A stretch of 56,466 nucleotides of DNA from Deltaproteobacteria bacterium (GTDB lineage: Bacteria; Myxococcota_A; UBA796; GCA-2862545): assembly GCA_007693595.1 (NCBI GenBank), contig REDI01000079.1, positions 1 to 56,466 of the forward strand, read 5' to 3'. The position numbers and the translations under genes were made by a program. Under the pieces are notes generated by a model. The model searched no databases, had not been told where the DNA came from, and saw nothing but the letters and a program-made list of their open reading frames with translations. Numbering within the stretch: position 1 is the stretch's first letter; each line of letters opens with the position of its first letter. This document shows, piece after piece, positions 1 to 56,466 of the stretch.

Positions 1-34
1 CGGGACATTACGCGTGCTCACATCGCAGGCATCC

Positions 35-1048
35 TCAGGGAGCCTTGGACTTGAGGAGCGATCGGATCTGGCTGCGGCCCGGTCCGAGAGACAGAAGGCA
101 GGTCAACGTCATGGTGATGGCCGAGATCAGGCACCAGGTACAGGTGGCCCCGATCACGAAGGGCTGCCAGAAGGTGAGCAGGATCGAGAAGAGAAAGCCC
201 GGACCGCTCAAGAGGAGCAAGACGGCGGGGGTCCAGCGGGCCAGGCGCTCGGGTCCGAACCACCCGAAAAGGTAAATCCCAAGGATGATGGCGTAGCCGA
301 TCGCCCCCATGACCGCGAGAGGACCCAGACCCCACAGCATCGCCATGTCGCTGTGCTGCACGACGTTGCACTGGCCGATGGGTCCGCACACGAGATCTTG
401 CTGCGTCGTCTCACCCCACGAGAGGTAGAGCGCGGCGCCGAGTCCGACGGCAGCGACGAGGATCTTGATGGAGCGCGGCGTTCGCGCCGAGAGGTCCTCT
501 TGCCACCGCCCCGGAGGGATCGAGGCGAGCGCGAGCACGATCAAGATCGCCATGAGCGCGATCGCCACGTAGTTGCCCGGAACATCGTTCTGTACCCGCC
601 CCAAAACACTGGGCTCTTGCACGCGGGAAGGCCTGGACGACGCAGCGTGCTCTTCGAGGCCAGGCAGCGAGGGCAGCCCCAGACCCCCGGCGGCCTGCGC
701 TTCGCGGAAGAGCCCGGGGAGCCGCTCGGGGATCTCGCGGGCTCCGACCAGCAGCTCGTCGCCGAGGAGGATCGTGGGCACGCCGCGACGACTGCGGGGG
801 ACGTCCAGCGTGGACCAGACCTGCTCAAGCAAGGCCGATCCCTCGGGAGTCGAGGTGTCGATGGTGACCAGCCGCAGGGTGTCCTGGTGGGTCGCCTGCA
901 GAGGATCGAGGTCCCGCTCGGAGACGAGGGCGCAGTAGGGACAGTGCGGGGACGAGAAGTAGACCGCGACGACGCGACCTTCGTCAGCGAAGCCAGGGAG
1001 GGAAGTGGTCAGGAGGGCTACGAGTAGGAGGGCAAGGCGCTGCCACAT
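35..1048 (-). CDS. Thioredoxin-like / vitamin K epoxide reductase (VKOR) fusion membrane protein
   Basis: Predicted disulfide-forming enzyme: a VKOR-type membrane domain reoxidises a thioredoxin-like partner, here on the same chain. I start it at the ATG that gives a signal peptide (MWQRLALLLVALL); the frame stays open 40 codons further upstream without signal-like sequence. That gives 337 residues. A thioredoxin-like part carries CPYC (C36, C39). After a linker, about four to five hydrophobic segments hold a loop Cys pair (C221, C227 in CGPIGQC) and the VKOR redox motif CTWC (C303, C306). Fused Trx-VKOR proteins are known in bacteria, but usually with the Trx domain C-terminal, so the N-terminal position here is a variant order. 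Divergent from the CBS gene. Family call is confident; the redox direction is inferred. Confidence 0.85.
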   Translation of the reverse strand: MWQRLALLLVALLTTSLPGFADEGRVVAVYFSSPHCPYCALVSERDLDPLQATHQDTLRLVTIDTSTPEGSALLEQVWSTLDVPRSRRGVPTILLGDELLVGAREIPERLPGLFREAQAAGGLGLPSLPGLEEHAASSRPSRVQEPSVLGRVQNDVPGNYVAIALMAILIVLALASIPPGRWQEDLSARTPRSIKILVAAVGLGAALYLSWGETTQQDLVCGPIGQCNVVQHSDMAMLWGLGPLAVMGAIGYAIILGIYLFGWFGPERLARWTPAVLLLLSGPGFLFSILLTFWQPFVIGATCTWCLISAITMTLTCLLSLGPGRSQIRSLLKSKAP

Positions 1049-1150
1049 GAAACCGAACCTTTGGTTTGCCGAGTATTGTGAACGACAGGGGGAAGTCGGC
1101 CTGTCCTCGACGGTCGGTGGGGTTACGACGACCATGTAAGGAGGACTCGG

Positions 1151-1621
1151 ATGGAACGCGATGCCCAAATCGTCTTAGTGCACAACTTCATGACTTCCCC
1201 GGTTCGCACCATCGCGGCGGACCTCGAGATCGACGACGCGCTCCACAAGCTGCGCCAATCCGGCCACTCTGGCGCTCCAGTCGTCGACGATGCGGGTCAG
1301 GTCGTCGGCGTGCTCTCCGAGGTCGACTGTATGCGCGTCCTAGCCTCGGCGGCCTTCCATGGCATGCCCTCGGGGCCCGTCGCGGCCTACATGACCCGCT
1401 CGGTGCTCAGCCTCTCCCCTGACAACGACATCTTTATGGCGGTCGCCCGCTTCCAAGAGACCCGGTTCCGCCGGTTCCCCGTCGTTGACCAAGGCAAGCT
1501 GGTCGGGATCGTCACCGTGGCCGACATCGATGAGGCCCTGTGGAAGATCGCGAAAGACCGAAAGAAGCTCAAGACGGTCCTCGATCACCCTCCCGGAGCT
1601 GCCTGGGATCCGCGTCGCTGA
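1151..1621 (+). CDS. CBS-domain pair protein
   Basis: A 156-residue stand-alone Bateman module. Two CBS motifs are visible, about residues 8-65 (ending in VVGVLSEVDCMRVL) and 77-140 (ending in LVGIVTVADIDEALW), each with the typical hydrophobic-GxxxxxD pattern. Such pairs bind adenosyl ligands (AMP, ATP, SAM) and act as sensors, but no effector domain is attached, so the ligand and partner are unknown. A strong Shine-Dalgarno (AAGGAGG) lies just before the ATG. It is divergent from the VKOR gene, with about 100 bp for both promoters, and is followed by a strong hairpin. Confidence 0.88.
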   Translation: MERDAQIVLVHNFMTSPVRTIAADLEIDDALHKLRQSGHSGAPVVDDAGQVVGVLSEVDCMRVLASAAFHGMPSGPVAAYMTRSVLSLSPDNDIFMAVARFQETRFRRFPVVDQGKLVGIVTVADIDEALWKIAKDRKKLKTVLDHPPGAAWDPRR

Positions 1622-1636
1622 TCCCCTGGCCGTTGC

Positions 1637-1674
1637 CCCGAGACCCGCCTGCGAGCAGGCTGGGTGAGCTCGGG
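1637..1674. terminator. Hairpin between convergent genes
   Basis: CCCGAG at 1637-1642 pairs with CTCGGG at 1669-1674. Inside it ACCC-GCCTGC pairs with GCAGGC-T-GGGT around a 2-nt loop. The structure sits between the stops of the CBS gene and the convergent lipoprotein gene, so it probably ends transcription from both sides. There is no clear U-tract. Confidence 0.6.
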
Positions 1675-1700
1675 AACAGACCTAGGGCCGCGCCAAGGAC

Positions 1701-2621
1701 TCAGTCGACGAACTCGATGGCGCGGGTCGCGCGCTCGGCCCGCCGATCGGCTTGATCGACGAGGGTGTAGAAGTGGACCTCTTGGTCGGTGACGAGGGCG
1801 AGGTCGTCGTCGGTTTCGCTCGAGACGGCCTCGGCCTGGCCGGGGAGGCGCATGGAGCCGATGGTCTTGCCTTGACGGTTGATCAGCAGGAGGCCTCGGT
1901 CCTCGATGACCGCAGCGACGCCGTTGCGCGCACCGAGGTTCGTGATCGAGTGGATCGGCCGGTCGAGCTCGATGGACCAGGAGAGCCCGCCGAGCAGGGA
2001 ATGTCGGCTGAGGGTGGTCCCCGTCGCGGCGTAGAGAGCGCCCGATCGCGGATCGAGGGTCGCGAGATCGCCGGGGAAGCTCTGGCTTTGCTCGCCTTCG
2101 CTCAGCTCGATGATCCTGCCCTGGTCGACGAGCCAGACGCGGTCGCGCTCGTGCCAGGTGAGAAGCCGGGCCTGTTCGGAGCAGGCGCCGAGCTCGAGCT
2201 CGGTGAGCCGATGGGTGAGGTGGGTCTGCTCGCCGAAGAGGCAGCCCTGGCCGTCGTCGCGGATCCAGACGGTGCGGCGGTGCGTGCCGCTGGCGTGCAG
2301 GACGCCCGGCAGGGCGAGATCGCGTTCGTGTTGCCAGTCATCGAAGCGGATCGTGTGGACGCCTTCGGGGCTGTACCCGAAGACCCACTCGCCGGAGCCG
2401 CCGCCGACGCGCTCGACGGGGGTGGGCAGGTCGACATCGCGGATGACGTGACCTTCGAGCGCGTTGAAGGAGCAGGTGGTGTCGAGCATGGCCCCGTGGC
2501 CGGCGCCTTCACCTAGCAGGACGACACCGCGCGTGGCGTTGAGCATCGTGGAGTGGTGGACGAGCTCGACCCCTTCGGAGTCACAGGCCGTGAGGAGAAG
2601 AAGGAGGGTCAGAGGTCGCAT
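1701..2621 (-). CDS. Lipoprotein, probable beta-propeller
   Basis: A 306-residue protein with a short lipoprotein signal: MRPLTLLLLLTAC, predicted lipidated Cys13. The body shows no Pfam family I recognise with certainty. It has repeated short beta-type blocks (VWIRDDGQG, VWLVDQGRI, LLLINRQGK) spaced 40-50 residues apart, which suggests a WD40/PQQ-like propeller. One recognisable block, GALYAATGTTL, is typical of such folds. Predicted to sit on the outer or inner membrane facing the periplasm. It has its own AT-rich upstream region. Function unknown. Confidence 0.75.
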   Translation of the reverse strand: MRPLTLLLLLTACDSEGVELVHHSTMLNATRGVVLLGEGAGHGAMLDTTCSFNALEGHVIRDVDLPTPVERVGGGSGEWVFGYSPEGVHTIRFDDWQHERDLALPGVLHASGTHRRTVWIRDDGQGCLFGEQTHLTHRLTELELGACSEQARLLTWHERDRVWLVDQGRIIELSEGEQSQSFPGDLATLDPRSGALYAATGTTLSRHSLLGGLSWSIELDRPIHSITNLGARNGVAAVIEDRGLLLINRQGKTIGSMRLPGQAEAVSSETDDDLALVTDQEVHFYTLVDQADRRAERATRAIEFVD

Positions 2622-2699
2622 GGCTTGCTCCGGGGCTGGGGGCTCTCACTGCGGAGATCGTAGCGCGTGTGGGCGCCGCTCGCTAAGGAATCTCTCCCC

Positions 2700-2726
2700 G
2701 AAATATACTTTATAACACATGTTATG
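2700..2726 (-). promoter_or_regulatory. AT-rich palindrome and possible promoter
   Basis: In a GC-rich window this short stretch is AT-rich. It contains a perfect inverted repeat ATAACA-CA-TGTTAT (2712-2725). On the minus strand TATAAAG/TATATT lies just downstream, resembling a -10 element, about 80 bp upstream of the lipoprotein start at 2621. It could be an operator overlapping the promoter of that gene. No regulator is known. Confidence 0.35.
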
Positions 2727-2826
2727 TGCGGTTTTGTTCGGGTGAAGGGCTCTTGGCAGCGGCCCCGGCTCCCCAGCCCCCCGCCCGGCGTCGGGTCACA
2801 GAGGGGAGGCCTGGTCTGCTTGGCCG

Positions 2827-3435
2827 TCACGTCCCAGGGGGGGCGGGTTCGTCGGGCTCGGCGAGGGCGGGGTGTGATGATTCGAGCTTCTCTTTCGTGC
2901 GTAGCCGCCACTCCAGGACCAGGTGGACCAGGGCCGAGAGCACTGCGAGGACCCACAAGATCCCCACCACCCAGCGAATGACGGCTCGGGGGGCTTCGAC
3001 CTCGGCTTTGGTCGACCAGATCGAGGGCTCCTCGGGGTCGACATAGAGGTCGATCTTGGACCGATTCTGTTCGATGGCCTCGCGGAAGAGCCGGTAGCGG
3101 GTCGCGCCCCCGGTCGAGAAGTCGTTCTCGGCGTAGGGACCGTGCGTCGGGTGCTGATAGCGAATCGACATCTTGTAGCTCGTCACCCACCGGCCTTCAT
3201 CCCGCGACTCACCAGGACGAACCACGTACTCACGGTTTCGGGTGGCCCAGGTCACCGTGCCCTCGAGCTCGGTGCCATGGTTGAACAGGTGAGTGTGGCG
3301 CCAGGACAGGTAGAGCTCGACGCTCGCCCCGACCGAGAGGACCAAGATGGCGACGAGGCTCAGAACCAACCAGAGGAAAGGATCGTAGCCACGGCGCAGA
3401 GGGAGGTGGACTGGCATGGGCTTGGGATCGGTCAT
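2827..3435 (-). CDS. Two-TM membrane protein, DUF3592-like
   Basis: I start it at MTDPKPMPV because the upstream extension of the frame is low-complexity Arg/Pro-rich and contains no signal. That gives 202 residues. Two transmembrane helices bracket a soluble part: about residues 20-45 (FLWLVLSLVAILVLSV) and 155-180 (VVGILWVLAVLSALV). The middle region runs EGTVTW...SYKMSIRYQHPTHGPY...IDLYVDPEEPSIWS, which fits the DUF3592 pattern (a Y-x-Y-xxG strand followed by a V-D-P-xxP motif). Role unknown. It is probably in one transcription unit with, or just upstream of, the 1701-2621 lipoprotein. Confidence 0.7.
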   Translation of the reverse strand: MTDPKPMPVHLPLRRGYDPFLWLVLSLVAILVLSVGASVELYLSWRHTHLFNHGTELEGTVTWATRNREYVVRPGESRDEGRWVTSYKMSIRYQHPTHGPYAENDFSTGGATRYRLFREAIEQNRSKIDLYVDPEEPSIWSTKAEVEAPRAVIRWVVGILWVLAVLSALVHLVLEWRLRTKEKLESSHPALAEPDEPAPPGT

Positions 3436-3520
3436 CCGAGGCGCTCCGCAAGGGGGTACGGTAGCACAGGGATCGCGCCCGCGTCTCCGCTCCGGCGTCG
3501 CTTCTGGGGTTCTGCAGGGC

Positions 3521-5461
3521 TCAGTCTTCGTCGCCGTGCGGCGCGGCGCTGTCGTAGACCAGCACCCGCGCCCCATCGGGATCACTGACGTACAGCCGCC
3601 CCTCGATCCACGCGAGCCCCGCGGGGGACAGGGGCCCACCCGCCGGGTCGACCCGTGGATCGGAGCTCTGCAGATCGGGCTGTCCGAGTACCTGATCGGC
3701 CGGCTGGCCGCTACTCGAGGGCCGCCCTCGCCAGAGCAAGACGCGGCTCGTGTCGCTGACGAGGAGCTGTCGCCCGGTGCTGTGGACGTGGGTCGGCGCG
3801 ATCAGCCGATCGGCGTCGATGGGATCGTCCTCGTCGAAGTAGCTCTCGAGATCGGGCTGTCCGAGAACCCGGTCGGCGGGTCGTCCGCTCTGGGTCGGCA
3901 GGCTGTTCCATACCAGGACGCGCCGGTTGCCGTGGTCGGCGACGTAGAGCCGTTGACCATCGAAGGAGACGTCGGTGGGATGCCAGAGGTGAGCTGCGGT
4001 CGGCTCGTCCTCACCCTCACCTTGGTTCGGCTCGCACAGGGCGCGGTTGGGCTGACCCAGCACCACGTCAGGAGAGGTTCGCGCCGACGGAAAGCTGAAC
4101 CAGATGAGGACGCGGTTATTCAGGGTGTCGGCCACAAAAAACCGCCCGTATGCCGCCTCGACCGCGCTCGGCCCGTTCAGGCGGCTCGCCGAGCAGCCCG
4201 GCTCGGCCGGATCTTCGTTGGGGTGGCCCAGCACGAAGTGGGGGCCGGGACCCAGGGGCTCTTCGGGGTCGGTCTCGTCGGCGCTGTCCGACTCCCCTTC
4301 GGGCTCGGCGGAGGTCGGGAGCTCGGACCAGACCGAGATCCGATGATTGCCTCGCTCGACGACGGCCAGTCGTTGTCCATCGGAGGCGACGCCCACGGGC
4401 TCGTTCAGGCGGCCGAAGGCGCCGCCGGGCTCCACGTGGTCCATGTCGTCTTGCCCGAGGAGCGCGACCGCGGTGTCGGAGGAAGTAGGCAGGCCCTCGA
4501 AGATCAGGACGCGGTGGCTGAGGGGATCGGCGATGTAGGTGTGGCCGTCGACCCATAGAGGCGCGCCGATGGGTGCGTCGAAGCCGTCGCTTCCGGGCTC
4601 GCCGCCACGGTGGGGAGCGATCTGGAGAAGATCGGGCTGCCCGATCACGCCGATCGGGCTCTGCTCAGGCTCGAGGTAGAGCAGGCGGACGCAGGGAACG
4701 CGCACGCGTGGACTGCGATCGGTGATCCGACCGGAGCTCGGAAAGATCCGACAGCCGTAGGCCTCGGGCACGTCGAAGAGCTGGAGCTGCCACCGATCTC
4801 CCTCGATCAGCTTGTGGTCGAAGACGAAGTCGCCGTCGCCGAGCGTGCGAGACGCGGTCTGGTCGAGGGCGATGCCGACGGTCTGCGCCCCCAGGCCCGA
4901 GACGGTGCCTCCCAGGTTGCGAGCCTGAGCACACCGAACCGAGATCAGCACGTCGGCGGTCCCGACCTGACCCTGCCAGGCGGTGCTGCGGCAGCTCTGA
5001 GACTCGGGCTCCTCGAGGAGCGACAGCGACCAGGTATCGCCGGCCGAGAGCCCACCCTGTAGAGGATAGAAGCCATCCTGCTGGAAGGTCAGCGGCGCTC
5101 CGTCGAAGTCCAGCACGAGCTCCCCGTCGAGGCCTTGGACCCGCAGGACCAGCTCCACGTCGCGTGGCGTGCAGATCAAGCGAACGGTCGAGACGTCTTG
5201 GCCCTGGATGGTTCCCTCCGCATCGCGCAGCTCGCAGTCGTGGTGTCGGGGTGGGACCGCGAGGGTGACCTCGAAGTCGCTGCCATCTTCGAGGGGGTCG
5301 CTGAACGAGAACGACGCTGTGCCTGAGACTTCGAGGCGTTGATCCCCCAGGCGAAGGACAGCGGTATCGCCGCTGAGCCCCTCAGCCTGTCCACCGACGG
5401 TGAACAAGGGGGGGCCGCAGGCGCAGAGCGCGAGCAGGCTGCACACGAGGGCGCGGGACAT
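3521..5461 (-). CDS. NHL-repeat beta-propeller lipoprotein
   Basis: A 646-residue lipoprotein (MSRALVCSLLALCAC; lipobox LCAC, lipid on Cys15). Residues about 20-260 are three or four repeated beta domains with paired cysteines (IQGQDVSTVRLICTP, TADVLISVRCAQA), resembling bacterial surface adhesin-type modules. Residues about 270-640 form an NHL propeller, with repeated units of the type VLGQPD...LNxPxxVxxDGxRLxVxDxxNxRVLxW, at least five blades. NHL propellers are protein or ligand binding scaffolds and no catalytic motif is seen. An acidic low-complexity insert (EGESDSADETDPEE) interrupts one blade. Likely exposed on the cell surface or periplasm; substrate unknown. Confidence 0.82.
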   Translation of the reverse strand: MSRALVCSLLALCACGPPLFTVGGQAEGLSGDTAVLRLGDQRLEVSGTASFSFSDPLEDGSDFEVTLAVPPRHHDCELRDAEGTIQGQDVSTVRLICTPRDVELVLRVQGLDGELVLDFDGAPLTFQQDGFYPLQGGLSAGDTWSLSLLEEPESQSCRSTAWQGQVGTADVLISVRCAQARNLGGTVSGLGAQTVGIALDQTASRTLGDGDFVFDHKLIEGDRWQLQLFDVPEAYGCRIFPSSGRITDRSPRVRVPCVRLLYLEPEQSPIGVIGQPDLLQIAPHRGGEPGSDGFDAPIGAPLWVDGHTYIADPLSHRVLIFEGLPTSSDTAVALLGQDDMDHVEPGGAFGRLNEPVGVASDGQRLAVVERGNHRISVWSELPTSAEPEGESDSADETDPEEPLGPGPHFVLGHPNEDPAEPGCSASRLNGPSAVEAAYGRFFVADTLNNRVLIWFSFPSARTSPDVVLGQPNRALCEPNQGEGEDEPTAAHLWHPTDVSFDGQRLYVADHGNRRVLVWNSLPTQSGRPADRVLGQPDLESYFDEDDPIDADRLIAPTHVHSTGRQLLVSDTSRVLLWRGRPSSSGQPADQVLGQPDLQSSDPRVDPAGGPLSPAGLAWIEGRLYVSDPDGARVLVYDSAAPHGDED

Positions 5462-5559
5462 TCAGGCTCCAGGGCTCGAGCTGCCCTAACCTCCCGTGCC
5501 CATCTCGGAGCACCGATCTTGCAGGCGACGAGTCCAAGGGTGCGGATCCTCCCCGGCGA

Positions 5560-6666
5560 TCAGGGCTCTTCCCACCTCGCCGCGAGGCGGGCGCCTTCGA
5601 GGACGGGGCCCAGCGCGTTCAGCACCGCCTGGATCTCTCCGGCCTCGCTCCGAGGCCCCAGGCTCAGCCGAAGGCCGCCCTCGGGCTCGGGATCACCCAT
5701 CGCGGTGAGCACGGGGGAGGCCTCGAGGCTACCCGAGGCGCACGCAGCCCCCGCCGAGGCGCAGATCCCGTGCAGATCGAGCGCTTGGACCAGGCTCTCG
5801 GCGCGCAGGCCCGCGAAGATCACGCAGGTGGTGTTGGGTACCCGTGGCACGTCCTGCCCGACGATCCGTCCGCCGAGGGACCGAAGACCGGACTCCAGGG
5901 CGTCGCGGAGCAACTCCCAGCGCGCGCTCCTCGTCGCGAGCTCGACGCGCGCTAGCCGGCATGCCTCGCCGAGGCCGACCGCACCGGCTGTGTTCACCGT
6001 TCCCGCCCGTCGTCCACGCTCCTGTCCGCCCCCTCCGAGGAGGGCTGGAAAGGGCTCCCCATCGGGCAGGAGCAGCGCCCCGGTGCCTGCGGGCCCGCCG
6101 AGTTTGTGACCCGAGATCACCGCTCCGTCGACCTCGGAGAGATCGAGCGGTATGCGCCCCGCCGCCTGGGTGGCGTCGACATGGAGGAGGGCGCCGATCG
6201 CGCGCGTCTTGCGCCGCGCTTCGTCGAGGGCTTGGATCACCCCGGTCTCGTGGTTGGCGGCCATGAGCGAGAGCCCGGCGAGATCGGCAGGCAGCTCGGG
6301 TAGGATGCAGCGCCCGTCGCGGTCGACTGCCAGCGCGTCCTCGACCTCGCCACCGCGGCGAGCCACGGCGTCGAGCACGCAGGGGTGTTCGATGGCCGAG
6401 ACCCACCATCGCGAGCGATCGGGCACGCGCGCTCCGCGGATGAAGAGGTGGTTGGCCTCGGTGGCGCCGCTGGTGAAGACCACCCCCTCGGGTCGGCCTC
6501 CGAGCAGGGCGGCGACGTGTGCGCGGGCCTCTTCGACGGCGATGGCAGCGGCCTGCCCCATGCGGTGAGGGCTCGCGGGGTTGGCGGGGACCCCCAACCA
6601 TGGACGCATCGCTTCGATCACCTCGGGCAGCAGGGGCGAGGTCGCGTTGTGATCGAGGTAGATCAC
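5560..6666 (-). CDS. Cysteine desulfurase (NifS/IscS class)
   Basis: PLP enzyme releasing sulfur from cysteine, 368 residues. Visible signatures: YLDHNATSP at the N-terminus, TSGATEAN phosphate-binding turn (about 65-72), AIEHP with the base-stacking His94, SGHKLGGP with Lys188 for PLP, and ICASAGAACASGS with the probable persulfide Cys309. The start is GTG; its GTGA overlaps the TGA stop of era, so translation is coupled. It ends the mnmA-rnc-radical SAM-era operon. MnmA needs persulfide sulfur, so this enzyme may feed MnmA directly (inference). Fe-S cluster supply is the other obvious use, but no iscU or sufU homologue is in the window. Confidence 0.92.
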   Translation of the reverse strand: MIYLDHNATSPLLPEVIEAMRPWLGVPANPASPHRMGQAAAIAVEEARAHVAALLGGRPEGVVFTSGATEANHLFIRGARVPDRSRWWVSAIEHPCVLDAVARRGGEVEDALAVDRDGRCILPELPADLAGLSLMAANHETGVIQALDEARRKTRAIGALLHVDATQAAGRIPLDLSEVDGAVISGHKLGGPAGTGALLLPDGEPFPALLGGGGQERGRRAGTVNTAGAVGLGEACRLARVELATRSARWELLRDALESGLRSLGGRIVGQDVPRVPNTTCVIFAGLRAESLVQALDLHGICASAGAACASGSLEASPVLTAMGDPEPEGGLRLSLGPRSEAGEIQAVLNALGPVLEGARLAARWEEP

Positions 6667-7601
6667 TGGCGCTCGAAGCCGACCTTGCGCAGCCCCTTGG
6701 CGCTCTTGGTCCAGTTCTTCTCGACCGCGACGTAGAGCTCCAAGTAGACCTTGCAGCCGAGCAGCTCTTGGATGTCTTGCCGGGCCAGTTTGCCGATCCG
6801 CTTGAGCATCTCGCCGCCTTTGCCGATCACGATGCCCTTCTGGCTATCGCGCTCGACCACGATCCGACTGTAGATCTTGACCAGGGGACGAGGGCCTTCG
6901 CGGCCGCTCTCGTCGAATCGCTCGATCTCGACGAAGGAGGCGTAGGGGATCTCTTGCTCGGTCAAGTGGAAGAGCTTTTCGCGGATGATCTCGGCGACCA
7001 AGAAGCGCTCGCTGACCTGAGCCCACTCGTCTTGGGGATAGAGCGGTGGGTGCTCGGGGAGGACCTGCCGTAGCTCACCGAGCAAGGCGTCGAGGTTGTC
7101 GCCGGTCAGGGCCGAGAGCGGCACGATCGCCGCGTTGGGCACCTTCTCGGCCAGGGCTCGCAGGACAGGTAGGATCAGCGGCTTGGGTACCACGTCGACC
7201 TTGTTCGCGACGATGACCACGGGCTTGTCTTGCTTGCTCGCGAGCTCGGCCATGTGGGCGTCGAAGGCGTCGAGCACCGGGGCAGAGGGGTCGCGCTCGT
7301 GGCGGCGTGCGCCATCGGCGACGTCGACGATCCACAGGATCGCGTCGCTGTCGCGCACGGCGAAGAGGGTCTTGTCGACCATGACCTTGTTCAGCTCGGT
7401 CCACGCCTCGTGGTAGCCGGGCGTGTCGACCAGGATCATCTGCAGCCCGTCTTCGTTGTGGATGCCGGCGATGCGGTCGCGGGTGGTCTGGGGCTTGGAG
7501 CTGGTGATCGCGATCTTGGAGCCCAGGATCTGGTTCAGCAGGGTGGACTTGCCTGCGTTGGGCTTTCCGAAGAGAGCGATGCTGCCGCACTTGAAGCTCA
7601 T
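6663..7601 (-). CDS. era: GTPase Era
   Basis: Ribosome-assembly GTPase that binds the 3' end of 16S rRNA, 312 residues (family about 300). G1 is GKPNAGKS (12-19), G3 is DTPG (59-62), G4 is NKVD (133-136) and G5 is SAL in PLSALTGDN. The C-terminal KH domain carries GIVIGKGG followed by LKRIGKLARQDI, and the chain ends with VGFERQ, typical for Era. Its ATG overlaps the stop of the upstream radical SAM gene (ATGA), and its stop overlaps the GTG of the cysteine desulfurase. The rnc-era association is common in bacteria. Confidence 0.96.
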   Translation of the reverse strand: MSFKCGSIALFGKPNAGKSTLLNQILGSKIAITSSKPQTTRDRIAGIHNEDGLQMILVDTPGYHEAWTELNKVMVDKTLFAVRDSDAILWIVDVADGARRHERDPSAPVLDAFDAHMAELASKQDKPVVIVANKVDVVPKPLILPVLRALAEKVPNAAIVPLSALTGDNLDALLGELRQVLPEHPPLYPQDEWAQVSERFLVAEIIREKLFHLTEQEIPYASFVEIERFDESGREGPRPLVKIYSRIVVERDSQKGIVIGKGGEMLKRIGKLARQDIQELLGCKVYLELYVAVEKNWTKSAKGLRKVGFERQ

Positions 7602-8554
7602 GAGTTAGCCTTGGAGAGGGCGAAGTGACCCCGTTGAAGGTGGGGATCGGGTTGGACATCGAGCTCGCTCAGGCGAAACTCGGCGCGCAGGGTGCGCACA
7701 TGCTGGCTGCGTGGCCCCTTGGCTCGCGCGAGATCCGCGGGCGCGCACCGGACGGTAACCTGTGCACCGGCGGGGGCCCCGTCGAGCAAGGCGCGTAGCT
7801 GCTCGAGCGTGCGGCGGGCCTCGACCAGCTCCCGAAGGCTCGGGTGGCGCGGCCCGGCGATGGCCTGACCCAGCCCGTCGGGGGTGGCTTGCTGCCCGAT
7901 TCGGATCACCTGCACTCCGCCGTCCTCGAGGAGATCGAGGGCTTCGCGACAGGCGGTGATCGCCTCGGGGAGGGTGAGGGGCGTGTAGAGCCCGTGCATG
8001 TGTCGGTGGCGGAGCTGGGAGCCTCGGATCACCTGCACCGGGTGTAGGCGGGCGGTATGAGCACGCCCGACCAGGGTGCGCGCGTCGGAGAGGAAGCTCT
8101 GGTAGGTGGAGCCGGGCAGCCCAGGCGCGAGCACCGCGCTGACGCGCGCCCCCATCTCGCACAGACCTTCGAGCTGCTCGAGGAGCAGGGAGCGGCGGTA
8201 GGGTCGCCGCGTCGCTCGCAGGGCCTTGTTGTGGAAGCTCAACAGGTCGAGCTCGAAGGTCACGGTCCCCGCGTCGAGCAGCCATCGTGCGGTCGCGCGA
8301 TCGAGCAGATCGGGGCGCACCCTCACGAAGAGCGGCCGGCCCTGGGCGGCCTCGACCTGCGCTCGGGTCGGCGGTGCGCCCCCGTAGAAGCCCACCCATG
8401 CGCGATCGACCTTGTCGCGGTCGCGTTCGGTGGCCTCGGCCAGCGCGGTGATCGTGTCGGGCTCCATCGGGTCTGGAGCGGGCGGGCAGAGCATGCATCG
8501 ATCCAGACCCGGGCAGCACCCGAGGGGGACCGCGGCGATCGCAGGCGGCTTCAT
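7598..8554 (-). CDS. Elp3-like radical SAM protein with atypical Cys spacing
   Basis: A 318-residue protein placed between rnc and era, with 4-nt ATGA overlaps on both sides. The N-terminus reads PLGCCPGLDRCMLCPP, a likely radical SAM cluster site but with spacing C14-x5-C20-x2-C23 rather than CxxxCxxC. Downstream blocks match COG1243-type radical SAM proteins: VGFYGGAPPT, VRVRPD, TFELDLLSFHNKAL, RVSAVLAPGLPGST and RLHPVQVIRGSQL. There is no acetyltransferase domain, so it is the short bacterial form. A related gene next to rnc is known in Firmicutes; its function there is not established. RNA modification is plausible but inferred. Confidence 0.75.
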   Translation of the reverse strand: MKPPAIAAVPLGCCPGLDRCMLCPPAPDPMEPDTITALAEATERDRDKVDRAWVGFYGGAPPTRAQVEAAQGRPLFVRVRPDLLDRATARWLLDAGTVTFELDLLSFHNKALRATRRPYRRSLLLEQLEGLCEMGARVSAVLAPGLPGSTYQSFLSDARTLVGRAHTARLHPVQVIRGSQLRHRHMHGLYTPLTLPEAITACREALDLLEDGGVQVIRIGQQATPDGLGQAIAGPRHPSLRELVEARRTLEQLRALLDGAPAGAQVTVRCAPADLARAKGPRSQHVRTLRAEFRLSELDVQPDPHLQRGHFALSKANS

Positions 8555-9345
8555 GGGAGCCCGGACGAGAGCAGCGCGGAGGGGTCGTCGGGAGGCTCCG
8601 CGCCGCGCTCAGGGAGCCAGCCCTGATCGAGGAGAGCCTGCAGGCGCTCAAGCGCGAGCTCCGCCGCCCCTTCTTTGGCCCTCTGCTTGGAGGTCGCGCT
8701 GGTCGAGGCCAGCAGCTCTCCGCCGCACCACCATCCGACCGTCCAGACAGGCTGGTGGGCATCGCCGCTTCGGTCGAGCACCAAGGGGTGCACCTTGCTG
8801 CGGACGGGCTTGCGCTGGCAGTGCTCGTGCAAGCGGCTGATCGGGCTCTTGGGGGCCTCGGCGGGTGCCTCGGGATCGGTGTGCCTCGCGAAATAGGGCT
8901 CGAACCACGCCGTGACGATCTCGGCGGTCCGCCCGAAGCCGGCGTCGAGGACGAGCGCCCCGATCAGGGCCTCGGTGGCGTCGGCGATCATCTTGGGCTG
9001 CTCGTTGACCTGAGCGCGGCGCGCGCCGGTGCCGAGTCGAAGGACCGCGTGAAGCTCCAGGGCTCGCCCGATGTCCGCCAGGGTCGCGCCGCTGACGAGG
9101 CGGTGTTTTCGGAGGGAGAGATCGCCGTCGGAGTCCTCGGGAAAGCGCTCGAAACAGGCCTGGCCGACGATGGCACCCACCACGGCGTCGCCGAGGAACT
9201 CGAGGCGTTGATTGTGCGCACCGCCGTACTCGTGAGCATAGGAGGGGTGGGTGAGCGCGCGGTCGAGCAGCGCGGGGTCCGCGAAGGAGTGCTTGATCCT
9301 GGCCTGGATCGCGCTGAGCAGGGCCTCGCGGTCGCCGGGGCTCAT
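8551..9345 (-). CDS. rnc: Ribonuclease III
   Basis: Double-strand-specific endoribonuclease acting in rRNA processing. I start it at the ATG whose ATGA overlaps the mnmA stop, giving 264 residues; the frame extends 14 codons upstream into mnmA. The catalytic signature NQRLEFLGDAV is at 45-55 (acidic E49, D53), and the second metal-ligand helix is IADATEALIGAL. A C-terminal dsRNA-binding domain follows (about 165-240), ending SKQRAKEGAAELALERL; it carries a Trp-rich insert (VWTVGWWCGG). It overlaps the next gene by ATGA too. Confidence 0.94.
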   Translation of the reverse strand: MSPGDREALLSAIQARIKHSFADPALLDRALTHPSYAHEYGGAHNQRLEFLGDAVVGAIVGQACFERFPEDSDGDLSLRKHRLVSGATLADIGRALELHAVLRLGTGARRAQVNEQPKMIADATEALIGALVLDAGFGRTAEIVTAWFEPYFARHTDPEAPAEAPKSPISRLHEHCQRKPVRSKVHPLVLDRSGDAHQPVWTVGWWCGGELLASTSATSKQRAKEGAAELALERLQALLDQGWLPERGAEPPDDPSALLSSGLP

Positions 9346-10436
9346 GGGGCAGAGGCCCGAGCGCCGAGGGCGGAAGGGGCGAGCCAAGTGTCGATAGCTT
9401 CGGTGATCCAGGCGCCACCGAGCACCCGGTCTCCCTCGTAGAAGACCACCGCCTGTCCCGGAGCGACCGCGAGCGCCGGATCGATCAGCCGCACCTCGAA
9501 GGTCTCACCGGGGCCGACCGTGCAGGCATGCAGGCCGCCGCGGTGACGGATGCGCGCGTGCACCACCGAACCGGGCTCAGGCCGCTGAAACCAGGTGGCG
9601 CGGGTCGCGCGCAGGCCGTGGTGCTCAAGGCGGTGGGCGGGAGCTACGACCACCCGGCAGGTCTCGGGCTCGATGCGGAGCACATAGGCGGGGACCCCCA
9701 GCGCGACCCCCAGCCCGCGCCGCTGGCCGACGGTGAACTTGACGTAGCCATCGTGGTAGCCCAAGACGCGCCCGCTCTCGTCGACGATCTCGCCCGAGGT
9801 GTCGCGATCGGGGCGGTGCTCGGCGATGAAGCGGGCGTGATCGCCTTCGGGCAAGAAGCACACATCTTGGGACTCAGCCTTATCGGCGGTGATCAGGCCG
9901 AGTCGGTGAGCGTGCGCCCGCACCTGGGCCTTGGTCAACTCGCCGAGGGGGAAGATCGTGCGCGCGAGCGCCCTGGGGGCGATCGGAAAGAGGAAGTAGC
10001 TCTGATCCTTCTCGTGATCGACGGCACGGGCCAGGATCGGGCCCGGCAAGACCCTGGCGTAGTGCCCCGTGGCCAGATGGGTAGCGCCCAGGGCCATCGC
10101 GCGAGCCATCAGCACCTTGAACTTGAGCACGCCGTTGCACTGGATGCAGGGGTTGGGGGTCTGACCCGCCAGGTAGGTGTCGGCGAGATCGTCGATCACC
10201 GCCTTCTTGAAGGCCTCGCGCAGGTTCATGACGTAGAAGGGGATCTGGAGCCGATCCGCCACCTTACGGGCGTCGATGGCGTCGTCGAGGCCGCAGCAGG
10301 TGCCTGGGGTCTGACCGGGGGCGACGTCGTGCAGCTTCATATGCACGCCGATCACCTCGTGCCCCTGCTCGACGAGCAAGGCGGCGGTCACTGAGCTGTC
10401 GACTCCGCCGCTCATGGCGACGACGATGCGGGCCAC
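9342..10436 (-). CDS. mnmA: tRNA-specific 2-thiouridylase MnmA
   Basis: Thiolates U34 of tRNA Lys, Glu and Gln. The PP-loop ATPase motif SGGVDSS is at 9-15, followed by TGHYAR, DQSYFLF and the C-terminal barrel (VGQRRGLGVALG). I chose the GTG at 10436 because GGAGG lies 5 nt upstream; another GTG four codons earlier (10448) is possible. Cysteines C100 (in NPCIQCN) and C193 (in SQDVCFLPEGD) match the catalytic pair. Extra cysteines C47-C48 (TCCGLDD) and C97 form a cluster-like set seen in some MnmA groups; whether it binds Fe-S is an inference. It heads the tightly coupled run ending in a cysteine desulfurase. Confidence 0.95.
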   Translation of the reverse strand: MARIVVAMSGGVDSSVTAALLVEQGHEVIGVHMKLHDVAPGQTPGTCCGLDDAIDARKVADRLQIPFYVMNLREAFKKAVIDDLADTYLAGQTPNPCIQCNGVLKFKVLMARAMALGATHLATGHYARVLPGPILARAVDHEKDQSYFLFPIAPRALARTIFPLGELTKAQVRAHAHRLGLITADKAESQDVCFLPEGDHARFIAEHRPDRDTSGEIVDESGRVLGYHDGYVKFTVGQRRGLGVALGVPAYVLRIEPETCRVVVAPAHRLEHHGLRATRATWFQRPEPGSVVHARIRHRGGLHACTVGPGETFEVRLIDPALAVAPGQAVVFYEGDRVLGGAWITEAIDTWLAPSALGARASAP

Positions 10437-10488
10437 ATCTACCTCCACACCGCGTCCTTATCGCGACGACGGCGACGGCGCAGGTGGA

Positions 10489-11130
10489 CTAGTCGAAGGC
10501 CTGGAGCTCGCGTCCATGGGCGAAGTCGAGGGTGTCGTGCCAGACATCCGTGAGGAGTCCCTCGATCTCGTCGGTGGAGGTGAGGGGCGCTTTGAGGTGC
10601 TCGATCGACTGCACTTCGGTGATGTCTTCGATCGGGGTGGGGAGCAGCACGACCGAACCTTGGAGGATCTCGATGAGGTTCGAGCCGGAGGTCTTCTGCC
10701 ACCGCATCGCGACCTTGCTCGGTTGCTCGGGCTCACCGACCGCACCATGACGCCAGGTCAGGGTGTATTCGACGGTGATGATGTCGCGCACGACCTGATC
10801 GATGGCCATGCTGAAGTCGTAGTCTTCCTCGACGTTCAGGCGCGGGGTGTAAGTGTGAACCCGCCTTCGATCGACGACGACGTCGGGGTGCTGGTAGGCG
10901 AGCCAGACCTCGGAGAGGGGGGCGTGCACGAAGCCGCGCAGGTGACCCCAGAGCACGCCGTCGTCGCGGCGGCCCGTGACGAGCTCCATGCCCTCGTCGG
11001 GCACCCCATCGAGGAGAGAGATCGGCTCGAAGAGCAGCTCTTCGAGGGGTTCGAGGCCTTCGGGAAACGCGGTGATCGAGTCGCCGAAGCAACCTGCGAG
11101 CCCTACGATGATGATGTAAGCACCGCGCAA
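10489..11130 (-). CDS. Lipoprotein of unknown function
   Basis: About 213 residues. I start it at a TTG preceded by GGAGG (spacing 4 nt), because this gives a compact lipoprotein signal RGAYIIIVGLAGC. An ATG 18 codons upstream is also open but adds a non-signal N-terminus. The body (HLRGFVHAPLSEVWLAYQHPDVVVDRRRV...RDIITVEYTLTWRHG...EILQGSVVLLP) resembles a SRPBCC/START-like ligand-binding fold, especially the APLSEVW opening, but the similarity is weak and I give no function. It lies between the helicase and mnmA on the same strand with gaps of about 60 and 50 nt, so it may share their transcript. Confidence 0.65.
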   Translation of the reverse strand: MRGAYIIIVGLAGCFGDSITAFPEGLEPLEELLFEPISLLDGVPDEGMELVTGRRDDGVLWGHLRGFVHAPLSEVWLAYQHPDVVVDRRRVHTYTPRLNVEEDYDFSMAIDQVVRDIITVEYTLTWRHGAVGEPEQPSKVAMRWQKTSGSNLIEILQGSVVLLPTPIEDITEVQSIEHLKAPLTSTDEIEGLLTDVWHDTLDFAHGRELQAFD

Positions 11131-11193
11131 CCGGCCTCCAACCTTTCTTGGGGAGGGTATATCCGCAACGCCACGGATCAGCACGACGGAGGG

Positions 11194-13638
11194 TCACTGC
11201 ACGGCGCGCCACCGCCGAGCGGCGCGCTGGAGGGCCCAGTAGGCCTCTAGGGCGTCCCGGACCTCGGACCAGGGGCCTCGGAGTGGCTTGGCAGGTGGAA
11301 GACTGCGCAAGACGACCCGGCCGTAGCTCCGGTCGTGCAGCCTCCGGTCGAGGAGGAGCACGACGCCCCGATCGGCGCGGGAGCGAATGAGCCGCCCGAA
11401 GCCTTGGCGCATGCGCAGGATCGCTTGCGGGAGGACGATCGATCGGAACGGATCGCGCCCCGCCCGTCGCTCCGCCTCGACGCGGGCGGCGTGCAAGGGA
11501 TCGGAGGGCACCCGGAAGGGGAGCCGCGGCACGATGACCTGGCGCAAGCCCCAGCCCCGCACGCTCACCCCCTCCCAGAAGGCGTCGGTGCCGACCAGCA
11601 CCGCGCGGGGATCTTCGCGGAACCGTCGCAGCAGGGCGTCGCGGCCGGTCGGTCCTTGGGCCAGGACGACGCACCTGGGCCCCAGGGTCGCGCGTAGCGC
11701 CTGGGCGTAGCGCTCCACCGCCTCGTAGGAGGTGCACAGCACGAAGGTCCCACCCCCGGAGAGGCGGACCGCGTCGGCGAGGACGTCGCTGGTCCTGCTC
11801 AGGAAGGCCGGGTGATCGGGAGGCGGCAGGTCGTGGGGGATCCCGAGCACAGCCTGCGCGGCGTAGTCGAAGGGCGAGGGAAAGTCGTGGGTCTGAGGCT
11901 CGCGGAGTCCGACCCGTCCCTGCCAGAAGGTAAAGGAGCCCGCGACGGTGAGGGTGGCCGAGGTGCAGGCGGTGCCGGGGAGCGCGTCCCAGATCAGCCG
12001 CCGCACGACGGGGGCGACGTCGATCGGCGAGACATGCAGGCTCGCGGTGGCGATCCTCTTGGAACGGGGCGCCTCGATCCAGCGGCATTGCTCAGGATCC
12101 TCGTCGAGGAGGGCGCTCACGGACTGCAGCGCGGTGCCCAGCCGCCGCCGGGCTCGGATCAGCTCCTGCAAGGGGGGGAGATCCGCCTCGCCGAGCGTGA
12201 TGTCAGCGAAGATCTCCTGGACCTTGCTGAGCTTGTCGACGGAGGCCTGCAGCGCATCGAGCACGGCGATGACCGGGGGCTCGAGCTCGTGGAGCCACCG
12301 CTCGGAGCCCTCGACCTCCGGGGTGAGCCGGAGGGGTTGGGGGCCGAGGCGTCGGGCGAGGTCGGTGAGGGCCTCGACGCTGAGGGCGCGGAGGTGTTGG
12401 AGGGCGGCGGCGGCGTCGGGCGCGAGGCGGGCGAGCTCACGCTGGGCCTCGTCGCTCAGGGGGCCGGCGGAGCCGGTGTGTCGCTTGTGCAGACGGGCCA
12501 AGGCGCCGGGCCGCTTGCGCTTGGACAGCAAGGGAGCGGTGGCGCGCTGGATCCCCCGAGCCGTCACCTTGGCGGTGCTGGCCTCGGTGGCCGCTTGCTC
12601 CAGGTGGTGCGCCTCATCGAGGATCAGCCGCCGATACCGAGGCAGCACGCCGGGAGCTCGGAGCGACTTGAGGTGCCGATCCGCCATGAGCAGGGCGTGG
12701 TTGACCACGACGAGCTGGGCGGCCGCCGCCTCCCGACGGGCCTGGTAGTAGTGGCAGCGCTCGTAGAAAGAACAGCGGACGTGCAGGGTCAGGTCCGCGT
12801 CGGACTCCACCCGCTCCCAGGTCTCGTAGGCGAGCTCGAACGGTAGCTCCGAGCGTGAAGCGGGGGTGCTGGACCCCTCCCACGCAGCCAAGGCGCCCAG
12901 ATGAGGGTCGTCGGGCTCGTCCCCCAGCGCCAGGCCCAGGCGGCGCTTGCAGAGGTAGTTGGAGCGCCCTTGAAGGACCGCGGAGCGAACGTCGAGGCCC
13001 GCGCGCGCGAGGATGGGGAGATCCTCGGTGAAGAGCTGAGCTTGAAGGGAGCGGGTGAAGGTGCTGATCACGACCTTCTCGTCGTTTTTCAGGGCCCAGA
13101 GCGCGGCTGGCACGAGGTAGGCCAGGGACTTGCCCGTTCCGGTGCCCGCCTCGGCTGCGACGGGAAGATCGTCGTGCAGGCAGGCGAGCACGGCCAGCGC
13201 GAGGTCGATCTGGGTCGGGCGTGGTTCATGGCCCGGGAGCGCCCTGGGGAGATCCTGGGTGAAGAAGCGCTCGACCCTCGCGGGATCGACGCGCTTGAGC
13301 TCCTTGTTGTGGGGTTCGACGACCCAGTTGCTCTTCGTCACCGTCGAGTCGACGATCACGACCCCGATCCCGTCCTCCCCGTACCGGGACGCGAGGTGAA
13401 GGTCGGCTTCGCTCGGCCTCAGATCACCGCTGGGGTGGTTGTGGATGACGACCTGGCCCGTGCGCGGTCGCTCCAGCAGCGCGGGGACCCGGTCCTCGGT
13501 GCCTCGGCAGGTGATGGTCAGACCCACGACCTCGCCCCCGTCGACGTCGCCGATGGCGAAGACCTCGACGCCCCCCGCGTCTTGGATCGCGCGGCGGAGA
13601 TCGTTGGCGGCAGCGCGGGTGAAGCGAAGCGAGCTCAT
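11194..13638 (-). CDS. JAB/RadC-like domain fused to DinG/XPD-family helicase
   Basis: An 814-residue two-part protein. Residues about 1-115 are a JAB/MPN (RadC-like) domain with the metal motif HNHPSGDLRPSEAD (H65, H67, S69, D78) and a possible acidic E24. Residues about 120-800 are a superfamily 2 helicase of the DinG/YoaA/XPD group: Walker A AEAGTGTGKS (161-170), DEAH box (340-343), motif VI RMRQGFGRLIRS. The Fe-S domain shows C229 (NYLC), C288 and C294 (CSFYERC), but I do not see the usual fourth Cys five residues before C288. DinG-type helicases unwind R-loops and damaged DNA forks. JAB domains are either peptidases or inactive scaffolds, so the fusion's chemistry is open. Confidence 0.88.
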   Translation of the reverse strand: MSSLRFTRAAANDLRRAIQDAGGVEVFAIGDVDGGEVVGLTITCRGTEDRVPALLERPRTGQVVIHNHPSGDLRPSEADLHLASRYGEDGIGVVIVDSTVTKSNWVVEPHNKELKRVDPARVERFFTQDLPRALPGHEPRPTQIDLALAVLACLHDDLPVAAEAGTGTGKSLAYLVPAALWALKNDEKVVISTFTRSLQAQLFTEDLPILARAGLDVRSAVLQGRSNYLCKRRLGLALGDEPDDPHLGALAAWEGSSTPASRSELPFELAYETWERVESDADLTLHVRCSFYERCHYYQARREAAAAQLVVVNHALLMADRHLKSLRAPGVLPRYRRLILDEAHHLEQAATEASTAKVTARGIQRATAPLLSKRKRPGALARLHKRHTGSAGPLSDEAQRELARLAPDAAAALQHLRALSVEALTDLARRLGPQPLRLTPEVEGSERWLHELEPPVIAVLDALQASVDKLSKVQEIFADITLGEADLPPLQELIRARRRLGTALQSVSALLDEDPEQCRWIEAPRSKRIATASLHVSPIDVAPVVRRLIWDALPGTACTSATLTVAGSFTFWQGRVGLREPQTHDFPSPFDYAAQAVLGIPHDLPPPDHPAFLSRTSDVLADAVRLSGGGTFVLCTSYEAVERYAQALRATLGPRCVVLAQGPTGRDALLRRFREDPRAVLVGTDAFWEGVSVRGWGLRQVIVPRLPFRVPSDPLHAARVEAERRAGRDPFRSIVLPQAILRMRQGFGRLIRSRADRGVVLLLDRRLHDRSYGRVVLRSLPPAKPLRGPWSEVRDALEAYWALQRAARRWRAVQ

Positions 13639-13917
13639 AGAGGCTGACTAGCGCGGCGAGGGCACCTCGCCAGGGGGGAAGGGCACCCATGGAGGGCGAG
13701 GTCCGGGAGGAACGATCGATCGAGAGCGGTGCGCACGAGCGCCTCGATCTTCGTGAAGACAAGCTGCGATAGCTATGTAAGTATCTAGCTTTTCCCTGCG
13801 AATTCGTCTCGGGGGGACTCCACAAGGTAGACGGTGGGGTGCGCGGTCGGCTAGAAGGCAGGGCGCTGAAGGGGCCCTGCTCTGGTCTGCGGGCGCCCAT
13901 CTCTATCTAGGAAGCTC

Positions 13918-16269
13918 ATGGTTTCGAACCGAACGGTCAGGGTTGTCTCGACCCTCTGTGCGCTGGCCCTTGTCGCGTGCGATCCCGAGGGAGGATCGAC
14001 CCCCCACGGTACGCAGACCGGGGCGCCTCCCGGCACACCCGAGATCCAGCTCTCTCCCGCGGCGCCTCAGACCCGAGACAACCTCGTCGTCGAGGTGCTC
14101 AACCCCCTGACCCATCTTCGCTATGGCTATGAGTGGCGACGCGATGGGGAGCTGATCTCCGACCTGACCTCCGACTTGGTGCCGCGCGCCCGCACCCAAA
14201 AGGGCGAGAGCTGGGAAGTCACGGTCATTCCTTATGACCAGCGCGTCGCGGGGCCTCGCGTCTCCGACTCGGTCCAGGTCGGCAACACCGCGCCCGAGAT
14301 CACCAGCGCGGCCTTTGAGCGCGAGGTCCCCTCGCCGGGCACGGGCATCGCCGTGCACTACACCACCGACGACGTCGACGGCGACGAGGTCTCGGTTCGG
14401 TTCTCGTGGACCCTCGATGGCGCCCCGACCCCCGACGACGGCCCCACCATCCAGGGCGAGCGGCTCGCCCGTGGGCAGCAGTGGTCGGTGACCCTCACCC
14501 CCACCGATGGCGAAGCCGAGGGCGAGAGCCGAACCCTCACCACCGAGGTGGGCAACACGCCCCCGAGCATCGCCGACGTGCTGCTCAGCCCCTCGACCGC
14601 CTTCACCGACACGGTCTTGGTCGCCGAGGCGGTCGACGTCTTCGATCCCGACGGCGACGAACTGACCGTCATCTATCGCTTCTTCGTCAACGATCGCCTG
14701 GTTCAGCACGGCGAGGAGCCGACCCTCGATGGCGCAGAGCACTTCGTCAAGAACCAGTCTGTCTTTGTGCAGGCCTTCGTCCGCGATGATCTCGATCGCT
14801 CCGACTCGGTCCGTTCCCAGGACCTCTTGATCCAAAACACCCCCCCCGTGGCGGCGTCGATCACCCTGCTCCCCGACGCGGCCGTCACCTCGACCGAGCT
14901 CGTAGCGAGCGTCGACGGCTCGGATCTCGACGGGGACCCCCTGAATCAGCGCTTCATCTGGCTCATCAACGACGTCGTCGTGCCCGAGGTGAGCGGCCCG
15001 GTCCTCGCGCCATCGTTCACCACCAAAGATGACCGGGTGGTCGTGCGGGGCTACCTCGTCGACGATGACGAGGACGAGAGCAACGTGGTCGAGTCTCATG
15101 CGCTCACGGTCGACAACACCCCACCGACCGCGCCTCGGGCCACCATCCTGCCTCGCGCCCCGATCCAGGGCGAAGATGATCTGGTCTGCACCATCGCCGA
15201 AGAGAGCTTCGACGATGACGGGGATCCGGTCAGCTACACGATGACCTGGATGGTCGACGGGCTCCCCATCGATGACTCCGACACGACCGAGTGGCCGGGT
15301 GACACCGTGCGCGGCGACCTGACCCTCGCCGAGGAGCTGTGGACTTGCGCCGTCACCCCCTTCGACGGGACCGACCAGGGCGAGCTCGCCACCGGGCGGC
15401 GTCGGATCACCTTCGATGGCACCATCCTCTGGGACGAAGAGGTCACCTTCACCACCTGCGGCGCGACCGGCCGGTTCGGCCCAACTCAGGCCGCCTGCAA
15501 CGACACCTACCGCGACTCCTTCCTCGAAGATGGGGTGGTGGTCGAAGAGGGGATCCAGATCTGGGAGGTCCCCGCTCCTGGCGACTACCGGATCACGGCT
15601 CACGGGGCCCAGGGCTTCAGCGCTGATTCGAGCCATACCGGCGGTCATGGCGCGCTCATCGAGGGGGTGTTCTTTCTCGATGAAGGGGAGCGGCTGCGCA
15701 TCGCGGTGGGGCAGCGCGGGGTCGGCGACGAGGCGAGCTGCAACGGTGGAGGCGGAGGAGGCACCTGGGTCATGACCATCTCGGGCGATCCGTTGCTCAT
15801 CGCCGGCGGCGGGGGCGGAACCCGCACCAGTGTCCGCCAAGACGGCTGCCCAGGGCGCGTCGAGGAGTTCGGAGGCCGCGGTTCAGGCTCGGCAGACACC
15901 TGGAGCTGCGCGCTCAAGACCACCGATCTGCGCCAAGGGGGGATCGTGAGCAGCTTCTCATGGGGCTCGGCGGGTGGGGGGCTCGAGAGCACAGGCGCGA
16001 GCGATCGGGTCGGGGGCAACGGAGGCAGAGGTTGGACCCAGGGCCTTCAAGGCGGCGGGACTCCCCCAGGCGAGGACGCCTACGGCGGCTTCGGTGGCGG
16101 TGGCGCGGGCAATGGCTCTTGCGGCGGCGGCGGCGGCGGCGGCTACTCCGGCGGCGATGGCGGTCGTCTCGCGGGCGGCGGCGGCTCCTTCAACGGGGGC
16201 CTGGAGCGCGTCGGAGTCGAGGGTGGCGCCGACGCGGGCGATGGCAAGGTGATCATCGACCTGCTCTAG
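13918..16269 (+). CDS. Lipoprotein with five Ig-like repeats and ALK-like glycine-rich C-terminus
   Basis: A 783-residue lipoprotein (STLCALALVAC; lipid on the Cys of LVAC). Residues about 40-510 contain five Ig-like repeats joined by NTxP hinges (NTAPEIT, NTPPSIA, NTPPVAA, NTPPTAP), each with the pattern L-xxxxxxD-DGD-xxxxYxWxxxG...F-xKxxxVxVxxxPxDG. These are paralogous to the repeats of the giant lipoprotein at 28.7 kb. The fifth repeat (CTIAEESFDDDGD...WTCAVTPFDG) matches the final repeat of the giant protein. Residues about 520-783 are glycine-rich and begin TFTTCGATGRFGPTQAAC, the Gly_rich (PF12810) motif known from ALK/LTK receptors. The stop overlaps the convergent gene by 4 nt. Surface role predicted; ligand unknown. 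Confidence 0.85.
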   Translation: MVSNRTVRVVSTLCALALVACDPEGGSTPHGTQTGAPPGTPEIQLSPAAPQTRDNLVVEVLNPLTHLRYGYEWRRDGELISDLTSDLVPRARTQKGESWEVTVIPYDQRVAGPRVSDSVQVGNTAPEITSAAFEREVPSPGTGIAVHYTTDDVDGDEVSVRFSWTLDGAPTPDDGPTIQGERLARGQQWSVTLTPTDGEAEGESRTLTTEVGNTPPSIADVLLSPSTAFTDTVLVAEAVDVFDPDGDELTVIYRFFVNDRLVQHGEEPTLDGAEHFVKNQSVFVQAFVRDDLDRSDSVRSQDLLIQNTPPVAASITLLPDAAVTSTELVASVDGSDLDGDPLNQRFIWLINDVVVPEVSGPVLAPSFTTKDDRVVVRGYLVDDDEDESNVVESHALTVDNTPPTAPRATILPRAPIQGEDDLVCTIAEESFDDDGDPVSYTMTWMVDGLPIDDSDTTEWPGDTVRGDLTLAEELWTCAVTPFDGTDQGELATGRRRITFDGTILWDEEVTFTTCGATGRFGPTQAACNDTYRDSFLEDGVVVEEGIQIWEVPAPGDYRITAHGAQGFSADSSHTGGHGALIEGVFFLDEGERLRIAVGQRGVGDEASCNGGGGGGTWVMTISGDPLLIAGGGGGTRTSVRQDGCPGRVEEFGGRGSGSADTWSCALKTTDLRQGGIVSSFSWGSAGGGLESTGASDRVGGNGGRGWTQGLQGGGTPPGEDAYGGFGGGGAGNGSCGGGGGGGYSGGDGGRLAGGGGSFNGGLERVGVEGGADAGDGKVIIDLL

Positions 16270-17765
16270 CGCGCGCCCGTGACTTCGACGAAGAGTCCAG
16301 CTCCTCCCAGGAAGCGCAGCTTGACGGTGCCGGTGTGACCATGTCGGTTCTTGATTACCGCAACCTGCGCAAAGCCGACGCCATCACGGGGGATCGGGTC
16401 GCGCCCGAGCGCGAGCAGCAGCGCCGCATCGGTCCCGAGACCACCGATCTCGTTCGTCAGACGCTCCCGAAGCCGAGCTCGATCCCCGGGTTCAGCGCTG
16501 GCACGAGCCAGCCGTTCGGCGGTCGAGAAGGGATCGCGCAGCCCGGCTGGGACCCCGACGACGGCGAGTACGGCCGCCCCAGGCCACTCCGGCCCTAGGC
16601 TTCCTGGGCGCACCAGATCCCGACAGGTTGCCGAGAGCTCCCGGTACGCCCGGTCGAGTGAACGGCCGTCTTCGAAGCCCTCGACAGGATCGACGATCAC
16701 CAATGGGGCCCGCTTCTTACAGGCGGCGACGACGCCCGTCGCTCGCGCGCGGAGCGCCTGATCGGTGCGTTCGGGGGTCGTTGGGTTCCAGATGTAGAGC
16801 GAGGAGAGCACCTGAAGTAGGTCTTGGCTGGCGAGGTGAAGACCTTCGGGCTCGCCGCGAGCCAGGCCCACGGCGACGTGGCTGCCGGGCACCATCGGAC
16901 CGCCGGTCGCCGCTCGCAGGACCATGAGTCGCGCCACGACCTCATCGACCGGCAAGTCTGCGGAGGCATAGAGCACGGGAGTGCCTTCGCGAGCGACCGC
17001 TTCGGCCATCTGAAGGGCAAAGGCGGTTCGACCGGAGCCGCTCCCCCCCACGAGTACCGCCAGTCGGCCCGGCCAGAGGCTCCCCGCGAGGTCTCCCAGG
17101 GTCGGCAGGGCCAGATCGGGGTTCCCTGCGTCTTGGAGGACTTGAAGCACGCTACGATCGCCCCCATCGGCGGGAAGGGCGCGCACCGATCCGGGCCACG
17201 GGAGAAGCACCCTCCGCTCGGCATCGCGCAGGCGACGCTGATACGAGGCGACCGCGTCGGACATCTCGATGCCCGCGACTGCGAGGGCGGCCTCGCGGAT
17301 CCGGTCTTCTTCCGCCCACTGTGAGAGTTCGACCTTGACCCGATCCGGCGAGATGGGCGCGCCATCTTGGAACGCGTGCTCGAAGCCCCCAGGGACCAGC
17401 GCAGGCAAGGCCACGACCCGCGCGGGTCGAGCGACGGCTTCGTCGAGGGAGCCTGCGGTTCGGCGTGGATGGAGGGCCCACTGCGCGATCCGCCGCGCCT
17501 CTTTGAGAGTCACGGTACGCTCGAACGGCACGATGACCCGCCACCGGGGCCCGGGTGGCCGCTCACCTTGGGCGCGTTGATGGTAGGCGGAGGTGTAGGC
17601 GATGAAGGCGTAGCCCTCCCACCAGCGGAGGAGGTGTGGGGCATCGACCAGCGGATCGTCGAGGTACTCCAGTACCAGACCGCTCACGCCCTCCACGCGC
17701 TGCTCCGTCTCGATCTCAGCCTCGAGGGAGCCACCTCCGAGAATGCGGCTGTTGTCGCGGAGCAA
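16266..17765 (-). CDS. Primase/DnaB-like replicative ATPase
   Basis: A 499-residue frame from a TTG start. The C-terminal half is a RecA/DnaB-type ATPase: Walker A VGGSGSGRTAFALQMA, Walker B-like LVIVDPVEGFEDGRSLD, and IKNRHGHTGTVKLRF near the end, as in DnaB. The N-terminal half has AFIAYTSAYH...RWRVIVPFERTVTLKEARRIAQW, the pattern of phage/plasmid primase-type proteins. The same frame stays open to a stop at about 17984 and the extra residues (FFSAPYRW, TWTWAKLKRVLDAPELWP) look homologous to such primases. The true start is therefore probably upstream, possibly a CTG near 17954 with GAGGTG before it. Probably a mobile-element remnant or accessory replication gene; no other replication gene is nearby. 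Confidence 0.75.
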   Translation of the reverse strand: MLRDNSRILGGGSLEAEIETEQRVEGVSGLVLEYLDDPLVDAPHLLRWWEGYAFIAYTSAYHQRAQGERPPGPRWRVIVPFERTVTLKEARRIAQWALHPRRTAGSLDEAVARPARVVALPALVPGGFEHAFQDGAPISPDRVKVELSQWAEEDRIREAALAVAGIEMSDAVASYQRRLRDAERRVLLPWPGSVRALPADGGDRSVLQVLQDAGNPDLALPTLGDLAGSLWPGRLAVLVGGSGSGRTAFALQMAEAVAREGTPVLYASADLPVDEVVARLMVLRAATGGPMVPGSHVAVGLARGEPEGLHLASQDLLQVLSSLYIWNPTTPERTDQALRARATGVVAACKKRAPLVIVDPVEGFEDGRSLDRAYRELSATCRDLVRPGSLGPEWPGAAVLAVVGVPAGLRDPFSTAERLARASAEPGDRARLRERLTNEIGGLGTDAALLLALGRDPIPRDGVGFAQVAVIKNRHGHTGTVKLRFLGGAGLFVEVTGAR

Positions 17766-18066
17766 GGAGAGGCAGATCCCAGGAAGCCTGCCCTCGGACT
17801 CCGCGATGGTGGGCTCTCCGGGCCAGAGCTCGGGGGCATCGAGGACACGTTTGAGCTTGGCCCAGGTCCACGTCTGCCGCTGGCCTTTGACCGCCCAGCG
17901 ATAGGGGGCGGAGAAGAACGTACACTCTAGGGTCAGGGAGTTGGAAGGAGTCAGTGTTTCACCTCGGGTTCTATCCGAAAACTACGCCCCGACGGTCCAC
18001 CCGGAAAGGACCTGCACTACTCGGTGGCAGGGGGTGAGATGGCCCTCTTGAATACGTGGGACCCGA

Positions 18067-18429
18067 CTAGCGTTCGTCGATGAGGGCGGCGTGCAGCGCG
18101 CGGTTCATGCTCGCGATGATCTCGAGCGCGTCCCCCTGCTGGCGGAGCCACAAGGTGTGGGTGTGCGCCGTCGCCTGCTGAGCCTCCGCGGTCGCTCGCG
18201 CGAGCTGACCGATCGTGGTCGCGGGCGCGGCGGAGGGCGTGGTTGGGGCCGGTGGAGGCTTCGGATCCGTGGCGGTCGGGGGAGGCTCCGGGCGAGCCGC
18301 GCGGGGGGGCTGCTGCGGCGCGACCCAGGCCCTCCACGGGAGCGCCTCGACCCTCGCTGGGGGTGCGTGGAGCTGGATCGCGGGCCCCGACCCCGTGCTC
18401 CAGCGGGTCCACGGCAGCGAAGGGCTCAC
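18067..18429 (-). CDS. Small coupled protein of the lipid synthase locus, linker-like helix
   Basis: A 120-residue frame starting with GTG whose GTGA overlaps the TGA stop of the pfaA-like gene, so translation is coupled to it. The first 70 residues are Pro/Ala-rich and disordered-looking. The C-terminal 45 residues are a predicted amphipathic helix containing Q-xx-TA-xx-H-xxx-LR-x-Q-xx-A (in AQQATAHTHTLWLRQQGDAL). The same spaced motif occurs in the synthase at about residues 1033-1051 (QARTAEVHAEFLRGQAKA), between AT and the ACPs. I infer a docking or dimerisation partner for the synthase. No named family is recognised. Confidence 0.6.
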   Translation of the reverse strand: MSPSLPWTRWSTGSGPAIQLHAPPARVEALPWRAWVAPQQPPRAARPEPPPTATDPKPPPAPTTPSAAPATTIGQLARATAEAQQATAHTHTLWLRQQGDALEIIASMNRALHAALIDER

Positions 18430-21400
18430 TCGGCACCCTCGCGGTACCGTTCGTTCAAGCCTTGCATCGACGTATACTGGCCACCTTCGATCCGAGCGAC
18501 CACCCGACCGGCGCCGTCGACGAACGTCGCGTCGTAGTGGCCTTGCCTGCTCTTGCCCGGCTTGAACTCGATGTGTGCCGAGATCGGGCCGCGGAATGGG
18601 GCGGTCTGAGTGTAGCGCCCGACGTAGCTCGGCAGGGCGGAGGCGCCCTGGTGCTCTCGGACCCAGAGCCCGACGAGCTGAAGGGCGCTGTCGAGGGTGA
18701 CGGGATCGGTAGTCCAGGTCGTGGCGTCGACGCCCAGGCGCTTGGGCTTGGAGGCGGAGAGCTGGCCGACGATGCCGTGGTCACTCATGCCGAGGATGTC
18801 CTCGATGCCCTGAAAGCCAGGGCCGTGGAAGAGGAAGCGCTGGTAGGCCTCGCCGACGGCGTAAGGGTAGGCGACCGCGCCCAGCCCGTTGCTCCCCGGG
18901 AAGCGATCCCCCGAGGCAGCTCGGTATGCCAGATCGACCGTTCCTCGGTAGTGCACCGTGGGAAGCCCCAGCTTGTTTGGGGCGCCTCGCAGCTCGAACG
19001 CGAGCGAGAGGCCGCCGTCGAGGGCGGGGCTTGTCGGGCGCCAGCTCAGGGTCAAGGCGATCTCATCGTCCTCGAGCACCACCCCCTTGAGCACCGCCAC
19101 CTCGCGCATGCCGACGAAGCGCAGCTCCGGGTGTCGCCGACGGGCCGCGTCAGCCATGAGCTCGAGCGCCATCACGAAGGGCAGCACCGGCTTGCCGTCG
19201 ATCCTGTGGTCGGCGAGGAAAGTCTGCTCTGCGCGAAGGAAGATCGTCTCTTCTCCCTCGCTCGCGTCGGAGATCGCGCGGCTTGGGCGCTGCCCCAGCA
19301 GCCCGCTGGGGCTGTCGGGACCGCCGATCACCACCTCGACCGCCGGGCCACCCCTCTCCAGCTCCTCGCAAAAGGCCTCGGCCCCCTGGACCTGCCCCAC
19401 GAGGGCGAGCCCGCGAGCCTCGAAGGCGGCGGCGAGGGTAGGCGTGACCATCCCCCCGTCCCAGGGACCCCAGTGAAAGGCTTTGACCCCAGGGACGCCC
19501 GCATGCCTCCACGCATGACACAGGTGGGTGATGGCCTCGTTCGCCATGGCGTAGTCCGCCTGGCCCCGGTTGCCGTACCGGCCCGCGACCGACGAGAAGA
19601 CGGCGAGCAGCTTGAGGTCCTGGGGCGAGGTGGTGGCGAGCAGCGATCGCAGCCCTTCGACCTTGGTCTGGTAGACGCGATCGAAGTCTGCGAGGGACTT
19701 GTCTGCGATCAGCTTGTCGGCGATGATCCCAGCGCCGTGGACGACGCCCCGCACCGGGCCTGCGCCGTGGCTCACCTTGGCGACGGCCGCGCGAACGGCC
19801 TCGCTATCGGTGACATCGACAGCGGCATAGGTCACCTCGCACCCGAGCTCTTTCAGGTCGTTCAAGGTGGAGCGCACCTCGCGCGACCGCCGCACCTGGG
19901 CCAGCTCCCGCTCCACCCTTCGGGGATCGAAGGGGGCTTGTTCCTCGCGCATCTTGCCGATCAGCGCGGGCTTGAGCTCCTGATCGTCGACCCCCCGGGC
20001 CCACGCGGGGTCCTGCTCTTCGACGGCGCTGCGGCCGAGCAGGAGGAGGGTGGGAGACCAGCGTTTCGCCATCTCGCGCACGACGGCCGAGGTCACGCCG
20101 CGGGCGCCGCCGCTCACCACGACCAGATCCCCGGCGCGGAGGGGGGCCTGGACGGGGGCGCTCGGGTGGAGGGTCACCGGCACGACCTCGAGCGTGATCG
20201 CCTCGTCGCTCAGGCCGATCTCGACCACTCCGCGATCGGTCATGAGCTCCTCGGCCAACCGATGGGGATCGACGCCCTCGTCGATGTCTACCGCGAGCGC
20301 GCGACAGGGAGGACGCTCCTGCTCCAGGGTCTTGACGAGCCCGGCGAGGGCGCCCTGAAGGGGCTCTCCGTCGCTCCGCTCGTGCCCGAAGGTTCCACCG
20401 AGCCCCGAGACGGTGGCGAAGAAGCGCGCGCTGGGTGCCAACTTGGCGAGCAAGAAGGCGCCGCGCACCCGCGCTTCGAGATCCTTCCCGACGGCTCCCA
20501 GGGCGGCGAGGTGCACGATCCCGGAGGTCGAGGGGGGAACCTGCTCCCCCACGGTGGTCAGGCTGGCCCAGTCGGGATCGATGACCCGAGGCTGCACGCC
20601 GCGCTCGCGCAGGGCGGCGGCCAGCTTGTCGGCCATACCCAGCCGGTCGCGGGTCAAGATCAGCGGGCTTGGCAGGGTGATCCCTTCGCCGTCGGGCGCG
20701 GGCACGATCACGACCTCGCGCCGGAGCGCCCCCCGAGGCGGCTCGGGAAGGGCGGCCGCCGTGGCGGGGGCGGCCGGCTCCGGAGGGGTCGATCCCTCCC
20801 GATGTGCCTTGACCAAGGCGAGTAGATCGCGCAGGGTTCGGACGCGGGCGATCTCGTCTTCGGGCAGATCAGGAAGCCCGGGAAGCGCTTCGGCCAAGGC
20901 TGAGAAGATCTCGACCCGCTTGATGCTGTCGATGCCCAGGTCGCCCTCGAGCTCCATCGAGGGCTGCAGCAGATCGACGGGATAGCCGGTGCGATCGGCG
21001 ATGGTCTGGAGGATCGTGCCATCCACATCGGTCGGAGGGGCCTTTGCTGGACGCGCGCCGGCCCTGGCCGAAAGGGAGACGGGTGGCGCTTCGGAGGCGC
21101 TCAGGGCCTCGATGATGTCGCCAAGCGTGCGCAGCCCCGAGAGCTCTTCTTCGGGCAGCTCCGGCGCGTCGGGCAGGGCCTCGGCGATAGCGGAGAGGAT
21201 CTCGACGCGCTTGATGCTGTCGATGCCCAGGTCGCCCTCGAGCTCCATCGCGACCCCGAGCAGATCCCTTGGATAGCCAGTCTTCTCGGCGACCAGGGTG
21301 AGCACGGTGCCCGCGAGGTCCGCGCTCCGAGCGGTGGCTGTCTTGGCCCCGGCGGGTTCCGGGGAGGGCGAACGCAGGCGGGCCTCGAGATCGGCCAGCG

Positions 21401-24400
21401 TGCGGATCGAGCCCAGCTCGTCCTCGGGGATCTCGGGCGCTTGGGGCAGGGCGTCTTGCAGGGCCGCCAGGATCTCGACGCGCTTGATGCTGTCGACCCC
21501 CAGATCGGACTCCAGATCCATCTGCGGCTGGAGCAGATCGGTCGGATAGCCGGTCTTTTCGGAGACGATCTGAAGCACGATGGAGGCTGGATCCACCGCC
21601 GGGGCCTGCGTGGTGGTCTCGGGAGGAGGCGCGGCCCGATGGCGGGTTGCGCTCGGTAAGGGTTGGCCCTCCTTGATGGCTGAGGCCAGCGTTTGAGCCG
21701 ACAGCATGGGAGGGAGGTCCTGGCTATCGCGCACGCGGGGACCATCGTTGCGAGGCATGTCGAGGGTCGTCGCCCGCTGAGGATCGGTCGGACGCAGGAC
21801 CGCCTCGGCGAGCGCGTCGTGGGTCCCTTCGATCGGCGCGGGAGCCGGGTCTACGGCGGGCACGGAGGCCGCGAGGGGGGCCTTGCCGCCGAGGAGCTGC
21901 GTCTGGCTCCGGAAGAGCTCGGTGAAGGTCTCGTTGGCCTTGGCCTGGCCACGAAGGAACTCGGCGTGCACTTCGGCGGTGCGGGCCTGGGTCTGCTGGA
22001 AGGCGGTCAGGCTCTCGCGCGTGGCCTGGATCAGCGAGGCCAGGGCTTCGCTATCGAGGGGGGAGGGGTCCGAAGAGCGGGGAGGGGAGGTCGTCATGGT
22101 CTGGCCTTGGGAGAGGTCCGCGTCGGAAGGAGGCGTGAAGAGGAGGGGGCCGGCGGTGTCGGTGTCGGGGTACGACCCGTTGACCGCCGTGGAGGGCGAG
22201 GCGGGCGCGTCGAGGGAGCCGCCGGCGTGCACCCGAGCCACGGGTCGTGTCGGGGAGGGCCGCACGAAGAGCTCGTCGCGCTCGGGCAGCTCGACGGGAC
22301 GCTTGAAGTTGGCCCCAGCGAGCCACACCGTGGCCTTGCTCCCGGCGGTCCGGGGGGAGCTCGGAAGCCGCTCCTCCAGGATCGGCGAGACGTCGATCGC
22401 GACCCCGCGACAGGCCAAGGCCATGAGGGCTCGCTTGAGCAGGGCATCGCCGTCGGTCTCGCCGTGGTCGGGATCGAGGCAGACGACCTCGATGTCGGTC
22501 CGGTCTGGCAGGCAGCGCTGGATCAGGCGGCTCAGCACCGACTTTGGACCGCACTCCACGAAGGTGGTGACCCCAGCGTTCGCCATCGCACGCACCACGC
22601 CGACCCAGTCGACCCCATGGGTCACCTGATCGGCGATCAAGGATCGGATCTGCGCGGGGTCGTCTGGGTAAGGGGCGGCCGACACGTTTGCGAAGACCGG
22701 CACGGAGGGGGGCTCGACCTGGATCTGCCCCAGGGCTTCGAAGAGGGGCGCGCGGGCATCGCGCACCAGGGGGCTGTGGAACGCCGCCGAGACCTGCAGC
22801 TCCGTGCCGGTGATCTCCTGGGCCTCCGCGGCGGCGAGCACGGCGTGCACTGCCTCGCGAGGACCCGCGATCACCCCTTGCTTGGGATGGTTGCGGTTGG
22901 CGAGCGTGACCTGCGGGTGGTCTGCGATCAGCGCTTCAATCTTGTCGAGGGGCGCCTTGAGCGCCGCCATCGTTCCTCGATCGGCCTCGCCCTCGCTCAT
23001 CGCGGAGCCTCGCACGTCCGAGAGGGTCCACAGGGCCTCGGACGACCAGACCCCCGCGGCGTGCAGGGCGACCAGCTCCCCGTAGCTGTGCCCAGCGAAG
23101 GCATCCGCCTTGACGCCGAAGCGCTCCAGGGTCCGCCACAGGCCGACCTCGAGGGCACCGAGGGCGGGCTGGGCCCAGGCCGTCTCCCGGAGCGCCATCG
23201 TCTGGCCCTTGCGCTCGGCAGGGGTGAAGGCAGGCGGGGGATAGATGCGGCGCGCGAGGCTCTCACCGCGGGAAGACTTGAGGGCTGCCTCGGCCTGATC
23301 GAGGGCATCGATCAGGGCAGGATGGCGCAGCGCTGTCGTTCGTCCCATGTTGACGTACTGGCTGCCTTGGCCAGGAAAGACCACCCCGATCTTGCCGTTG
23401 CCTTTTAAAGGTAGGGCAAATCGCACGCCGCCACGCTCGGCCGGCTGGTCGGCTCGGGCGAGCTCGTGGGCGATCCGAAGACGATCCCGCGCCTCGTCGA
23501 GGGTGGAGGCACAGAAGGCGATCACCTTGGGCCCTGGGGTCCAGCGCTCGAGCACGGCATGGGCTGCGTGATGAAGCGTCGGCGCTCCGTCCAGATCGAC
23601 CGCTTCGAGGGACTGCTTCAGGGCCTCGGTGGTCTCGGCACCAAAGAGGAAGAGCGCTTGCTCGGCGATCAGGGCCGTTGGGCGGGACTCGCCGTACTCC
23701 TCAACGGCGAAGTGATAGTTCGTGCCTCCAAAACCAAAGGCACTCACCCCCGCGCGACGCGGGCTGTCGGGCGAGCGAACCCACGGCCGCGCCTCGGTGT
23801 TGAGGTACAGCGGGGTCCCTTCGAAGTCCAGGCGGGGGCTCGGCTGTCGGATCTTGGCGGTCGGTGGAAGGACGCGCTGGTGTAGCGCCAGGGCGATCTT
23901 CATCAAGCCTGCGGCCCCAGCGGTGGCCTTGGTGTGCCCGATCTGCGACTTCACGCTCCCCAGGGCGACGTGTGCCTCGTCGCGCTCGCTCTTGAGAAAG
24001 ACCGCACGAAGGGCGTTGAACTCCGCGAGATCCCCAGCCTTGGTCCCCGTTCCGTGGGCCTCGATCAGCTCGACGCTCTCGAGGGGAAAGCCGGCCTCGG
24101 CGTAGGCGCGCCGCACGGCCTTGACTTGGCCCCCTGAGTTCGGGGCGTAGATGCTTTTGTTTCGTCCGTCTGAGCTCGTGCCGATACCCCGGATCACCGC
24201 GTAGATCCTGTCGCCGTCCCGCTCCGCGTCGGCCAAGCGCTTGAGCGCGAACATGGCGATCCCCTCGCTGATCACGATGCCGTCGCCGTCGACGTCGAAG
24301 GGACGCGAGTCGCCCCGCCGGGACAGGGCAGGGGTCTTGCTGAAGCACATGTACATGAAGATGTCGTTGAGGGTGTCGGTGCCCCCCGAGAGGGCCAGGT

Positions 24401-25085
24401 CGGTGCGGCCAGTCTGAAGCTCGCCGATGGCGTAGTGCAGGGCCCCCAGGGCGCTGGCGCAGGCGGCGTCGACGGTCGCGTTGGTGCCTCCCAGGTCGAG
24501 GCGGTTGGCGATCCGCCCCGCGCTCACGTTGGCGAGCATTCCGGGGAAGGACTGCTCCTGCCAGGTGGGGAGCATCTGCCCCACGTCCTCGAGGATACGC
24601 TCGATCACCGACTCGGGGACGCCGTTGCGCTGGAGCGCCCGACGCCAGGTGGGGCCGTGCAGCCGGGCCGACAGGTCCACCACGAGCTCGTTGGTCGAGG
24701 TGTGGCCAAGGATTACGCTCGTTCGGTCGCGATCCCAGCCCTCCCCGTCGGGATCGAGGCCCGCGTCGCGCAGGCACTCGCGGGCCACGATCAAGGCTAG
24801 GAGCTGGTCTGTGTCGATCGCTTCGAGGGCGTGGGGGATGACCCCATGGTCCATTGGATCGAAGGGGACCTTGTCGATGAACCCCCCCCGCGTCGCCCAG
24901 GTCTTGTCGGGGGTCTTGGGGTCGGCGTCGAAGAAGTCGTCGGGCGACCAGGAGTGGTCCGCGGGGATGTCAGAGAGACCATCGGTGGCGTGCACGATGG
25001 CGCGCCAGTACGACGTCAGGTCCGGCGCTCCCGGCAGGAGCGAGGACATTCCGACGATGGCGATGGGGGGGAGCTTCTCGGACAT
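18426..25085 (-). CDS. PUFA-type polyketide/fatty acid synthase, PfaA-like
   Basis: A 2219-residue iterative synthase with domains KS-AT-ACP-ACP-ACP-KR-DH. KS about 1-460: DAACASA with active Cys209, EAHGTGT with His344, QIGHTKATAG with His384. AT about 560-860: PGQGSQY and GHSYGE with Ser667. A linker (about 1000-1060) holds the Q-xx-TA-xx-H motif. Three ACPs carry GVDSIKR or GIDSIKR with phosphopantetheine serines 1199, 1290 and 1387. KR about 1650-1890: SGGARGVTS, SSVAGRYGNRGQADYAMAN (Tyr1845). The C-terminal DH-type hotdog has DHRIDGKPVLP (His1960) and LDSALQLVG (Asp2132). Order and motifs match PfaA of PUFA synthases, although PfaA usually has more ACPs. The product is probably a secondary lipid. 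No pfaB, pfaC or pfaE homologue is in the window. Confidence 0.9.
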   Translation of the reverse strand: MSEKLPPIAIVGMSSLLPGAPDLTSYWRAIVHATDGLSDIPADHSWSPDDFFDADPKTPDKTWATRGGFIDKVPFDPMDHGVIPHALEAIDTDQLLALIVARECLRDAGLDPDGEGWDRDRTSVILGHTSTNELVVDLSARLHGPTWRRALQRNGVPESVIERILEDVGQMLPTWQEQSFPGMLANVSAGRIANRLDLGGTNATVDAACASALGALHYAIGELQTGRTDLALSGGTDTLNDIFMYMCFSKTPALSRRGDSRPFDVDGDGIVISEGIAMFALKRLADAERDGDRIYAVIRGIGTSSDGRNKSIYAPNSGGQVKAVRRAYAEAGFPLESVELIEAHGTGTKAGDLAEFNALRAVFLKSERDEAHVALGSVKSQIGHTKATAGAAGLMKIALALHQRVLPPTAKIRQPSPRLDFEGTPLYLNTEARPWVRSPDSPRRAGVSAFGFGGTNYHFAVEEYGESRPTALIAEQALFLFGAETTEALKQSLEAVDLDGAPTLHHAAHAVLERWTPGPKVIAFCASTLDEARDRLRIAHELARADQPAERGGVRFALPLKGNGKIGVVFPGQGSQYVNMGRTTALRHPALIDALDQAEAALKSSRGESLARRIYPPPAFTPAERKGQTMALRETAWAQPALGALEVGLWRTLERFGVKADAFAGHSYGELVALHAAGVWSSEALWTLSDVRGSAMSEGEADRGTMAALKAPLDKIEALIADHPQVTLANRNHPKQGVIAGPREAVHAVLAAAEAQEITGTELQVSAAFHSPLVRDARAPLFEALGQIQVEPPSVPVFANVSAAPYPDDPAQIRSLIADQVTHGVDWVGVVRAMANAGVTTFVECGPKSVLSRLIQRCLPDRTDIEVVCLDPDHGETDGDALLKRALMALACRGVAIDVSPILEERLPSSPRTAGSKATVWLAGANFKRPVELPERDELFVRPSPTRPVARVHAGGSLDAPASPSTAVNGSYPDTDTAGPLLFTPPSDADLSQGQTMTTSPPRSSDPSPLDSEALASLIQATRESLTAFQQTQARTAEVHAEFLRGQAKANETFTELFRSQTQLLGGKAPLAASVPAVDPAPAPIEGTHDALAEAVLRPTDPQRATTLDMPRNDGPRVRDSQDLPPMLSAQTLASAIKEGQPLPSATRHRAAPPPETTTQAPAVDPASIVLQIVSEKTGYPTDLLQPQMDLESDLGVDSIKRVEILAALQDALPQAPEIPEDELGSIRTLADLEARLRSPSPEPAGAKTATARSADLAGTVLTLVAEKTGYPRDLLGVAMELEGDLGIDSIKRVEILSAIAEALPDAPELPEEELSGLRTLGDIIEALSASEAPPVSLSARAGARPAKAPPTDVDGTILQTIADRTGYPVDLLQPSMELEGDLGIDSIKRVEIFSALAEALPGLPDLPEDEIARVRTLRDLLALVKAHREGSTPPEPAAPATAAALPEPPRGALRREVVIVPAPDGEGITLPSPLILTRDRLGMADKLAAALRERGVQPRVIDPDWASLTTVGEQVPPSTSGIVHLAALGAVGKDLEARVRGAFLLAKLAPSARFFATVSGLGGTFGHERSDGEPLQGALAGLVKTLEQERPPCRALAVDIDEGVDPHRLAEELMTDRGVVEIGLSDEAITLEVVPVTLHPSAPVQAPLRAGDLVVVSGGARGVTSAVVREMAKRWSPTLLLLGRSAVEEQDPAWARGVDDQELKPALIGKMREEQAPFDPRRVERELAQVRRSREVRSTLNDLKELGCEVTYAAVDVTDSEAVRAAVAKVSHGAGPVRGVVHGAGIIADKLIADKSLADFDRVYQTKVEGLRSLLATTSPQDLKLLAVFSSVAGRYGNRGQADYAMANEAITHLCHAWRHAGVPGVKAFHWGPWDGGMVTPTLAAAFEARGLALVGQVQGAEAFCEELERGGPAVEVVIGGPDSPSGLLGQRPSRAISDASEGEETIFLRAEQTFLADHRIDGKPVLPFVMALELMADAARRRHPELRFVGMREVAVLKGVVLEDDEIALTLSWRPTSPALDGGLSLAFELRGAPNKLGLPTVHYRGTVDLAYRAASGDRFPGSNGLGAVAYPYAVGEAYQRFLFHGPGFQGIEDILGMSDHGIVGQLSASKPKRLGVDATTWTTDPVTLDSALQLVGLWVREHQGASALPSYVGRYTQTAPFRGPISAHIEFKPGKSRQGHYDATFVDGAGRVVARIEGGQYTSMQGLNERYREGAE

Positions 25086-25094
25086 GATGAGGCC

Positions 25095-26711
25095 TCAGGG
25101 AGAGAGGGGGCGCGGCGCCCACTGAGCGGCCGCGGGGCCAGGATCGACCCCTTGTTGTTGCAGGCTGCGCGCGCGGAGGACCGCTGCGGCGCCCGACATC
25201 AGGTTGGCGGCGACCACACCGACGCGGCGCTGGGCGGGATCTTCGAGGAAGGTTCCCCGCGTCCAGTCATTGAACGCGCCGATCACCGGCCCGCACCAGA
25301 TCTGGGTGTCGACCCGGCGCGAGGCCACCCCGCCGATGGCCCACCGCGAGGACAGGCCTAGATACCAACGAAAGATGAGCGCCATCTTGTGGCGCGGATC
25401 GCGGACGGCTCGCTCGAGCTGGGCGGGGTCGCGTGACTCAAAGAAGTCCACGCACGAGGCCCAGACCCGTTCGACGGGCTCGCCAAGGATGCGCTCGAGC
25501 TCGGACCGCTCCGTCGCGTCGAGCGCATCGAGGCTGTCGTAGCGCCGATACCACGCTCGGAGCTTCTGCCCACGCTGCGCGAAGAGGGTCCCGCGCTTGA
25601 GCACCTGCACCTCGGCGCCTTGCTCGAACATGTCGCCCGCAGGCGCCATGCCCACATCGGCCGCCCCGGCGTCGGCGAGCATGGCCTTGACCATCGGGCT
25701 CGTGCCGGCCTCTACGCAGGCTTGGTTGATGGTGCCCGTGAGCACATAGGCGGCCCCGAGCGAGAAGGCCGCGGCGACCGCGGACGGCGTGCCGATCCCG
25801 CCGGCGGCGCCGACCCGCACCCGGTGTCCGGTCTGGAGCGCGACCCGATCGCGGAGGGCGAGGAGCAAGGGGAGCAGCACGGGCAAGGGGCGGCGGTCGG
25901 TGTGCCCGCCGGAGTCCGCCTCGGCCGTGAGGTCGTCGGCCATGGGTACCTTGGCGGCCAGGGCGGCTTGGGAAGCGGTGATCCGACCCTGCTCCGCTAG
26001 GGCCTTGAGGAGACGAGCCGGAGCGGGTCGCAGGAAGTGCTCGGCGACCTCGGGCCGGCTGACCTTAGCGAGGATACGATGCCGGATCTGCACCTGGCCG
26101 TGGGCCCCCTCGCTCAGGCCGGCGGCTCGGTAGCGCACGAGGGCGGGGGTGAGCTTACTGTAGGCCGAGGCTGAGACGACCCGGATCCCTCTCTGGATGA
26201 AGAGGTCGACTGTGGCGTCCTCGGCGCCGGGGTCGTTGGGGCTGTGGATCAGGTTGAAGCCAACCGCGAGATCGGGCACCTCGCCTCGAATGCGATCGAT
26301 GGCCTGTGCGATACGCGCCACCGGCAGACCTGCGGCGCCAAAGAAGCCCATGAGACCCATCTTGGCCATCGCGATCACGACCTCTTCGGAGCCGATGCCG
26401 TTGGCCATGGCCCCGGCCACGTAGCAAGCCCGCACCCCATAGGTGGATCGGAAACCAGGATCGCCGAGATCCGAAGGCAATAGGGGGCCAACCCAAGCCA
26501 AGAGCGGCAAGGCCTGGGTGCCCGCGGGCTGCGGTGCGGGCCCCGTCAGGATCGGGGCCCCCCCGCTCGCCCAGCCGATCCCGGCGGGGGTGCGCACCAC
26601 CGCGACGTCGGCGTGGAGCGCTTCGATCGCCTCCGTGAGTCCGCTCACACCGGGCTGTGCCGGGGTGGAGCCTTGAAGGTACCAGCCTTTTTGCCGAAAT
26701 TCAGAGGTCAT
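25095..26711 (-). CDS. pfaD: PfaD-like enoyl reductase of the lipid synthase
   Basis: A 538-residue FMN-dependent TIM-barrel enoyl reductase of the 2-nitropropane dioxygenase/PfaD type (family about 540). Visible blocks: STYGVRACYVAGAMANGI near the N-terminal third, KMGLMGFFGAAGLP, GFNLIHSPNDP, VRVGAAGGIGTPSAVAAAF (FMN-phosphate region), YVLTGTINQACVEAGTS, and the PfaD-specific C-terminal part KMALIFRWYLGLSSRWA. It lies 9 nt upstream of the synthase gene on the same strand and is the first gene of the operon. It provides the enoyl reduction missing from the synthase, so the two together have a full reductive cycle. Confidence 0.92.
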   Translation of the reverse strand: MTSEFRQKGWYLQGSTPAQPGVSGLTEAIEALHADVAVVRTPAGIGWASGGAPILTGPAPQPAGTQALPLLAWVGPLLPSDLGDPGFRSTYGVRACYVAGAMANGIGSEEVVIAMAKMGLMGFFGAAGLPVARIAQAIDRIRGEVPDLAVGFNLIHSPNDPGAEDATVDLFIQRGIRVVSASAYSKLTPALVRYRAAGLSEGAHGQVQIRHRILAKVSRPEVAEHFLRPAPARLLKALAEQGRITASQAALAAKVPMADDLTAEADSGGHTDRRPLPVLLPLLLALRDRVALQTGHRVRVGAAGGIGTPSAVAAAFSLGAAYVLTGTINQACVEAGTSPMVKAMLADAGAADVGMAPAGDMFEQGAEVQVLKRGTLFAQRGQKLRAWYRRYDSLDALDATERSELERILGEPVERVWASCVDFFESRDPAQLERAVRDPRHKMALIFRWYLGLSSRWAIGGVASRRVDTQIWCGPVIGAFNDWTRGTFLEDPAQRRVGVVAANLMSGAAAVLRARSLQQQGVDPGPAAAQWAPRPLSP

Positions 26712-26879
26712 GCGCTCGCGGGCCTGGACGGGTGGGCCCCCTCTGATAACCCGTCTTGCGGCAGGCGGGAGTCACCGTGAAAACTGGCCCATCGGTCAGC
26801 CACAACTGGCCGCCTGGCCAGGGAGGGGTTGGAGACCCAAGCAGGTCTCGTTCGCTCGTTGTCCGTCGAAGGCGGGGGG

Positions 26880-27962
26880 TCAGGGCAGGTCGAAGAGCGT
26901 GATCCCTGGGACGTCGCGAGGCTTCTGGGTGGTGCCATGGTGGTTGATGACCGCGAGCTGCTCGCCCTGGGGGTGCATGGCGAGGCCGCGGATCGGCCCT
27001 TTGGTCAGGACGCGCCCCGGCTTGTTCGCCGCGAGATCGAAGAGCTGGACCGGCTGGTCGGGCAGCTCGCCGTTCGGGGTGAGCACGCCCAGGCTGGACG
27101 GGGCGTGCACCGCGCCGATCGATCCCTGAATGGTTCGCTTTCGGTTGAATGACTTGGCGTCGTAGACGAAGGTCGTCTTGAGGCCGCTCACGATGAGCTC
27201 ATCGCCGACCTCGAAGAAGTAGTGCGGCTGATCTTGGAGCTTTACCTGTCGCTGACGCTGGCCAGAAGCCACGGTATGCACGTTGAAGCCGCCAGCGTTC
27301 GAGGAGCTCCCGTAGCCGACATAGGCTCGGGTTCCGTCGCTAGAGAAGGTAAGAAAGAGGGGGATCAGCGCGCCTTGTCCCTGGAGCAGGGTGCGCTGCA
27401 CGCGGTTCTTCTTGAGGTCGTAGGTGAGCGCGACGAAGGCGAAGTTCTCGTCCATCGCGATGAAGCCTACCAGCTCAGGATCGGTTGGATGAAAGGTCAC
27501 TTTTTGCACGCGAAGCTTGGCTTGGAGCGGCAGCGTCTGGGTGCGCTGGGTGGCGACATCGTAGAGGTGAAGGATGGTCTCGTACTCTCGGCGTGGATGC
27601 GATGAGGAGTGGTACTGGGTGCCGATCTGTACGATCCGCTGCCCGTCGGGGCTCACGTCGGAGCCCGATAGGGCGCCCCGGAACGCATGGCCTTCGATCT
27701 CGACGCGACTCAGGGCGCCGATCGCTTCGGTACGGACTGCCTTGCGGGAGGTCGTGTCCCAGACCACGATCTCGTTGACGCGGGCGCGTCGACCGTCCCG
27801 TTGCTCCCAGCGGGAGGCGTCGGCCACCAGATGTCCGGCGGAGCTGTAGGCTGCCAGGCTGACCTGGTGATCCGGGCCCAGGGGGGACTGCGCCCAGCTC
27901 ACCGAGGCGCTACAGGTGATTACGGTGAAGAGTAGAGTGAAAAGGCCCAAGATTGCGCGCAT
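26880..27962 (-). CDS. Secreted beta-propeller (WD40-like) protein
   Basis: A 360-residue protein with a signal peptide (MRAILGLFTLLFTVITC...SVSWA, probable cut after SWA). At least five blade-like segments of WD40/YVTN type are visible: IVVWDTTSRKAV, GSDVSPDGQRIV, VTFHPTDPELVGF, LTFSSDGTRAYVGY and RGLAMHPQGEQLAV. It ends in ITLFDLP without an anchor, so periplasmic or secreted location is predicted. It is 168 bp upstream of pfaD on the same strand. No catalytic motif; function unknown. Confidence 0.75.
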   Translation of the reverse strand: MRAILGLFTLLFTVITCSASVSWAQSPLGPDHQVSLAAYSSAGHLVADASRWEQRDGRRARVNEIVVWDTTSRKAVRTEAIGALSRVEIEGHAFRGALSGSDVSPDGQRIVQIGTQYHSSSHPRREYETILHLYDVATQRTQTLPLQAKLRVQKVTFHPTDPELVGFIAMDENFAFVALTYDLKKNRVQRTLLQGQGALIPLFLTFSSDGTRAYVGYGSSSNAGGFNVHTVASGQRQRQVKLQDQPHYFFEVGDELIVSGLKTTFVYDAKSFNRKRTIQGSIGAVHAPSSLGVLTPNGELPDQPVQLFDLAANKPGRVLTKGPIRGLAMHPQGEQLAVINHHGTTQKPRDVPGITLFDLP

Positions 27963-28723
27963 CGTGCCAGTCCTCCGCGGGTTGTTCGTGGTCCGATAAC
28001 ACGAGATGCCCCAGGGGGATTCCCGAGTAGTCCCCGTTGGCAGACCTCAGATGGGCTCGGGCGCCGGAGGGGGTGCCCCGTGGAACGCGGCCGCAGGTCG
28101 ACGCGCGTCGCGGGCTCTCGATAGTCCAAGAATTGAATATTTGTAGAATTCGTGATGACAGCTTCAAGCTCCACTCGGCTGCTGAGCCGATCCAGTGCGT
28201 TTGGAGTGGTCCAACATTCTCGTTGTTGACGGGATCCAGGACAGGACCTGTGCAAATTTCAACACTCAGAGGAGGCGACTCAAGCATCGATTCAATCGAT
28301 GACCGCATGAAGTATTTGGATTATGGGTGCCGTGGATGAAGGGGCACACGCCTGCCGAGCTCTCCCTACCTCGAATGGGGTACGAGACAGGTTGCGGTTG
28401 CGAATACGCACCGTCGTACAATCCTTTCAGCGCAGCGCTGGTGACGGCCGCTCGATGCCCAAGGCGTCCGCCTGGGGCTCGGGTCCTTCTCCGAAGCTGC
28501 AAGGAAAGGGGCAGGTTAGAGTATGGCTCTCGCCGAAGGCTTCTCCGAAGCGCAGCGTTGAACGTCGATGCAGGAGTGAAGTGGACATCCGTGAACATCC
28601 TTGACACGCGGTGATGACAGATTACCCGCCTCGGGATTTGGTGTTTTTTACTCACCGACTTGTATTACTTCGACCCCTTCGGTAGCCTACTCGGGCTCTC
28701 TTCTCAGAACAGGATTCGCCATC
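27963..28723. other. Long intergenic region between divergent genes
   Basis: About 760 bp without a supported gene; the short frames on both strands have no homology-like content. It is less GC-rich than its surroundings (for example around 28125-28160 and 28625-28680) and must hold the promoter of the giant lipoprotein gene. A TTGACA (about 28599-28604) lies 120 bp upstream of that start, without a convincing -10 at the right spacing. I see no tRNA-like or riboswitch-like fold by eye. Confidence 0.4.
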
Positions 28724-31700
28724 ATGAACAAGCGCGCCTCCCTTCCCGTCTCTCTCGGCTCTGCCTTGGTCCTCGCTGCCCTGGCTGGCTGTCAGTCCGC
28801 CCCGGTCGCCCCGGTGGTCCGCGTCGCGCCCGACCGGCCGTCCACCCTCGATGACCTCGAGCTTCGCGTCGTGGTCGGCTCCGACCAGCTCGATAACTCC
28901 GAGATCGCCTTCTACAACATCCGCTGGCTCGTCGATGGCGTCGAGGTCCGCGACATTCGCAACGAAGACACGGTCGACTCGAGCCTCACCGCCAAGGGTC
29001 AGGAGTGGTCGGCGCTCGTCACCCCCGTCGACACCCGCGGTCGCGAGGGCGAGACCGCGCAGACCTCTGCGGTGATCCTCAACACGCCCCCCGCGGGCGA
29101 CGTGAGCATCTCACCCCTGCAGCCGCAGCCCGAGCAAGAGCTCACTGCGAACGCCACCGGCGAAGACATCGACGAGGATCAGATCACCTGGTCTTTCCGC
29201 TGGTTCGTCGATGGCGAGCTCACCGAGCACACCTCCGAAGTCCTGCCCTCGGGCCTCACCAACAAGGGCGAGGTCTGGATGGTCGAGGCCACACCCAACG
29301 ACGGCGACGACGACGGCCGCCCCACCACCGCCTCCGTCGTGATCGACAACACCGCCCCAGTCGTCGTCTCTATCACCATCCAGCCCACCGAAGCCTACGG
29401 CAACACGGACCTCACCGCGGTGCCCGAAGGCTTCGACGAAGAGGGCGACACGATCATCTGGAGCTATCGCTGGTTCCGAAACGGCGAAGAGATCGAGGGC
29501 GAAGAGTCCGAAGTCCTCGGCGCCGACAACTTCGCCAAGGCCGACGCCATCGAGGTCGAAGCCACCCCGAACGACGGCTTTACCGACGGCTTCCCTCAGC
29601 GCAGCCTCGCGGTGCACATCCTCAACACCGCCCCCTCCTTCGAGTCGGCCTCCATCGAGCCTGAAGTGGCCTACACAACCACCACGCTGTCTTGCATTGG
29701 CTCTGGGTTCGAAGACCTCGACGGCGACCCCGAAGGCTACGTCCACACTTGGTTCGTCAACGGCGTCGAGATCTCCACCGACCCCACCCCCGCGGTCGAG
29801 CTCTACGCCAAGGGCGACAGCGTCCTCTGCGAGCTGACCGCCTTCGACGGCGAAGACACGGGCAACACCGAGTCCAGCGAGCCCATCATCGTCTTGAACA
29901 CCGCCCCCACCCTCGACGCGGTCGCGATCAGCCATGAAGAGCCCACCGTCCAAGACGTCCTCAGCGCCGAGCTCGACGGCGTGTTCGACGCCGACGGCGA
30001 TGTCGTCGAGTTCGCGTACCGCTGGTTCACCGTCGACGATGAGACCGGCGACGAGATCGATCTGAGCGATGAGCCCGAGCTCACCTCCACCGACTTCGAG
30101 AAGGGCATGACCCTCTGGGTCGAGGTCACCCCCTCCGACGACGAAGAGCCCGGCATGCCCGTGGTGAGCGAGCCCGTCACCATCCTCAACGCCGCCCCCG
30201 AGATCGACAGCCTCGAGCTCGCCCCTGCGCCCGACGAGGCCTTTGCCTTCGTCGACGTGGTGGCCAGCGTCGAGTCCTCCGACGCCGACGGCGACGAGGT
30301 CACCCTCGACTTTGTCTGGTCGGTCAACGGCGAGCCGATCGAAGACCTCGAGGGCGACACCCTCGACTCCGACTTCTTCGTCAAGGGCGACGTGGTGCAG
30401 GTCACCGTCACCCCCACCGACGACGAGACCGACGGCGAGCCCGCCACGGCCTCGCTGACCATCCTCAACAGCGAGCCCACGATCGAGGGCGCCACCATCG
30501 CGCCCGACGCGCTCTTCGCCGACACCTCGGTCACCTGCTTCCCCTTCGGCTGGTTCGACGCCGACGACGACGAGGAGTACTACCGCTACCGCTGGCTCGT
30601 CGGCGACGAGGTCGTCGGCAACACCTCGGTGCTGCAAGGCGACGTGGTCGAGCGCGGCATCGACATCGTCTGTGAGATCACGCCCTTCGACGGCGAGGCC
30701 CACGGCGAGGCCCGCGTCTCTGCGCCCATCCAGCGCTCCAACACCCCGCCGGTGCTCGCGGGCGTCAGCCTGTCGACCCTCACCCCCCAAGAGGGCGACA
30801 CCATCGACGTGATCCTCGGCGATCTCTTCGACGACGACGGCGACGACATCAGCCTGTCCTACGCCTGGTTCGTCGGCGACGCCACCGATCCGGTCCACGA
30901 CGGTGAGCAGCTCAGCAGCGACGACTTCGTCAAGGGGCAAGACATCTACGTCGTCGTCACGCCGAGCGACGGCTTCGACGACGGCGCCCCCGTCATGTCC
31001 GACATCGCCCGCGTCCAGAACACGGCACCCACGGTCGAGAGCGCCTTCATCAGCCCTGAGCCCGCCTACACCGACAGCATGCTTCAGTGCGTCGGCGTCG
31101 GCTTCGACGACGCCGACGGCGACGACGAAGGCTACCTCTACGCCTGGTTCGTCAACGGCGAGGAGCGCTCCACCGCGGCGTCCCTGCCCACCGATCAGTT
31201 CAGCAAGCGCGATTCCGTTCACTGTGAGCTCACCGCCTTCGACGGCGAAGACGAGGGCAACACGGTCGTCGCTGACACGATCGAGATCCAAAACTCTTTG
31301 CCCACCATCGAGATGGTGGCCATCGACAACCCCGAGCCCACCGTGCGCGACACCCTCGGGGTCGACATCGTCGGCGTGTTCGACGCCGACGAAGACGACG
31401 TCTCGCTCGCCTACCGCTGGTACACCCTCGACGACGTCACCGGCGAGGAGCTCACCCTCGGCACCGAGGCCGAGCTGCCCGGCTCCGACTTCGACAAGGG
31501 CATGATCGTCTGGGTCGAGGTCACCCCCTCCGACGAAGACGGCCCCGGCATCGCCATGGTCAGCGAGCCCGTCGAGGTGCTCAACGCTGCGCCCCAGATC
31601 GACGAGATCAGCGTCGCCCCCGATCCGGCCTTCACCCTCACCGACCTCGTCGCCACCGTCGATGCCTCCGATCCCGACGGCGACGACGTCGAGATTGACT

Positions 31701-34700
31701 TCGCGTGGTACGTCAACGGCGCCTTCGTCGACGCGGCCCTGGGCGACACGCTCACCGCCGACAACTTCGTCAAGGGCGACGTCATCACCCTCACCGCCAT
31801 CCCCTCCGACGGCGACCTCGATGGCGAGGCGGTCGAGTTCGGCCCCGTCTCGATCCAGAACACCGCGCCCTCCATCGCTGGCGTGAACATCGAGCCCGGC
31901 GAGCTCTTCGCCGACTCCTCGGTCAATTGTGTGCCCTTCGGCTGGTCCGACGATGACGGCGACGAGGAGTTCTACCGCTACCGCTGGCTCCTCGACGGCG
32001 CCGAGGTCGGCAACACCTCCGTCCTTCACGGCTCCGTCGTCCCCCGCGACGTCAACCTCGTCTGCGAGGCCACCCCCTTCGACGGCGATGACCTGGGCGA
32101 GCCCCGAGTCTCTCCCGCGATCCAGCGCTCGAACACCCCGCCGGTGCTCGCGAGCGCGACCCTCACCAACACCAGCCCCCAAGAGGGCGATGTGCTCGAG
32201 GTCACCCTCGGCGCCGCCACCGACGCCGACGGCGATGGCGTGAGCTTCAGCTATGCGTGGTACGTCAGCGGCAGCATGGTGCACACTGGCGAGACCCTCG
32301 ACAGCAGCCTCTTCGCCAAGGGCGACGACATCTTCGTCATCGTCACGCCAAACGACACCTTCGACGATGGCGCGCCGGTCACCTCCAACATCGCGCGCGC
32401 GATCAACACCCCGCCCACCTTCACCGGTGCGGCCGTCCAGCCTGCGGTCGTCTACACCGACACCCCCGTCGAGTGCGTCGGCTTCGGCTTCGACGACGCC
32501 GATGGCGATCCCGAGGGCTACCGCTACACCTGGTTCGTCGACGGCGTCGACCAGGTCTTCGACGGCCCCTTCCTCCCGGTGGACCGCTTCGAGAAGGGCC
32601 AGTCCATCTCCTGTGAGCTCATCGCCTTCGACGGCGAAGAGCTGGGCAACAGCCACGCCGCCGATCCCGTCCAGGTGCTCGACTCCCTACCCACCATCGG
32701 CGAGGTCGAGATCGACCTCGAGCGCCCCACGGTCCTCGACACCCTCACCGCCGTCGTGTCTGACGTCTTCGACGCCGACGGCGACGAGGTCACCCTCTTC
32801 TATCGCTGGTACTGGATCGATAGCGAGACCGACGAGGAGATCGACCTGGGCGATAACGATATTCTTGAGCTCGGCTCTTCGGATCGAGGCCGCACGATCT
32901 ACCTCGAGGTCACGCCCTCCGACGATCCCGACGACGAGTCCCGGTTCGGCGCGACGGTGTCCGCAGAGCCCGTCACCGTGCTCACGACGATCCCCGAGGT
33001 CGTCCTGCTCGAGATCCAGCCGGATCCCGCGTTCACCTTCGACAACCTGATCGCTGTCATCGAGATCGACGACGACGCCGACGACGTCGAGCTCACCTAT
33101 GAGTGGCGGGTCAACGGCGTGCTCATCCCGGGCGCCGATGGGCCGGACCTCGGCTTCGAGAACTTCGTCAAGGGCGACGAGGTCCTGCTCTCGGTCACCA
33201 CCTCCGACGGCACGACCGGCGAGCGGGTCGTCTCCGAGAGCATCATCATCCAGAACAGCCTGCCGGTGGTCGAGGAGCTGACCATCGAGGGCGACGCGGG
33301 CGACGGCACCTTCACCGTCGACTCCACGCTGAGCTGTGCAGTCGGCGAGTTCAGCGACGCCGACGGCGACGACGTTGAGTTCTTCTACCGCTGGTACGCC
33401 GGCTCCGACGTGGTCAGCACCTCGATGATGCTGCCCGGAGGCGCGGTGGACCGCGGGGTCCCCGTGACCTGCGACGTGCGCCCGAACGACGGCGAGTCCT
33501 TCGGCAGCGCGGTCGTGGCGGGCCCGGTCGAGCGCGTCAACGTGCCGCCGGTCCTCGACAGCGTGATGCTGTCCAACCTCAACCCGCGTGAGGGAGACAC
33601 GATCGACGTGATCCTCGGCGATCTCTTCGACGCCGACGGCGACGGCGTCTCGGTCGAGTACGAGTGGTTCGTGAACGGCTCCTCCGAGGGCCTGCCGACG
33701 GGGTCCTCCCTGTCGAGTGAGCACTTCGCCAAGGGCGACAGCGTCTTTGTGCGCGTGCACTACAACGACGGCTTCCTGGCGACGGCGCTCACCCGAGACT
33801 CCGACATGGCGACGGTGGGCAACACCGCGCCGGTCATGGAGGCGGTCAGCATCGCGCCGCTCGCGCCCTACACCACCGACGGGGTGGTGGCGACGGCCTC
33901 GGCGACCGACGCCGACGCGGCCGACGCGGCGAGCCTCAACTTCACCTACACCTGGCTCGTCGATGGCGACGTGGCGCAGGTCGACGAGAACGTCGGCGCG
34001 ACAGCGACGCTGAGCGCGAGCGCCTTCCGCAAGAACCAGACCATCCAGGTGCTGGTCCACGCCAACGACGGAACCGATGACAGCGCGGCGCTGCGCAACG
34101 CGGTCGACGCGCGCTCCATCAACACCGCCCCGTCCATCGCCAGCGCCTCCATCACGCCGTCCACCGGCATCGTGATGGGCACGGAGCTGACCTGCAACAC
34201 GTCTGGTTGGGCCGATCCCGACAACGCCGACGACGCGTCTGTCGACGTCGAGCAGTACGAGTACCAGTGGCACGTCAACGGCTCGGTGGCCGGCGTCGAC
34301 TCCACGCTGTCTTCGGGCTTCGAGCGCGGCGACATGGTCACCTGTACGGCGATCCCGGTCGACGACGAGGGGGCCCGCGGCGACGCGCGCACCAGCGACC
34401 CGGTCGAGGTGCAGCCGAGCGTGCCCGTGGTCGACGCGGCCATGGTCGAGGCTGCCGGCGACGGCGGGGTGCTCGACACCTTCTGGTGTGTGGTCGAGGC
34501 CGAGGTCTACGACGACGTCGAGTTCGAATACCGCTGGCTGGTTCAAGACCCCGCAGGCGACGAGATGGAGCTCGTCGACGAGCTGGGCGACAGCCTGGCC
34601 AACCCCTCCGAGGGCGAGCGCCTCTTCGTGCGCGGCGAGGAGCTTCGCTGCGTGGTCACGCCGGTCCTGTTCGAGGGCTCCGACGAGATCCGCGGCGATG

Positions 34701-37700
34701 AGGTTGAGAGCGACTGGCTCGAGGTGCTCGACACGCCGCCAGAGATCCTCTCGGTCTCGATCGCGCCGCTGTCTGGCGAGGCCCTGGCGTACACCACCGA
34801 CACCATCGTGGCCGATGTCGACGCAGACGACGCCGACAACCCCGAGGACGTGATCCTCTCCTACCGTTGGCTCGTCAACGGTGGCGAGGTCAGCGACGCC
34901 GAGACCCTCACCTCCGACCTCTTTGTCAAGAGCGACGTGGTGCAGCTCGCGGTCACGCCGTCCGAGAACGGCGTCGACGGCCCGGAGATGGTCTCCGATC
35001 CGCTCACCATCCAGAACACCCTTCCGGTGGTCGACGATCTGAGCATCGAGGGCGCCGAGGGCGATGGCAGCTTCACTATCGACTCCACGTTGACCTGTGC
35101 GGTCGGTGCCTACGGCGACGCCGACGGCGACGACGTCGAGTTCTTCTACCGCTGGTACGCCGGCTCCGACGTGGTGGGCACCTCGATGATGTTGGCCGGT
35201 GGCGCGGTGGACCGCGGGGTCCCGGTGACCTGCGACGTGCGCCCGAACGACGGCGAGGCCTTCGGCAGCGCGGTGGTGGCGGGTCCGGTCGAGCGCGTGA
35301 ACGTGCCGCCGGTGCTCGACAGCGTGCTCCTGTCCAACCTCAGCCCGCGCGAGGGTGAGACGATCGACGCGATCCTTGGCGACCTCTTCGACGCCGACGG
35401 CGACGACGTGACGGTGGCGTACGAGTGGTTCGTGAACGGCTCGTCCGACGGTCTGCCGACGGGGTCCTCCCTGTCGAGTGAGCACTTCGCCAAGGGCGAC
35501 AGCGTCTTTGTGCGCGTGCACTACAACGACGGCTTCCTGGCGACGGCGCTCACCCGAGACTCCGACATGGCGACGGTGGGCAACACCGCGCCGGTCATGG
35601 AGGCGGTCAGCATCGCGCCGCTCTCGCCGTTCACCACCGACGAGGTGGTGGCGACGGCCTCTGCGACCGACGCCGACACCGATGACGTGCTCAACTTCAC
35701 CTACACCTGGATGGTCGATGGCGACGTGGTGCAGGTCGACGAGAACGTCGGCGCGACCGCGACGCTGAGCGCGAGCGCCTTCCGCAAGAACCAGACCATC
35801 CAGGTGCTGGTCCACGCCAACGACGGAACCGATGACAGCGCGGCGCTGCGCAACGCGGTCGACGCGCGCTCCATCAACACCGCCCCGTCCATCGCCAGCG
35901 CCTCCATCACGCCGTCCACCGGCATCGTGATGGGCACGGAGCTGACCTGCAACACGTCTGGTTGGGCCGATCCCGACAACGCCGACGACGCGTCTGTCGA
36001 CGTCGAGCAGTACGAGTACCAGTGGCACGTCAACGGCTCGGTGGCCGGCGTCGACTCCACGCTGTCTTCGGGCTTCGAGCGCGGCGACATGGTCACCTGT
36101 ACGGCGACCCCGGTCGACGACGAGGGCGCCCGCGGCGACGCGCGCATCAGCGACCCGGTCGAGGTGCAGCCGAGCGTGCCCGTGGTCGACAGCGCGATGG
36201 TGGTCGCCGCCGGAGACGGCGGCGTGCTCGACACCTTCTTCTGCGAGGTCGAGGCCGAGGTCTACGACGACGTCGAGTTCGAGTACCGCTGGTTGGTCCG
36301 CATCTCCGAGGTCGAGGACATCGAGCTTGACGGCGAGGTCGACGAGAGCCTGTCCAACCCCGAGGGCGAGCGTCTCTTCGTGCGTGGCGAGGAGCTTCGC
36401 TGCGCGGTCACCCCGGTCCTGTTCGAGGGCTCCGACGAGATCCGTGGTGTTGAGGTCGAGAGCGACTGGCTCGAGGTGGACGATACGCCGCCCGAGATCC
36501 TCTCGGTCTCGATCGCGCCGCTGTCCGGCGAGGCCGTGGCCTTCACCACCGACACCATCGTGGCCGATGTCGACGCGGACGACGCCGACAACCCCGAGGA
36601 CGTGGTCCTCTCCTACCGCTGGCTCGTCAACGGAGCCGAGGTCAGCGACGCCGAGGAGCTCACCTCTGACCTGTTCATCAAGGGCAACACCGTGCAGCTC
36701 GCGGTGACCCCGACCGAGAACGGCGTCGACGGCGCGGAGATGCTCTCCAACGCGCTCAGCATTCAGAACACCGCCCCCGTCATGACCGGTGTAGACCTCG
36801 ACGCGGCGGATCCCTTCCGCGTGCAAGACGTCGCCACCTGTCTGCCGGCCGCTACCGACGCAGACAACGACGTCGTGTCCTTCACCTACCGCTGGCTGCA
36901 AGGTGGCGTGGCGATCGACGGTGCGACCTCGGCGCAGCTCCAAGGCGACCAGATCGACATCGGAGACTCGGTCGTCTGCGAAGCGACGCCGTTCGATGGC
37001 ACAGACAGCAACGATCCGCTTGAGTCCGACCCGATCACCCGCGTCAACACCCCGCCCGAGCTGGCGAACGTGTTGCTCTCGAACCTCAGCCCGCGCTCGG
37101 GCGAGGAGATCAGCCTCAGCCTCGGCGCCTTCTACGACGCCGACGGTCATGATCCGGCCTTCGCCTCCTTCGTGTACGAGTGGTATCGCGTTGCCGAGGG
37201 AGACGACGAACTCATCCAGAGCGGCGGCGAGACCCTCACCGCTGAGCTCTCCAAGGATGATCAGGTCTATGCGGTCGTCACCCCGCACGACGGCTTCGAG
37301 CCTGGCGCCCCGGTCACCTCGGCGGTCGCCACGGTGGCCAACACCGCGCCGACCATGGTGTCGGTCTCGCTCTCTACGGTGGCGCCGGTCACCACCGACA
37401 GCGTGGTGGCGTCTGCCCTTGCTAGCGATGCGGACGGCGATGACCTCAACTACGTGTTTACCTGGCACGTCGGGAGTGGAGAGCCGATCGTAGACGCCGA
37501 GCCGGTGCTGCAGGATGGTCTCTGGCAGTCCACCCTCGATAGTGACGGCTTTGTGAAGAACCAAGACATCGTGGTCCTGGCTCAGGCCACAGAGGCTGAG
37601 GAGGGAGGCGCTTCTACCGCTACCCTCAGCGCCACTGCCCGCTCCATCAACAGCGCGCCCGCCTTCGGTTCAGAGGGCAGCGTCGAGATCAGCTACGAGG

Positions 37701-40700
37701 GCGACATCATCCTCGCGGGCACGGAGCTCACCTGTGCAGCGACCGGCTCCGAGGATCCCGACCGCGATGTCGACGCCGGCGTCGATCTTGAGCAGTACGA
37801 GTACCTCTGGCTCATCAACGGAGTGTCCACGGGTGACACCAGCCAGATGATCTCCTCGGGCTTCGACGGTGGCGATCAGGTTGGCTGCGTCGCCACGCCC
37901 ATCGACGACGACGGGGCCCGTGGATCGTCGATCGCCAGCGCGCCTGTCAGCGTGGGCAACACCGCTCCGACCATCGACCTGGTCACCGTAGAGCCCTTCG
38001 ACCCGTTCGCCGAGGACGGCGAAGAGCCCGATCTCATCGGCGGTGTGCTCGACACCTTCCGCTGCAAGGCAGACAATATTCAAGACATGGACGGCGATCC
38101 CGTTAGCCTCAGGTATGTGTGGACCGTCACTCGCGGCGACGACGAGGTCTTCGCTAACTCCGAAGACGTCGAGCTCACGCTCGGCGAGGGTGAGAGCTTC
38201 CTCGACGGCGTGTACGACGAGCTTGAGCTCACGTTCATCACAGAAGTTGACGGGGAGGAACCAGAGGAGTTCGAGCTCCTCCGAGACGACGTGATTACCT
38301 GCAAGGTGACGCCGAGCGACGAGTTCGGCGTCGGAGACGACGTAGAAGGCGACTTCACGGTGCAGAACACCGCGCCCTCCATCGTCGAAGCACCTTCGAT
38401 TTCCTGGCCTGGTGAGGACGGTCTGAAGACCACCCACGACTTGACATGCTCGGTCAACGTGGACTCTTGGGAAGACCCTGACGAAGGAGACTCCAAGATT
38501 TACCGATTTTCATGGGAGATACGCAGGGGTGGAGAATGGAGTGTCGTAGAGTTCGACGGGTCTGATTACGATGAGGTCGACGCGACAATGTTCGCGGATG
38601 GATCGTGGGTCGAGTCGACACTGGAGCAGGGCCTTACCCGTCGGGATGACATGATTCGCTGCTCGGTAACACCTTTCGATGGGTATCTTGATGAAGAGGA
38701 GTCCGAAGAACTTGGAGTCGGAGAGATCGTCGAAGCTCGTGAGGATGATGATGAGGCTTGGCCTACAGTTGGCAACACCCTGCCCATGATCGGGGCCAAC
38801 GATAGCGGGGACACCGTGGTCCTCTCGGAGACGTTCAACACCACCGAGGACATCACCTGCACGGTCGTTGGTGACTGGATCGATCCCGACTACGTGCCCA
38901 CCGATCCGGCCGACGATCAGGTCGACGCGCCGCTCTACGAGTTCGCGTGGACGTTGAATGATGCCATTGAGCCAATCCGTACCGTACAGCAAACCTCGTC
39001 ATCCGACGTCCTAGACTCTGAACTGCACACCTACGACAAGGGCGACGTAGTCACCTGCACCGTCACCCCACGCAACATCCTAGAGAGTGGCGACAGCGTC
39101 GGCGACGACGAAGAGGTGGTGGTGGTGTCTGGCACGGTCCTGAACACCTCGCCGGTCATCAGCAACGTCACGGTGGCTCCCGCCGAACCGCGCCCGAACC
39201 CGCGCCCCGACGACGCGATCATCCGCGCTGGCGAGGCCCTGGTCGCCAACGTCACTGCCACCGATGCGGACGGCGATGGTCTGACCTTCGCGTACACGTG
39301 GCGCTACGACGACGGCGAGCAAGAGGTGATCCTCTCCGGCTCGAGCAACACCCTTGCGGTGACGAACGCCAACGCTGGCCGCCCCATCGTCGTCGAAGTC
39401 GTCGCAGACGATGGCACGCCGGACGCCGGAACCGAGCTTCCTTATCGGAGCAACAGCCTCCCCTCTACCTCCGCGTCGAGCGAGATCCGCACGAACGCGG
39501 CGCCCATCATTCCGATCGGTGGCGCGACCATCACCGCAGATCCTACCCCGGCGGTCGAGAGCACGCTCTTGGCTTCTCAGGACTCCTCGGATCCCGACGG
39601 GGACCCGATCGCCGAGTCGTATGAGTGGCGCGTGCGGTTCCCCTCTCAGGCTTTCACCACGATCTCGGGCGAGACATCTGACGAGCTCAACAACCCGGCT
39701 AACGGGCCGCGGCACTTCATCAGAGGCCAAGAGGTGCGCGCCGTCGCGCGCGCCACCGACGGGTTGCTCGACACGAATGGTTCTTCGTCCTGGCTCCTCA
39801 TCGAGAATACGGCGCCGACCGCCGGAGACGTCCAGCTCACCTCTAACGGAAACTTCGGCATCGACGAGGGCGTGACCTGCAGCGCGGAGCGTTTCGTCGG
39901 CGAAGACGCGGTCGAGGGGTGGTTCGATCCCGATATCGCGCGCGACAGCGAGTCAGTTGGCGACACGCTGACCTACACCTACAGTTGGTATCGCGTCCGC
40001 GGCGGCGCAGAGACCCTGGTAGATACGGTAGAGGACACGACCTCGACGAGTGTCGATCTCGACCTGGATACCACCGCTATCGAGTTCGAAGACAACGACA
40101 TGGTTCGCTGCACGGTCTCCGCTCAGGACGACACGGGCGCGGACGCCTTGGATGGAGCGGGTGAGGCGGCGGTCATCGTCTCAGAGGAGACGGTCTACGA
40201 CCTCCGTCCCGGTCTCACGGTGCTGACCTCGAGCGTCAGCTTGTTCACGTTGGACGACGCCGAGATCACGGTCGAGGGTGTCGAGCAGTTCGTCGGACAG
40301 TCCATCGAGTTCTACTTCAACTGGCGCGTCAACCCCGAAGAGGGGTGGGACGACGGCCTCTCCCACGGCGAGACGCAAGAGGGTGGGATCAGCTCGCTCA
40401 GCTCCGACGACTTCGGTCGCGAAGACGAGGTGTGTGTGTGGGTCGTCGCCGTTGCAGACGACCGCGTGTCCGATCCCTACGTCGAGTGCTGGGATGTTCA
40501 GAACTCCGCGCCCGAGATCGTCACGGCGGTGGTCGCGACGGCCGATGGACGAGACGAGGTCCCCAACAACCTCACCTGCTCGGTTACGGCCACCGACGGC
40601 GACTTGGACAGCCCGCCGGTCGCCGGCGAGCTTGAGAGCTTGACCGCTACCTTCAGCTGGTTCCATGAAGGCGTGCAGATCGGTGATGACATCGATCTGG

Positions 40701-43009
40701 ATCTCGTCGACACGGACGGGACCTATGGGGTCTCCCACACCCTCAACGACATCGATGCCACAGGCACCTATCGTTGTGAGGTCGACGTCACCGACCGTGG
40801 TCCTGACGCGCTTAGCGACTCCAGCGACCCCCATCCGGAGGTCAGGCTCCAAGACCTTCGTCCGATCAACCTTCAGGTGGACAGCCTCACTGAGCCGCTG
40901 CTCACGGGAGACGACGCCGTGGCGACCGCGAGCGGCGAGAACCCCGCGGGTGATGACAGCGACCTCGTCTTTACCTACAACTGGCGCGTCGATCGCCCAG
41001 GCGACGACGATCCTGATGTCTCTGCGGTGACAGGCGACACCCTGACGTCGGGCAACTTCCGCAGGGGCGATTCGGTCTGCGTTAGCGTAGATGCCGAGTA
41101 CGATGGGCGGGAGTCGGTCGATTCCTCCGCTGAGGTGTGTGAGACGGTGGGCAACACCGAGCCCACCCTCGGAGACGTGACCCTCACCGCGTCTGCTGAT
41201 CCAGCCGAGATCGGCACCGTGCTGACCTGCACCACCTCGGGCTCCGATGACGATCTCGCCGACGATGTCGACGATGAGATCACGTTCACCTTCAGCTGGT
41301 TCCGCAACGGTGAGGACACGGCCTTCGCGACGGGGGGGGCCCCTCAGAGCTTCGACTCGAACCAGTCGAGTGTGATCGACGAGCTCACCATCACAGCCGA
41401 CATGCTCGATGGCGCGACCTCCGCCGAGATCACCTGCGAAGTCACCTTGTCTGACGACACCATCGACGATCCCATCGTGGGCGAGCGTCCAGACGCCATC
41501 ACGGTCTCGGACTTCCGCCCCACCATCTCCATGCTGGAACTCACCGATCCACTCCGCACCAAGACCCTCGCTTTCGCGACGGCGACCGGAGAGAACCACA
41601 TCCCCGCTGATGTCGAGGGGAGCGATGACGAGCTGGAGTTCACCTACACGTGGACCCGGCAAGTGGGCGGCGAAGGCGAGTTCAGCCCCATCGGCGGTGA
41701 TGGCGACTCGCTGGATCTAGACACGCAAGGGGTCAACCGCGACGACGTGCTCTGCGTCTCGGTGGTCGCCGAGGTCGCTGGCCGAGCGTCCGAGCCCTCC
41801 GATGATGTCTGCAGGACCGTCGAGAACACGGCGCCGACGGCCCCGGTCGCGATGGTCGACGGGCTCACGAGCCGGGTCGAGGGAGACGCCCACGCTGGGC
41901 GGCCGCTCCTCTGTGGCATCTCCGAAGAGAGCGAGGATGATGACGGCGATGACCTTCGCTACGAGTTCCAGTGGTTCAGGCTCGATGCGGGGGCTGAGCC
42001 CGACGCCGAGCCCGAGCTCGTGTGGATCGACCTCGAGGACGACGCGAGCAAGCTCGACAGCGTCTACCCGCCCGAGGGAGACGTCTGCGTGGGTGAGGTC
42101 GCGTGCCTGGATACCTTGGAGGATGAGATCTGGACCTGTGCGGCGTACGCCGTCGAGCGCTTCGACGACGGCACTGGTGGGCCCGATTACGGCGCGTTTA
42201 GCCTTGAGGACGAAGCGGCCACCGACGCTATCCTCATTCTCGAGGCGCTCGAGGACGTGTCTATCTCCCGTGACATCCTCACCAACATCAATGGCGTTCC
42301 GGAAGGCGAGGTCTTCGTGTTCGGTGCCAAGGAGTTCCTGGTCGCCGACCTCTTGGCTGTCGCTGGGGTCACCAATGGCGATGGTGTGATGGTCGTGGAT
42401 GGAGTGAGCGAATTCGGTGGAACGGTGATGGTGTCTGCAGACGACGTCTTGACCTTTACACCGAACCCCGACGATGCTGAGCGCACGCTGTCGGACGATA
42501 CTTACGTGGACACGTTCACCTACGTCGTCTACCATGAGCTCGATACGGATCTCTTCGGTGAAGGTGTTGTCGATGTCATTCTTAACCGTGGTGCGACTTG
42601 GGCAGACCTTGAGACGTGCGACGCGACGGGAGACGAGGTGTCGATCGAGATCGACATCCTGACGGATGGGCCCTTCGATCATAACGAAGGTGCCACCGCC
42701 GCTGAGCCGACTGTGCTCTCCGTAGACCCTCCTGAAGCGCAGGTCGAGACGGTTGGTGGGTCGGGTGCGTTTTCAACGGTCCTCCGGCTCACGCCTGAAG
42801 ACGGGATGATCCAGCAGGTCTACTGGGTCAATGTGGAGTCCTGCGACATCGTGTCTGGCGAAGGTGTGCTCTGGGAACCATTTTGCAGTGAGTTCGTGTG
42901 GGCCGCTGGCTTCGCTGATGACGGCGAGTGCCCCGCGGACTTCTTCGATGACGCCACCGCACCAGAAGAAGGTGATTTCGACGACGACGAGGATTTCGAC
43001 GAGCCCTAG
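28724..43009 (+). CDS. Giant lipoprotein with about 44 tandem Ig-like repeats
   Basis: A 4761-residue protein. I start it at the ATG that gives a lipoprotein signal (MNKRASLPVSL...LAALAGC, lipid on the Cys of LAGC); upstream codons of the open frame look non-coding. I count about 44 Ig-like repeats of 85-105 residues, marked by N-x-x-P hinges, a D-x-DGD acidic loop, a YxWxxNG strand and a final VTPxDG strand. Many have a Cys pair that could form an intradomain disulfide. The repeats follow a hierarchy (see the repeat entries). The last domain (ISRDILTNINGVPEG...DVLTFTPNPDD) resembles cadherin-like tandem-95 repeats. A Cys-containing acidic tail ends DFDDDEDFDEP. Composition is very acidic, suggesting Ca2+-rigidified stalks. 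Predicted surface filament or adhesin; ligand unknown. Confidence 0.9.
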   Translation: MNKRASLPVSLGSALVLAALAGCQSAPVAPVVRVAPDRPSTLDDLELRVVVGSDQLDNSEIAFYNIRWLVDGVEVRDIRNEDTVDSSLTAKGQEWSALVTPVDTRGREGETAQTSAVILNTPPAGDVSISPLQPQPEQELTANATGEDIDEDQITWSFRWFVDGELTEHTSEVLPSGLTNKGEVWMVEATPNDGDDDGRPTTASVVIDNTAPVVVSITIQPTEAYGNTDLTAVPEGFDEEGDTIIWSYRWFRNGEEIEGEESEVLGADNFAKADAIEVEATPNDGFTDGFPQRSLAVHILNTAPSFESASIEPEVAYTTTTLSCIGSGFEDLDGDPEGYVHTWFVNGVEISTDPTPAVELYAKGDSVLCELTAFDGEDTGNTESSEPIIVLNTAPTLDAVAISHEEPTVQDVLSAELDGVFDADGDVVEFAYRWFTVDDETGDEIDLSDEPELTSTDFEKGMTLWVEVTPSDDEEPGMPVVSEPVTILNAAPEIDSLELAPAPDEAFAFVDVVASVESSDADGDEVTLDFVWSVNGEPIEDLEGDTLDSDFFVKGDVVQVTVTPTDDETDGEPATASLTILNSEPTIEGATIAPDALFADTSVTCFPFGWFDADDDEEYYRYRWLVGDEVVGNTSVLQGDVVERGIDIVCEITPFDGEAHGEARVSAPIQRSNTPPVLAGVSLSTLTPQEGDTIDVILGDLFDDDGDDISLSYAWFVGDATDPVHDGEQLSSDDFVKGQDIYVVVTPSDGFDDGAPVMSDIARVQNTAPTVESAFISPEPAYTDSMLQCVGVGFDDADGDDEGYLYAWFVNGEERSTAASLPTDQFSKRDSVHCELTAFDGEDEGNTVVADTIEIQNSLPTIEMVAIDNPEPTVRDTLGVDIVGVFDADEDDVSLAYRWYTLDDVTGEELTLGTEAELPGSDFDKGMIVWVEVTPSDEDGPGIAMVSEPVEVLNAAPQIDEISVAPDPAFTLTDLVATVDASDPDGDDVEIDFAWYVNGAFVDAALGDTLTADNFVKGDVITLTAIPSDGDLDGEAVEFGPVSIQNTAPSIAGVNIEPGELFADSSVNCVPFGWSDDDGDEEFYRYRWLLDGAEVGNTSVLHGSVVPRDVNLVCEATPFDGDDLGEPRVSPAIQRSNTPPVLASATLTNTSPQEGDVLEVTLGAATDADGDGVSFSYAWYVSGSMVHTGETLDSSLFAKGDDIFVIVTPNDTFDDGAPVTSNIARAINTPPTFTGAAVQPAVVYTDTPVECVGFGFDDADGDPEGYRYTWFVDGVDQVFDGPFLPVDRFEKGQSISCELIAFDGEELGNSHAADPVQVLDSLPTIGEVEIDLERPTVLDTLTAVVSDVFDADGDEVTLFYRWYWIDSETDEEIDLGDNDILELGSSDRGRTIYLEVTPSDDPDDESRFGATVSAEPVTVLTTIPEVVLLEIQPDPAFTFDNLIAVIEIDDDADDVELTYEWRVNGVLIPGADGPDLGFENFVKGDEVLLSVTTSDGTTGERVVSESIIIQNSLPVVEELTIEGDAGDGTFTVDSTLSCAVGEFSDADGDDVEFFYRWYAGSDVVSTSMMLPGGAVDRGVPVTCDVRPNDGESFGSAVVAGPVERVNVPPVLDSVMLSNLNPREGDTIDVILGDLFDADGDGVSVEYEWFVNGSSEGLPTGSSLSSEHFAKGDSVFVRVHYNDGFLATALTRDSDMATVGNTAPVMEAVSIAPLAPYTTDGVVATASATDADAADAASLNFTYTWLVDGDVAQVDENVGATATLSASAFRKNQTIQVLVHANDGTDDSAALRNAVDARSINTAPSIASASITPSTGIVMGTELTCNTSGWADPDNADDASVDVEQYEYQWHVNGSVAGVDSTLSSGFERGDMVTCTAIPVDDEGARGDARTSDPVEVQPSVPVVDAAMVEAAGDGGVLDTFWCVVEAEVYDDVEFEYRWLVQDPAGDEMELVDELGDSLANPSEGERLFVRGEELRCVVTPVLFEGSDEIRGDEVESDWLEVLDTPPEILSVSIAPLSGEALAYTTDTIVADVDADDADNPEDVILSYRWLVNGGEVSDAETLTSDLFVKSDVVQLAVTPSENGVDGPEMVSDPLTIQNTLPVVDDLSIEGAEGDGSFTIDSTLTCAVGAYGDADGDDVEFFYRWYAGSDVVGTSMMLAGGAVDRGVPVTCDVRPNDGEAFGSAVVAGPVERVNVPPVLDSVLLSNLSPREGETIDAILGDLFDADGDDVTVAYEWFVNGSSDGLPTGSSLSSEHFAKGDSVFVRVHYNDGFLATALTRDSDMATVGNTAPVMEAVSIAPLSPFTTDEVVATASATDADTDDVLNFTYTWMVDGDVVQVDENVGATATLSASAFRKNQTIQVLVHANDGTDDSAALRNAVDARSINTAPSIASASITPSTGIVMGTELTCNTSGWADPDNADDASVDVEQYEYQWHVNGSVAGVDSTLSSGFERGDMVTCTATPVDDEGARGDARISDPVEVQPSVPVVDSAMVVAAGDGGVLDTFFCEVEAEVYDDVEFEYRWLVRISEVEDIELDGEVDESLSNPEGERLFVRGEELRCAVTPVLFEGSDEIRGVEVESDWLEVDDTPPEILSVSIAPLSGEAVAFTTDTIVADVDADDADNPEDVVLSYRWLVNGAEVSDAEELTSDLFIKGNTVQLAVTPTENGVDGAEMLSNALSIQNTAPVMTGVDLDAADPFRVQDVATCLPAATDADNDVVSFTYRWLQGGVAIDGATSAQLQGDQIDIGDSVVCEATPFDGTDSNDPLESDPITRVNTPPELANVLLSNLSPRSGEEISLSLGAFYDADGHDPAFASFVYEWYRVAEGDDELIQSGGETLTAELSKDDQVYAVVTPHDGFEPGAPVTSAVATVANTAPTMVSVSLSTVAPVTTDSVVASALASDADGDDLNYVFTWHVGSGEPIVDAEPVLQDGLWQSTLDSDGFVKNQDIVVLAQATEAEEGGASTATLSATARSINSAPAFGSEGSVEISYEGDIILAGTELTCAATGSEDPDRDVDAGVDLEQYEYLWLINGVSTGDTSQMISSGFDGGDQVGCVATPIDDDGARGSSIASAPVSVGNTAPTIDLVTVEPFDPFAEDGEEPDLIGGVLDTFRCKADNIQDMDGDPVSLRYVWTVTRGDDEVFANSEDVELTLGEGESFLDGVYDELELTFITEVDGEEPEEFELLRDDVITCKVTPSDEFGVGDDVEGDFTVQNTAPSIVEAPSISWPGEDGLKTTHDLTCSVNVDSWEDPDEGDSKIYRFSWEIRRGGEWSVVEFDGSDYDEVDATMFADGSWVESTLEQGLTRRDDMIRCSVTPFDGYLDEEESEELGVGEIVEAREDDDEAWPTVGNTLPMIGANDSGDTVVLSETFNTTEDITCTVVGDWIDPDYVPTDPADDQVDAPLYEFAWTLNDAIEPIRTVQQTSSSDVLDSELHTYDKGDVVTCTVTPRNILESGDSVGDDEEVVVVSGTVLNTSPVISNVTVAPAEPRPNPRPDDAIIRAGEALVANVTATDADGDGLTFAYTWRYDDGEQEVILSGSSNTLAVTNANAGRPIVVEVVADDGTPDAGTELPYRSNSLPSTSASSEIRTNAAPIIPIGGATITADPTPAVESTLLASQDSSDPDGDPIAESYEWRVRFPSQAFTTISGETSDELNNPANGPRHFIRGQEVRAVARATDGLLDTNGSSSWLLIENTAPTAGDVQLTSNGNFGIDEGVTCSAERFVGEDAVEGWFDPDIARDSESVGDTLTYTYSWYRVRGGAETLVDTVEDTTSTSVDLDLDTTAIEFEDNDMVRCTVSAQDDTGADALDGAGEAAVIVSEETVYDLRPGLTVLTSSVSLFTLDDAEITVEGVEQFVGQSIEFYFNWRVNPEEGWDDGLSHGETQEGGISSLSSDDFGREDEVCVWVVAVADDRVSDPYVECWDVQNSAPEIVTAVVATADGRDEVPNNLTCSVTATDGDLDSPPVAGELESLTATFSWFHEGVQIGDDIDLDLVDTDGTYGVSHTLNDIDATGTYRCEVDVTDRGPDALSDSSDPHPEVRLQDLRPINLQVDSLTEPLLTGDDAVATASGENPAGDDSDLVFTYNWRVDRPGDDDPDVSAVTGDTLTSGNFRRGDSVCVSVDAEYDGRESVDSSAEVCETVGNTEPTLGDVTLTASADPAEIGTVLTCTTSGSDDDLADDVDDEITFTFSWFRNGEDTAFATGGAPQSFDSNQSSVIDELTITADMLDGATSAEITCEVTLSDDTIDDPIVGERPDAITVSDFRPTISMLELTDPLRTKTLAFATATGENHIPADVEGSDDELEFTYTWTRQVGGEGEFSPIGGDGDSLDLDTQGVNRDDVLCVSVVAEVAGRASEPSDDVCRTVENTAPTAPVAMVDGLTSRVEGDAHAGRPLLCGISEESEDDDGDDLRYEFQWFRLDAGAEPDAEPELVWIDLEDDASKLDSVYPPEGDVCVGEVACLDTLEDEIWTCAAYAVERFDDGTGGPDYGAFSLEDEAATDAILILEALEDVSISRDILTNINGVPEGEVFVFGAKEFLVADLLAVAGVTNGDGVMVVDGVSEFGGTVMVSADDVLTFTPNPDDAERTLSDDTYVDTFTYVVYHELDTDLFGEGVVDVILNRGATWADLETCDATGDEVSIEIDILTDGPFDHNEGATAAEPTVLSVDPPEAQVETVGGSGAFSTVLRLTPEDGMIQQVYWVNVESCDIVSGEGVLWEPFCSEFVWAAGFADDGECPADFFDDATAPEEGDFDDDEDFDEP
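29624..33820 (+). repeat. Five-domain super-repeat, three copies, in the giant gene
   Basis: Ig repeats 4-8, 9-13 and 14-18 form three consecutive units (29624-31018, 31019-32404, 32405-33820; about 1.39-1.42 kb each). In each unit the five domains have the same order and domain-specific marks: A with CxGxGFxDxDGDxEGY, B with a TVxD-type opening and DExTxEE insert, C with FxxxDxVAxV, D with EFYRYRW and CExTPFDGE (changed in the third unit), and E with PPVLxSVxLS and EGDxIxVxLG. The copies are clearly related at protein level but not identical. Confidence 0.85.
33254..36766 (+). repeat. Six-domain tandem duplication, two near-identical copies
   Basis: Ig repeats 17-22 (33254-35014, 1761 bp) and 23-28 (35015-36766, 1752 bp) are a tandem duplication. 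The stretches 34004-34352 and 35759-36107 are identical over 349 bp at offset 1755, and 33700-33860 matches 35461-35620 almost completely at offset 1761. The change in offset comes from two extra codons in the first copy (DADAADAASLNF against DADTDDVLNF). A third, diverged version (repeats 29-33, from 36767) follows. Confidence 0.92.
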
Positions 43010-43030
43010 GCCCCCCCCCCCACCCCAAGA

Positions 43031-43060
43031 GCCCCGACCCACCTCACGGTGGGCCGGGGC
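43031..43060. terminator. Strong hairpin after the giant lipoprotein gene
   Basis: A 13-bp stem with one mismatch (43031-43043 with 43048-43060) and a TCAC loop lies between the giant gene and the convergent lipoprotein gene. It is preceded by a run of 11 C (43011-43021). No U-tract follows on the plus strand, so it may act as a bidirectional barrier or stabilise both 3' ends. Confidence 0.7.
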
Positions 43061-43095
43061 TTCGCGCATCGGGGCCGCGCGTGCCGACCAGCGCC

Positions 43096-44178
43096 TCAGT
43101 TCAGGCTAAAGAGCACGGTGCGGTGGGCGCGCACGAGGCCCAGGGTGCGGCCGTCGGGGCCGCCGTAGACCGGGGCGGCTTCGCTCAGGCTCCACTGGCC
43201 CATCGCTTGGCCGGTGAGGGCGTCGATGATGTAGAGGGTGGGGTAGGGGCCCGAGGTCGTCAGGGCGAAGCCCAGCTCATCGCCGAGGTCGGCGACCGAG
43301 TAGACCTGCTCGCCTTCGCTCGCGCCTGGCACGCGGGCCGTCCACAGGGGCTCGCCGTCGACGCGCATGCCCGTCACTCGCTCGGCGCCGGGCTCGACCA
43401 GCAGCAGGGTCTGGCTCTGCGCGTTGAGGACCACGTCCTGCGCCGCGCCGCCGAGGCTGCGCTGGCCTTCGCGATCGATGGCGTGGACCGCCCCGCCGGC
43501 CGCCACATAGGCCACGTCGGCCTGCCGATCGTAGGTCATGCGTGCCCCAAGGCAGGTCGGGCCATCGAGTTCGATCACTCGGGCCTCGTAGCCCTCGCCG
43601 TCGCCGAACCAGATGAGCTGGCAGTCCGCCACCGCGATGGCGCTGTAGTCGGTCAACGCCGCCTGACGGATGCCCGACAGGGTCGCCGAGGCCTGCACCA
43701 TCCCGCCCCAGAGCAGCATGAGCTCTGAGGAGGTGCTCGCGAGCACCAGGTTGTCCTCGGCGTCGTGCACCTTGGGCCGCTCGCTGCCTGGGGTGTAGGT
43801 GTCGAGCCCGAGATCGCCGTTCCGGTCGAACTCGCAGACCATGCCGTCCATGCCGGCGTGCCCCTGCGCGCGGCCCGTGTCGCCTCGTCGCTCCTCGATC
43901 ACGACTCCGCTCACCGAGGCGTTGATCACGCCCTGCTGCTCGAGCTGCAGGCGCGGACGCATGGGCTCCTCGGTCTGGCCATCGGGCGAGGTCGTGTCCT
44001 CGTCTCCGTCCCCGACGACATCCTCCTCTCCGCCTCCGCGGTCGCCGCCGGAGGAGAAGCGCTCTGGGACCCACTGCATGTCGTGGGGACGCTCGGCGTT
44101 GCTCCCGGCGTCGGGGTTGTGGCATGCGCTGATCAGCGCGAGGGTGCTGATCACAGCGAGTGTTCGTATCGGTTTCAT
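43096..44178 (-). CDS. Lipoprotein, PQQ/propeller-like
   Basis: I start it at MKPIRTLAVISTLALISAC (lipobox ISAC), giving 360 residues; the frame is open much further upstream but without a signal. An acidic, Gly-rich linker follows (about 40-70). The body has repeated beta blocks (DNLVLASTSSELMLLWGG, ADVAYVAAGGAVHAIDREG, QSQTLLLVEPG, RVDGEPLWTARVP, YIIDALTGQAMGQW) typical of PQQ-like or quinoprotein-type propellers without cofactor residues. Convergent with the giant gene. Function unknown; an outer-membrane assembly or sensing role would be only a guess. Confidence 0.75.
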   Translation of the reverse strand: MKPIRTLAVISTLALISACHNPDAGSNAERPHDMQWVPERFSSGGDRGGGEEDVVGDGDEDTTSPDGQTEEPMRPRLQLEQQGVINASVSGVVIEERRGDTGRAQGHAGMDGMVCEFDRNGDLGLDTYTPGSERPKVHDAEDNLVLASTSSELMLLWGGMVQASATLSGIRQAALTDYSAIAVADCQLIWFGDGEGYEARVIELDGPTCLGARMTYDRQADVAYVAAGGAVHAIDREGQRSLGGAAQDVVLNAQSQTLLLVEPGAERVTGMRVDGEPLWTARVPGASEGEQVYSVADLGDELGFALTTSGPYPTLYIIDALTGQAMGQWSLSEAAPVYGGPDGRTLGLVRAHRTVLFSLN

Positions 44179-44338
44179 GAGGGTCTTCCTTGGTCGAAGG
44201 GTGATCTCACGTCGGGCGTGAGGAATTGGGACGCGCGACGTCGGCGGATCTTCGGTGTCTGCCCGTGCGTTGACACCCTTAGACAAGGCGTAGAGGCGGT
44301 GGAGGGGCCTGGGACGTGCGTGACCGCACCCAGTCTGA

Positions 44339-44587
44339 GGGATCTGCCACACCTCCCCCCTCCTCGACGAGGCCCTCGTCGACGCGCGCTTGGACTGGAT
44401 CTCCGCCGAGGTTCCCCTCTGTCGGGGGGCGAGCGGGCAGGCGCGCACGACCTCTCTCGATCTGGGCCCGATCTTCGCCTCGACCTTCGACGCCGCGCCG
44501 CTGTCCCAGGCGGTCGACTGCGGGCTCGGCGTGCTGGCCTTCGCCGAGATCGCCCTCGCCCTCACCTCGGCCCTACCGGCGTACTGA
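44339..44587 (+). pseudogene. Possible C-terminal gene remnant
   Basis: Between the two lipoprotein genes (44179-44656) the only coding-like stretch is an open segment after a stop at 44338, reading CHTSPLLDEALVDARLDW...CGLGVLAFAEIALALTSALPAY. It has no credible start or ribosome binding site and ends at a TGA at 44585. It looks like the tail of a decayed gene or of a frame broken upstream. No family recognised. Confidence 0.3.
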
Positions 44588-44656
44588 ACCGGCCCTCGGA
44601 GCACAAGGGTTGACGCAAGGTGGCTTGAGCCGGTACGCTCCTCTTGCTTCAACCCC

Positions 44657-46182
44657 ATGCTCCGCGGAGGACTCGTGCGTATCTATGGCCTTGGCTCACC
44701 CCTCTCGATCGTCGCCTTGCTCGCGTTATGGGGCTGCGGAGGCGGTTCTGCGCAAGCACTGGTCGACGTCTCGCCCGCCGACGAGCAGGACTGCCCCGCC
44801 GGGGGGGTGGTCATCTCCACGGGCATCGACGAAGACGGCAACGGCCGCCTCGATCCCGACGAAGTGACCCACACCGAGGTCGTGTGCAACGGCGAGCCTG
44901 CTCCGGTGGACTCCGACAGCGACTCCGAGACCGAGATCGAGACCGACACCGACACCGACACCGACACCTGTGCCGGCCGTCCGCAGGTCGCGATCACCGG
45001 GGTCGAGCTCACGGTACCCCCGGTCGCGGTCCTCGATGATCCCTACCCCTTGCACGTCACCGTCGAAGGCGATGAGGTCGAGCTCTTCGTCAGCGGCGGC
45101 CACCTGCGCGCCAGCGCCTTCACCGAGACCGACGCCGAGGGCACCTACCGCGCCGACGTGCGGTTCACGAGCCCAGGGGGGCCTCAGGTCTTTGCGGTCA
45201 TCGCCCAAGATGGCTGTAGCCTCGCGGCCAGCCCGGTCGAGGTCCCCTCGGTGCAGCGGCGGCTCGTGCTCGATGTCGGCCCCCACGATGTCTGCTACGT
45301 CGGCGGGCCACGCGACAGGTTGACCTGTGTACCCTGGCACGAGAGCCTCTCGGTCACCCGAGACATGCCTCCCCTCGACGTGCTGTACGGCACGCGCCAC
45401 CTATCGGTCGGGGGGGGGACTATTATTGGGGCGTCGCGTGCGCCCTGCTCGACTCCGGCGAGGCGCGTTGCTGGGGGCAGGGCCAGGACACGGGCTTTCT
45501 ATCGGGGATAAGTGGCAGTGGACCCTACCGCAGCCTCTCGGTGCGCGGAGATGCGGTGTGCGGAGCCACGGTCGAAGACGGCACCTTGGTGTGCATCGCG
45601 AGCGTCATCGACGACACGGCCAACGAGGTGGCCATCGAGGCTGGGCAGTCTTTCGAGAGCTTCGCCCCCGCCTTCTCAAGGGATGGGTCGAGTTTCGACG
45701 ATCACGCCTGCGGCATCCTCGAGTCCGACCGCACGCTCGCGTGCTACGCAGCCTATGATACCGACGACACGGTCGACTTCGTGGCCGGCCCCAACGAGGC
45801 GGCGAGCGCCTACCGCAAGGTCGTCACCGCGCGGCACAACACCTGCGCTATCCGCGAGGACGATGACATGGTCGAGTGCTGGGGAGAGGGCTGGGAGGGC
45901 GCGTCGGCGCCGAGCGAAGCGGTGCGAGACCTCTCCTCCTTCTACCTGGGCTTCTGTGCCGTGCTGGCCAGCGATGGCTCCATCGACTGCTGGGGTCGCG
46001 CCGAACACGCGGTCATCGACGACGTCCCGGAGGGCACGGGCTTCTTGTCGGTCCACACCGATGGGGGGGACTCGTCGATGGGGGTCGCGTGTGCGGTGCA
46101 CGAGACCCAGCGCGCCCGATGCTGGGGGCAGCCCGCGTATGGGGCGATCGATCTCCCCCGCGAGCTCGAGCTGATCGACTGA
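44657..46182 (+). pseudogene. RCC1-repeat lipoprotein gene with frameshift in a G9 tract
   Basis: The reading frame from 44657 encodes a lipoprotein signal (SIVALLALWGC), a Cys-flanked module with GIDEDGNGRLDPDE (DUF7151-like), a DSDSETEIETDTDTDTDT linker and a beta domain (about 100-200), then starts an RCC1-type propeller. At G9 (45410-45418) the frame is lost and ends at 45511 as nonsense. In the next frame RCC1-like repeats continue without break: DYYWGVACALLDSGEARCWG, then from 45541 CGATVEDGTLVC, CAIREDDDMVECWGEG, CAVLASDGSIDCWG and CAVHETQRARCWG, ending at 46182. A tract of 7 or 10 G would restore one protein of roughly 508 residues. It is either a real mutation, slippage-controlled expression, or a sequencing error. 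Confidence 0.85.
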
Positions 46183-46185
46183 TCG

Positions 46186-47376
46186 GTGGCGCGCGTCCTG
46201 CTCTGCTGGGAGCTCGGGGAGGGCTGGAGCTATCTGCTCTCGCTTCGATCCCTCGCCGAGCGGCTCGTCGGCTCGGGCCATCGCGTCTCGCTGGCGCTGC
46301 CCACCCTCGACGACGCGGTGCGCGCGCGGTTCGACGGGCTCTCGGTGCGGCTCCTCCAAGGACCGAGCGCGGGGGTCCGCCCGCTCGAACGCACCCCGAC
46401 CGGCTACGCGGATCTGCTCTTGCAGCACGGCTTCGCCGAGGCCGACGCGCTGGGCTCGCGGCTTGAGGCCTGGCAGAGGATCTTCGCCGAGGTGCGCCCC
46501 GAGGCGCTCGTGTTCAACGCCGCCCCGACCGCGCAGATCGCGAGCCGAGACCTCGAGAGCTACCGGGTGGCCTACGGCGTGGGCTACTGGGTGCCGCCCG
46601 ATAGCGCGCCCCTGCCTCCGCTCCGCACCTGGGTCGATGGCGAGGGGGAGCGGGCGGCCGCCTCCGAGGCGCGGGTGCTCGACGTGCTGCGGCCGAGCCT
46701 CGCGCGGGCCGGCCTGCGCACGGGGGGGGCGGGCCTCGCCGACCTGTTGCGCGTGCATCGGACCTTCGTGCGTAGCTTTCAAGAGCTCGACCACTATGGG
46801 CAGCGCGCGGGGGCGACCTACCTGGGGGCGGACTTCGCGTTGGATCATGGGGTTCATCCGTCGTGGCCCGGGGGATCGGCGCCGAGGATCTTTGGCTACC
46901 TCAAGCGCGACTCGCCCTTTCTCTCGACGCTGGTGCGGGACCTGCCGCGGGTCAACGCCCGCGTCATCGCCTGCGTGCCGGGCACCTCCGAGGTCCAACG
47001 CCAGCGCTGGAGCACGCAGAACGTTCGCTTTACGGCTGAACCCCAGCGCCTCCGAGGCGCGCTGGCGGAGGCGGATCTGGTGCTCACCCACGGCGCGGCG
47101 ATGGTGGGCGCCTGCTTGGTCCACGGGGTGCCTGCGGTGGTGCTGCCTGCGACCCTCGAGCAGCTCTTGACCGCTCGTCGGGCCCGCGCGATCCGCGCGG
47201 TGCGGGTGCCTCGCCAGGCCCCTCCCGCCCTCGACGGGGCGGCGCTCGTCGCCGACGCCCTCGCCGACGAGGAGATCCGCCGAAACGCCCAGGCCTTCGC
47301 CGCACACTATGCAGGCTACGACCCGTCGACGGGCGAGGCGACCCTCACCGAGGCGATCGATCGCGCGCTGGGGTGA
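46186..47376 (+). CDS. GT-B glycosyltransferase, MurG/UGT-like
   Basis: A 396-residue protein with a GTG start 4 nt after the preceding stop. The N-terminal Rossmann half begins RVLLCWELGEGWSYLLSLRSLAERLVGSGHRV, the acceptor-binding GT-B opening. The C-terminal half has the donor-site motif LTHGAAMVGACLVHGVPAVVLPATLEQLLTARR, as in glycosyltransferase family 1/28 enzymes such as UDP-glycosyl or rhamnosyl transferases. No membrane segment. The 3' end overlaps the convergent nucleotidyltransferase gene by 32 nt. A run of eight G at 46722-46729 lies within the gene. Acceptor unknown; a surface glycolipid or natural product are both possible. Confidence 0.82.
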   Translation: MARVLLCWELGEGWSYLLSLRSLAERLVGSGHRVSLALPTLDDAVRARFDGLSVRLLQGPSAGVRPLERTPTGYADLLLQHGFAEADALGSRLEAWQRIFAEVRPEALVFNAAPTAQIASRDLESYRVAYGVGYWVPPDSAPLPPLRTWVDGEGERAAASEARVLDVLRPSLARAGLRTGGAGLADLLRVHRTFVRSFQELDHYGQRAGATYLGADFALDHGVHPSWPGGSAPRIFGYLKRDSPFLSTLVRDLPRVNARVIACVPGTSEVQRQRWSTQNVRFTAEPQRLRGALAEADLVLTHGAAMVGACLVHGVPAVVLPATLEQLLTARRARAIRAVRVPRQAPPALDGAALVADALADEEIRRNAQAFAAHYAGYDPSTGEATLTEAIDRALG

Positions 47377-48319
47377 GGCGCACCACCTCTTCGGCCGTCA
47401 CGATCGCGTGGCGCAGTTCGGTGTTTGGTCCTACCCTCGCGCCGGAGAGCACCAGGGTGTCCACCAATGTCGCGCCCCGTCCCACCTCGGCGCCGCCGAG
47501 GACCACGCTCCGCTCCAGGTGCGCTTCGGCGTCCACCGTGGCGTCGGGGGCGATCCAGCGCGGGCGGTCTCCGAGCAGCGCGAGGTTCAGCCGGAGCAGG
47601 TCCTGGGGCTCGGAGAGGTTGACGTCGAGCCCTTGGAGGGGATGTACGCCCAGGGTCGCGCCCTCGTGTACGAGCCGTCCGATGGCGTCGGTCAGCTCGA
47701 CCTCTTGGCGTAGGTCGCTGGCGGGGGTCCTGCGGATGGCCTCGAAGATCGAGGGGGGGAGGCGGTAGAGGCCGCACCCTCGGATCCCGGGCTGGGTCGC
47801 CGGGGGCTTCTCGTGGACCGCGGCCACCGCGCCGGACGGACGCAGCCGGATCGCAAAGTTGCTTTGGAGCGCTTCGGCGGGCGCCCCGAAGCGCGCGCTG
47901 AGCCATCCCTGGTAGCCGGGGGCGGAGCAGGCGCCCAAGAAGGCGCGCAGATCGTCGGGATCGACGTAGACGTCGCCGAGGAGCACAACCGGCGCGCCGC
48001 GCACATGGGGCTCGGCGTGCAGGAGCGCATCTCCGATGCCGCAGGGGGTCGGCTGCACCACCTCGAGGATCTCGAAGTCCGCTGCGCGTGCCCGATCGAT
48101 CACCGGCCGTAGGTGCCCGCGCAGGTAGCCGGTCACGACCACCGCGCGCTCGATCCCGAACCGTCGCAGGAGCCTGAGCTGGTAGCCGATCAGCGGCTCC
48201 CCGAGGAGGGGCAGCATCGGCTTGGGCAGGTGACGGGTGAGGGGGCGCAGGCGCTGTCCACGCCCTGCCGCGAGGATCACGGCCGTCGATGGCCGGCGGT
48301 CGGTAGGGGGCACGGGCAC
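47345..48319 (-). CDS. Sugar-nucleotide (NDP-sugar) nucleotidyltransferase
   Basis: A 324-residue enzyme transferring NMP to sugar-1-phosphate. The signature AVILAAGRGQRLRPLT...KPMLPL (about 13-38) is the GXGXRL-KP motif, followed by LLGDVYVDPDDL (metal Asp), EKPP (about 170) and the NFAIRL region. The C-terminal 60 residues have hexapeptide-like turns (ATVDAEAHLERSVVLGGAEVGRGATLVDT), a short left-handed beta helix as in RmlA2/GlmU-like enzymes. Which sugar is used cannot be read from sequence. It is convergent with the GT-B gene and may supply its donor (inference). Confidence 0.85.
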   Translation of the reverse strand: MPVPPTDRRPSTAVILAAGRGQRLRPLTRHLPKPMLPLLGEPLIGYQLRLLRRFGIERAVVVTGYLRGHLRPVIDRARAADFEILEVVQPTPCGIGDALLHAEPHVRGAPVVLLGDVYVDPDDLRAFLGACSAPGYQGWLSARFGAPAEALQSNFAIRLRPSGAVAAVHEKPPATQPGIRGCGLYRLPPSIFEAIRRTPASDLRQEVELTDAIGRLVHEGATLGVHPLQGLDVNLSEPQDLLRLNLALLGDRPRWIAPDATVDAEAHLERSVVLGGAEVGRGATLVDTLVLSGARVGPNTELRHAIVTAEEVVRLTPARDRSPR

Positions 48320-48422
48320 CTCGCGCGAGGCACCTAACGCCCGATGGTGTCTGCGCGCATGATCCCACCGGGCCCACCGGCTGCGCCCTCCGCGTTACCC
48401 TTCGCTCACGAGGAGGTGAACG

Positions 48423-50021
48423 GTGGAGGAGGATCTCTCATTCTGGGCGTGGGGGCGTACCGATCGCTACCCGACACGCGCGATGCGCCAGGGCCTCCAC
48501 GCCCAGATCGCCGCCTTTCTGGGCGTGCAGCCCCGGCCGGAGCGCGAACCGCCCCCCGTCGACACCCTCGACCTGCCCGCGCCTCGGATCGAGCCGCCGC
48601 CGGCGCTCGCCGGGATCACCTCGACCGATCGCGCGGACCGGGCCCGGCACACCTATGGGCGCAGCTACCCGGATCTCGTGCGCGGGCTCGCCGGCGACTT
48701 TCGGCAGGCCCCCGATCTGATCCTGCGCCCCGAGTCCGAGGATCAGGTCGCGCAGGTGCTCGCCTGGGCCGCGGGGCCGGGGGTGGCGGTGATCCCCTTC
48801 GGAGGAGGCACAAGCGTCGTCGGTGGGGTGGAGTACGACGGGGCCACTCGACCCGGCGTGGTCAGCCTCGACATGACCCGCATGGATCGCGTGCTCGAGG
48901 TGAGGCCCACCTCGCTCCTCGCGCGGATCCAGGCGGGAGCCAAGGGGCCCCGGCTCGAGGCCCAGCTCGCCGAGCACGGGCTCACCCTGCGACACTACCC
49001 CCAGTCCTTCGAGTTCTCGACCCTCGGCGGCTGGATCGCCACCCGCGCCGGCGGCCACTTCGCCACCGTCTACACCCACATCGACGACCTCGTCGCCTCG
49101 TGCCGCATGATCACCCCCCAAGGTCCCTGGGAGTCCGCCCGCCTGCCCGGATCCGGCGCCGGCCCGAGCCCCGATCGCCTGGTCTTGGGCTCCGAGGGCA
49201 CCCTCGGCGTGATCACCGAGGCCTGGATGCGGGTCTTTCCGCGACCGACCTTCCGCGGGCGGGCGTCGATACGCTTCGAGGACTGGCGCGACGCGGTCGA
49301 GGCCACCCGCGCCATCGCCCAGGCGCGCCACTTTCCGTCCAACTGTCGCCTGCTCGACAAGCGCGAAGCGATGCTGAACATGGTCCCCGCCAACGCCGGG
49401 CATGTGCTCCTGCTCGGCTTCGAGAGCGCCGACGCGCCGGTCGGGCACGCCCTGGATCGGTGCATCCAGATCGCCAAGGATCACGGCGGAACGCTCCTCG
49501 ACGGGCCCCACCTGCGCGAGGGGGAGGGGCGCGACGGCGGGGCCGGCGATCGCTGGCGCGAGGCCTTCTTGCAGGCGCCCTACCTCCAGTCCGCCCTCGT
49601 CACCATGGGGGTGATGGTCGACACCTTCGAGACGGCGATCCCCTGGGATGGCTTCGAGGCCCTGCACGACGACGTGGTGCGCTCGGTGCGCGCCGCGCTC
49701 AAGGAGCACTGCGGGACGGGGCTGCTCACCTGCCGCTTCACCCACGTCTACCCCGACGGGCCGGCGCCGTACTACACCTTCCTCGGCCCGGTCGCCGAGG
49801 GGCGCGAGCTCCAGTCCTGGCGCGCCGTCAAGGCCGCCGCCTCCGACGCCCTGGTTCGCCACGGCGCCACCATCACCCACCACCACGCCGTCGGGCGGGT
49901 GCACCGGCCCTGGTATGATCAGCAGCGCCCCGAGCTCTTCGCCGAGGGCCTGCGGGCGGTCAAGCGCACCCTCGATCCCGCCGGGGTGCTCAATCCGGGG
50001 GTGTTGATCGAGGAGCGCTGA
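48423..50021 (+). CDS. FAD-linked alkyl-DHAP synthase-like oxidase
   Basis: A 532-residue flavoprotein of the vanillyl-alcohol oxidase fold. The FAD motif PFGGGTSVVGGVEYDG, then SLDMTRMDRVLEV, TLGGWIATRAGGHFATVYTHIDDLVASCRMI, and the C-terminal THHHAVG (His486-488) match alkylglycerone-phosphate synthase, which swaps an acyl for an alkyl chain on DHAP in ether-lipid synthesis. The RFTHVYPDGPAPYYTFLG block also fits. The His tract and the YTHIDD block make AGPS more likely than a generic D-lactate dehydrogenase-type FAD enzyme. Its GTG start is preceded by a GAGG-type site (AGGAGGTGAACG). Myxobacteria are known to make ether lipids by such an enzyme, which supports the taxonomic guess. Confidence 0.85.
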   Translation: MEEDLSFWAWGRTDRYPTRAMRQGLHAQIAAFLGVQPRPEREPPPVDTLDLPAPRIEPPPALAGITSTDRADRARHTYGRSYPDLVRGLAGDFRQAPDLILRPESEDQVAQVLAWAAGPGVAVIPFGGGTSVVGGVEYDGATRPGVVSLDMTRMDRVLEVRPTSLLARIQAGAKGPRLEAQLAEHGLTLRHYPQSFEFSTLGGWIATRAGGHFATVYTHIDDLVASCRMITPQGPWESARLPGSGAGPSPDRLVLGSEGTLGVITEAWMRVFPRPTFRGRASIRFEDWRDAVEATRAIAQARHFPSNCRLLDKREAMLNMVPANAGHVLLLGFESADAPVGHALDRCIQIAKDHGGTLLDGPHLREGEGRDGGAGDRWREAFLQAPYLQSALVTMGVMVDTFETAIPWDGFEALHDDVVRSVRAALKEHCGTGLLTCRFTHVYPDGPAPYYTFLGPVAEGRELQSWRAVKAAASDALVRHGATITHHHAVGRVHRPWYDQQRPELFAEGLRAVKRTLDPAGVLNPGVLIEER

Positions 50022-50193
50022 GCTCCCTTGCAGCCCTGGCCCGGCGGCGCGGGGACCGATGTGTCATTTCGCTCCATTGTCGCGACGCGGCGTGTCTAGG
50101 CCCACGTTCCTCGGTGTCTCCTTCGACGATCCGAAGGTTGTAGGGTCCAGGCTCGGTGGAACGCGCCTTGCTCTCACCGGGGCAGGAGGATCC

Positions 50194-51837
50194 ATGCCCC
50201 TGCTCATCGTGCTGCTCTCCGTCGCGTTGGCCCGCGAGCCTGTCCCCGATCCCTTCGTCGCTGTCGGCCTCGGGGGGAGCGTGCCCGCGCAGCAGGACAC
50301 GGCACGGGCGACGGTACAGGCCGGAGACACCGTCACGCTGCGCGCGGTACTCTTCGGGGGACAGCGAGCGTGGTGCATGAACCCCGAGCGACACGCGCCG
50401 GTCGGACGGAACACCACGATCGACAGTCGTGGGCTGAATGGCTGCTCGTATACTGTCTCGACCCCTGGCTTTCACCGCTCGGGTCGCTGGTCGGTCGCCC
50501 GGGAGCGGTATGGTTGGACCGCCGAAGGGGCTCGCTTCGTGCAGAGCAAAGACCCGCAGCGGGTGACGATGGTGGTGCCTGATACCCCGGGGGAGCTCGT
50601 CGTGTCGGTCACAGGGGAGGTCACCTGGAAACTCGACTCCGTCGCCAAGCGAGAGCAGACCGATCGCGGCTATGGGACGATCGTGCTGACGATCGAAGGG
50701 CAGGCCTCCAAGCTCACTGCCGAGCAGGCGCGTGCGCTGCTCCTGCGCATGTTTCACGCCAAGATCCCAGAGGGGACCACGCGAGGGGAGGGGCTGACGT
50801 GGGTGGCCTCGCCTGGGTTCGCGAACAATCTCTGGGCGCTGATGGGGTACAAGAAGTACGACCACACCGCTTGCGGTGGCTATCAGGACAAGGTGCTCCG
50901 CCTCCTCGACGATCTTCGAAACAACGGGAGCGACATCGAGAAGTCGATCTTCGATCACTTCGATTATGGTCCGATCCATGCGTACTACGGCGGGCATCAG
51001 GCGGTGGTGCTCTACCCGAAGGGCACCGACTGGGACAAGACCGGCCTGGTGCTCGATCCGTGGCCGGAGCAGAAGCCGACTACCTACGGGATCGCCGACT
51101 GGAAGCAGCGTTTCTCTTTTGGGGTCGGGCCGTCGTCGGTCTATCGAGGGCTCTATCCCCTGACCGGAGGCGCGAGCTATCCTACGCCTGCCGTGCGTTT
51201 TACGCCGGAACAGGTGGCGATCTTCCGCGGTCTGCCGGAGTTCGAGCAGTCTCGACTACGCGCTTTGAGCCCTGAGCAGCGGGCGCGGCGACTCGATGAG
51301 CTGGCCGGGGATGCCAAGCGGGTCGCCATCTCGGTGCACAGCCCGGTCAAGCTCTTGGTGCGCGATGAACAAGGCCGGCGCGTCGGCTATCTCCCCAACG
51401 GCTCCTTTGTCTACGAGATCCCTGGTACGGACGTCGATCTCTTTCCAAGCGCCGACGGCCACCGGGGGGCGGTCTACTTTCTGCCGGAGCGCGCCTACGA
51501 TGTCTTCGCGTATCCCGAGCGTCAGGGCACCTTCGATCTCTCCTACGTCAAGCACCGCGATCGACCCGGCGAGGCGATCCAGCGCTGGCAGGGCCTCACG
51601 GCGACGCCCGGGGCCCAGACGGCGCTGACCCTTCGGCCCCTCGACGCCCATGTGCCCTCGCTCAAGGATCGTTCGGGACGGATCGTCGCGCCCACCATCG
51701 AGCGGGCGCGACCTCGAACACGCGATAGCGTGCGAGACGCGGTGGACTGCAGCGCTCTCTCGGTCGTCGTTCCGGGGGCGACCCTCTTTTGGATGGCCTT
51801 GGCGCTGGTGAGATGGCGCCGTCGACCCCGGCGCTGA
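50194..51837 (+). CDS. Secreted protein with possible Cys-His-Asp catalytic site and C-terminal anchor
   Basis: I start it at MPLLIVLLSVALA because AGGAGG lies 4-8 nt upstream; the frame is open 45 codons earlier. 547 residues with a signal peptide (cut after ALA) and a C-terminal membrane segment followed by RWRRRPRR, so probably inner-membrane-anchored with the bulk in the periplasm. A central region shows DHTACGGYQDKV (Cys227), YYGGHQAVVLYP (His268) and GLVLDPWP (Asp288), in the order and spacing of a papain/transglutaminase-like Cys-His-Asp triad. Flanking domains are beta-rich and unassigned. No family is certain; a peptidase, transglutaminase or inactive variant are all possible. The stop lies 3 nt from that of the convergent gene. 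Confidence 0.7.
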   Translation: MPLLIVLLSVALAREPVPDPFVAVGLGGSVPAQQDTARATVQAGDTVTLRAVLFGGQRAWCMNPERHAPVGRNTTIDSRGLNGCSYTVSTPGFHRSGRWSVARERYGWTAEGARFVQSKDPQRVTMVVPDTPGELVVSVTGEVTWKLDSVAKREQTDRGYGTIVLTIEGQASKLTAEQARALLLRMFHAKIPEGTTRGEGLTWVASPGFANNLWALMGYKKYDHTACGGYQDKVLRLLDDLRNNGSDIEKSIFDHFDYGPIHAYYGGHQAVVLYPKGTDWDKTGLVLDPWPEQKPTTYGIADWKQRFSFGVGPSSVYRGLYPLTGGASYPTPAVRFTPEQVAIFRGLPEFEQSRLRALSPEQRARRLDELAGDAKRVAISVHSPVKLLVRDEQGRRVGYLPNGSFVYEIPGTDVDLFPSADGHRGAVYFLPERAYDVFAYPERQGTFDLSYVKHRDRPGEAIQRWQGLTATPGAQTALTLRPLDAHVPSLKDRSGRIVAPTIERARPRTRDSVRDAVDCSALSVVVPGATLFWMALALVRWRRRPRR

Positions 51838-51840
51838 GCG

Positions 51841-52704
51841 CTACCGATGCCACAGCGGCCCGGCCCAGCCGTCGAGCGGGGTAGGGGGGCCGGGCAGGAT
51901 CTCGCGCAGGTAGCCTTCGGGGCCGATCTCGGGGCGCCAGTGGCGGGGGTAGCCCAGCGCGGTCTCCTCGAAGCGCACGCCGTCGCGCCAGTCGGTCGCG
52001 CGCATGTGGAGGTGCCCGCTGACCACCACGTCGACGGGAAAGTGGCGGTGCCAGTCCTCGGTGTGGCGGGTGCCACACCACGGGACGTAGCGGGGGATGC
52101 GAAAGAGGCGCACGAGGTCGCGCCGCAGCGGCCAGTGGTTGACGAGCACGAGCCGGTGGGTCGGCGGCACCTCGGCGCGCAGGCGATGGCGGGTGTGGGC
52201 GAGGCGGGCGGCGCACCAGGCTGGCTTGCTGGGGTAGGGGGCGGGGTCGATGTACCGCTCGTCGGTCGAGGCGATGCCCGCCTCTCGGGCCCAGGCCAAG
52301 ACGTCGGAGGCATCGACGCCCTCGGGGGCGAAGGAGTAGTCGTAGAGGACGAAGCACAAGGCGATCAGGGTGGGGCGGTCGGCGCCGGGGTAGGCGAGGT
52401 AGGGGTCCTCGGGGGTGTGCACGCCGAAGCTGCGACAGAGCGCGACGAGGTGGTGGTAGCGCGCCTCGCCGACGAGCTGACAGGGGTCCTTAGGGGTGGT
52501 GTAGAGCTCGTGATTGCCGGGCACCCACAGCACCTTGGCGAAGCGGGGCACGAGCAGCTCCCAGGCCTGGCGCAGGTGCGCCTCGGTCTCGCCCACGTCG
52601 CCGGCGACGATCAGCCAGTCGTCGGGATGGGCGGGAAGCTCGGCGAGAGCCCGCGCGTTGTCGGGGTGGCCGATGTGCAGATCCGAGAGGGCGAGCAGGC
52701 GCAT
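51841..52704 (-). CDS. Calcineurin-like metallophosphoesterase
   Basis: A 287-residue cytosolic phosphoesterase with all five classical metal blocks: D8-x-H10 (SDLHIG), GD (AGDVGE, Asp36), GNHE (Asn64-His65), VNHWP and GHLH near the C-terminal third. The two-metal site is complete, so it is probably active. Substrate unknown; such proteins range from nucleotide hydrolases to protein phosphatases. The insert between the GNHE and NHWP blocks is longer than minimal and contains several aromatic residues. It is divergent from the small membrane protein gene. Confidence 0.88.
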   Translation of the reverse strand: MRLLALSDLHIGHPDNARALAELPAHPDDWLIVAGDVGETEAHLRQAWELLVPRFAKVLWVPGNHELYTTPKDPCQLVGEARYHHLVALCRSFGVHTPEDPYLAYPGADRPTLIALCFVLYDYSFAPEGVDASDVLAWAREAGIASTDERYIDPAPYPSKPAWCAARLAHTRHRLRAEVPPTHRLVLVNHWPLRRDLVRLFRIPRYVPWCGTRHTEDWHRHFPVDVVVSGHLHMRATDWRDGVRFEETALGYPRHWRPEIGPEGYLREILPGPPTPLDGWAGPLWHR

Positions 52705-52819
52705 GGGGGAGGTCTAGCCCGTCGGGCCGAGGCGGGGGCGGCCGGGGTGGCCGCGTGGTGCAGGTCGCGGTACGATCGCCCCTCAGCGCAGCGATCGACC
52801 CGTCCCGGACCCTCCCTCC

Positions 52820-53242
52820 ATGTGCCCTCACGACCCCCAGGACCCGCCAGAGACGCCCTCGGTCCCCGAGCCCCCGGTGGCCGATCCGCCTCCCGAGGTC
52901 GATCCGGCGGCCGGCGTGCCCGAGGGCTTCGATCCCAAGATGCCGTATCGTCGCCTCGAGACCGAGGGCTCCACCGAGGACAAGGGGGGCTGCTCGGCGG
53001 CGATCCTGGTGGTGGTGCTGATCTTCGCGGGGGGCAGCGTGATCGCCGCGCTGATCGGCGTGCTCGGCATGTTCGTGGGGGTCGGCCAGATCACGCACTT
53101 TTTTGGAGGCTCCGAGCGCGGTCCGAGGGTAGAGTGGCCCTCGGTGCTCGGCGAGGCGGACTCCGACGAGGGGCCGCATCACGAGCTGGGCCCCGACGAG
53201 CAGCCCGAGCCGGCGAACCCGCCCGACCCTGAGACCGACTGA
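52820..53242 (+). CDS. Small single-pass membrane protein
   Basis: A 140-residue protein: a Pro/Glu-rich N-terminal 55 residues, one long hydrophobic segment (about 59-92, AILVVVLIFAGGSVIAALIG) after a Cys, and an acidic Pro-rich tail. No signal peptide and no recognised family. It is 19 nt upstream of apaG on the same strand, so probably co-transcribed. The hydrophobic segment and low-complexity ends argue for a real but uncharacterised protein. Confidence 0.6.
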   Translation: MCPHDPQDPPETPSVPEPPVADPPPEVDPAAGVPEGFDPKMPYRRLETEGSTEDKGGCSAAILVVVLIFAGGSVIAALIGVLGMFVGVGQITHFFGGSERGPRVEWPSVLGEADSDEGPHHELGPDEQPEPANPPDPETD

Positions 53243-53261
53243 GCCGACACAGGAGGTGTGC

Positions 53262-53648
53262 ATGGTGATTGAGAAGACGACCCGCGGGGTGCGCATCCGA
53301 GCCGAGCCCCGCTACCACCCCGAGCGCTCCGATCCGATCGCCAAGGAGTGGTTCTTTAGCTACGCCATCGAGATCGCCAACGAGTCCTCGGCGCCGGTGC
53401 AGCTCCTGTCGCGGCACTGGATCATCACCGACGCGACGGGCCATGTGCAGCACGTGCGGGGTGCGGGCGTGGTCGGCGAGCAGCCCCGCCTCGGCCCCGG
53501 CGAGCGCTTTCGGTACACCTCCTTCTGCCCGCTGCCCACCTCGCTAGGCTCGATGCACGGCAGCTACACCATGCGCCTCGACAGCGGCGAGACCTTCGAG
53601 GCGGAGATCGCGCCGTTCACCCTGGTCGACCCCAGCACCGAGAACTAG
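53262..53648 (+). CDS. apaG: ApaG protein
   Basis: A 128-residue beta-sandwich protein of the ApaG/DUF525 family. I chose ATG 53262 because AGGAGG ends 5 nt before it; a GTG two codons earlier is less well placed. Visible signature: RGVRIRAEPRYHPE, FFSYAIEIANES, LLSRHWIITDATG and GVVGEQPRLGPGERFRYTS...SLGSMHGSY, which cover the whole domain. Family members are linked to Mg/Co resistance and to binding of pyrophosphate-type ligands, but the biochemical role is unsettled. Not in the usual ksgA-apaH context. Confidence 0.93.
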   Translation: MVIEKTTRGVRIRAEPRYHPERSDPIAKEWFFSYAIEIANESSAPVQLLSRHWIITDATGHVQHVRGAGVVGEQPRLGPGERFRYTSFCPLPTSLGSMHGSYTMRLDSGETFEAEIAPFTLVDPSTEN

Positions 53649-53800
53649 ACGAAGGGGCTGCGCGAGGTCGCGAACCAGGGAGCTCGTGAGGATACCCCAC
53701 CACGCCCAGCTAGAGGTCGCGGTGGAGGATGCTACGTCGGGCGCGATCCGGAGGCGCTCCAGGCGGTGTGCACCCAGCCACGCGCGATCGTGATTGGTGT

Positions 53801-53864
53801 AGTTCCTCTCGGTTTCCCGGACCATCGACATGGCGTATTCCCGCGACGATCGCGGCTGGTTGCG
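53801..53864 (+). repeat. 64-bp direct repeat, copy 1
   Basis: This 64-bp stretch is 60/64 identical to 55759-55822 in the same orientation, 1958 bp away. On the minus strand one frame reads alike in both copies (REYAMSMVRE), and it contains GACGATCGCGG. It lies in the 290-bp gap between apaG and the convergent formyltransferase gene; no other gene is supported in that gap. It may be a dispersed intergenic repeat or a decayed mobile element end. Confidence 0.8.
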
Positions 53865-53937
53865 CCCTTGGGCGTGCACCTCAACAGCTGCTCGCCGACC
53901 ACGCCTACGTCGAGCAGCGGGCCCTCGATCTCTCCGC

Positions 53938-55659
53938 TCATCGGTCCGGAGTCCTGAATCGACGTTGTACCCAGTTTCGGGTGCGAAGCTCCGGCGTCCG
54001 ATGGGATAGACCGGAGCACTTGCCGTCGAAGACGGCGAGCCCTCGCGAGAAGGCGACGTGATGCAGACCATGGGGCACTGGGCCATCGGATCGGGGCAAC
54101 ACCCGCTTTCGCTCCACCTCGCGAAAGGCCGTAGGGGTGAGCTGCATGATCTCCCTCAGGACGAGGGCGCCCCCGTAGGTCGCCGTGCCATCTTGGGCTG
54201 GTCGAAACAGGCGATCATCGACCCGAAAGACCGGCCCTCCGCACCGAGCGCCCCGGGGGTGTGCGAAGAGCGGGTTGAGGGGGTGGGACACCCAGGGGCC
54301 TTTCATATTCTCGGCGTAGTACCCTAGGAGCTCCCAGTTTGCGCGGCTCACCCGACTCCCGAACAGCCACACCCTCCCCTCGTGGTGGAAGAGGGTCGGG
54401 TCGATCAGGCAGGGCAGATCAAACCCTCTCGCCTCTCGGTAGGTGCTGCCCTCCCGAACTAGGACCAGCTGCCTGCCAATCGCCGCACTCTCGGGAACGC
54501 AGTAATGCTCACCTTCATGAACGAATACAGAGGGGTAGGAGAGGTACTTTCTATGCCGGTAGACCTCGACCGGGCTCCCGATCATCTTGCCCGATTCATC
54601 GAGATCGATAGCGCCGATGAGACCGAACCCTCTGCGGTAGTCATAGTCCTCGAACAAGACCCGGCGTCCGGCGGGCCCCTCTTCCACGAAGGGATCAGCA
54701 AAGTAGCGAGCGTCAGAAGGGGCTCGGGTCCAGTCAGCGGGCGGAGCAAAACATGTCGGTTCTTTATCGTCCAGCGAGAAGAACTCGCGAGGCCCTACGG
54801 GCGCCGTCGCGATCATCCATCGATCGTGCGACGTAGCTCTTGAAAGCTGCTTACTCAGGCGACGGCCTACCTGCCGAACTACGAACTTGCCCATGGTGGC
54901 CGCACCGGGGGGATGGTAGACGGGCGCGTCGGACGCGCTGGGTTTGCCGTCGACGAGGCTCGTGTCTCCGCACCGAATGCGCCGAGCCTCCGCCGCCAGC
55001 CATGGGGTCCCGAGACCGAAGATCCGGTCGAGGGTCTGCGCATAGGTCGGCGCAGACAAGACATGCCCCCGGCGAAGGACAATGCCACCATCGAGGCGTG
55101 AGGTCAGTCGCTGCAGGGTCACGCCTGGAGTTGGATCCCCCTGGTACTGCGCCCAGAAAGCGGGCGGAGAACCGCGATAGACGCGCTCATCATCGTGGTG
55201 ATAAGACCATATTCCGTAACGGGCGGCCCTTAGGATGGGGCCGCGCAGGATAGCGAAGCCATAGCGAATCAGGGCGTCGAGTCCGAGCGCACGCACCCGC
55301 TCCACGTCTTCGGGCAGAAGCACATCCGTCCAGCGACCCCTTCGCTGGGCACGCACCTCGATCACCTGTGCATCTCGCACTAGAGGCGAGGCGTCGACAA
55401 GCTCCCAGGCGCGCACGCGGGGCTTGACCATCAGGGCCCCCCAGATCCGAAACGGCAGGACATCGAGCTGGTCGCTGTCTCGCTTGGTTTTCTTCCATTC
55501 TGGATCCATGATCAGCGCATCGATGACGCCACCGCCGCTTTCGATCAGCTCCCGAAGGGCCTCCACCTGCCAGCGAGGCCAAAACGTGCCTAGCGCCAGA
55601 ACACCGAAGCGCAGCGGGGGCGTGGTGTTCAGCCCGGGTGGATCACTCTCCAAGCCCAC
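53938..55659 (-). CDS. Formyltransferase-like domain fused to a GINT1-like propeller
   Basis: A 573-residue protein with GTG start (AGGAG 6 nt upstream). Residues about 15-250 are a formyltransferase N-domain: RYGFAILRGPIL, then YGIWSYHHDDERVYRGSPPAFWAQYQGD and GVTLQRLTSRLDGGI, the usual H-x(n)-YRG-P-WA-GVT-D-G pattern. Residues about 310-570 match bacterial proteins annotated as glucosamine inositolphosphorylceramide transferase N-domain: DARYFADPFVEE, GRRVLFEDYDYRRGFG, YLSYPSVFVHEGEHYCVPES and CLIDPTLFHHEGRVWLFGS, a five-blade propeller like GH43-type folds. It probably formylates or otherwise edits a glycan. The gene is less GC-rich than its neighbours and flanked by repeats, which suggests transfer. 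Confidence 0.8.
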   Translation of the reverse strand: MGLESDPPGLNTTPPLRFGVLALGTFWPRWQVEALRELIESGGGVIDALIMDPEWKKTKRDSDQLDVLPFRIWGALMVKPRVRAWELVDASPLVRDAQVIEVRAQRRGRWTDVLLPEDVERVRALGLDALIRYGFAILRGPILRAARYGIWSYHHDDERVYRGSPPAFWAQYQGDPTPGVTLQRLTSRLDGGIVLRRGHVLSAPTYAQTLDRIFGLGTPWLAAEARRIRCGDTSLVDGKPSASDAPVYHPPGAATMGKFVVRQVGRRLSKQLSRATSHDRWMIATAPVGPREFFSLDDKEPTCFAPPADWTRAPSDARYFADPFVEEGPAGRRVLFEDYDYRRGFGLIGAIDLDESGKMIGSPVEVYRHRKYLSYPSVFVHEGEHYCVPESAAIGRQLVLVREGSTYREARGFDLPCLIDPTLFHHEGRVWLFGSRVSRANWELLGYYAENMKGPWVSHPLNPLFAHPRGARCGGPVFRVDDRLFRPAQDGTATYGGALVLREIMQLTPTAFREVERKRVLPRSDGPVPHGLHHVAFSRGLAVFDGKCSGLSHRTPELRTRNWVQRRFRTPDR

Positions 55660-55758
55660 TGTTCGCTCCTGGGACTAGCATAGAACGCTGGTGTCATCGC
55701 TTCGAAGGCGAGCCTTACAACCTACTCGACCGAAGCCTCTATCGTCAGCCTTATCTAT

Positions 55759-55822
55759 AGTGCCTCTCGGGTTCCCGGACCATCGACATGGCGTATTCAC
55801 GCGGCGATCGCGGCTGGTTGCG
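55759..55822 (+). repeat. 64-bp direct repeat, copy 2
   Basis: Second copy of the repeat at 53801-53864 (60/64 identical, same orientation). It lies about 100 bp upstream of the start of the formyltransferase-fusion gene, so the two copies bracket that gene. The rest of 55660-56169 shows no supported gene; a 133-residue minus-strand frame exists but has no family resemblance. Confidence 0.8.
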
Positions 55823-56169
55823 TGCGAGGTGAGCTTCGTCATGTCCTCGACCGCCTTCGAGCCCAAAGTCGCTCCTCCTCGATGCGGTCGCATGTTCTCT
55901 CGCAGCAGCTCGTTGTCCATCACCACCTCGCCGAGCTCATGCTGAGGCAGAGGGGGGCCGGCCGGAGAATGATCGCCAAACGCGGGGTTCCTCATCGGCC
56001 ACCTCCGCGATACCCTTCGGCCGCCGGCCAAGACATGCGGCGGGTTCCCAGCCCCGAACCTCGTCGCCGGACCCAAGGAGTACGCCCCATGAGCCTAAGC
56101 GCGCTCCTCGAGAGCCCCCCCGGAGAACGCGGCCCGCTCAGGCAAGAGAGAAAATAGGCTTTCCGGTGG

Positions 56170-56370
56170 ATGTTCCTGATCGAGCTGGCCATCTTCGTCT
56201 GCCTGTTCCCGGTGGCCATCCTGGTCGCGCTCACGGGAGGCGGAGATGTCCCGCCCTCCCAACAACGCCGAGGCCGACGCGGTCGTCCGAAGCGTTCTCG
56301 TCTCCGCCGACGCCGCAGGACTGACCGTTGGTCACACCTTCGGCGGTGGGCTTGTCGTAGCCCGGCCTAG
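56170..56370 (+). CDS. Possible small membrane protein
   Basis: A 66-residue frame starting MFLIELAIFVCLFPVAILVAL, one clear hydrophobic helix, followed by a very Arg-rich stretch that looks like read-through of non-coding sequence. A second frame with a good Shine-Dalgarno (GGAGGCGGAG) starts at 56246 and overlaps it, so a frameshift between the two is possible. Neither has a recognised family. Low confidence. Confidence 0.25.
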   Translation: MFLIELAIFVCLFPVAILVALTGGGDVPPSQQRRGRRGRPKRSRLRRRRRTDRWSHLRRWACRSPA

Positions 56371-56387
56371 GTCCCCATTCCCAGTTC

Positions 56388-56425
56388 GGGCAACGTCCCC
56401 AGGGCTGGCTTGGGCAACGTCCCCA
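56388..56425. repeat. Two copies of a 14-bp motif at the window edge
   Basis: GGGCAACGTCCCCA occurs at 56388-56401 and 56412-56425, 24 bp apart. It contains the inverted half-sites GGG and CCC around CAACGT. This may be the outer end of a mobile element that continues past the window; nothing in the window confirms that. Confidence 0.55.
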
Positions 56426-56466
56426 CACTGACGAAGCTCGGGGGGGCGGGCTGGCCGCTGCTGGAT

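Follow-up and report, generated by a model that had tools for sequence, protein, structure and literature searches.

The stretch of DNA analysed here, 56,466 nucleotides at its full length and referred to as the window, encodes a PfaD-type enoyl reductase and a PfaA-type synthase (hereafter S1), and the stop codon of the latter is overlapped by the start of an ORF of modest size. This arrangement raises the question of whether the small ORF represents a new accessory component of such lipid synthases or has another origin. The identity of the two large genes is well supported: S1 scores 1444 bits against TIGR02813 (cut-off 1010) and harbours KS, AT, three ACP, KR and DH domains according to Pfam, and the reductase scores 609 bits against TIGR02814 (cut-off 449). 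A PfaC-type KS-CLF-DH-DH synthase was found neither in the window nor in the assembly. The features under discussion are collected in the table below.

Table. Coordinates in the window of the small ORF, its parts and the adjoining pfa-type genes
Feature	Position	Strand	Basis
Small ORF, 120 aa, GTG start	18067..18429	-	CLF-DH interdomain linker match (PfaC-like synthase), codon-position GC
N-terminal 69 residues of the small ORF, Pro-rich, predicted disordered	18223..18429	-	L30-x-W32 alignment, AlphaFold2
C-terminal helix of the small ORF, residues 70-119, shared linker-helix family	18073..18222	-	Helix profiles, AlphaFold2
GTGA overlap, small-ORF start and S1 stop	18426..18429	-	Sequence
GAGGG, possible ribosome-binding site, 6 nt 5' of GTG	18436..18440	-	Sequence
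PfaA-type synthase S1, 2219 aa, KS-AT-(helical linker)-ACP x3-KR-DH	18426..25085	-	TIGR02813, Pfam
S1 linker helix, residues about 1013-1068	21882..22049	-	Sequence, helix profile
PfaD-type enoyl reductase, 538 aa	25095..26711	-	TIGR02814

The small ORF runs on the minus strand over 120 codons, from a GTG at 18429 to a stop at 18067, and its start overlaps the TGA of S1 as GTGA. The coordinates and the overlap agree with the first-pass annotation of this DNA. At 75% GC, about 26% of mononucleotide shuffles would be expected to contain an open stretch as long as this one. The GC content at the three codon positions is coding-like for the whole ORF (0.71/0.66/0.89) as well as for its helix half (0.69/0.49/0.92), and differs in the 301 bases that follow (0.72/0.61/0.56); such a composition would also be left behind by a recent deletion. 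With regard to homologs, the small protein has no match in Pfam, NCBIfam or phage records, and a search of 94 genomes returned weak low-complexity matches only, chiefly due to chance. The genomes searched yielded no ortholog, and the helix family has no significant match among solved structures.

The slot occupied by this ORF is informative when PfaD-S1 loci from relatives in the same class are considered. In nine of them (G003, G009, G010, G011, G012, G016, G018, G020 and G051), S1 is directly followed by a second synthase, S2. The complete S2 of G011 contains one KS domain, another KS-like region interpreted as CLF and a pair of FabA-type DH domains (Pfam), which corresponds to a PfaC-like layout; that of G009 carries an additional AT-like stretch, read by eye. 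S1 and S2 abut closely; G009 and G051 even show an overlap of the S2 start codon with the stop of S1, which in G051 takes the form GTGA, just as in the window. Among 80 named genome-contig loci, a KS-bearing synthase follows S1 in 42 of the 66 with a readable next gene. Three relatives (G013, G019 and G004) have no S2 beside S1 and carry a full S2 elsewhere in the genome, and none of the three has a helix ORF after S1. In the S1 tree, the window synthase pairs with that of the same-genus G001 and is nested among S2-adjacent lineages, so that S1-S2 adjacency is probably ancestral. G001 itself is uninformative on the gene after S1, because its synthase breaks off at residue 1099, where the contig ends.

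The first link between the small protein and the synthases is a motif, Q-xx-TA-xx-H-xxx-LR-x-Q-xx-A, which is indeed exact in both S1 (Q1033-A1050, QARTAEVHAEFLRGQAKA) and the small protein (Q84-A101, QQATAHTHTLWLRQQGDA). A profile of S1 helices gives the small protein 11.6 bits, the best of up to 10,000 composition-matched shuffles reaching 10.3; a profile combining S1 and S2 helices gives 22.3 bits, and none of about 10,000 shuffles exceeds 12.3. Furthermore, in a set of 19,132 ORFs, the small ORF was retrieved with an E-value of 3e-4 before iteration and was the sole match in an ORF of less than 500 residues. Pairwise BLASTP between the small protein and the synthase gave no significant similarity for the helix. 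Judged by these profiles, the likeness of the S1 and small-protein helices exceeds chance.

The similarity is not restricted to the helix. The linker that separates CLF from DH in S2 is Pro-rich and ends in a helix, and almost the entire small protein can be aligned with it, L30-x-W32 standing opposite an L-x-W that is present in each of the eight S2 linkers. On a profile built from these eight linkers, the small ORF scores 24.3 bits over residues 6-114, with all of 10,000 shuffles at 9.4 or below, whereas it obtains 7.4 bits on the S1-linker profile. For calibration, true S2 linkers left out one at a time score 22.6 to 89.4 bits on the S2 profile and -4.7 to 19.4 on that of S1, and true S1 linkers score 101 to 143 bits on the S1 profile. 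The small protein is thus grouped with the S2 linkers, since its 24.3 bits fall in their range and its 7.4 bits far below that of S1 linkers. In the same sense, its helix shares 25-28% identity with S2 helices and 17-22% with those of S1. AlphaFold2, run with the S2 linkers as alignment, predicted residues 1-69 as disordered and residues 70-119 as one long helix (pLDDT about 93-98).

The S2-linker signal sits chiefly in the helix. When the N-terminal half was compared alone with S2 linkers, its core score was reached by 438 of 10,000 shuffles, and block shuffling of this half only reached the real S2-linker score in 69 of 5,000 cases; it is therefore supportive rather than proof. In other respects, residues 10-47 of the small protein resemble residues 47-85 of the PfaD N-terminus (pairwise E-value of 7e-4, reached by 5 of 10,000 shuffles). 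A PfaD origin of the small-protein N-terminus was considered and rejected, the S2-linker and PfaD profiles being unlike and no long DNA match being present; the similarity is a minor one.

That the ORF is unrelated to the synthases, its Ala/Gln/Leu-rich helix resembling their linkers by coincidence, would fit its low-complexity composition and the BLASTP result, but is scarcely credible given that the real score was attained neither by shuffles, with the S2-linker or the combined helix profile, nor by 5,000 block shuffles, and that the ORF occupies precisely the S2 slot.

The first-pass annotation had gone further and proposed a detached docking or dimer-forming subunit that adds a linker in trans, possibly as a new accessory component of secondary lipid synthases; in this reading, the small protein copies the S1 linker and serves such synthases in general. 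Membership of the same helical-linker family as S1 holds, and the shared motif at S1 residues 1033-1050 and the 11.6 bits on the S1 helix profile can be cited in its favour. The idea of a copy does not hold, the whole ORF scoring far outside the range of genuine S1 linkers and within that of S2. As for a general role, the 144 fetched loci, some of which overlap, contain 19,132 ORFs, and the small ORF is the only short one with a linker helix and hence not a recurrent accessory component; the conservation in related genomes that such a role implies was not seen, no short helix ORF following S1 in the other loci of relatives or in the 80 named genome loci. This proposal has already been largely refuted, and we regard it as very improbable.

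If the ORF derives from S2, the remainder of that gene might be sought elsewhere in the genome, whose assembly is rated 98.4% complete in 97 contigs. A whole-S2 query against this assembly retrieved only KS domains of other synthases, and a search with the FabA family yielded a single 159-codon ORF and no DH-DH pair. No further S2 remnant was found within the window, and two breakpoints are therefore needed. As S2 is relocated in three relatives, it could lie in the missing 2% or so of the genome. These data also bear on an assembly artefact, namely a collapse joining S1 to an internal piece of S2. The fragmentation into 97 contigs, with synthase genes broken elsewhere at the ends of contigs C95 and C89, makes such an error conceivable; it would, however, require two false joins within about 360 nucleotides, deep inside a 56-kb contig, as well as a small-ORF start falling exactly on the S1 stop by accident, and no S2 pieces are present elsewhere in the assembly. 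We thus hold an artefact to be very unlikely.

Taken together, the small ORF is probably a lineage-specific leftover of a PfaC-like S2 (KS-CLF-linker-DH-DH) that formerly stood directly after S1. This is supported by its slot, its start/stop geometry, the resemblance of the complete ORF to the linker of S2 and the lack of S2 in the assembly. It shares with the PfaC-like synthases of pfa-type clusters the slot, a similar start overlap and the CLF-to-DH linker including the helix, and differs from them in lacking KS, CLF and DH and in its length (120 residues versus about 1,900-2,600). We can propose that, in an ancestor carrying S2 directly after S1, an in-frame deletion removed the KS-CLF part and that everything after the linker helix was lost or replaced, which would have left the coupled ORF of 120 codons. 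The genes flanking the cluster have no counterpart in the relatives' loci and thus give no clue to the position or age of the right-hand breakpoint. PfaD and S1 (KS, AT, three ACPs, KR and DH, with ER in trans) may then represent a reduced iterative lipid synthase working without S2, and the leftover, if translated, would be a tail-plus-helix peptide devoid of enzymatic role and most likely vestigial. Against the remnant reading stand the weak match of the N-terminal half taken alone, the need for two breakpoints, the possible location of S2 in the missing part of the genome, and an open frame and third-position GC of 0.89 that are tidier than expected of old junk.

In a related explanation, what remains of S2 has been retained by selection after loss of the enzymatic part, its helix packing in trans on the S1 linker helix and thereby holding the S1 dimer and its ACPs stable or in the right orientation. 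The start coupling and the GAGGG site, the coding-like base composition of the helix half, the sparing of the entire helix (as predicted with high pLDDT) and the relatedness of the S1 and S2 helices, as in a possible docking pair, all point in this direction. On the other hand, no ortholog was found (the same-genus S1 being cut by the contig end) and relatives with a relocated S2 carry no such ORF, and we consider retention unlikely. More specifically, PfaA- and PfaC-like synthases might recognise each other via related linker helices, the PfaC half of this contact being kept here, after loss of the PfaC enzyme, as a free trans subunit of 120 residues, a scenario to which we attach little probability. 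Such docking in trans would be of interest in view of the related helices borne by both synthases of this class.

Short helical elements joining subunits are well known as docking domains of modular PKS and NRPS. To our knowledge, these are always ends of synthase subunits and never separate genes. The small-ORF helix, as a short element that could join subunits, would be a putative analogue of these docking domains (reviewed in PMC9113145), but is encoded by a separate gene. With regard to gene content, the closest arrangement is the type J pfa-like cluster of Shulse and Allen (2011), which is described as consisting of pfaD followed by pfaA only, comes from a planctomycete, encodes a KS-MAT-ACP3-KR synthase and is termed apparently partial (PMC3098273). 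The window resembles it in its two-gene pfaD-pfaA layout with three ACPs and differs in that S1 has an additional C-terminal DH, followed by the linker ORF.

If the remnant reading is correct, what appeared to be a new accessory protein becomes a readable stage of pfa-type cluster decay, in which the DH-DH synthase is gone and the PfaD-PfaA pair is retained. In addition, the PfaA- and PfaC-like synthases of this class bear related linker helices, suggesting a possible docking route for these giant and structurally poorly known enzymes; such a helix is not discussed in the available portions of three PUFA-synthase papers (PMC3098273, PMC12895367 and PMC13311796).

Other synthases and neighbouring genes deserve mention. 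In the same genome, contig C31 (L093:842-7207) encodes a KS-AT-KR-DH synthase with a C-terminal class I/II aminotransferase fusion. A third synthase is seemingly split at its ACP repeats over the ends of contigs C95 (L092:1-6296) and C89 (L094:6381-10136), and the C89 part, a synthase fragment distinct from S1, ends in a fused phosphopantetheinyl transferase (ACPS) domain. Two public metagenome records bear names that fit poorly: L143, named 'Rhodobacterales', matches G012, a member of this class, in its synthase ORFs, and L173, named 'Klebsiella pneumoniae', contains a pfa-like synthase pair. Directly downstream of the small ORF, positions 16266-17765 (minus strand) encode a divergent DnaB_C-type ATPase of 499 residues, far under the DnaB cut-offs and without counterpart in the relatives' loci. 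An 814-residue protein (11194-13638, minus strand) carries, according to Pfam, a RadC-like JAB domain N-terminal to a DinG/XPD-type helicase. Finally, a 4802-residue Asp-rich protein with many similar repeats is encoded at 28601-43009 (plus strand), and a 783-residue protein (13918-16269, plus strand) begins with repeats like these and has a C-terminal Gly-rich domain with weak similarity to ALK_LTK_GRD.

Follow-up and report, generated by a model that had tools for sequence, protein, structure and literature searches.

The window, which corresponds to the entire contig C56 (56,466 bases) of the draft genome G000 (4.92 Mb, 97 contigs, 98.39% complete), carries two adjacent genes, pfaD and pfaA, whose predicted products together cover a full reductive cycle, in an assembly where no PfaC was found. 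With slightly better than even confidence, we read this pair as the remainder of a pfaD-pfaA-pfaBC operon that would have lost pfaBC and would now make a saturated chain. Both genes lie on the minus strand, pfaD being upstream and separated from pfaA by a gap of 10 bp, an operon-like spacing. The two genes and the domains of PfaA are the following:

25095..26711, minus strand: pfaD, stand-alone enoyl reductase, first gene of the pair (538 aa; TIGR02814)
18426..25085, minus strand: pfaA, KS-MAT-ACP3-KR-DH megasynthase (2219 aa; TIGR02813 and Pfam domains)
23598..25067, minus strand: KS domain with Cys209, His344 and His384 (Pfam PF00109, PF02801 and PF16197; PfaA aa 7-496)
22476..23381, minus strand: MAT/AT domain with Ser667 and His770 (Pfam PF00698; PfaA aa 569-870)
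21381..21596, minus strand: core of ACP 1 with Ser1199 (Pfam PF00550)
21108..21323, minus strand: core of ACP 2 with Ser1290 (Pfam PP-binding; three-copy repeat D1)
20817..21032, minus strand: core of ACP 3 with Ser1387 (Pfam PP-binding; three-copy repeat D1)
19458..20123, minus strand: KR domain with Ser1832 and Tyr1845 (Pfam PF08659; PfaA aa 1655-1876)
18465..19247, minus strand: PKS-type DH, a two-part hotdog with His1960 and Asp2132 (Pfam PF21089 and PF14765; PfaA aa 1947-2207)

The whole PfaA protein reaches 1444.2 bits against TIGR02813 (curated NCBIfam cut-off of 1010.1) and PfaD reaches 608.8 bits against TIGR02814 (curated NCBIfam cut-off of 449.25), the solved structures nearest to the latter by sequence being those of PfaD, 6lkc and 4yx6. 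A motif scan identified EADSGGHTD and GAAGGIGTP in PfaD and, in PfaA, DAACAS at 206 (KS), GHSYG at 665 (AT), three ACP serine motifs, SSVAGR and QADYAMAN (KR), and HRIDGKPVLP (DH). The pair formed by pfaD and a three-ACP pfaA, which a preliminary description had proposed, is thus confirmed by family scores, Pfam domains and motif scan. The same holds for the full reductive cycle in two genes, as KS, AT, three ACPs, KR, DH and a separate ER were all detected and the catalytic residues checked are intact, the scan placing the two DH residues at exactly the positions given in that description. The 12 catalytic residues of PfaA that were checked are the same in 10 relatives from the family, except that five of these ten lack the second ACP, and the KS triad is kept in all 11 family proteins. 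Pfam revealed neither a thioesterase nor any other release domain in PfaA or PfaD of the window.

Neither pfaB, pfaC nor a PPTase gene was found within the 56 kb contig, and neither the 18.4 kb downstream of pfaA nor the 29.8 kb upstream of pfaD showed an ORF for PfaC or a PPTase. Two candidate traces of a former third gene were rejected. A hidden pfaC remnant downstream of pfaA was sought by tblastn with four PfaC proteins, which align the KS of pfaA alone (all the rest at E >= 0.28), and a search for excision scars beside pfaA, as inverted or direct repeats, brought up nothing beyond weak matches and the repeat formed by the ACPs. Promoter- or terminator-like sites at the locus show no excess over shuffles. 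The neighbours identified in the window include genes of housekeeping type, for RNase III, a GTPase with a KH domain and a protein of the tRNA methyltransferase family, as well as proteins of a different nature. One of the latter is a 4802-aa open frame at positions 28601-43009 of the plus strand, which has REJ matches and weak PKD-like ones and probably encodes a giant surface protein; opposite to it lie long overlapping minus-strand frames of 1181 and 1625 aa without Pfam match.

The absence of PfaC, which the preliminary description had reported for the vicinity of the pair, extends to the genome assembly. That description had also named a pfaC located elsewhere in the genome as what would speak against its interpretation, and searches of G000 for PfaC and for FabA domains did not find any. 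When the PfaC of a relative was used as a query against the 21 genomes of the family, relatives gave full-length PfaC, whereas no PfaC was found on the 97 contigs of G000. In this genome, the query gave five matches (best E 3.2e-62), and those among the matches listed (C31, C56 and C95) are all KS-only, corresponding to KS domains of other synthases. The Pfam FabA search gave a single match in G000, a stand-alone frame of 159 aa taken, from its size, for FabZ; it gave seven in G003 and nine in G015, including their PfaC proteins. The PfaC of canonical PUFA synthases (KS-CLF and two FabA-type DH) was therefore found neither in the window nor on the 97 contigs, where an assembly gap is possible. 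Furthermore, the block that trails pfaC in G003, G015 and G010, members of three related genera, made of a gene encoding a TIG-domain protein and a conserved gene run, is present in G000 at C82:71870-81990 (L188, L189) without pfaC; it lies in the interior of a contig of 113 kb and its TIG gene is inverted. The congener G016 likewise yielded no PfaC in the PfaC and FabA searches, but this is weak evidence, because its contig stops within pfaA, whose 3' half was not found in the G016 assembly either.

The main rival, and a serious one, is that the cluster is split, an unlinked pfaC being present but lost in a gap of the assembly or of the binning; the pair would then belong to a complete Pfa synthase making a polyunsaturated or another long chain. 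We consider this rather unlikely, while giving it real weight. The loci of named genomes (the best 80 of 469 found) show how often pfaC is remote. A third gene, pfaBC or pfaC, follows pfaA in 47 of these 80 loci, and 24 are uninformative, as their contig ends less than 5 kb past pfaA. The other nine (L031, L044, L061, L064, L067, L072, L077, L096 and L104) have at least 5 kb downstream and no pfaC, and all nine genomes hold PfaC elsewhere. Unlinked pfaC is therefore recurrent across several phyla rather than an oddity of the window; a lone pfaDA is accordingly rare, and the draft assembly could have missed pfaC. The family itself offers examples. Among its 21 genomes, a pfaA of the same clade occurs in at least 14 (in G010 and G013 as a contig-end fragment only), and 11 of these 14 carry a PfaC with at least 42% identity. 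This PfaC is adjacent to pfaA in most of them, but its gene lies 23 kb off in G003, and G007 and G018 have it on a separate contig; G013 has a match of 38% only, and G000 and G016, which belong to the same genus, have none. In addition, the G000 assembly breaks at such genes, a second synthase being split between C95 and C89. Against a split cluster stand the lack of any PfaC match beyond KS domains on the 97 contigs, the restriction of FabA domains to one stand-alone frame, and the assembled neighbour block of C82 from which pfaC is absent.

The layout of the pair is not new. The portion of Shulse & Allen 2011 (PMC3098273) covered here describes 20 types of secondary lipid synthases, among which Type J, from Planctomyces limnophilus, consists of pfaD followed by a KS-MAT-ACP3-KR gene and is called apparently partial; according to these authors, its KS is close to that of Type I. 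The window fits Type J by gene content and domain order: two genes, pfaD then pfaA, with KS-MAT-ACP3-KR and no pfaBC. It differs by the C-terminal PKS-type DH of its PfaA, which does not appear in the published domain string of Type J. The preliminary description had held that the absence of an adjacent pfaC marks this locus out. This claim is not supported, as a two-gene layout has been in print since 2011 (PMC3098273) and all nine comparable genomes carry an unlinked pfaC. Reduced Pfa sets are already known from another source as well, since the part of a 2026 survey considered here (PMC13291983) describes pfaBC proteins lacking CLF or KS-CLF. In the portions of the open-access literature covered here, no PfaA/PfaD pair is described as working in the absence of PfaC.

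Among the closest known systems are also the pfaD-pfaA-pfaBC clusters of the family, Lujinxingia, Geobacteraceae and Planctomycetota, which share with the window gene order, tandem ACPs, KR and C-terminal DH, their KS-AT being 42-69% identical to that of the window. They also possess, next to the pair or at another site, a third gene of the layout KS-CLF-(AT)-FabA-FabA, of which none was found in the window's genome. These clusters overlap, in organisms and layout, with Type I as presented in the part of PMC3098273 considered here, but the window does not have the pfaBC fusion within the cluster that characterises this type. The PfaABCDE systems of Shewanella, Moritella and Photobacterium resemble the window in that its PfaA and PfaD exceed the curated cut-offs and that PfaD structures are the nearest to its ER; they differ from it in that neither PfaB nor PfaC was found in the window, and in the number of ACPs, three versus 4-6 for Type A according to the same part of PMC3098273.

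The KS phylogeny suggested in the preliminary description was provided by a single KS-AT tree of 90 rows, built by a 'quick' method after removal of PfaC rows (L166, L167, L168 and L170), duplicate loci (L131, L133 and L138) and rows with 700 residues of KS-AT or fewer; L014 is a long outgroup whose placement is unsure. The window pairs with L032 from the congener G016 (branch value of 100) within a clade of 12 rows from its own family (97), in which other members carry an adjacent pfaC. It falls outside the Geobacteraceae clade, and, as its KS-AT belongs to its own family clade, it was not placed in Type I.

Two other absences noted in the preliminary description hold for the window. The PPTase is indeed missing from the contig, but G000 has two PF01648 matches, an Sfp-like domain on C89, fused to another synthase, and an ACPS-family gene on C84, so that activation of the ACPs in trans is possible. 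Likewise, no pfaB was found in the contig, but a separate pfaB is not expected in this lineage, because the third gene of relatives looks like a pfaBC fusion; an AT-like stretch within their PfaC gives a weak match.

The synthase that bears the Sfp-like PPTase is a giant one, split between L014:1-6251(-) on C95 and L015:9380-13135(-) on C89; the two contigs have a terminal stretch of 55 identical bases in common, which lies within an ACP repeat. Four relatives have this synthase as a single ORF of 3250-3583 aa, with an uncharacterised N-terminal region followed by KS-AT-ACP-KS2-ACPs-KR-DH-PPTase; it is similar to Type R (KS-MAT-CLF-ACP-KR plus PPTase), but DH and PPTase are fused on. A cooperation in trans, in which this synthase (P0003/P0004) would supply PfaDA with a KS/CLF-like partner and a PPTase, is improbable. 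It has a second KS and a PPTase, and none of its detected domains is an ER, but G014, G003, G020 and G017 have the same synthase in one ORF, and all four also gave PfaC matches. The giant synthase is therefore not a replacement for pfaC, and its candidacy as a substitute was mostly rejected. Moreover, a second PfaD is available to it on C22 (L016:9547-11457(-), 636 aa, 54% identical), which has no synthase gene beside it in the ORFs scanned and could serve the giant synthase, given its lack of a detected ER domain. Another synthase, on C31 (L017:6838-13206(-)), is a 2122-aa KS-AT-ACP-KR-DH protein with a C-terminal class I/II aminotransferase domain, and frames of similar size recur in family genomes among the matches listed.

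That the pair is a decaying remnant, drifting after pfaDA lost its function along with pfaC, is more improbable still: the window ACPs are the most divergent of 11 family members (mean identity to the family of 0.52 versus 0.62-0.66) and their copies the least alike one another (0.61), but no frameshift and no loss of a catalytic residue was observed across the 2219 and 538 codons of pfaA and pfaD, the differences from G016 in the 5' part of pfaA are in excess at third codon positions (0.435 versus 0.247 and 0.212 at first and second ones), as under purifying selection, and the ACP signal vanishes across 69 loci. Indeed, measured against KS identity, the window ranks above the 14 lowest of these loci, 20 of the 89 proteins examined having yielded no ACP core with the motif applied, and ACP divergence was rejected as a mark of a lost partner. 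The ACP motif of the window, PE(D/E)EL, resembles that of wider Pfa families. In the same comparison, the Oligoflexia-type Pfa loci L091, L103 and L089 have ACPs far less conserved than their KS predicts (z of -4.0, -3.7 and -2.3).

If the pair is the remainder of a pfaD-pfaA-pfaBC operon, malonyl units would be loaded by the MAT of PfaA onto the three ACPs, activated by a PPTase whose gene lies outside this contig. The KS of PfaA itself would condense them, its KR would reduce and its PKS-type DH dehydrate, and the enoyl would be reduced in trans by PfaD. Without the KS-CLF and FabA-type dehydratase/isomerases of PfaC, cis double bonds would not be placed. As the remaining cycle would involve no cis-isomerisation, saturated acyl chains, probably short or medium, are the most likely product. 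Since the off-loading AT expected in PfaBC would be missing too, the chain may be passed to an unassigned acceptor. According to the part of PMC9702510 considered here, the trans-enoyl products of DHPKS pass to the ER to give a saturated carbon pair and DHFabA isomerises to cis; KSA takes C2, C4, C6, C10, C16 and C18, and KS-CLF takes C10 and C20. For a marine system, the part of PMC12895367 considered here attributes the final elongation to the KS-CLF of PfaC and reports that PfaB loss abolishes longer-chain PUFA products. From these published functions, PfaA and PfaD alone should therefore give saturated chains and no PUFA, although substrate ranges of KSA and DHPKS, established in other bacterial systems, may differ here. 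The preliminary proposal of a simpler, non-PUFA lipid agrees with this, a saturated chain being its likeliest form given that no PfaC was found.

As pfaC often lies apart from pfaDA, clusters that look incomplete on a single contig, published types included, need a check of the whole genome. In particular, the published 'partial' Type J could be a split cluster with an unlinked pfaC instead of a truncated one. If PfaC has been shed for good, the pair may, as we tentatively suggest, be a minimal type I iterative fatty-acid synthase making fully saturated secondary lipids without a chain-length factor. It would possibly consist of one megasynthase and one trans enoyl reductase, in a genus whose relatives keep PfaC. 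In Pfa synthases, PfaA and PfaC divide between them the work that sets chain length and unsaturation. From a naturally occurring pair of PfaA and PfaD without PfaC, one would learn what PfaA makes on its own, a product so far pieced together from other systems.
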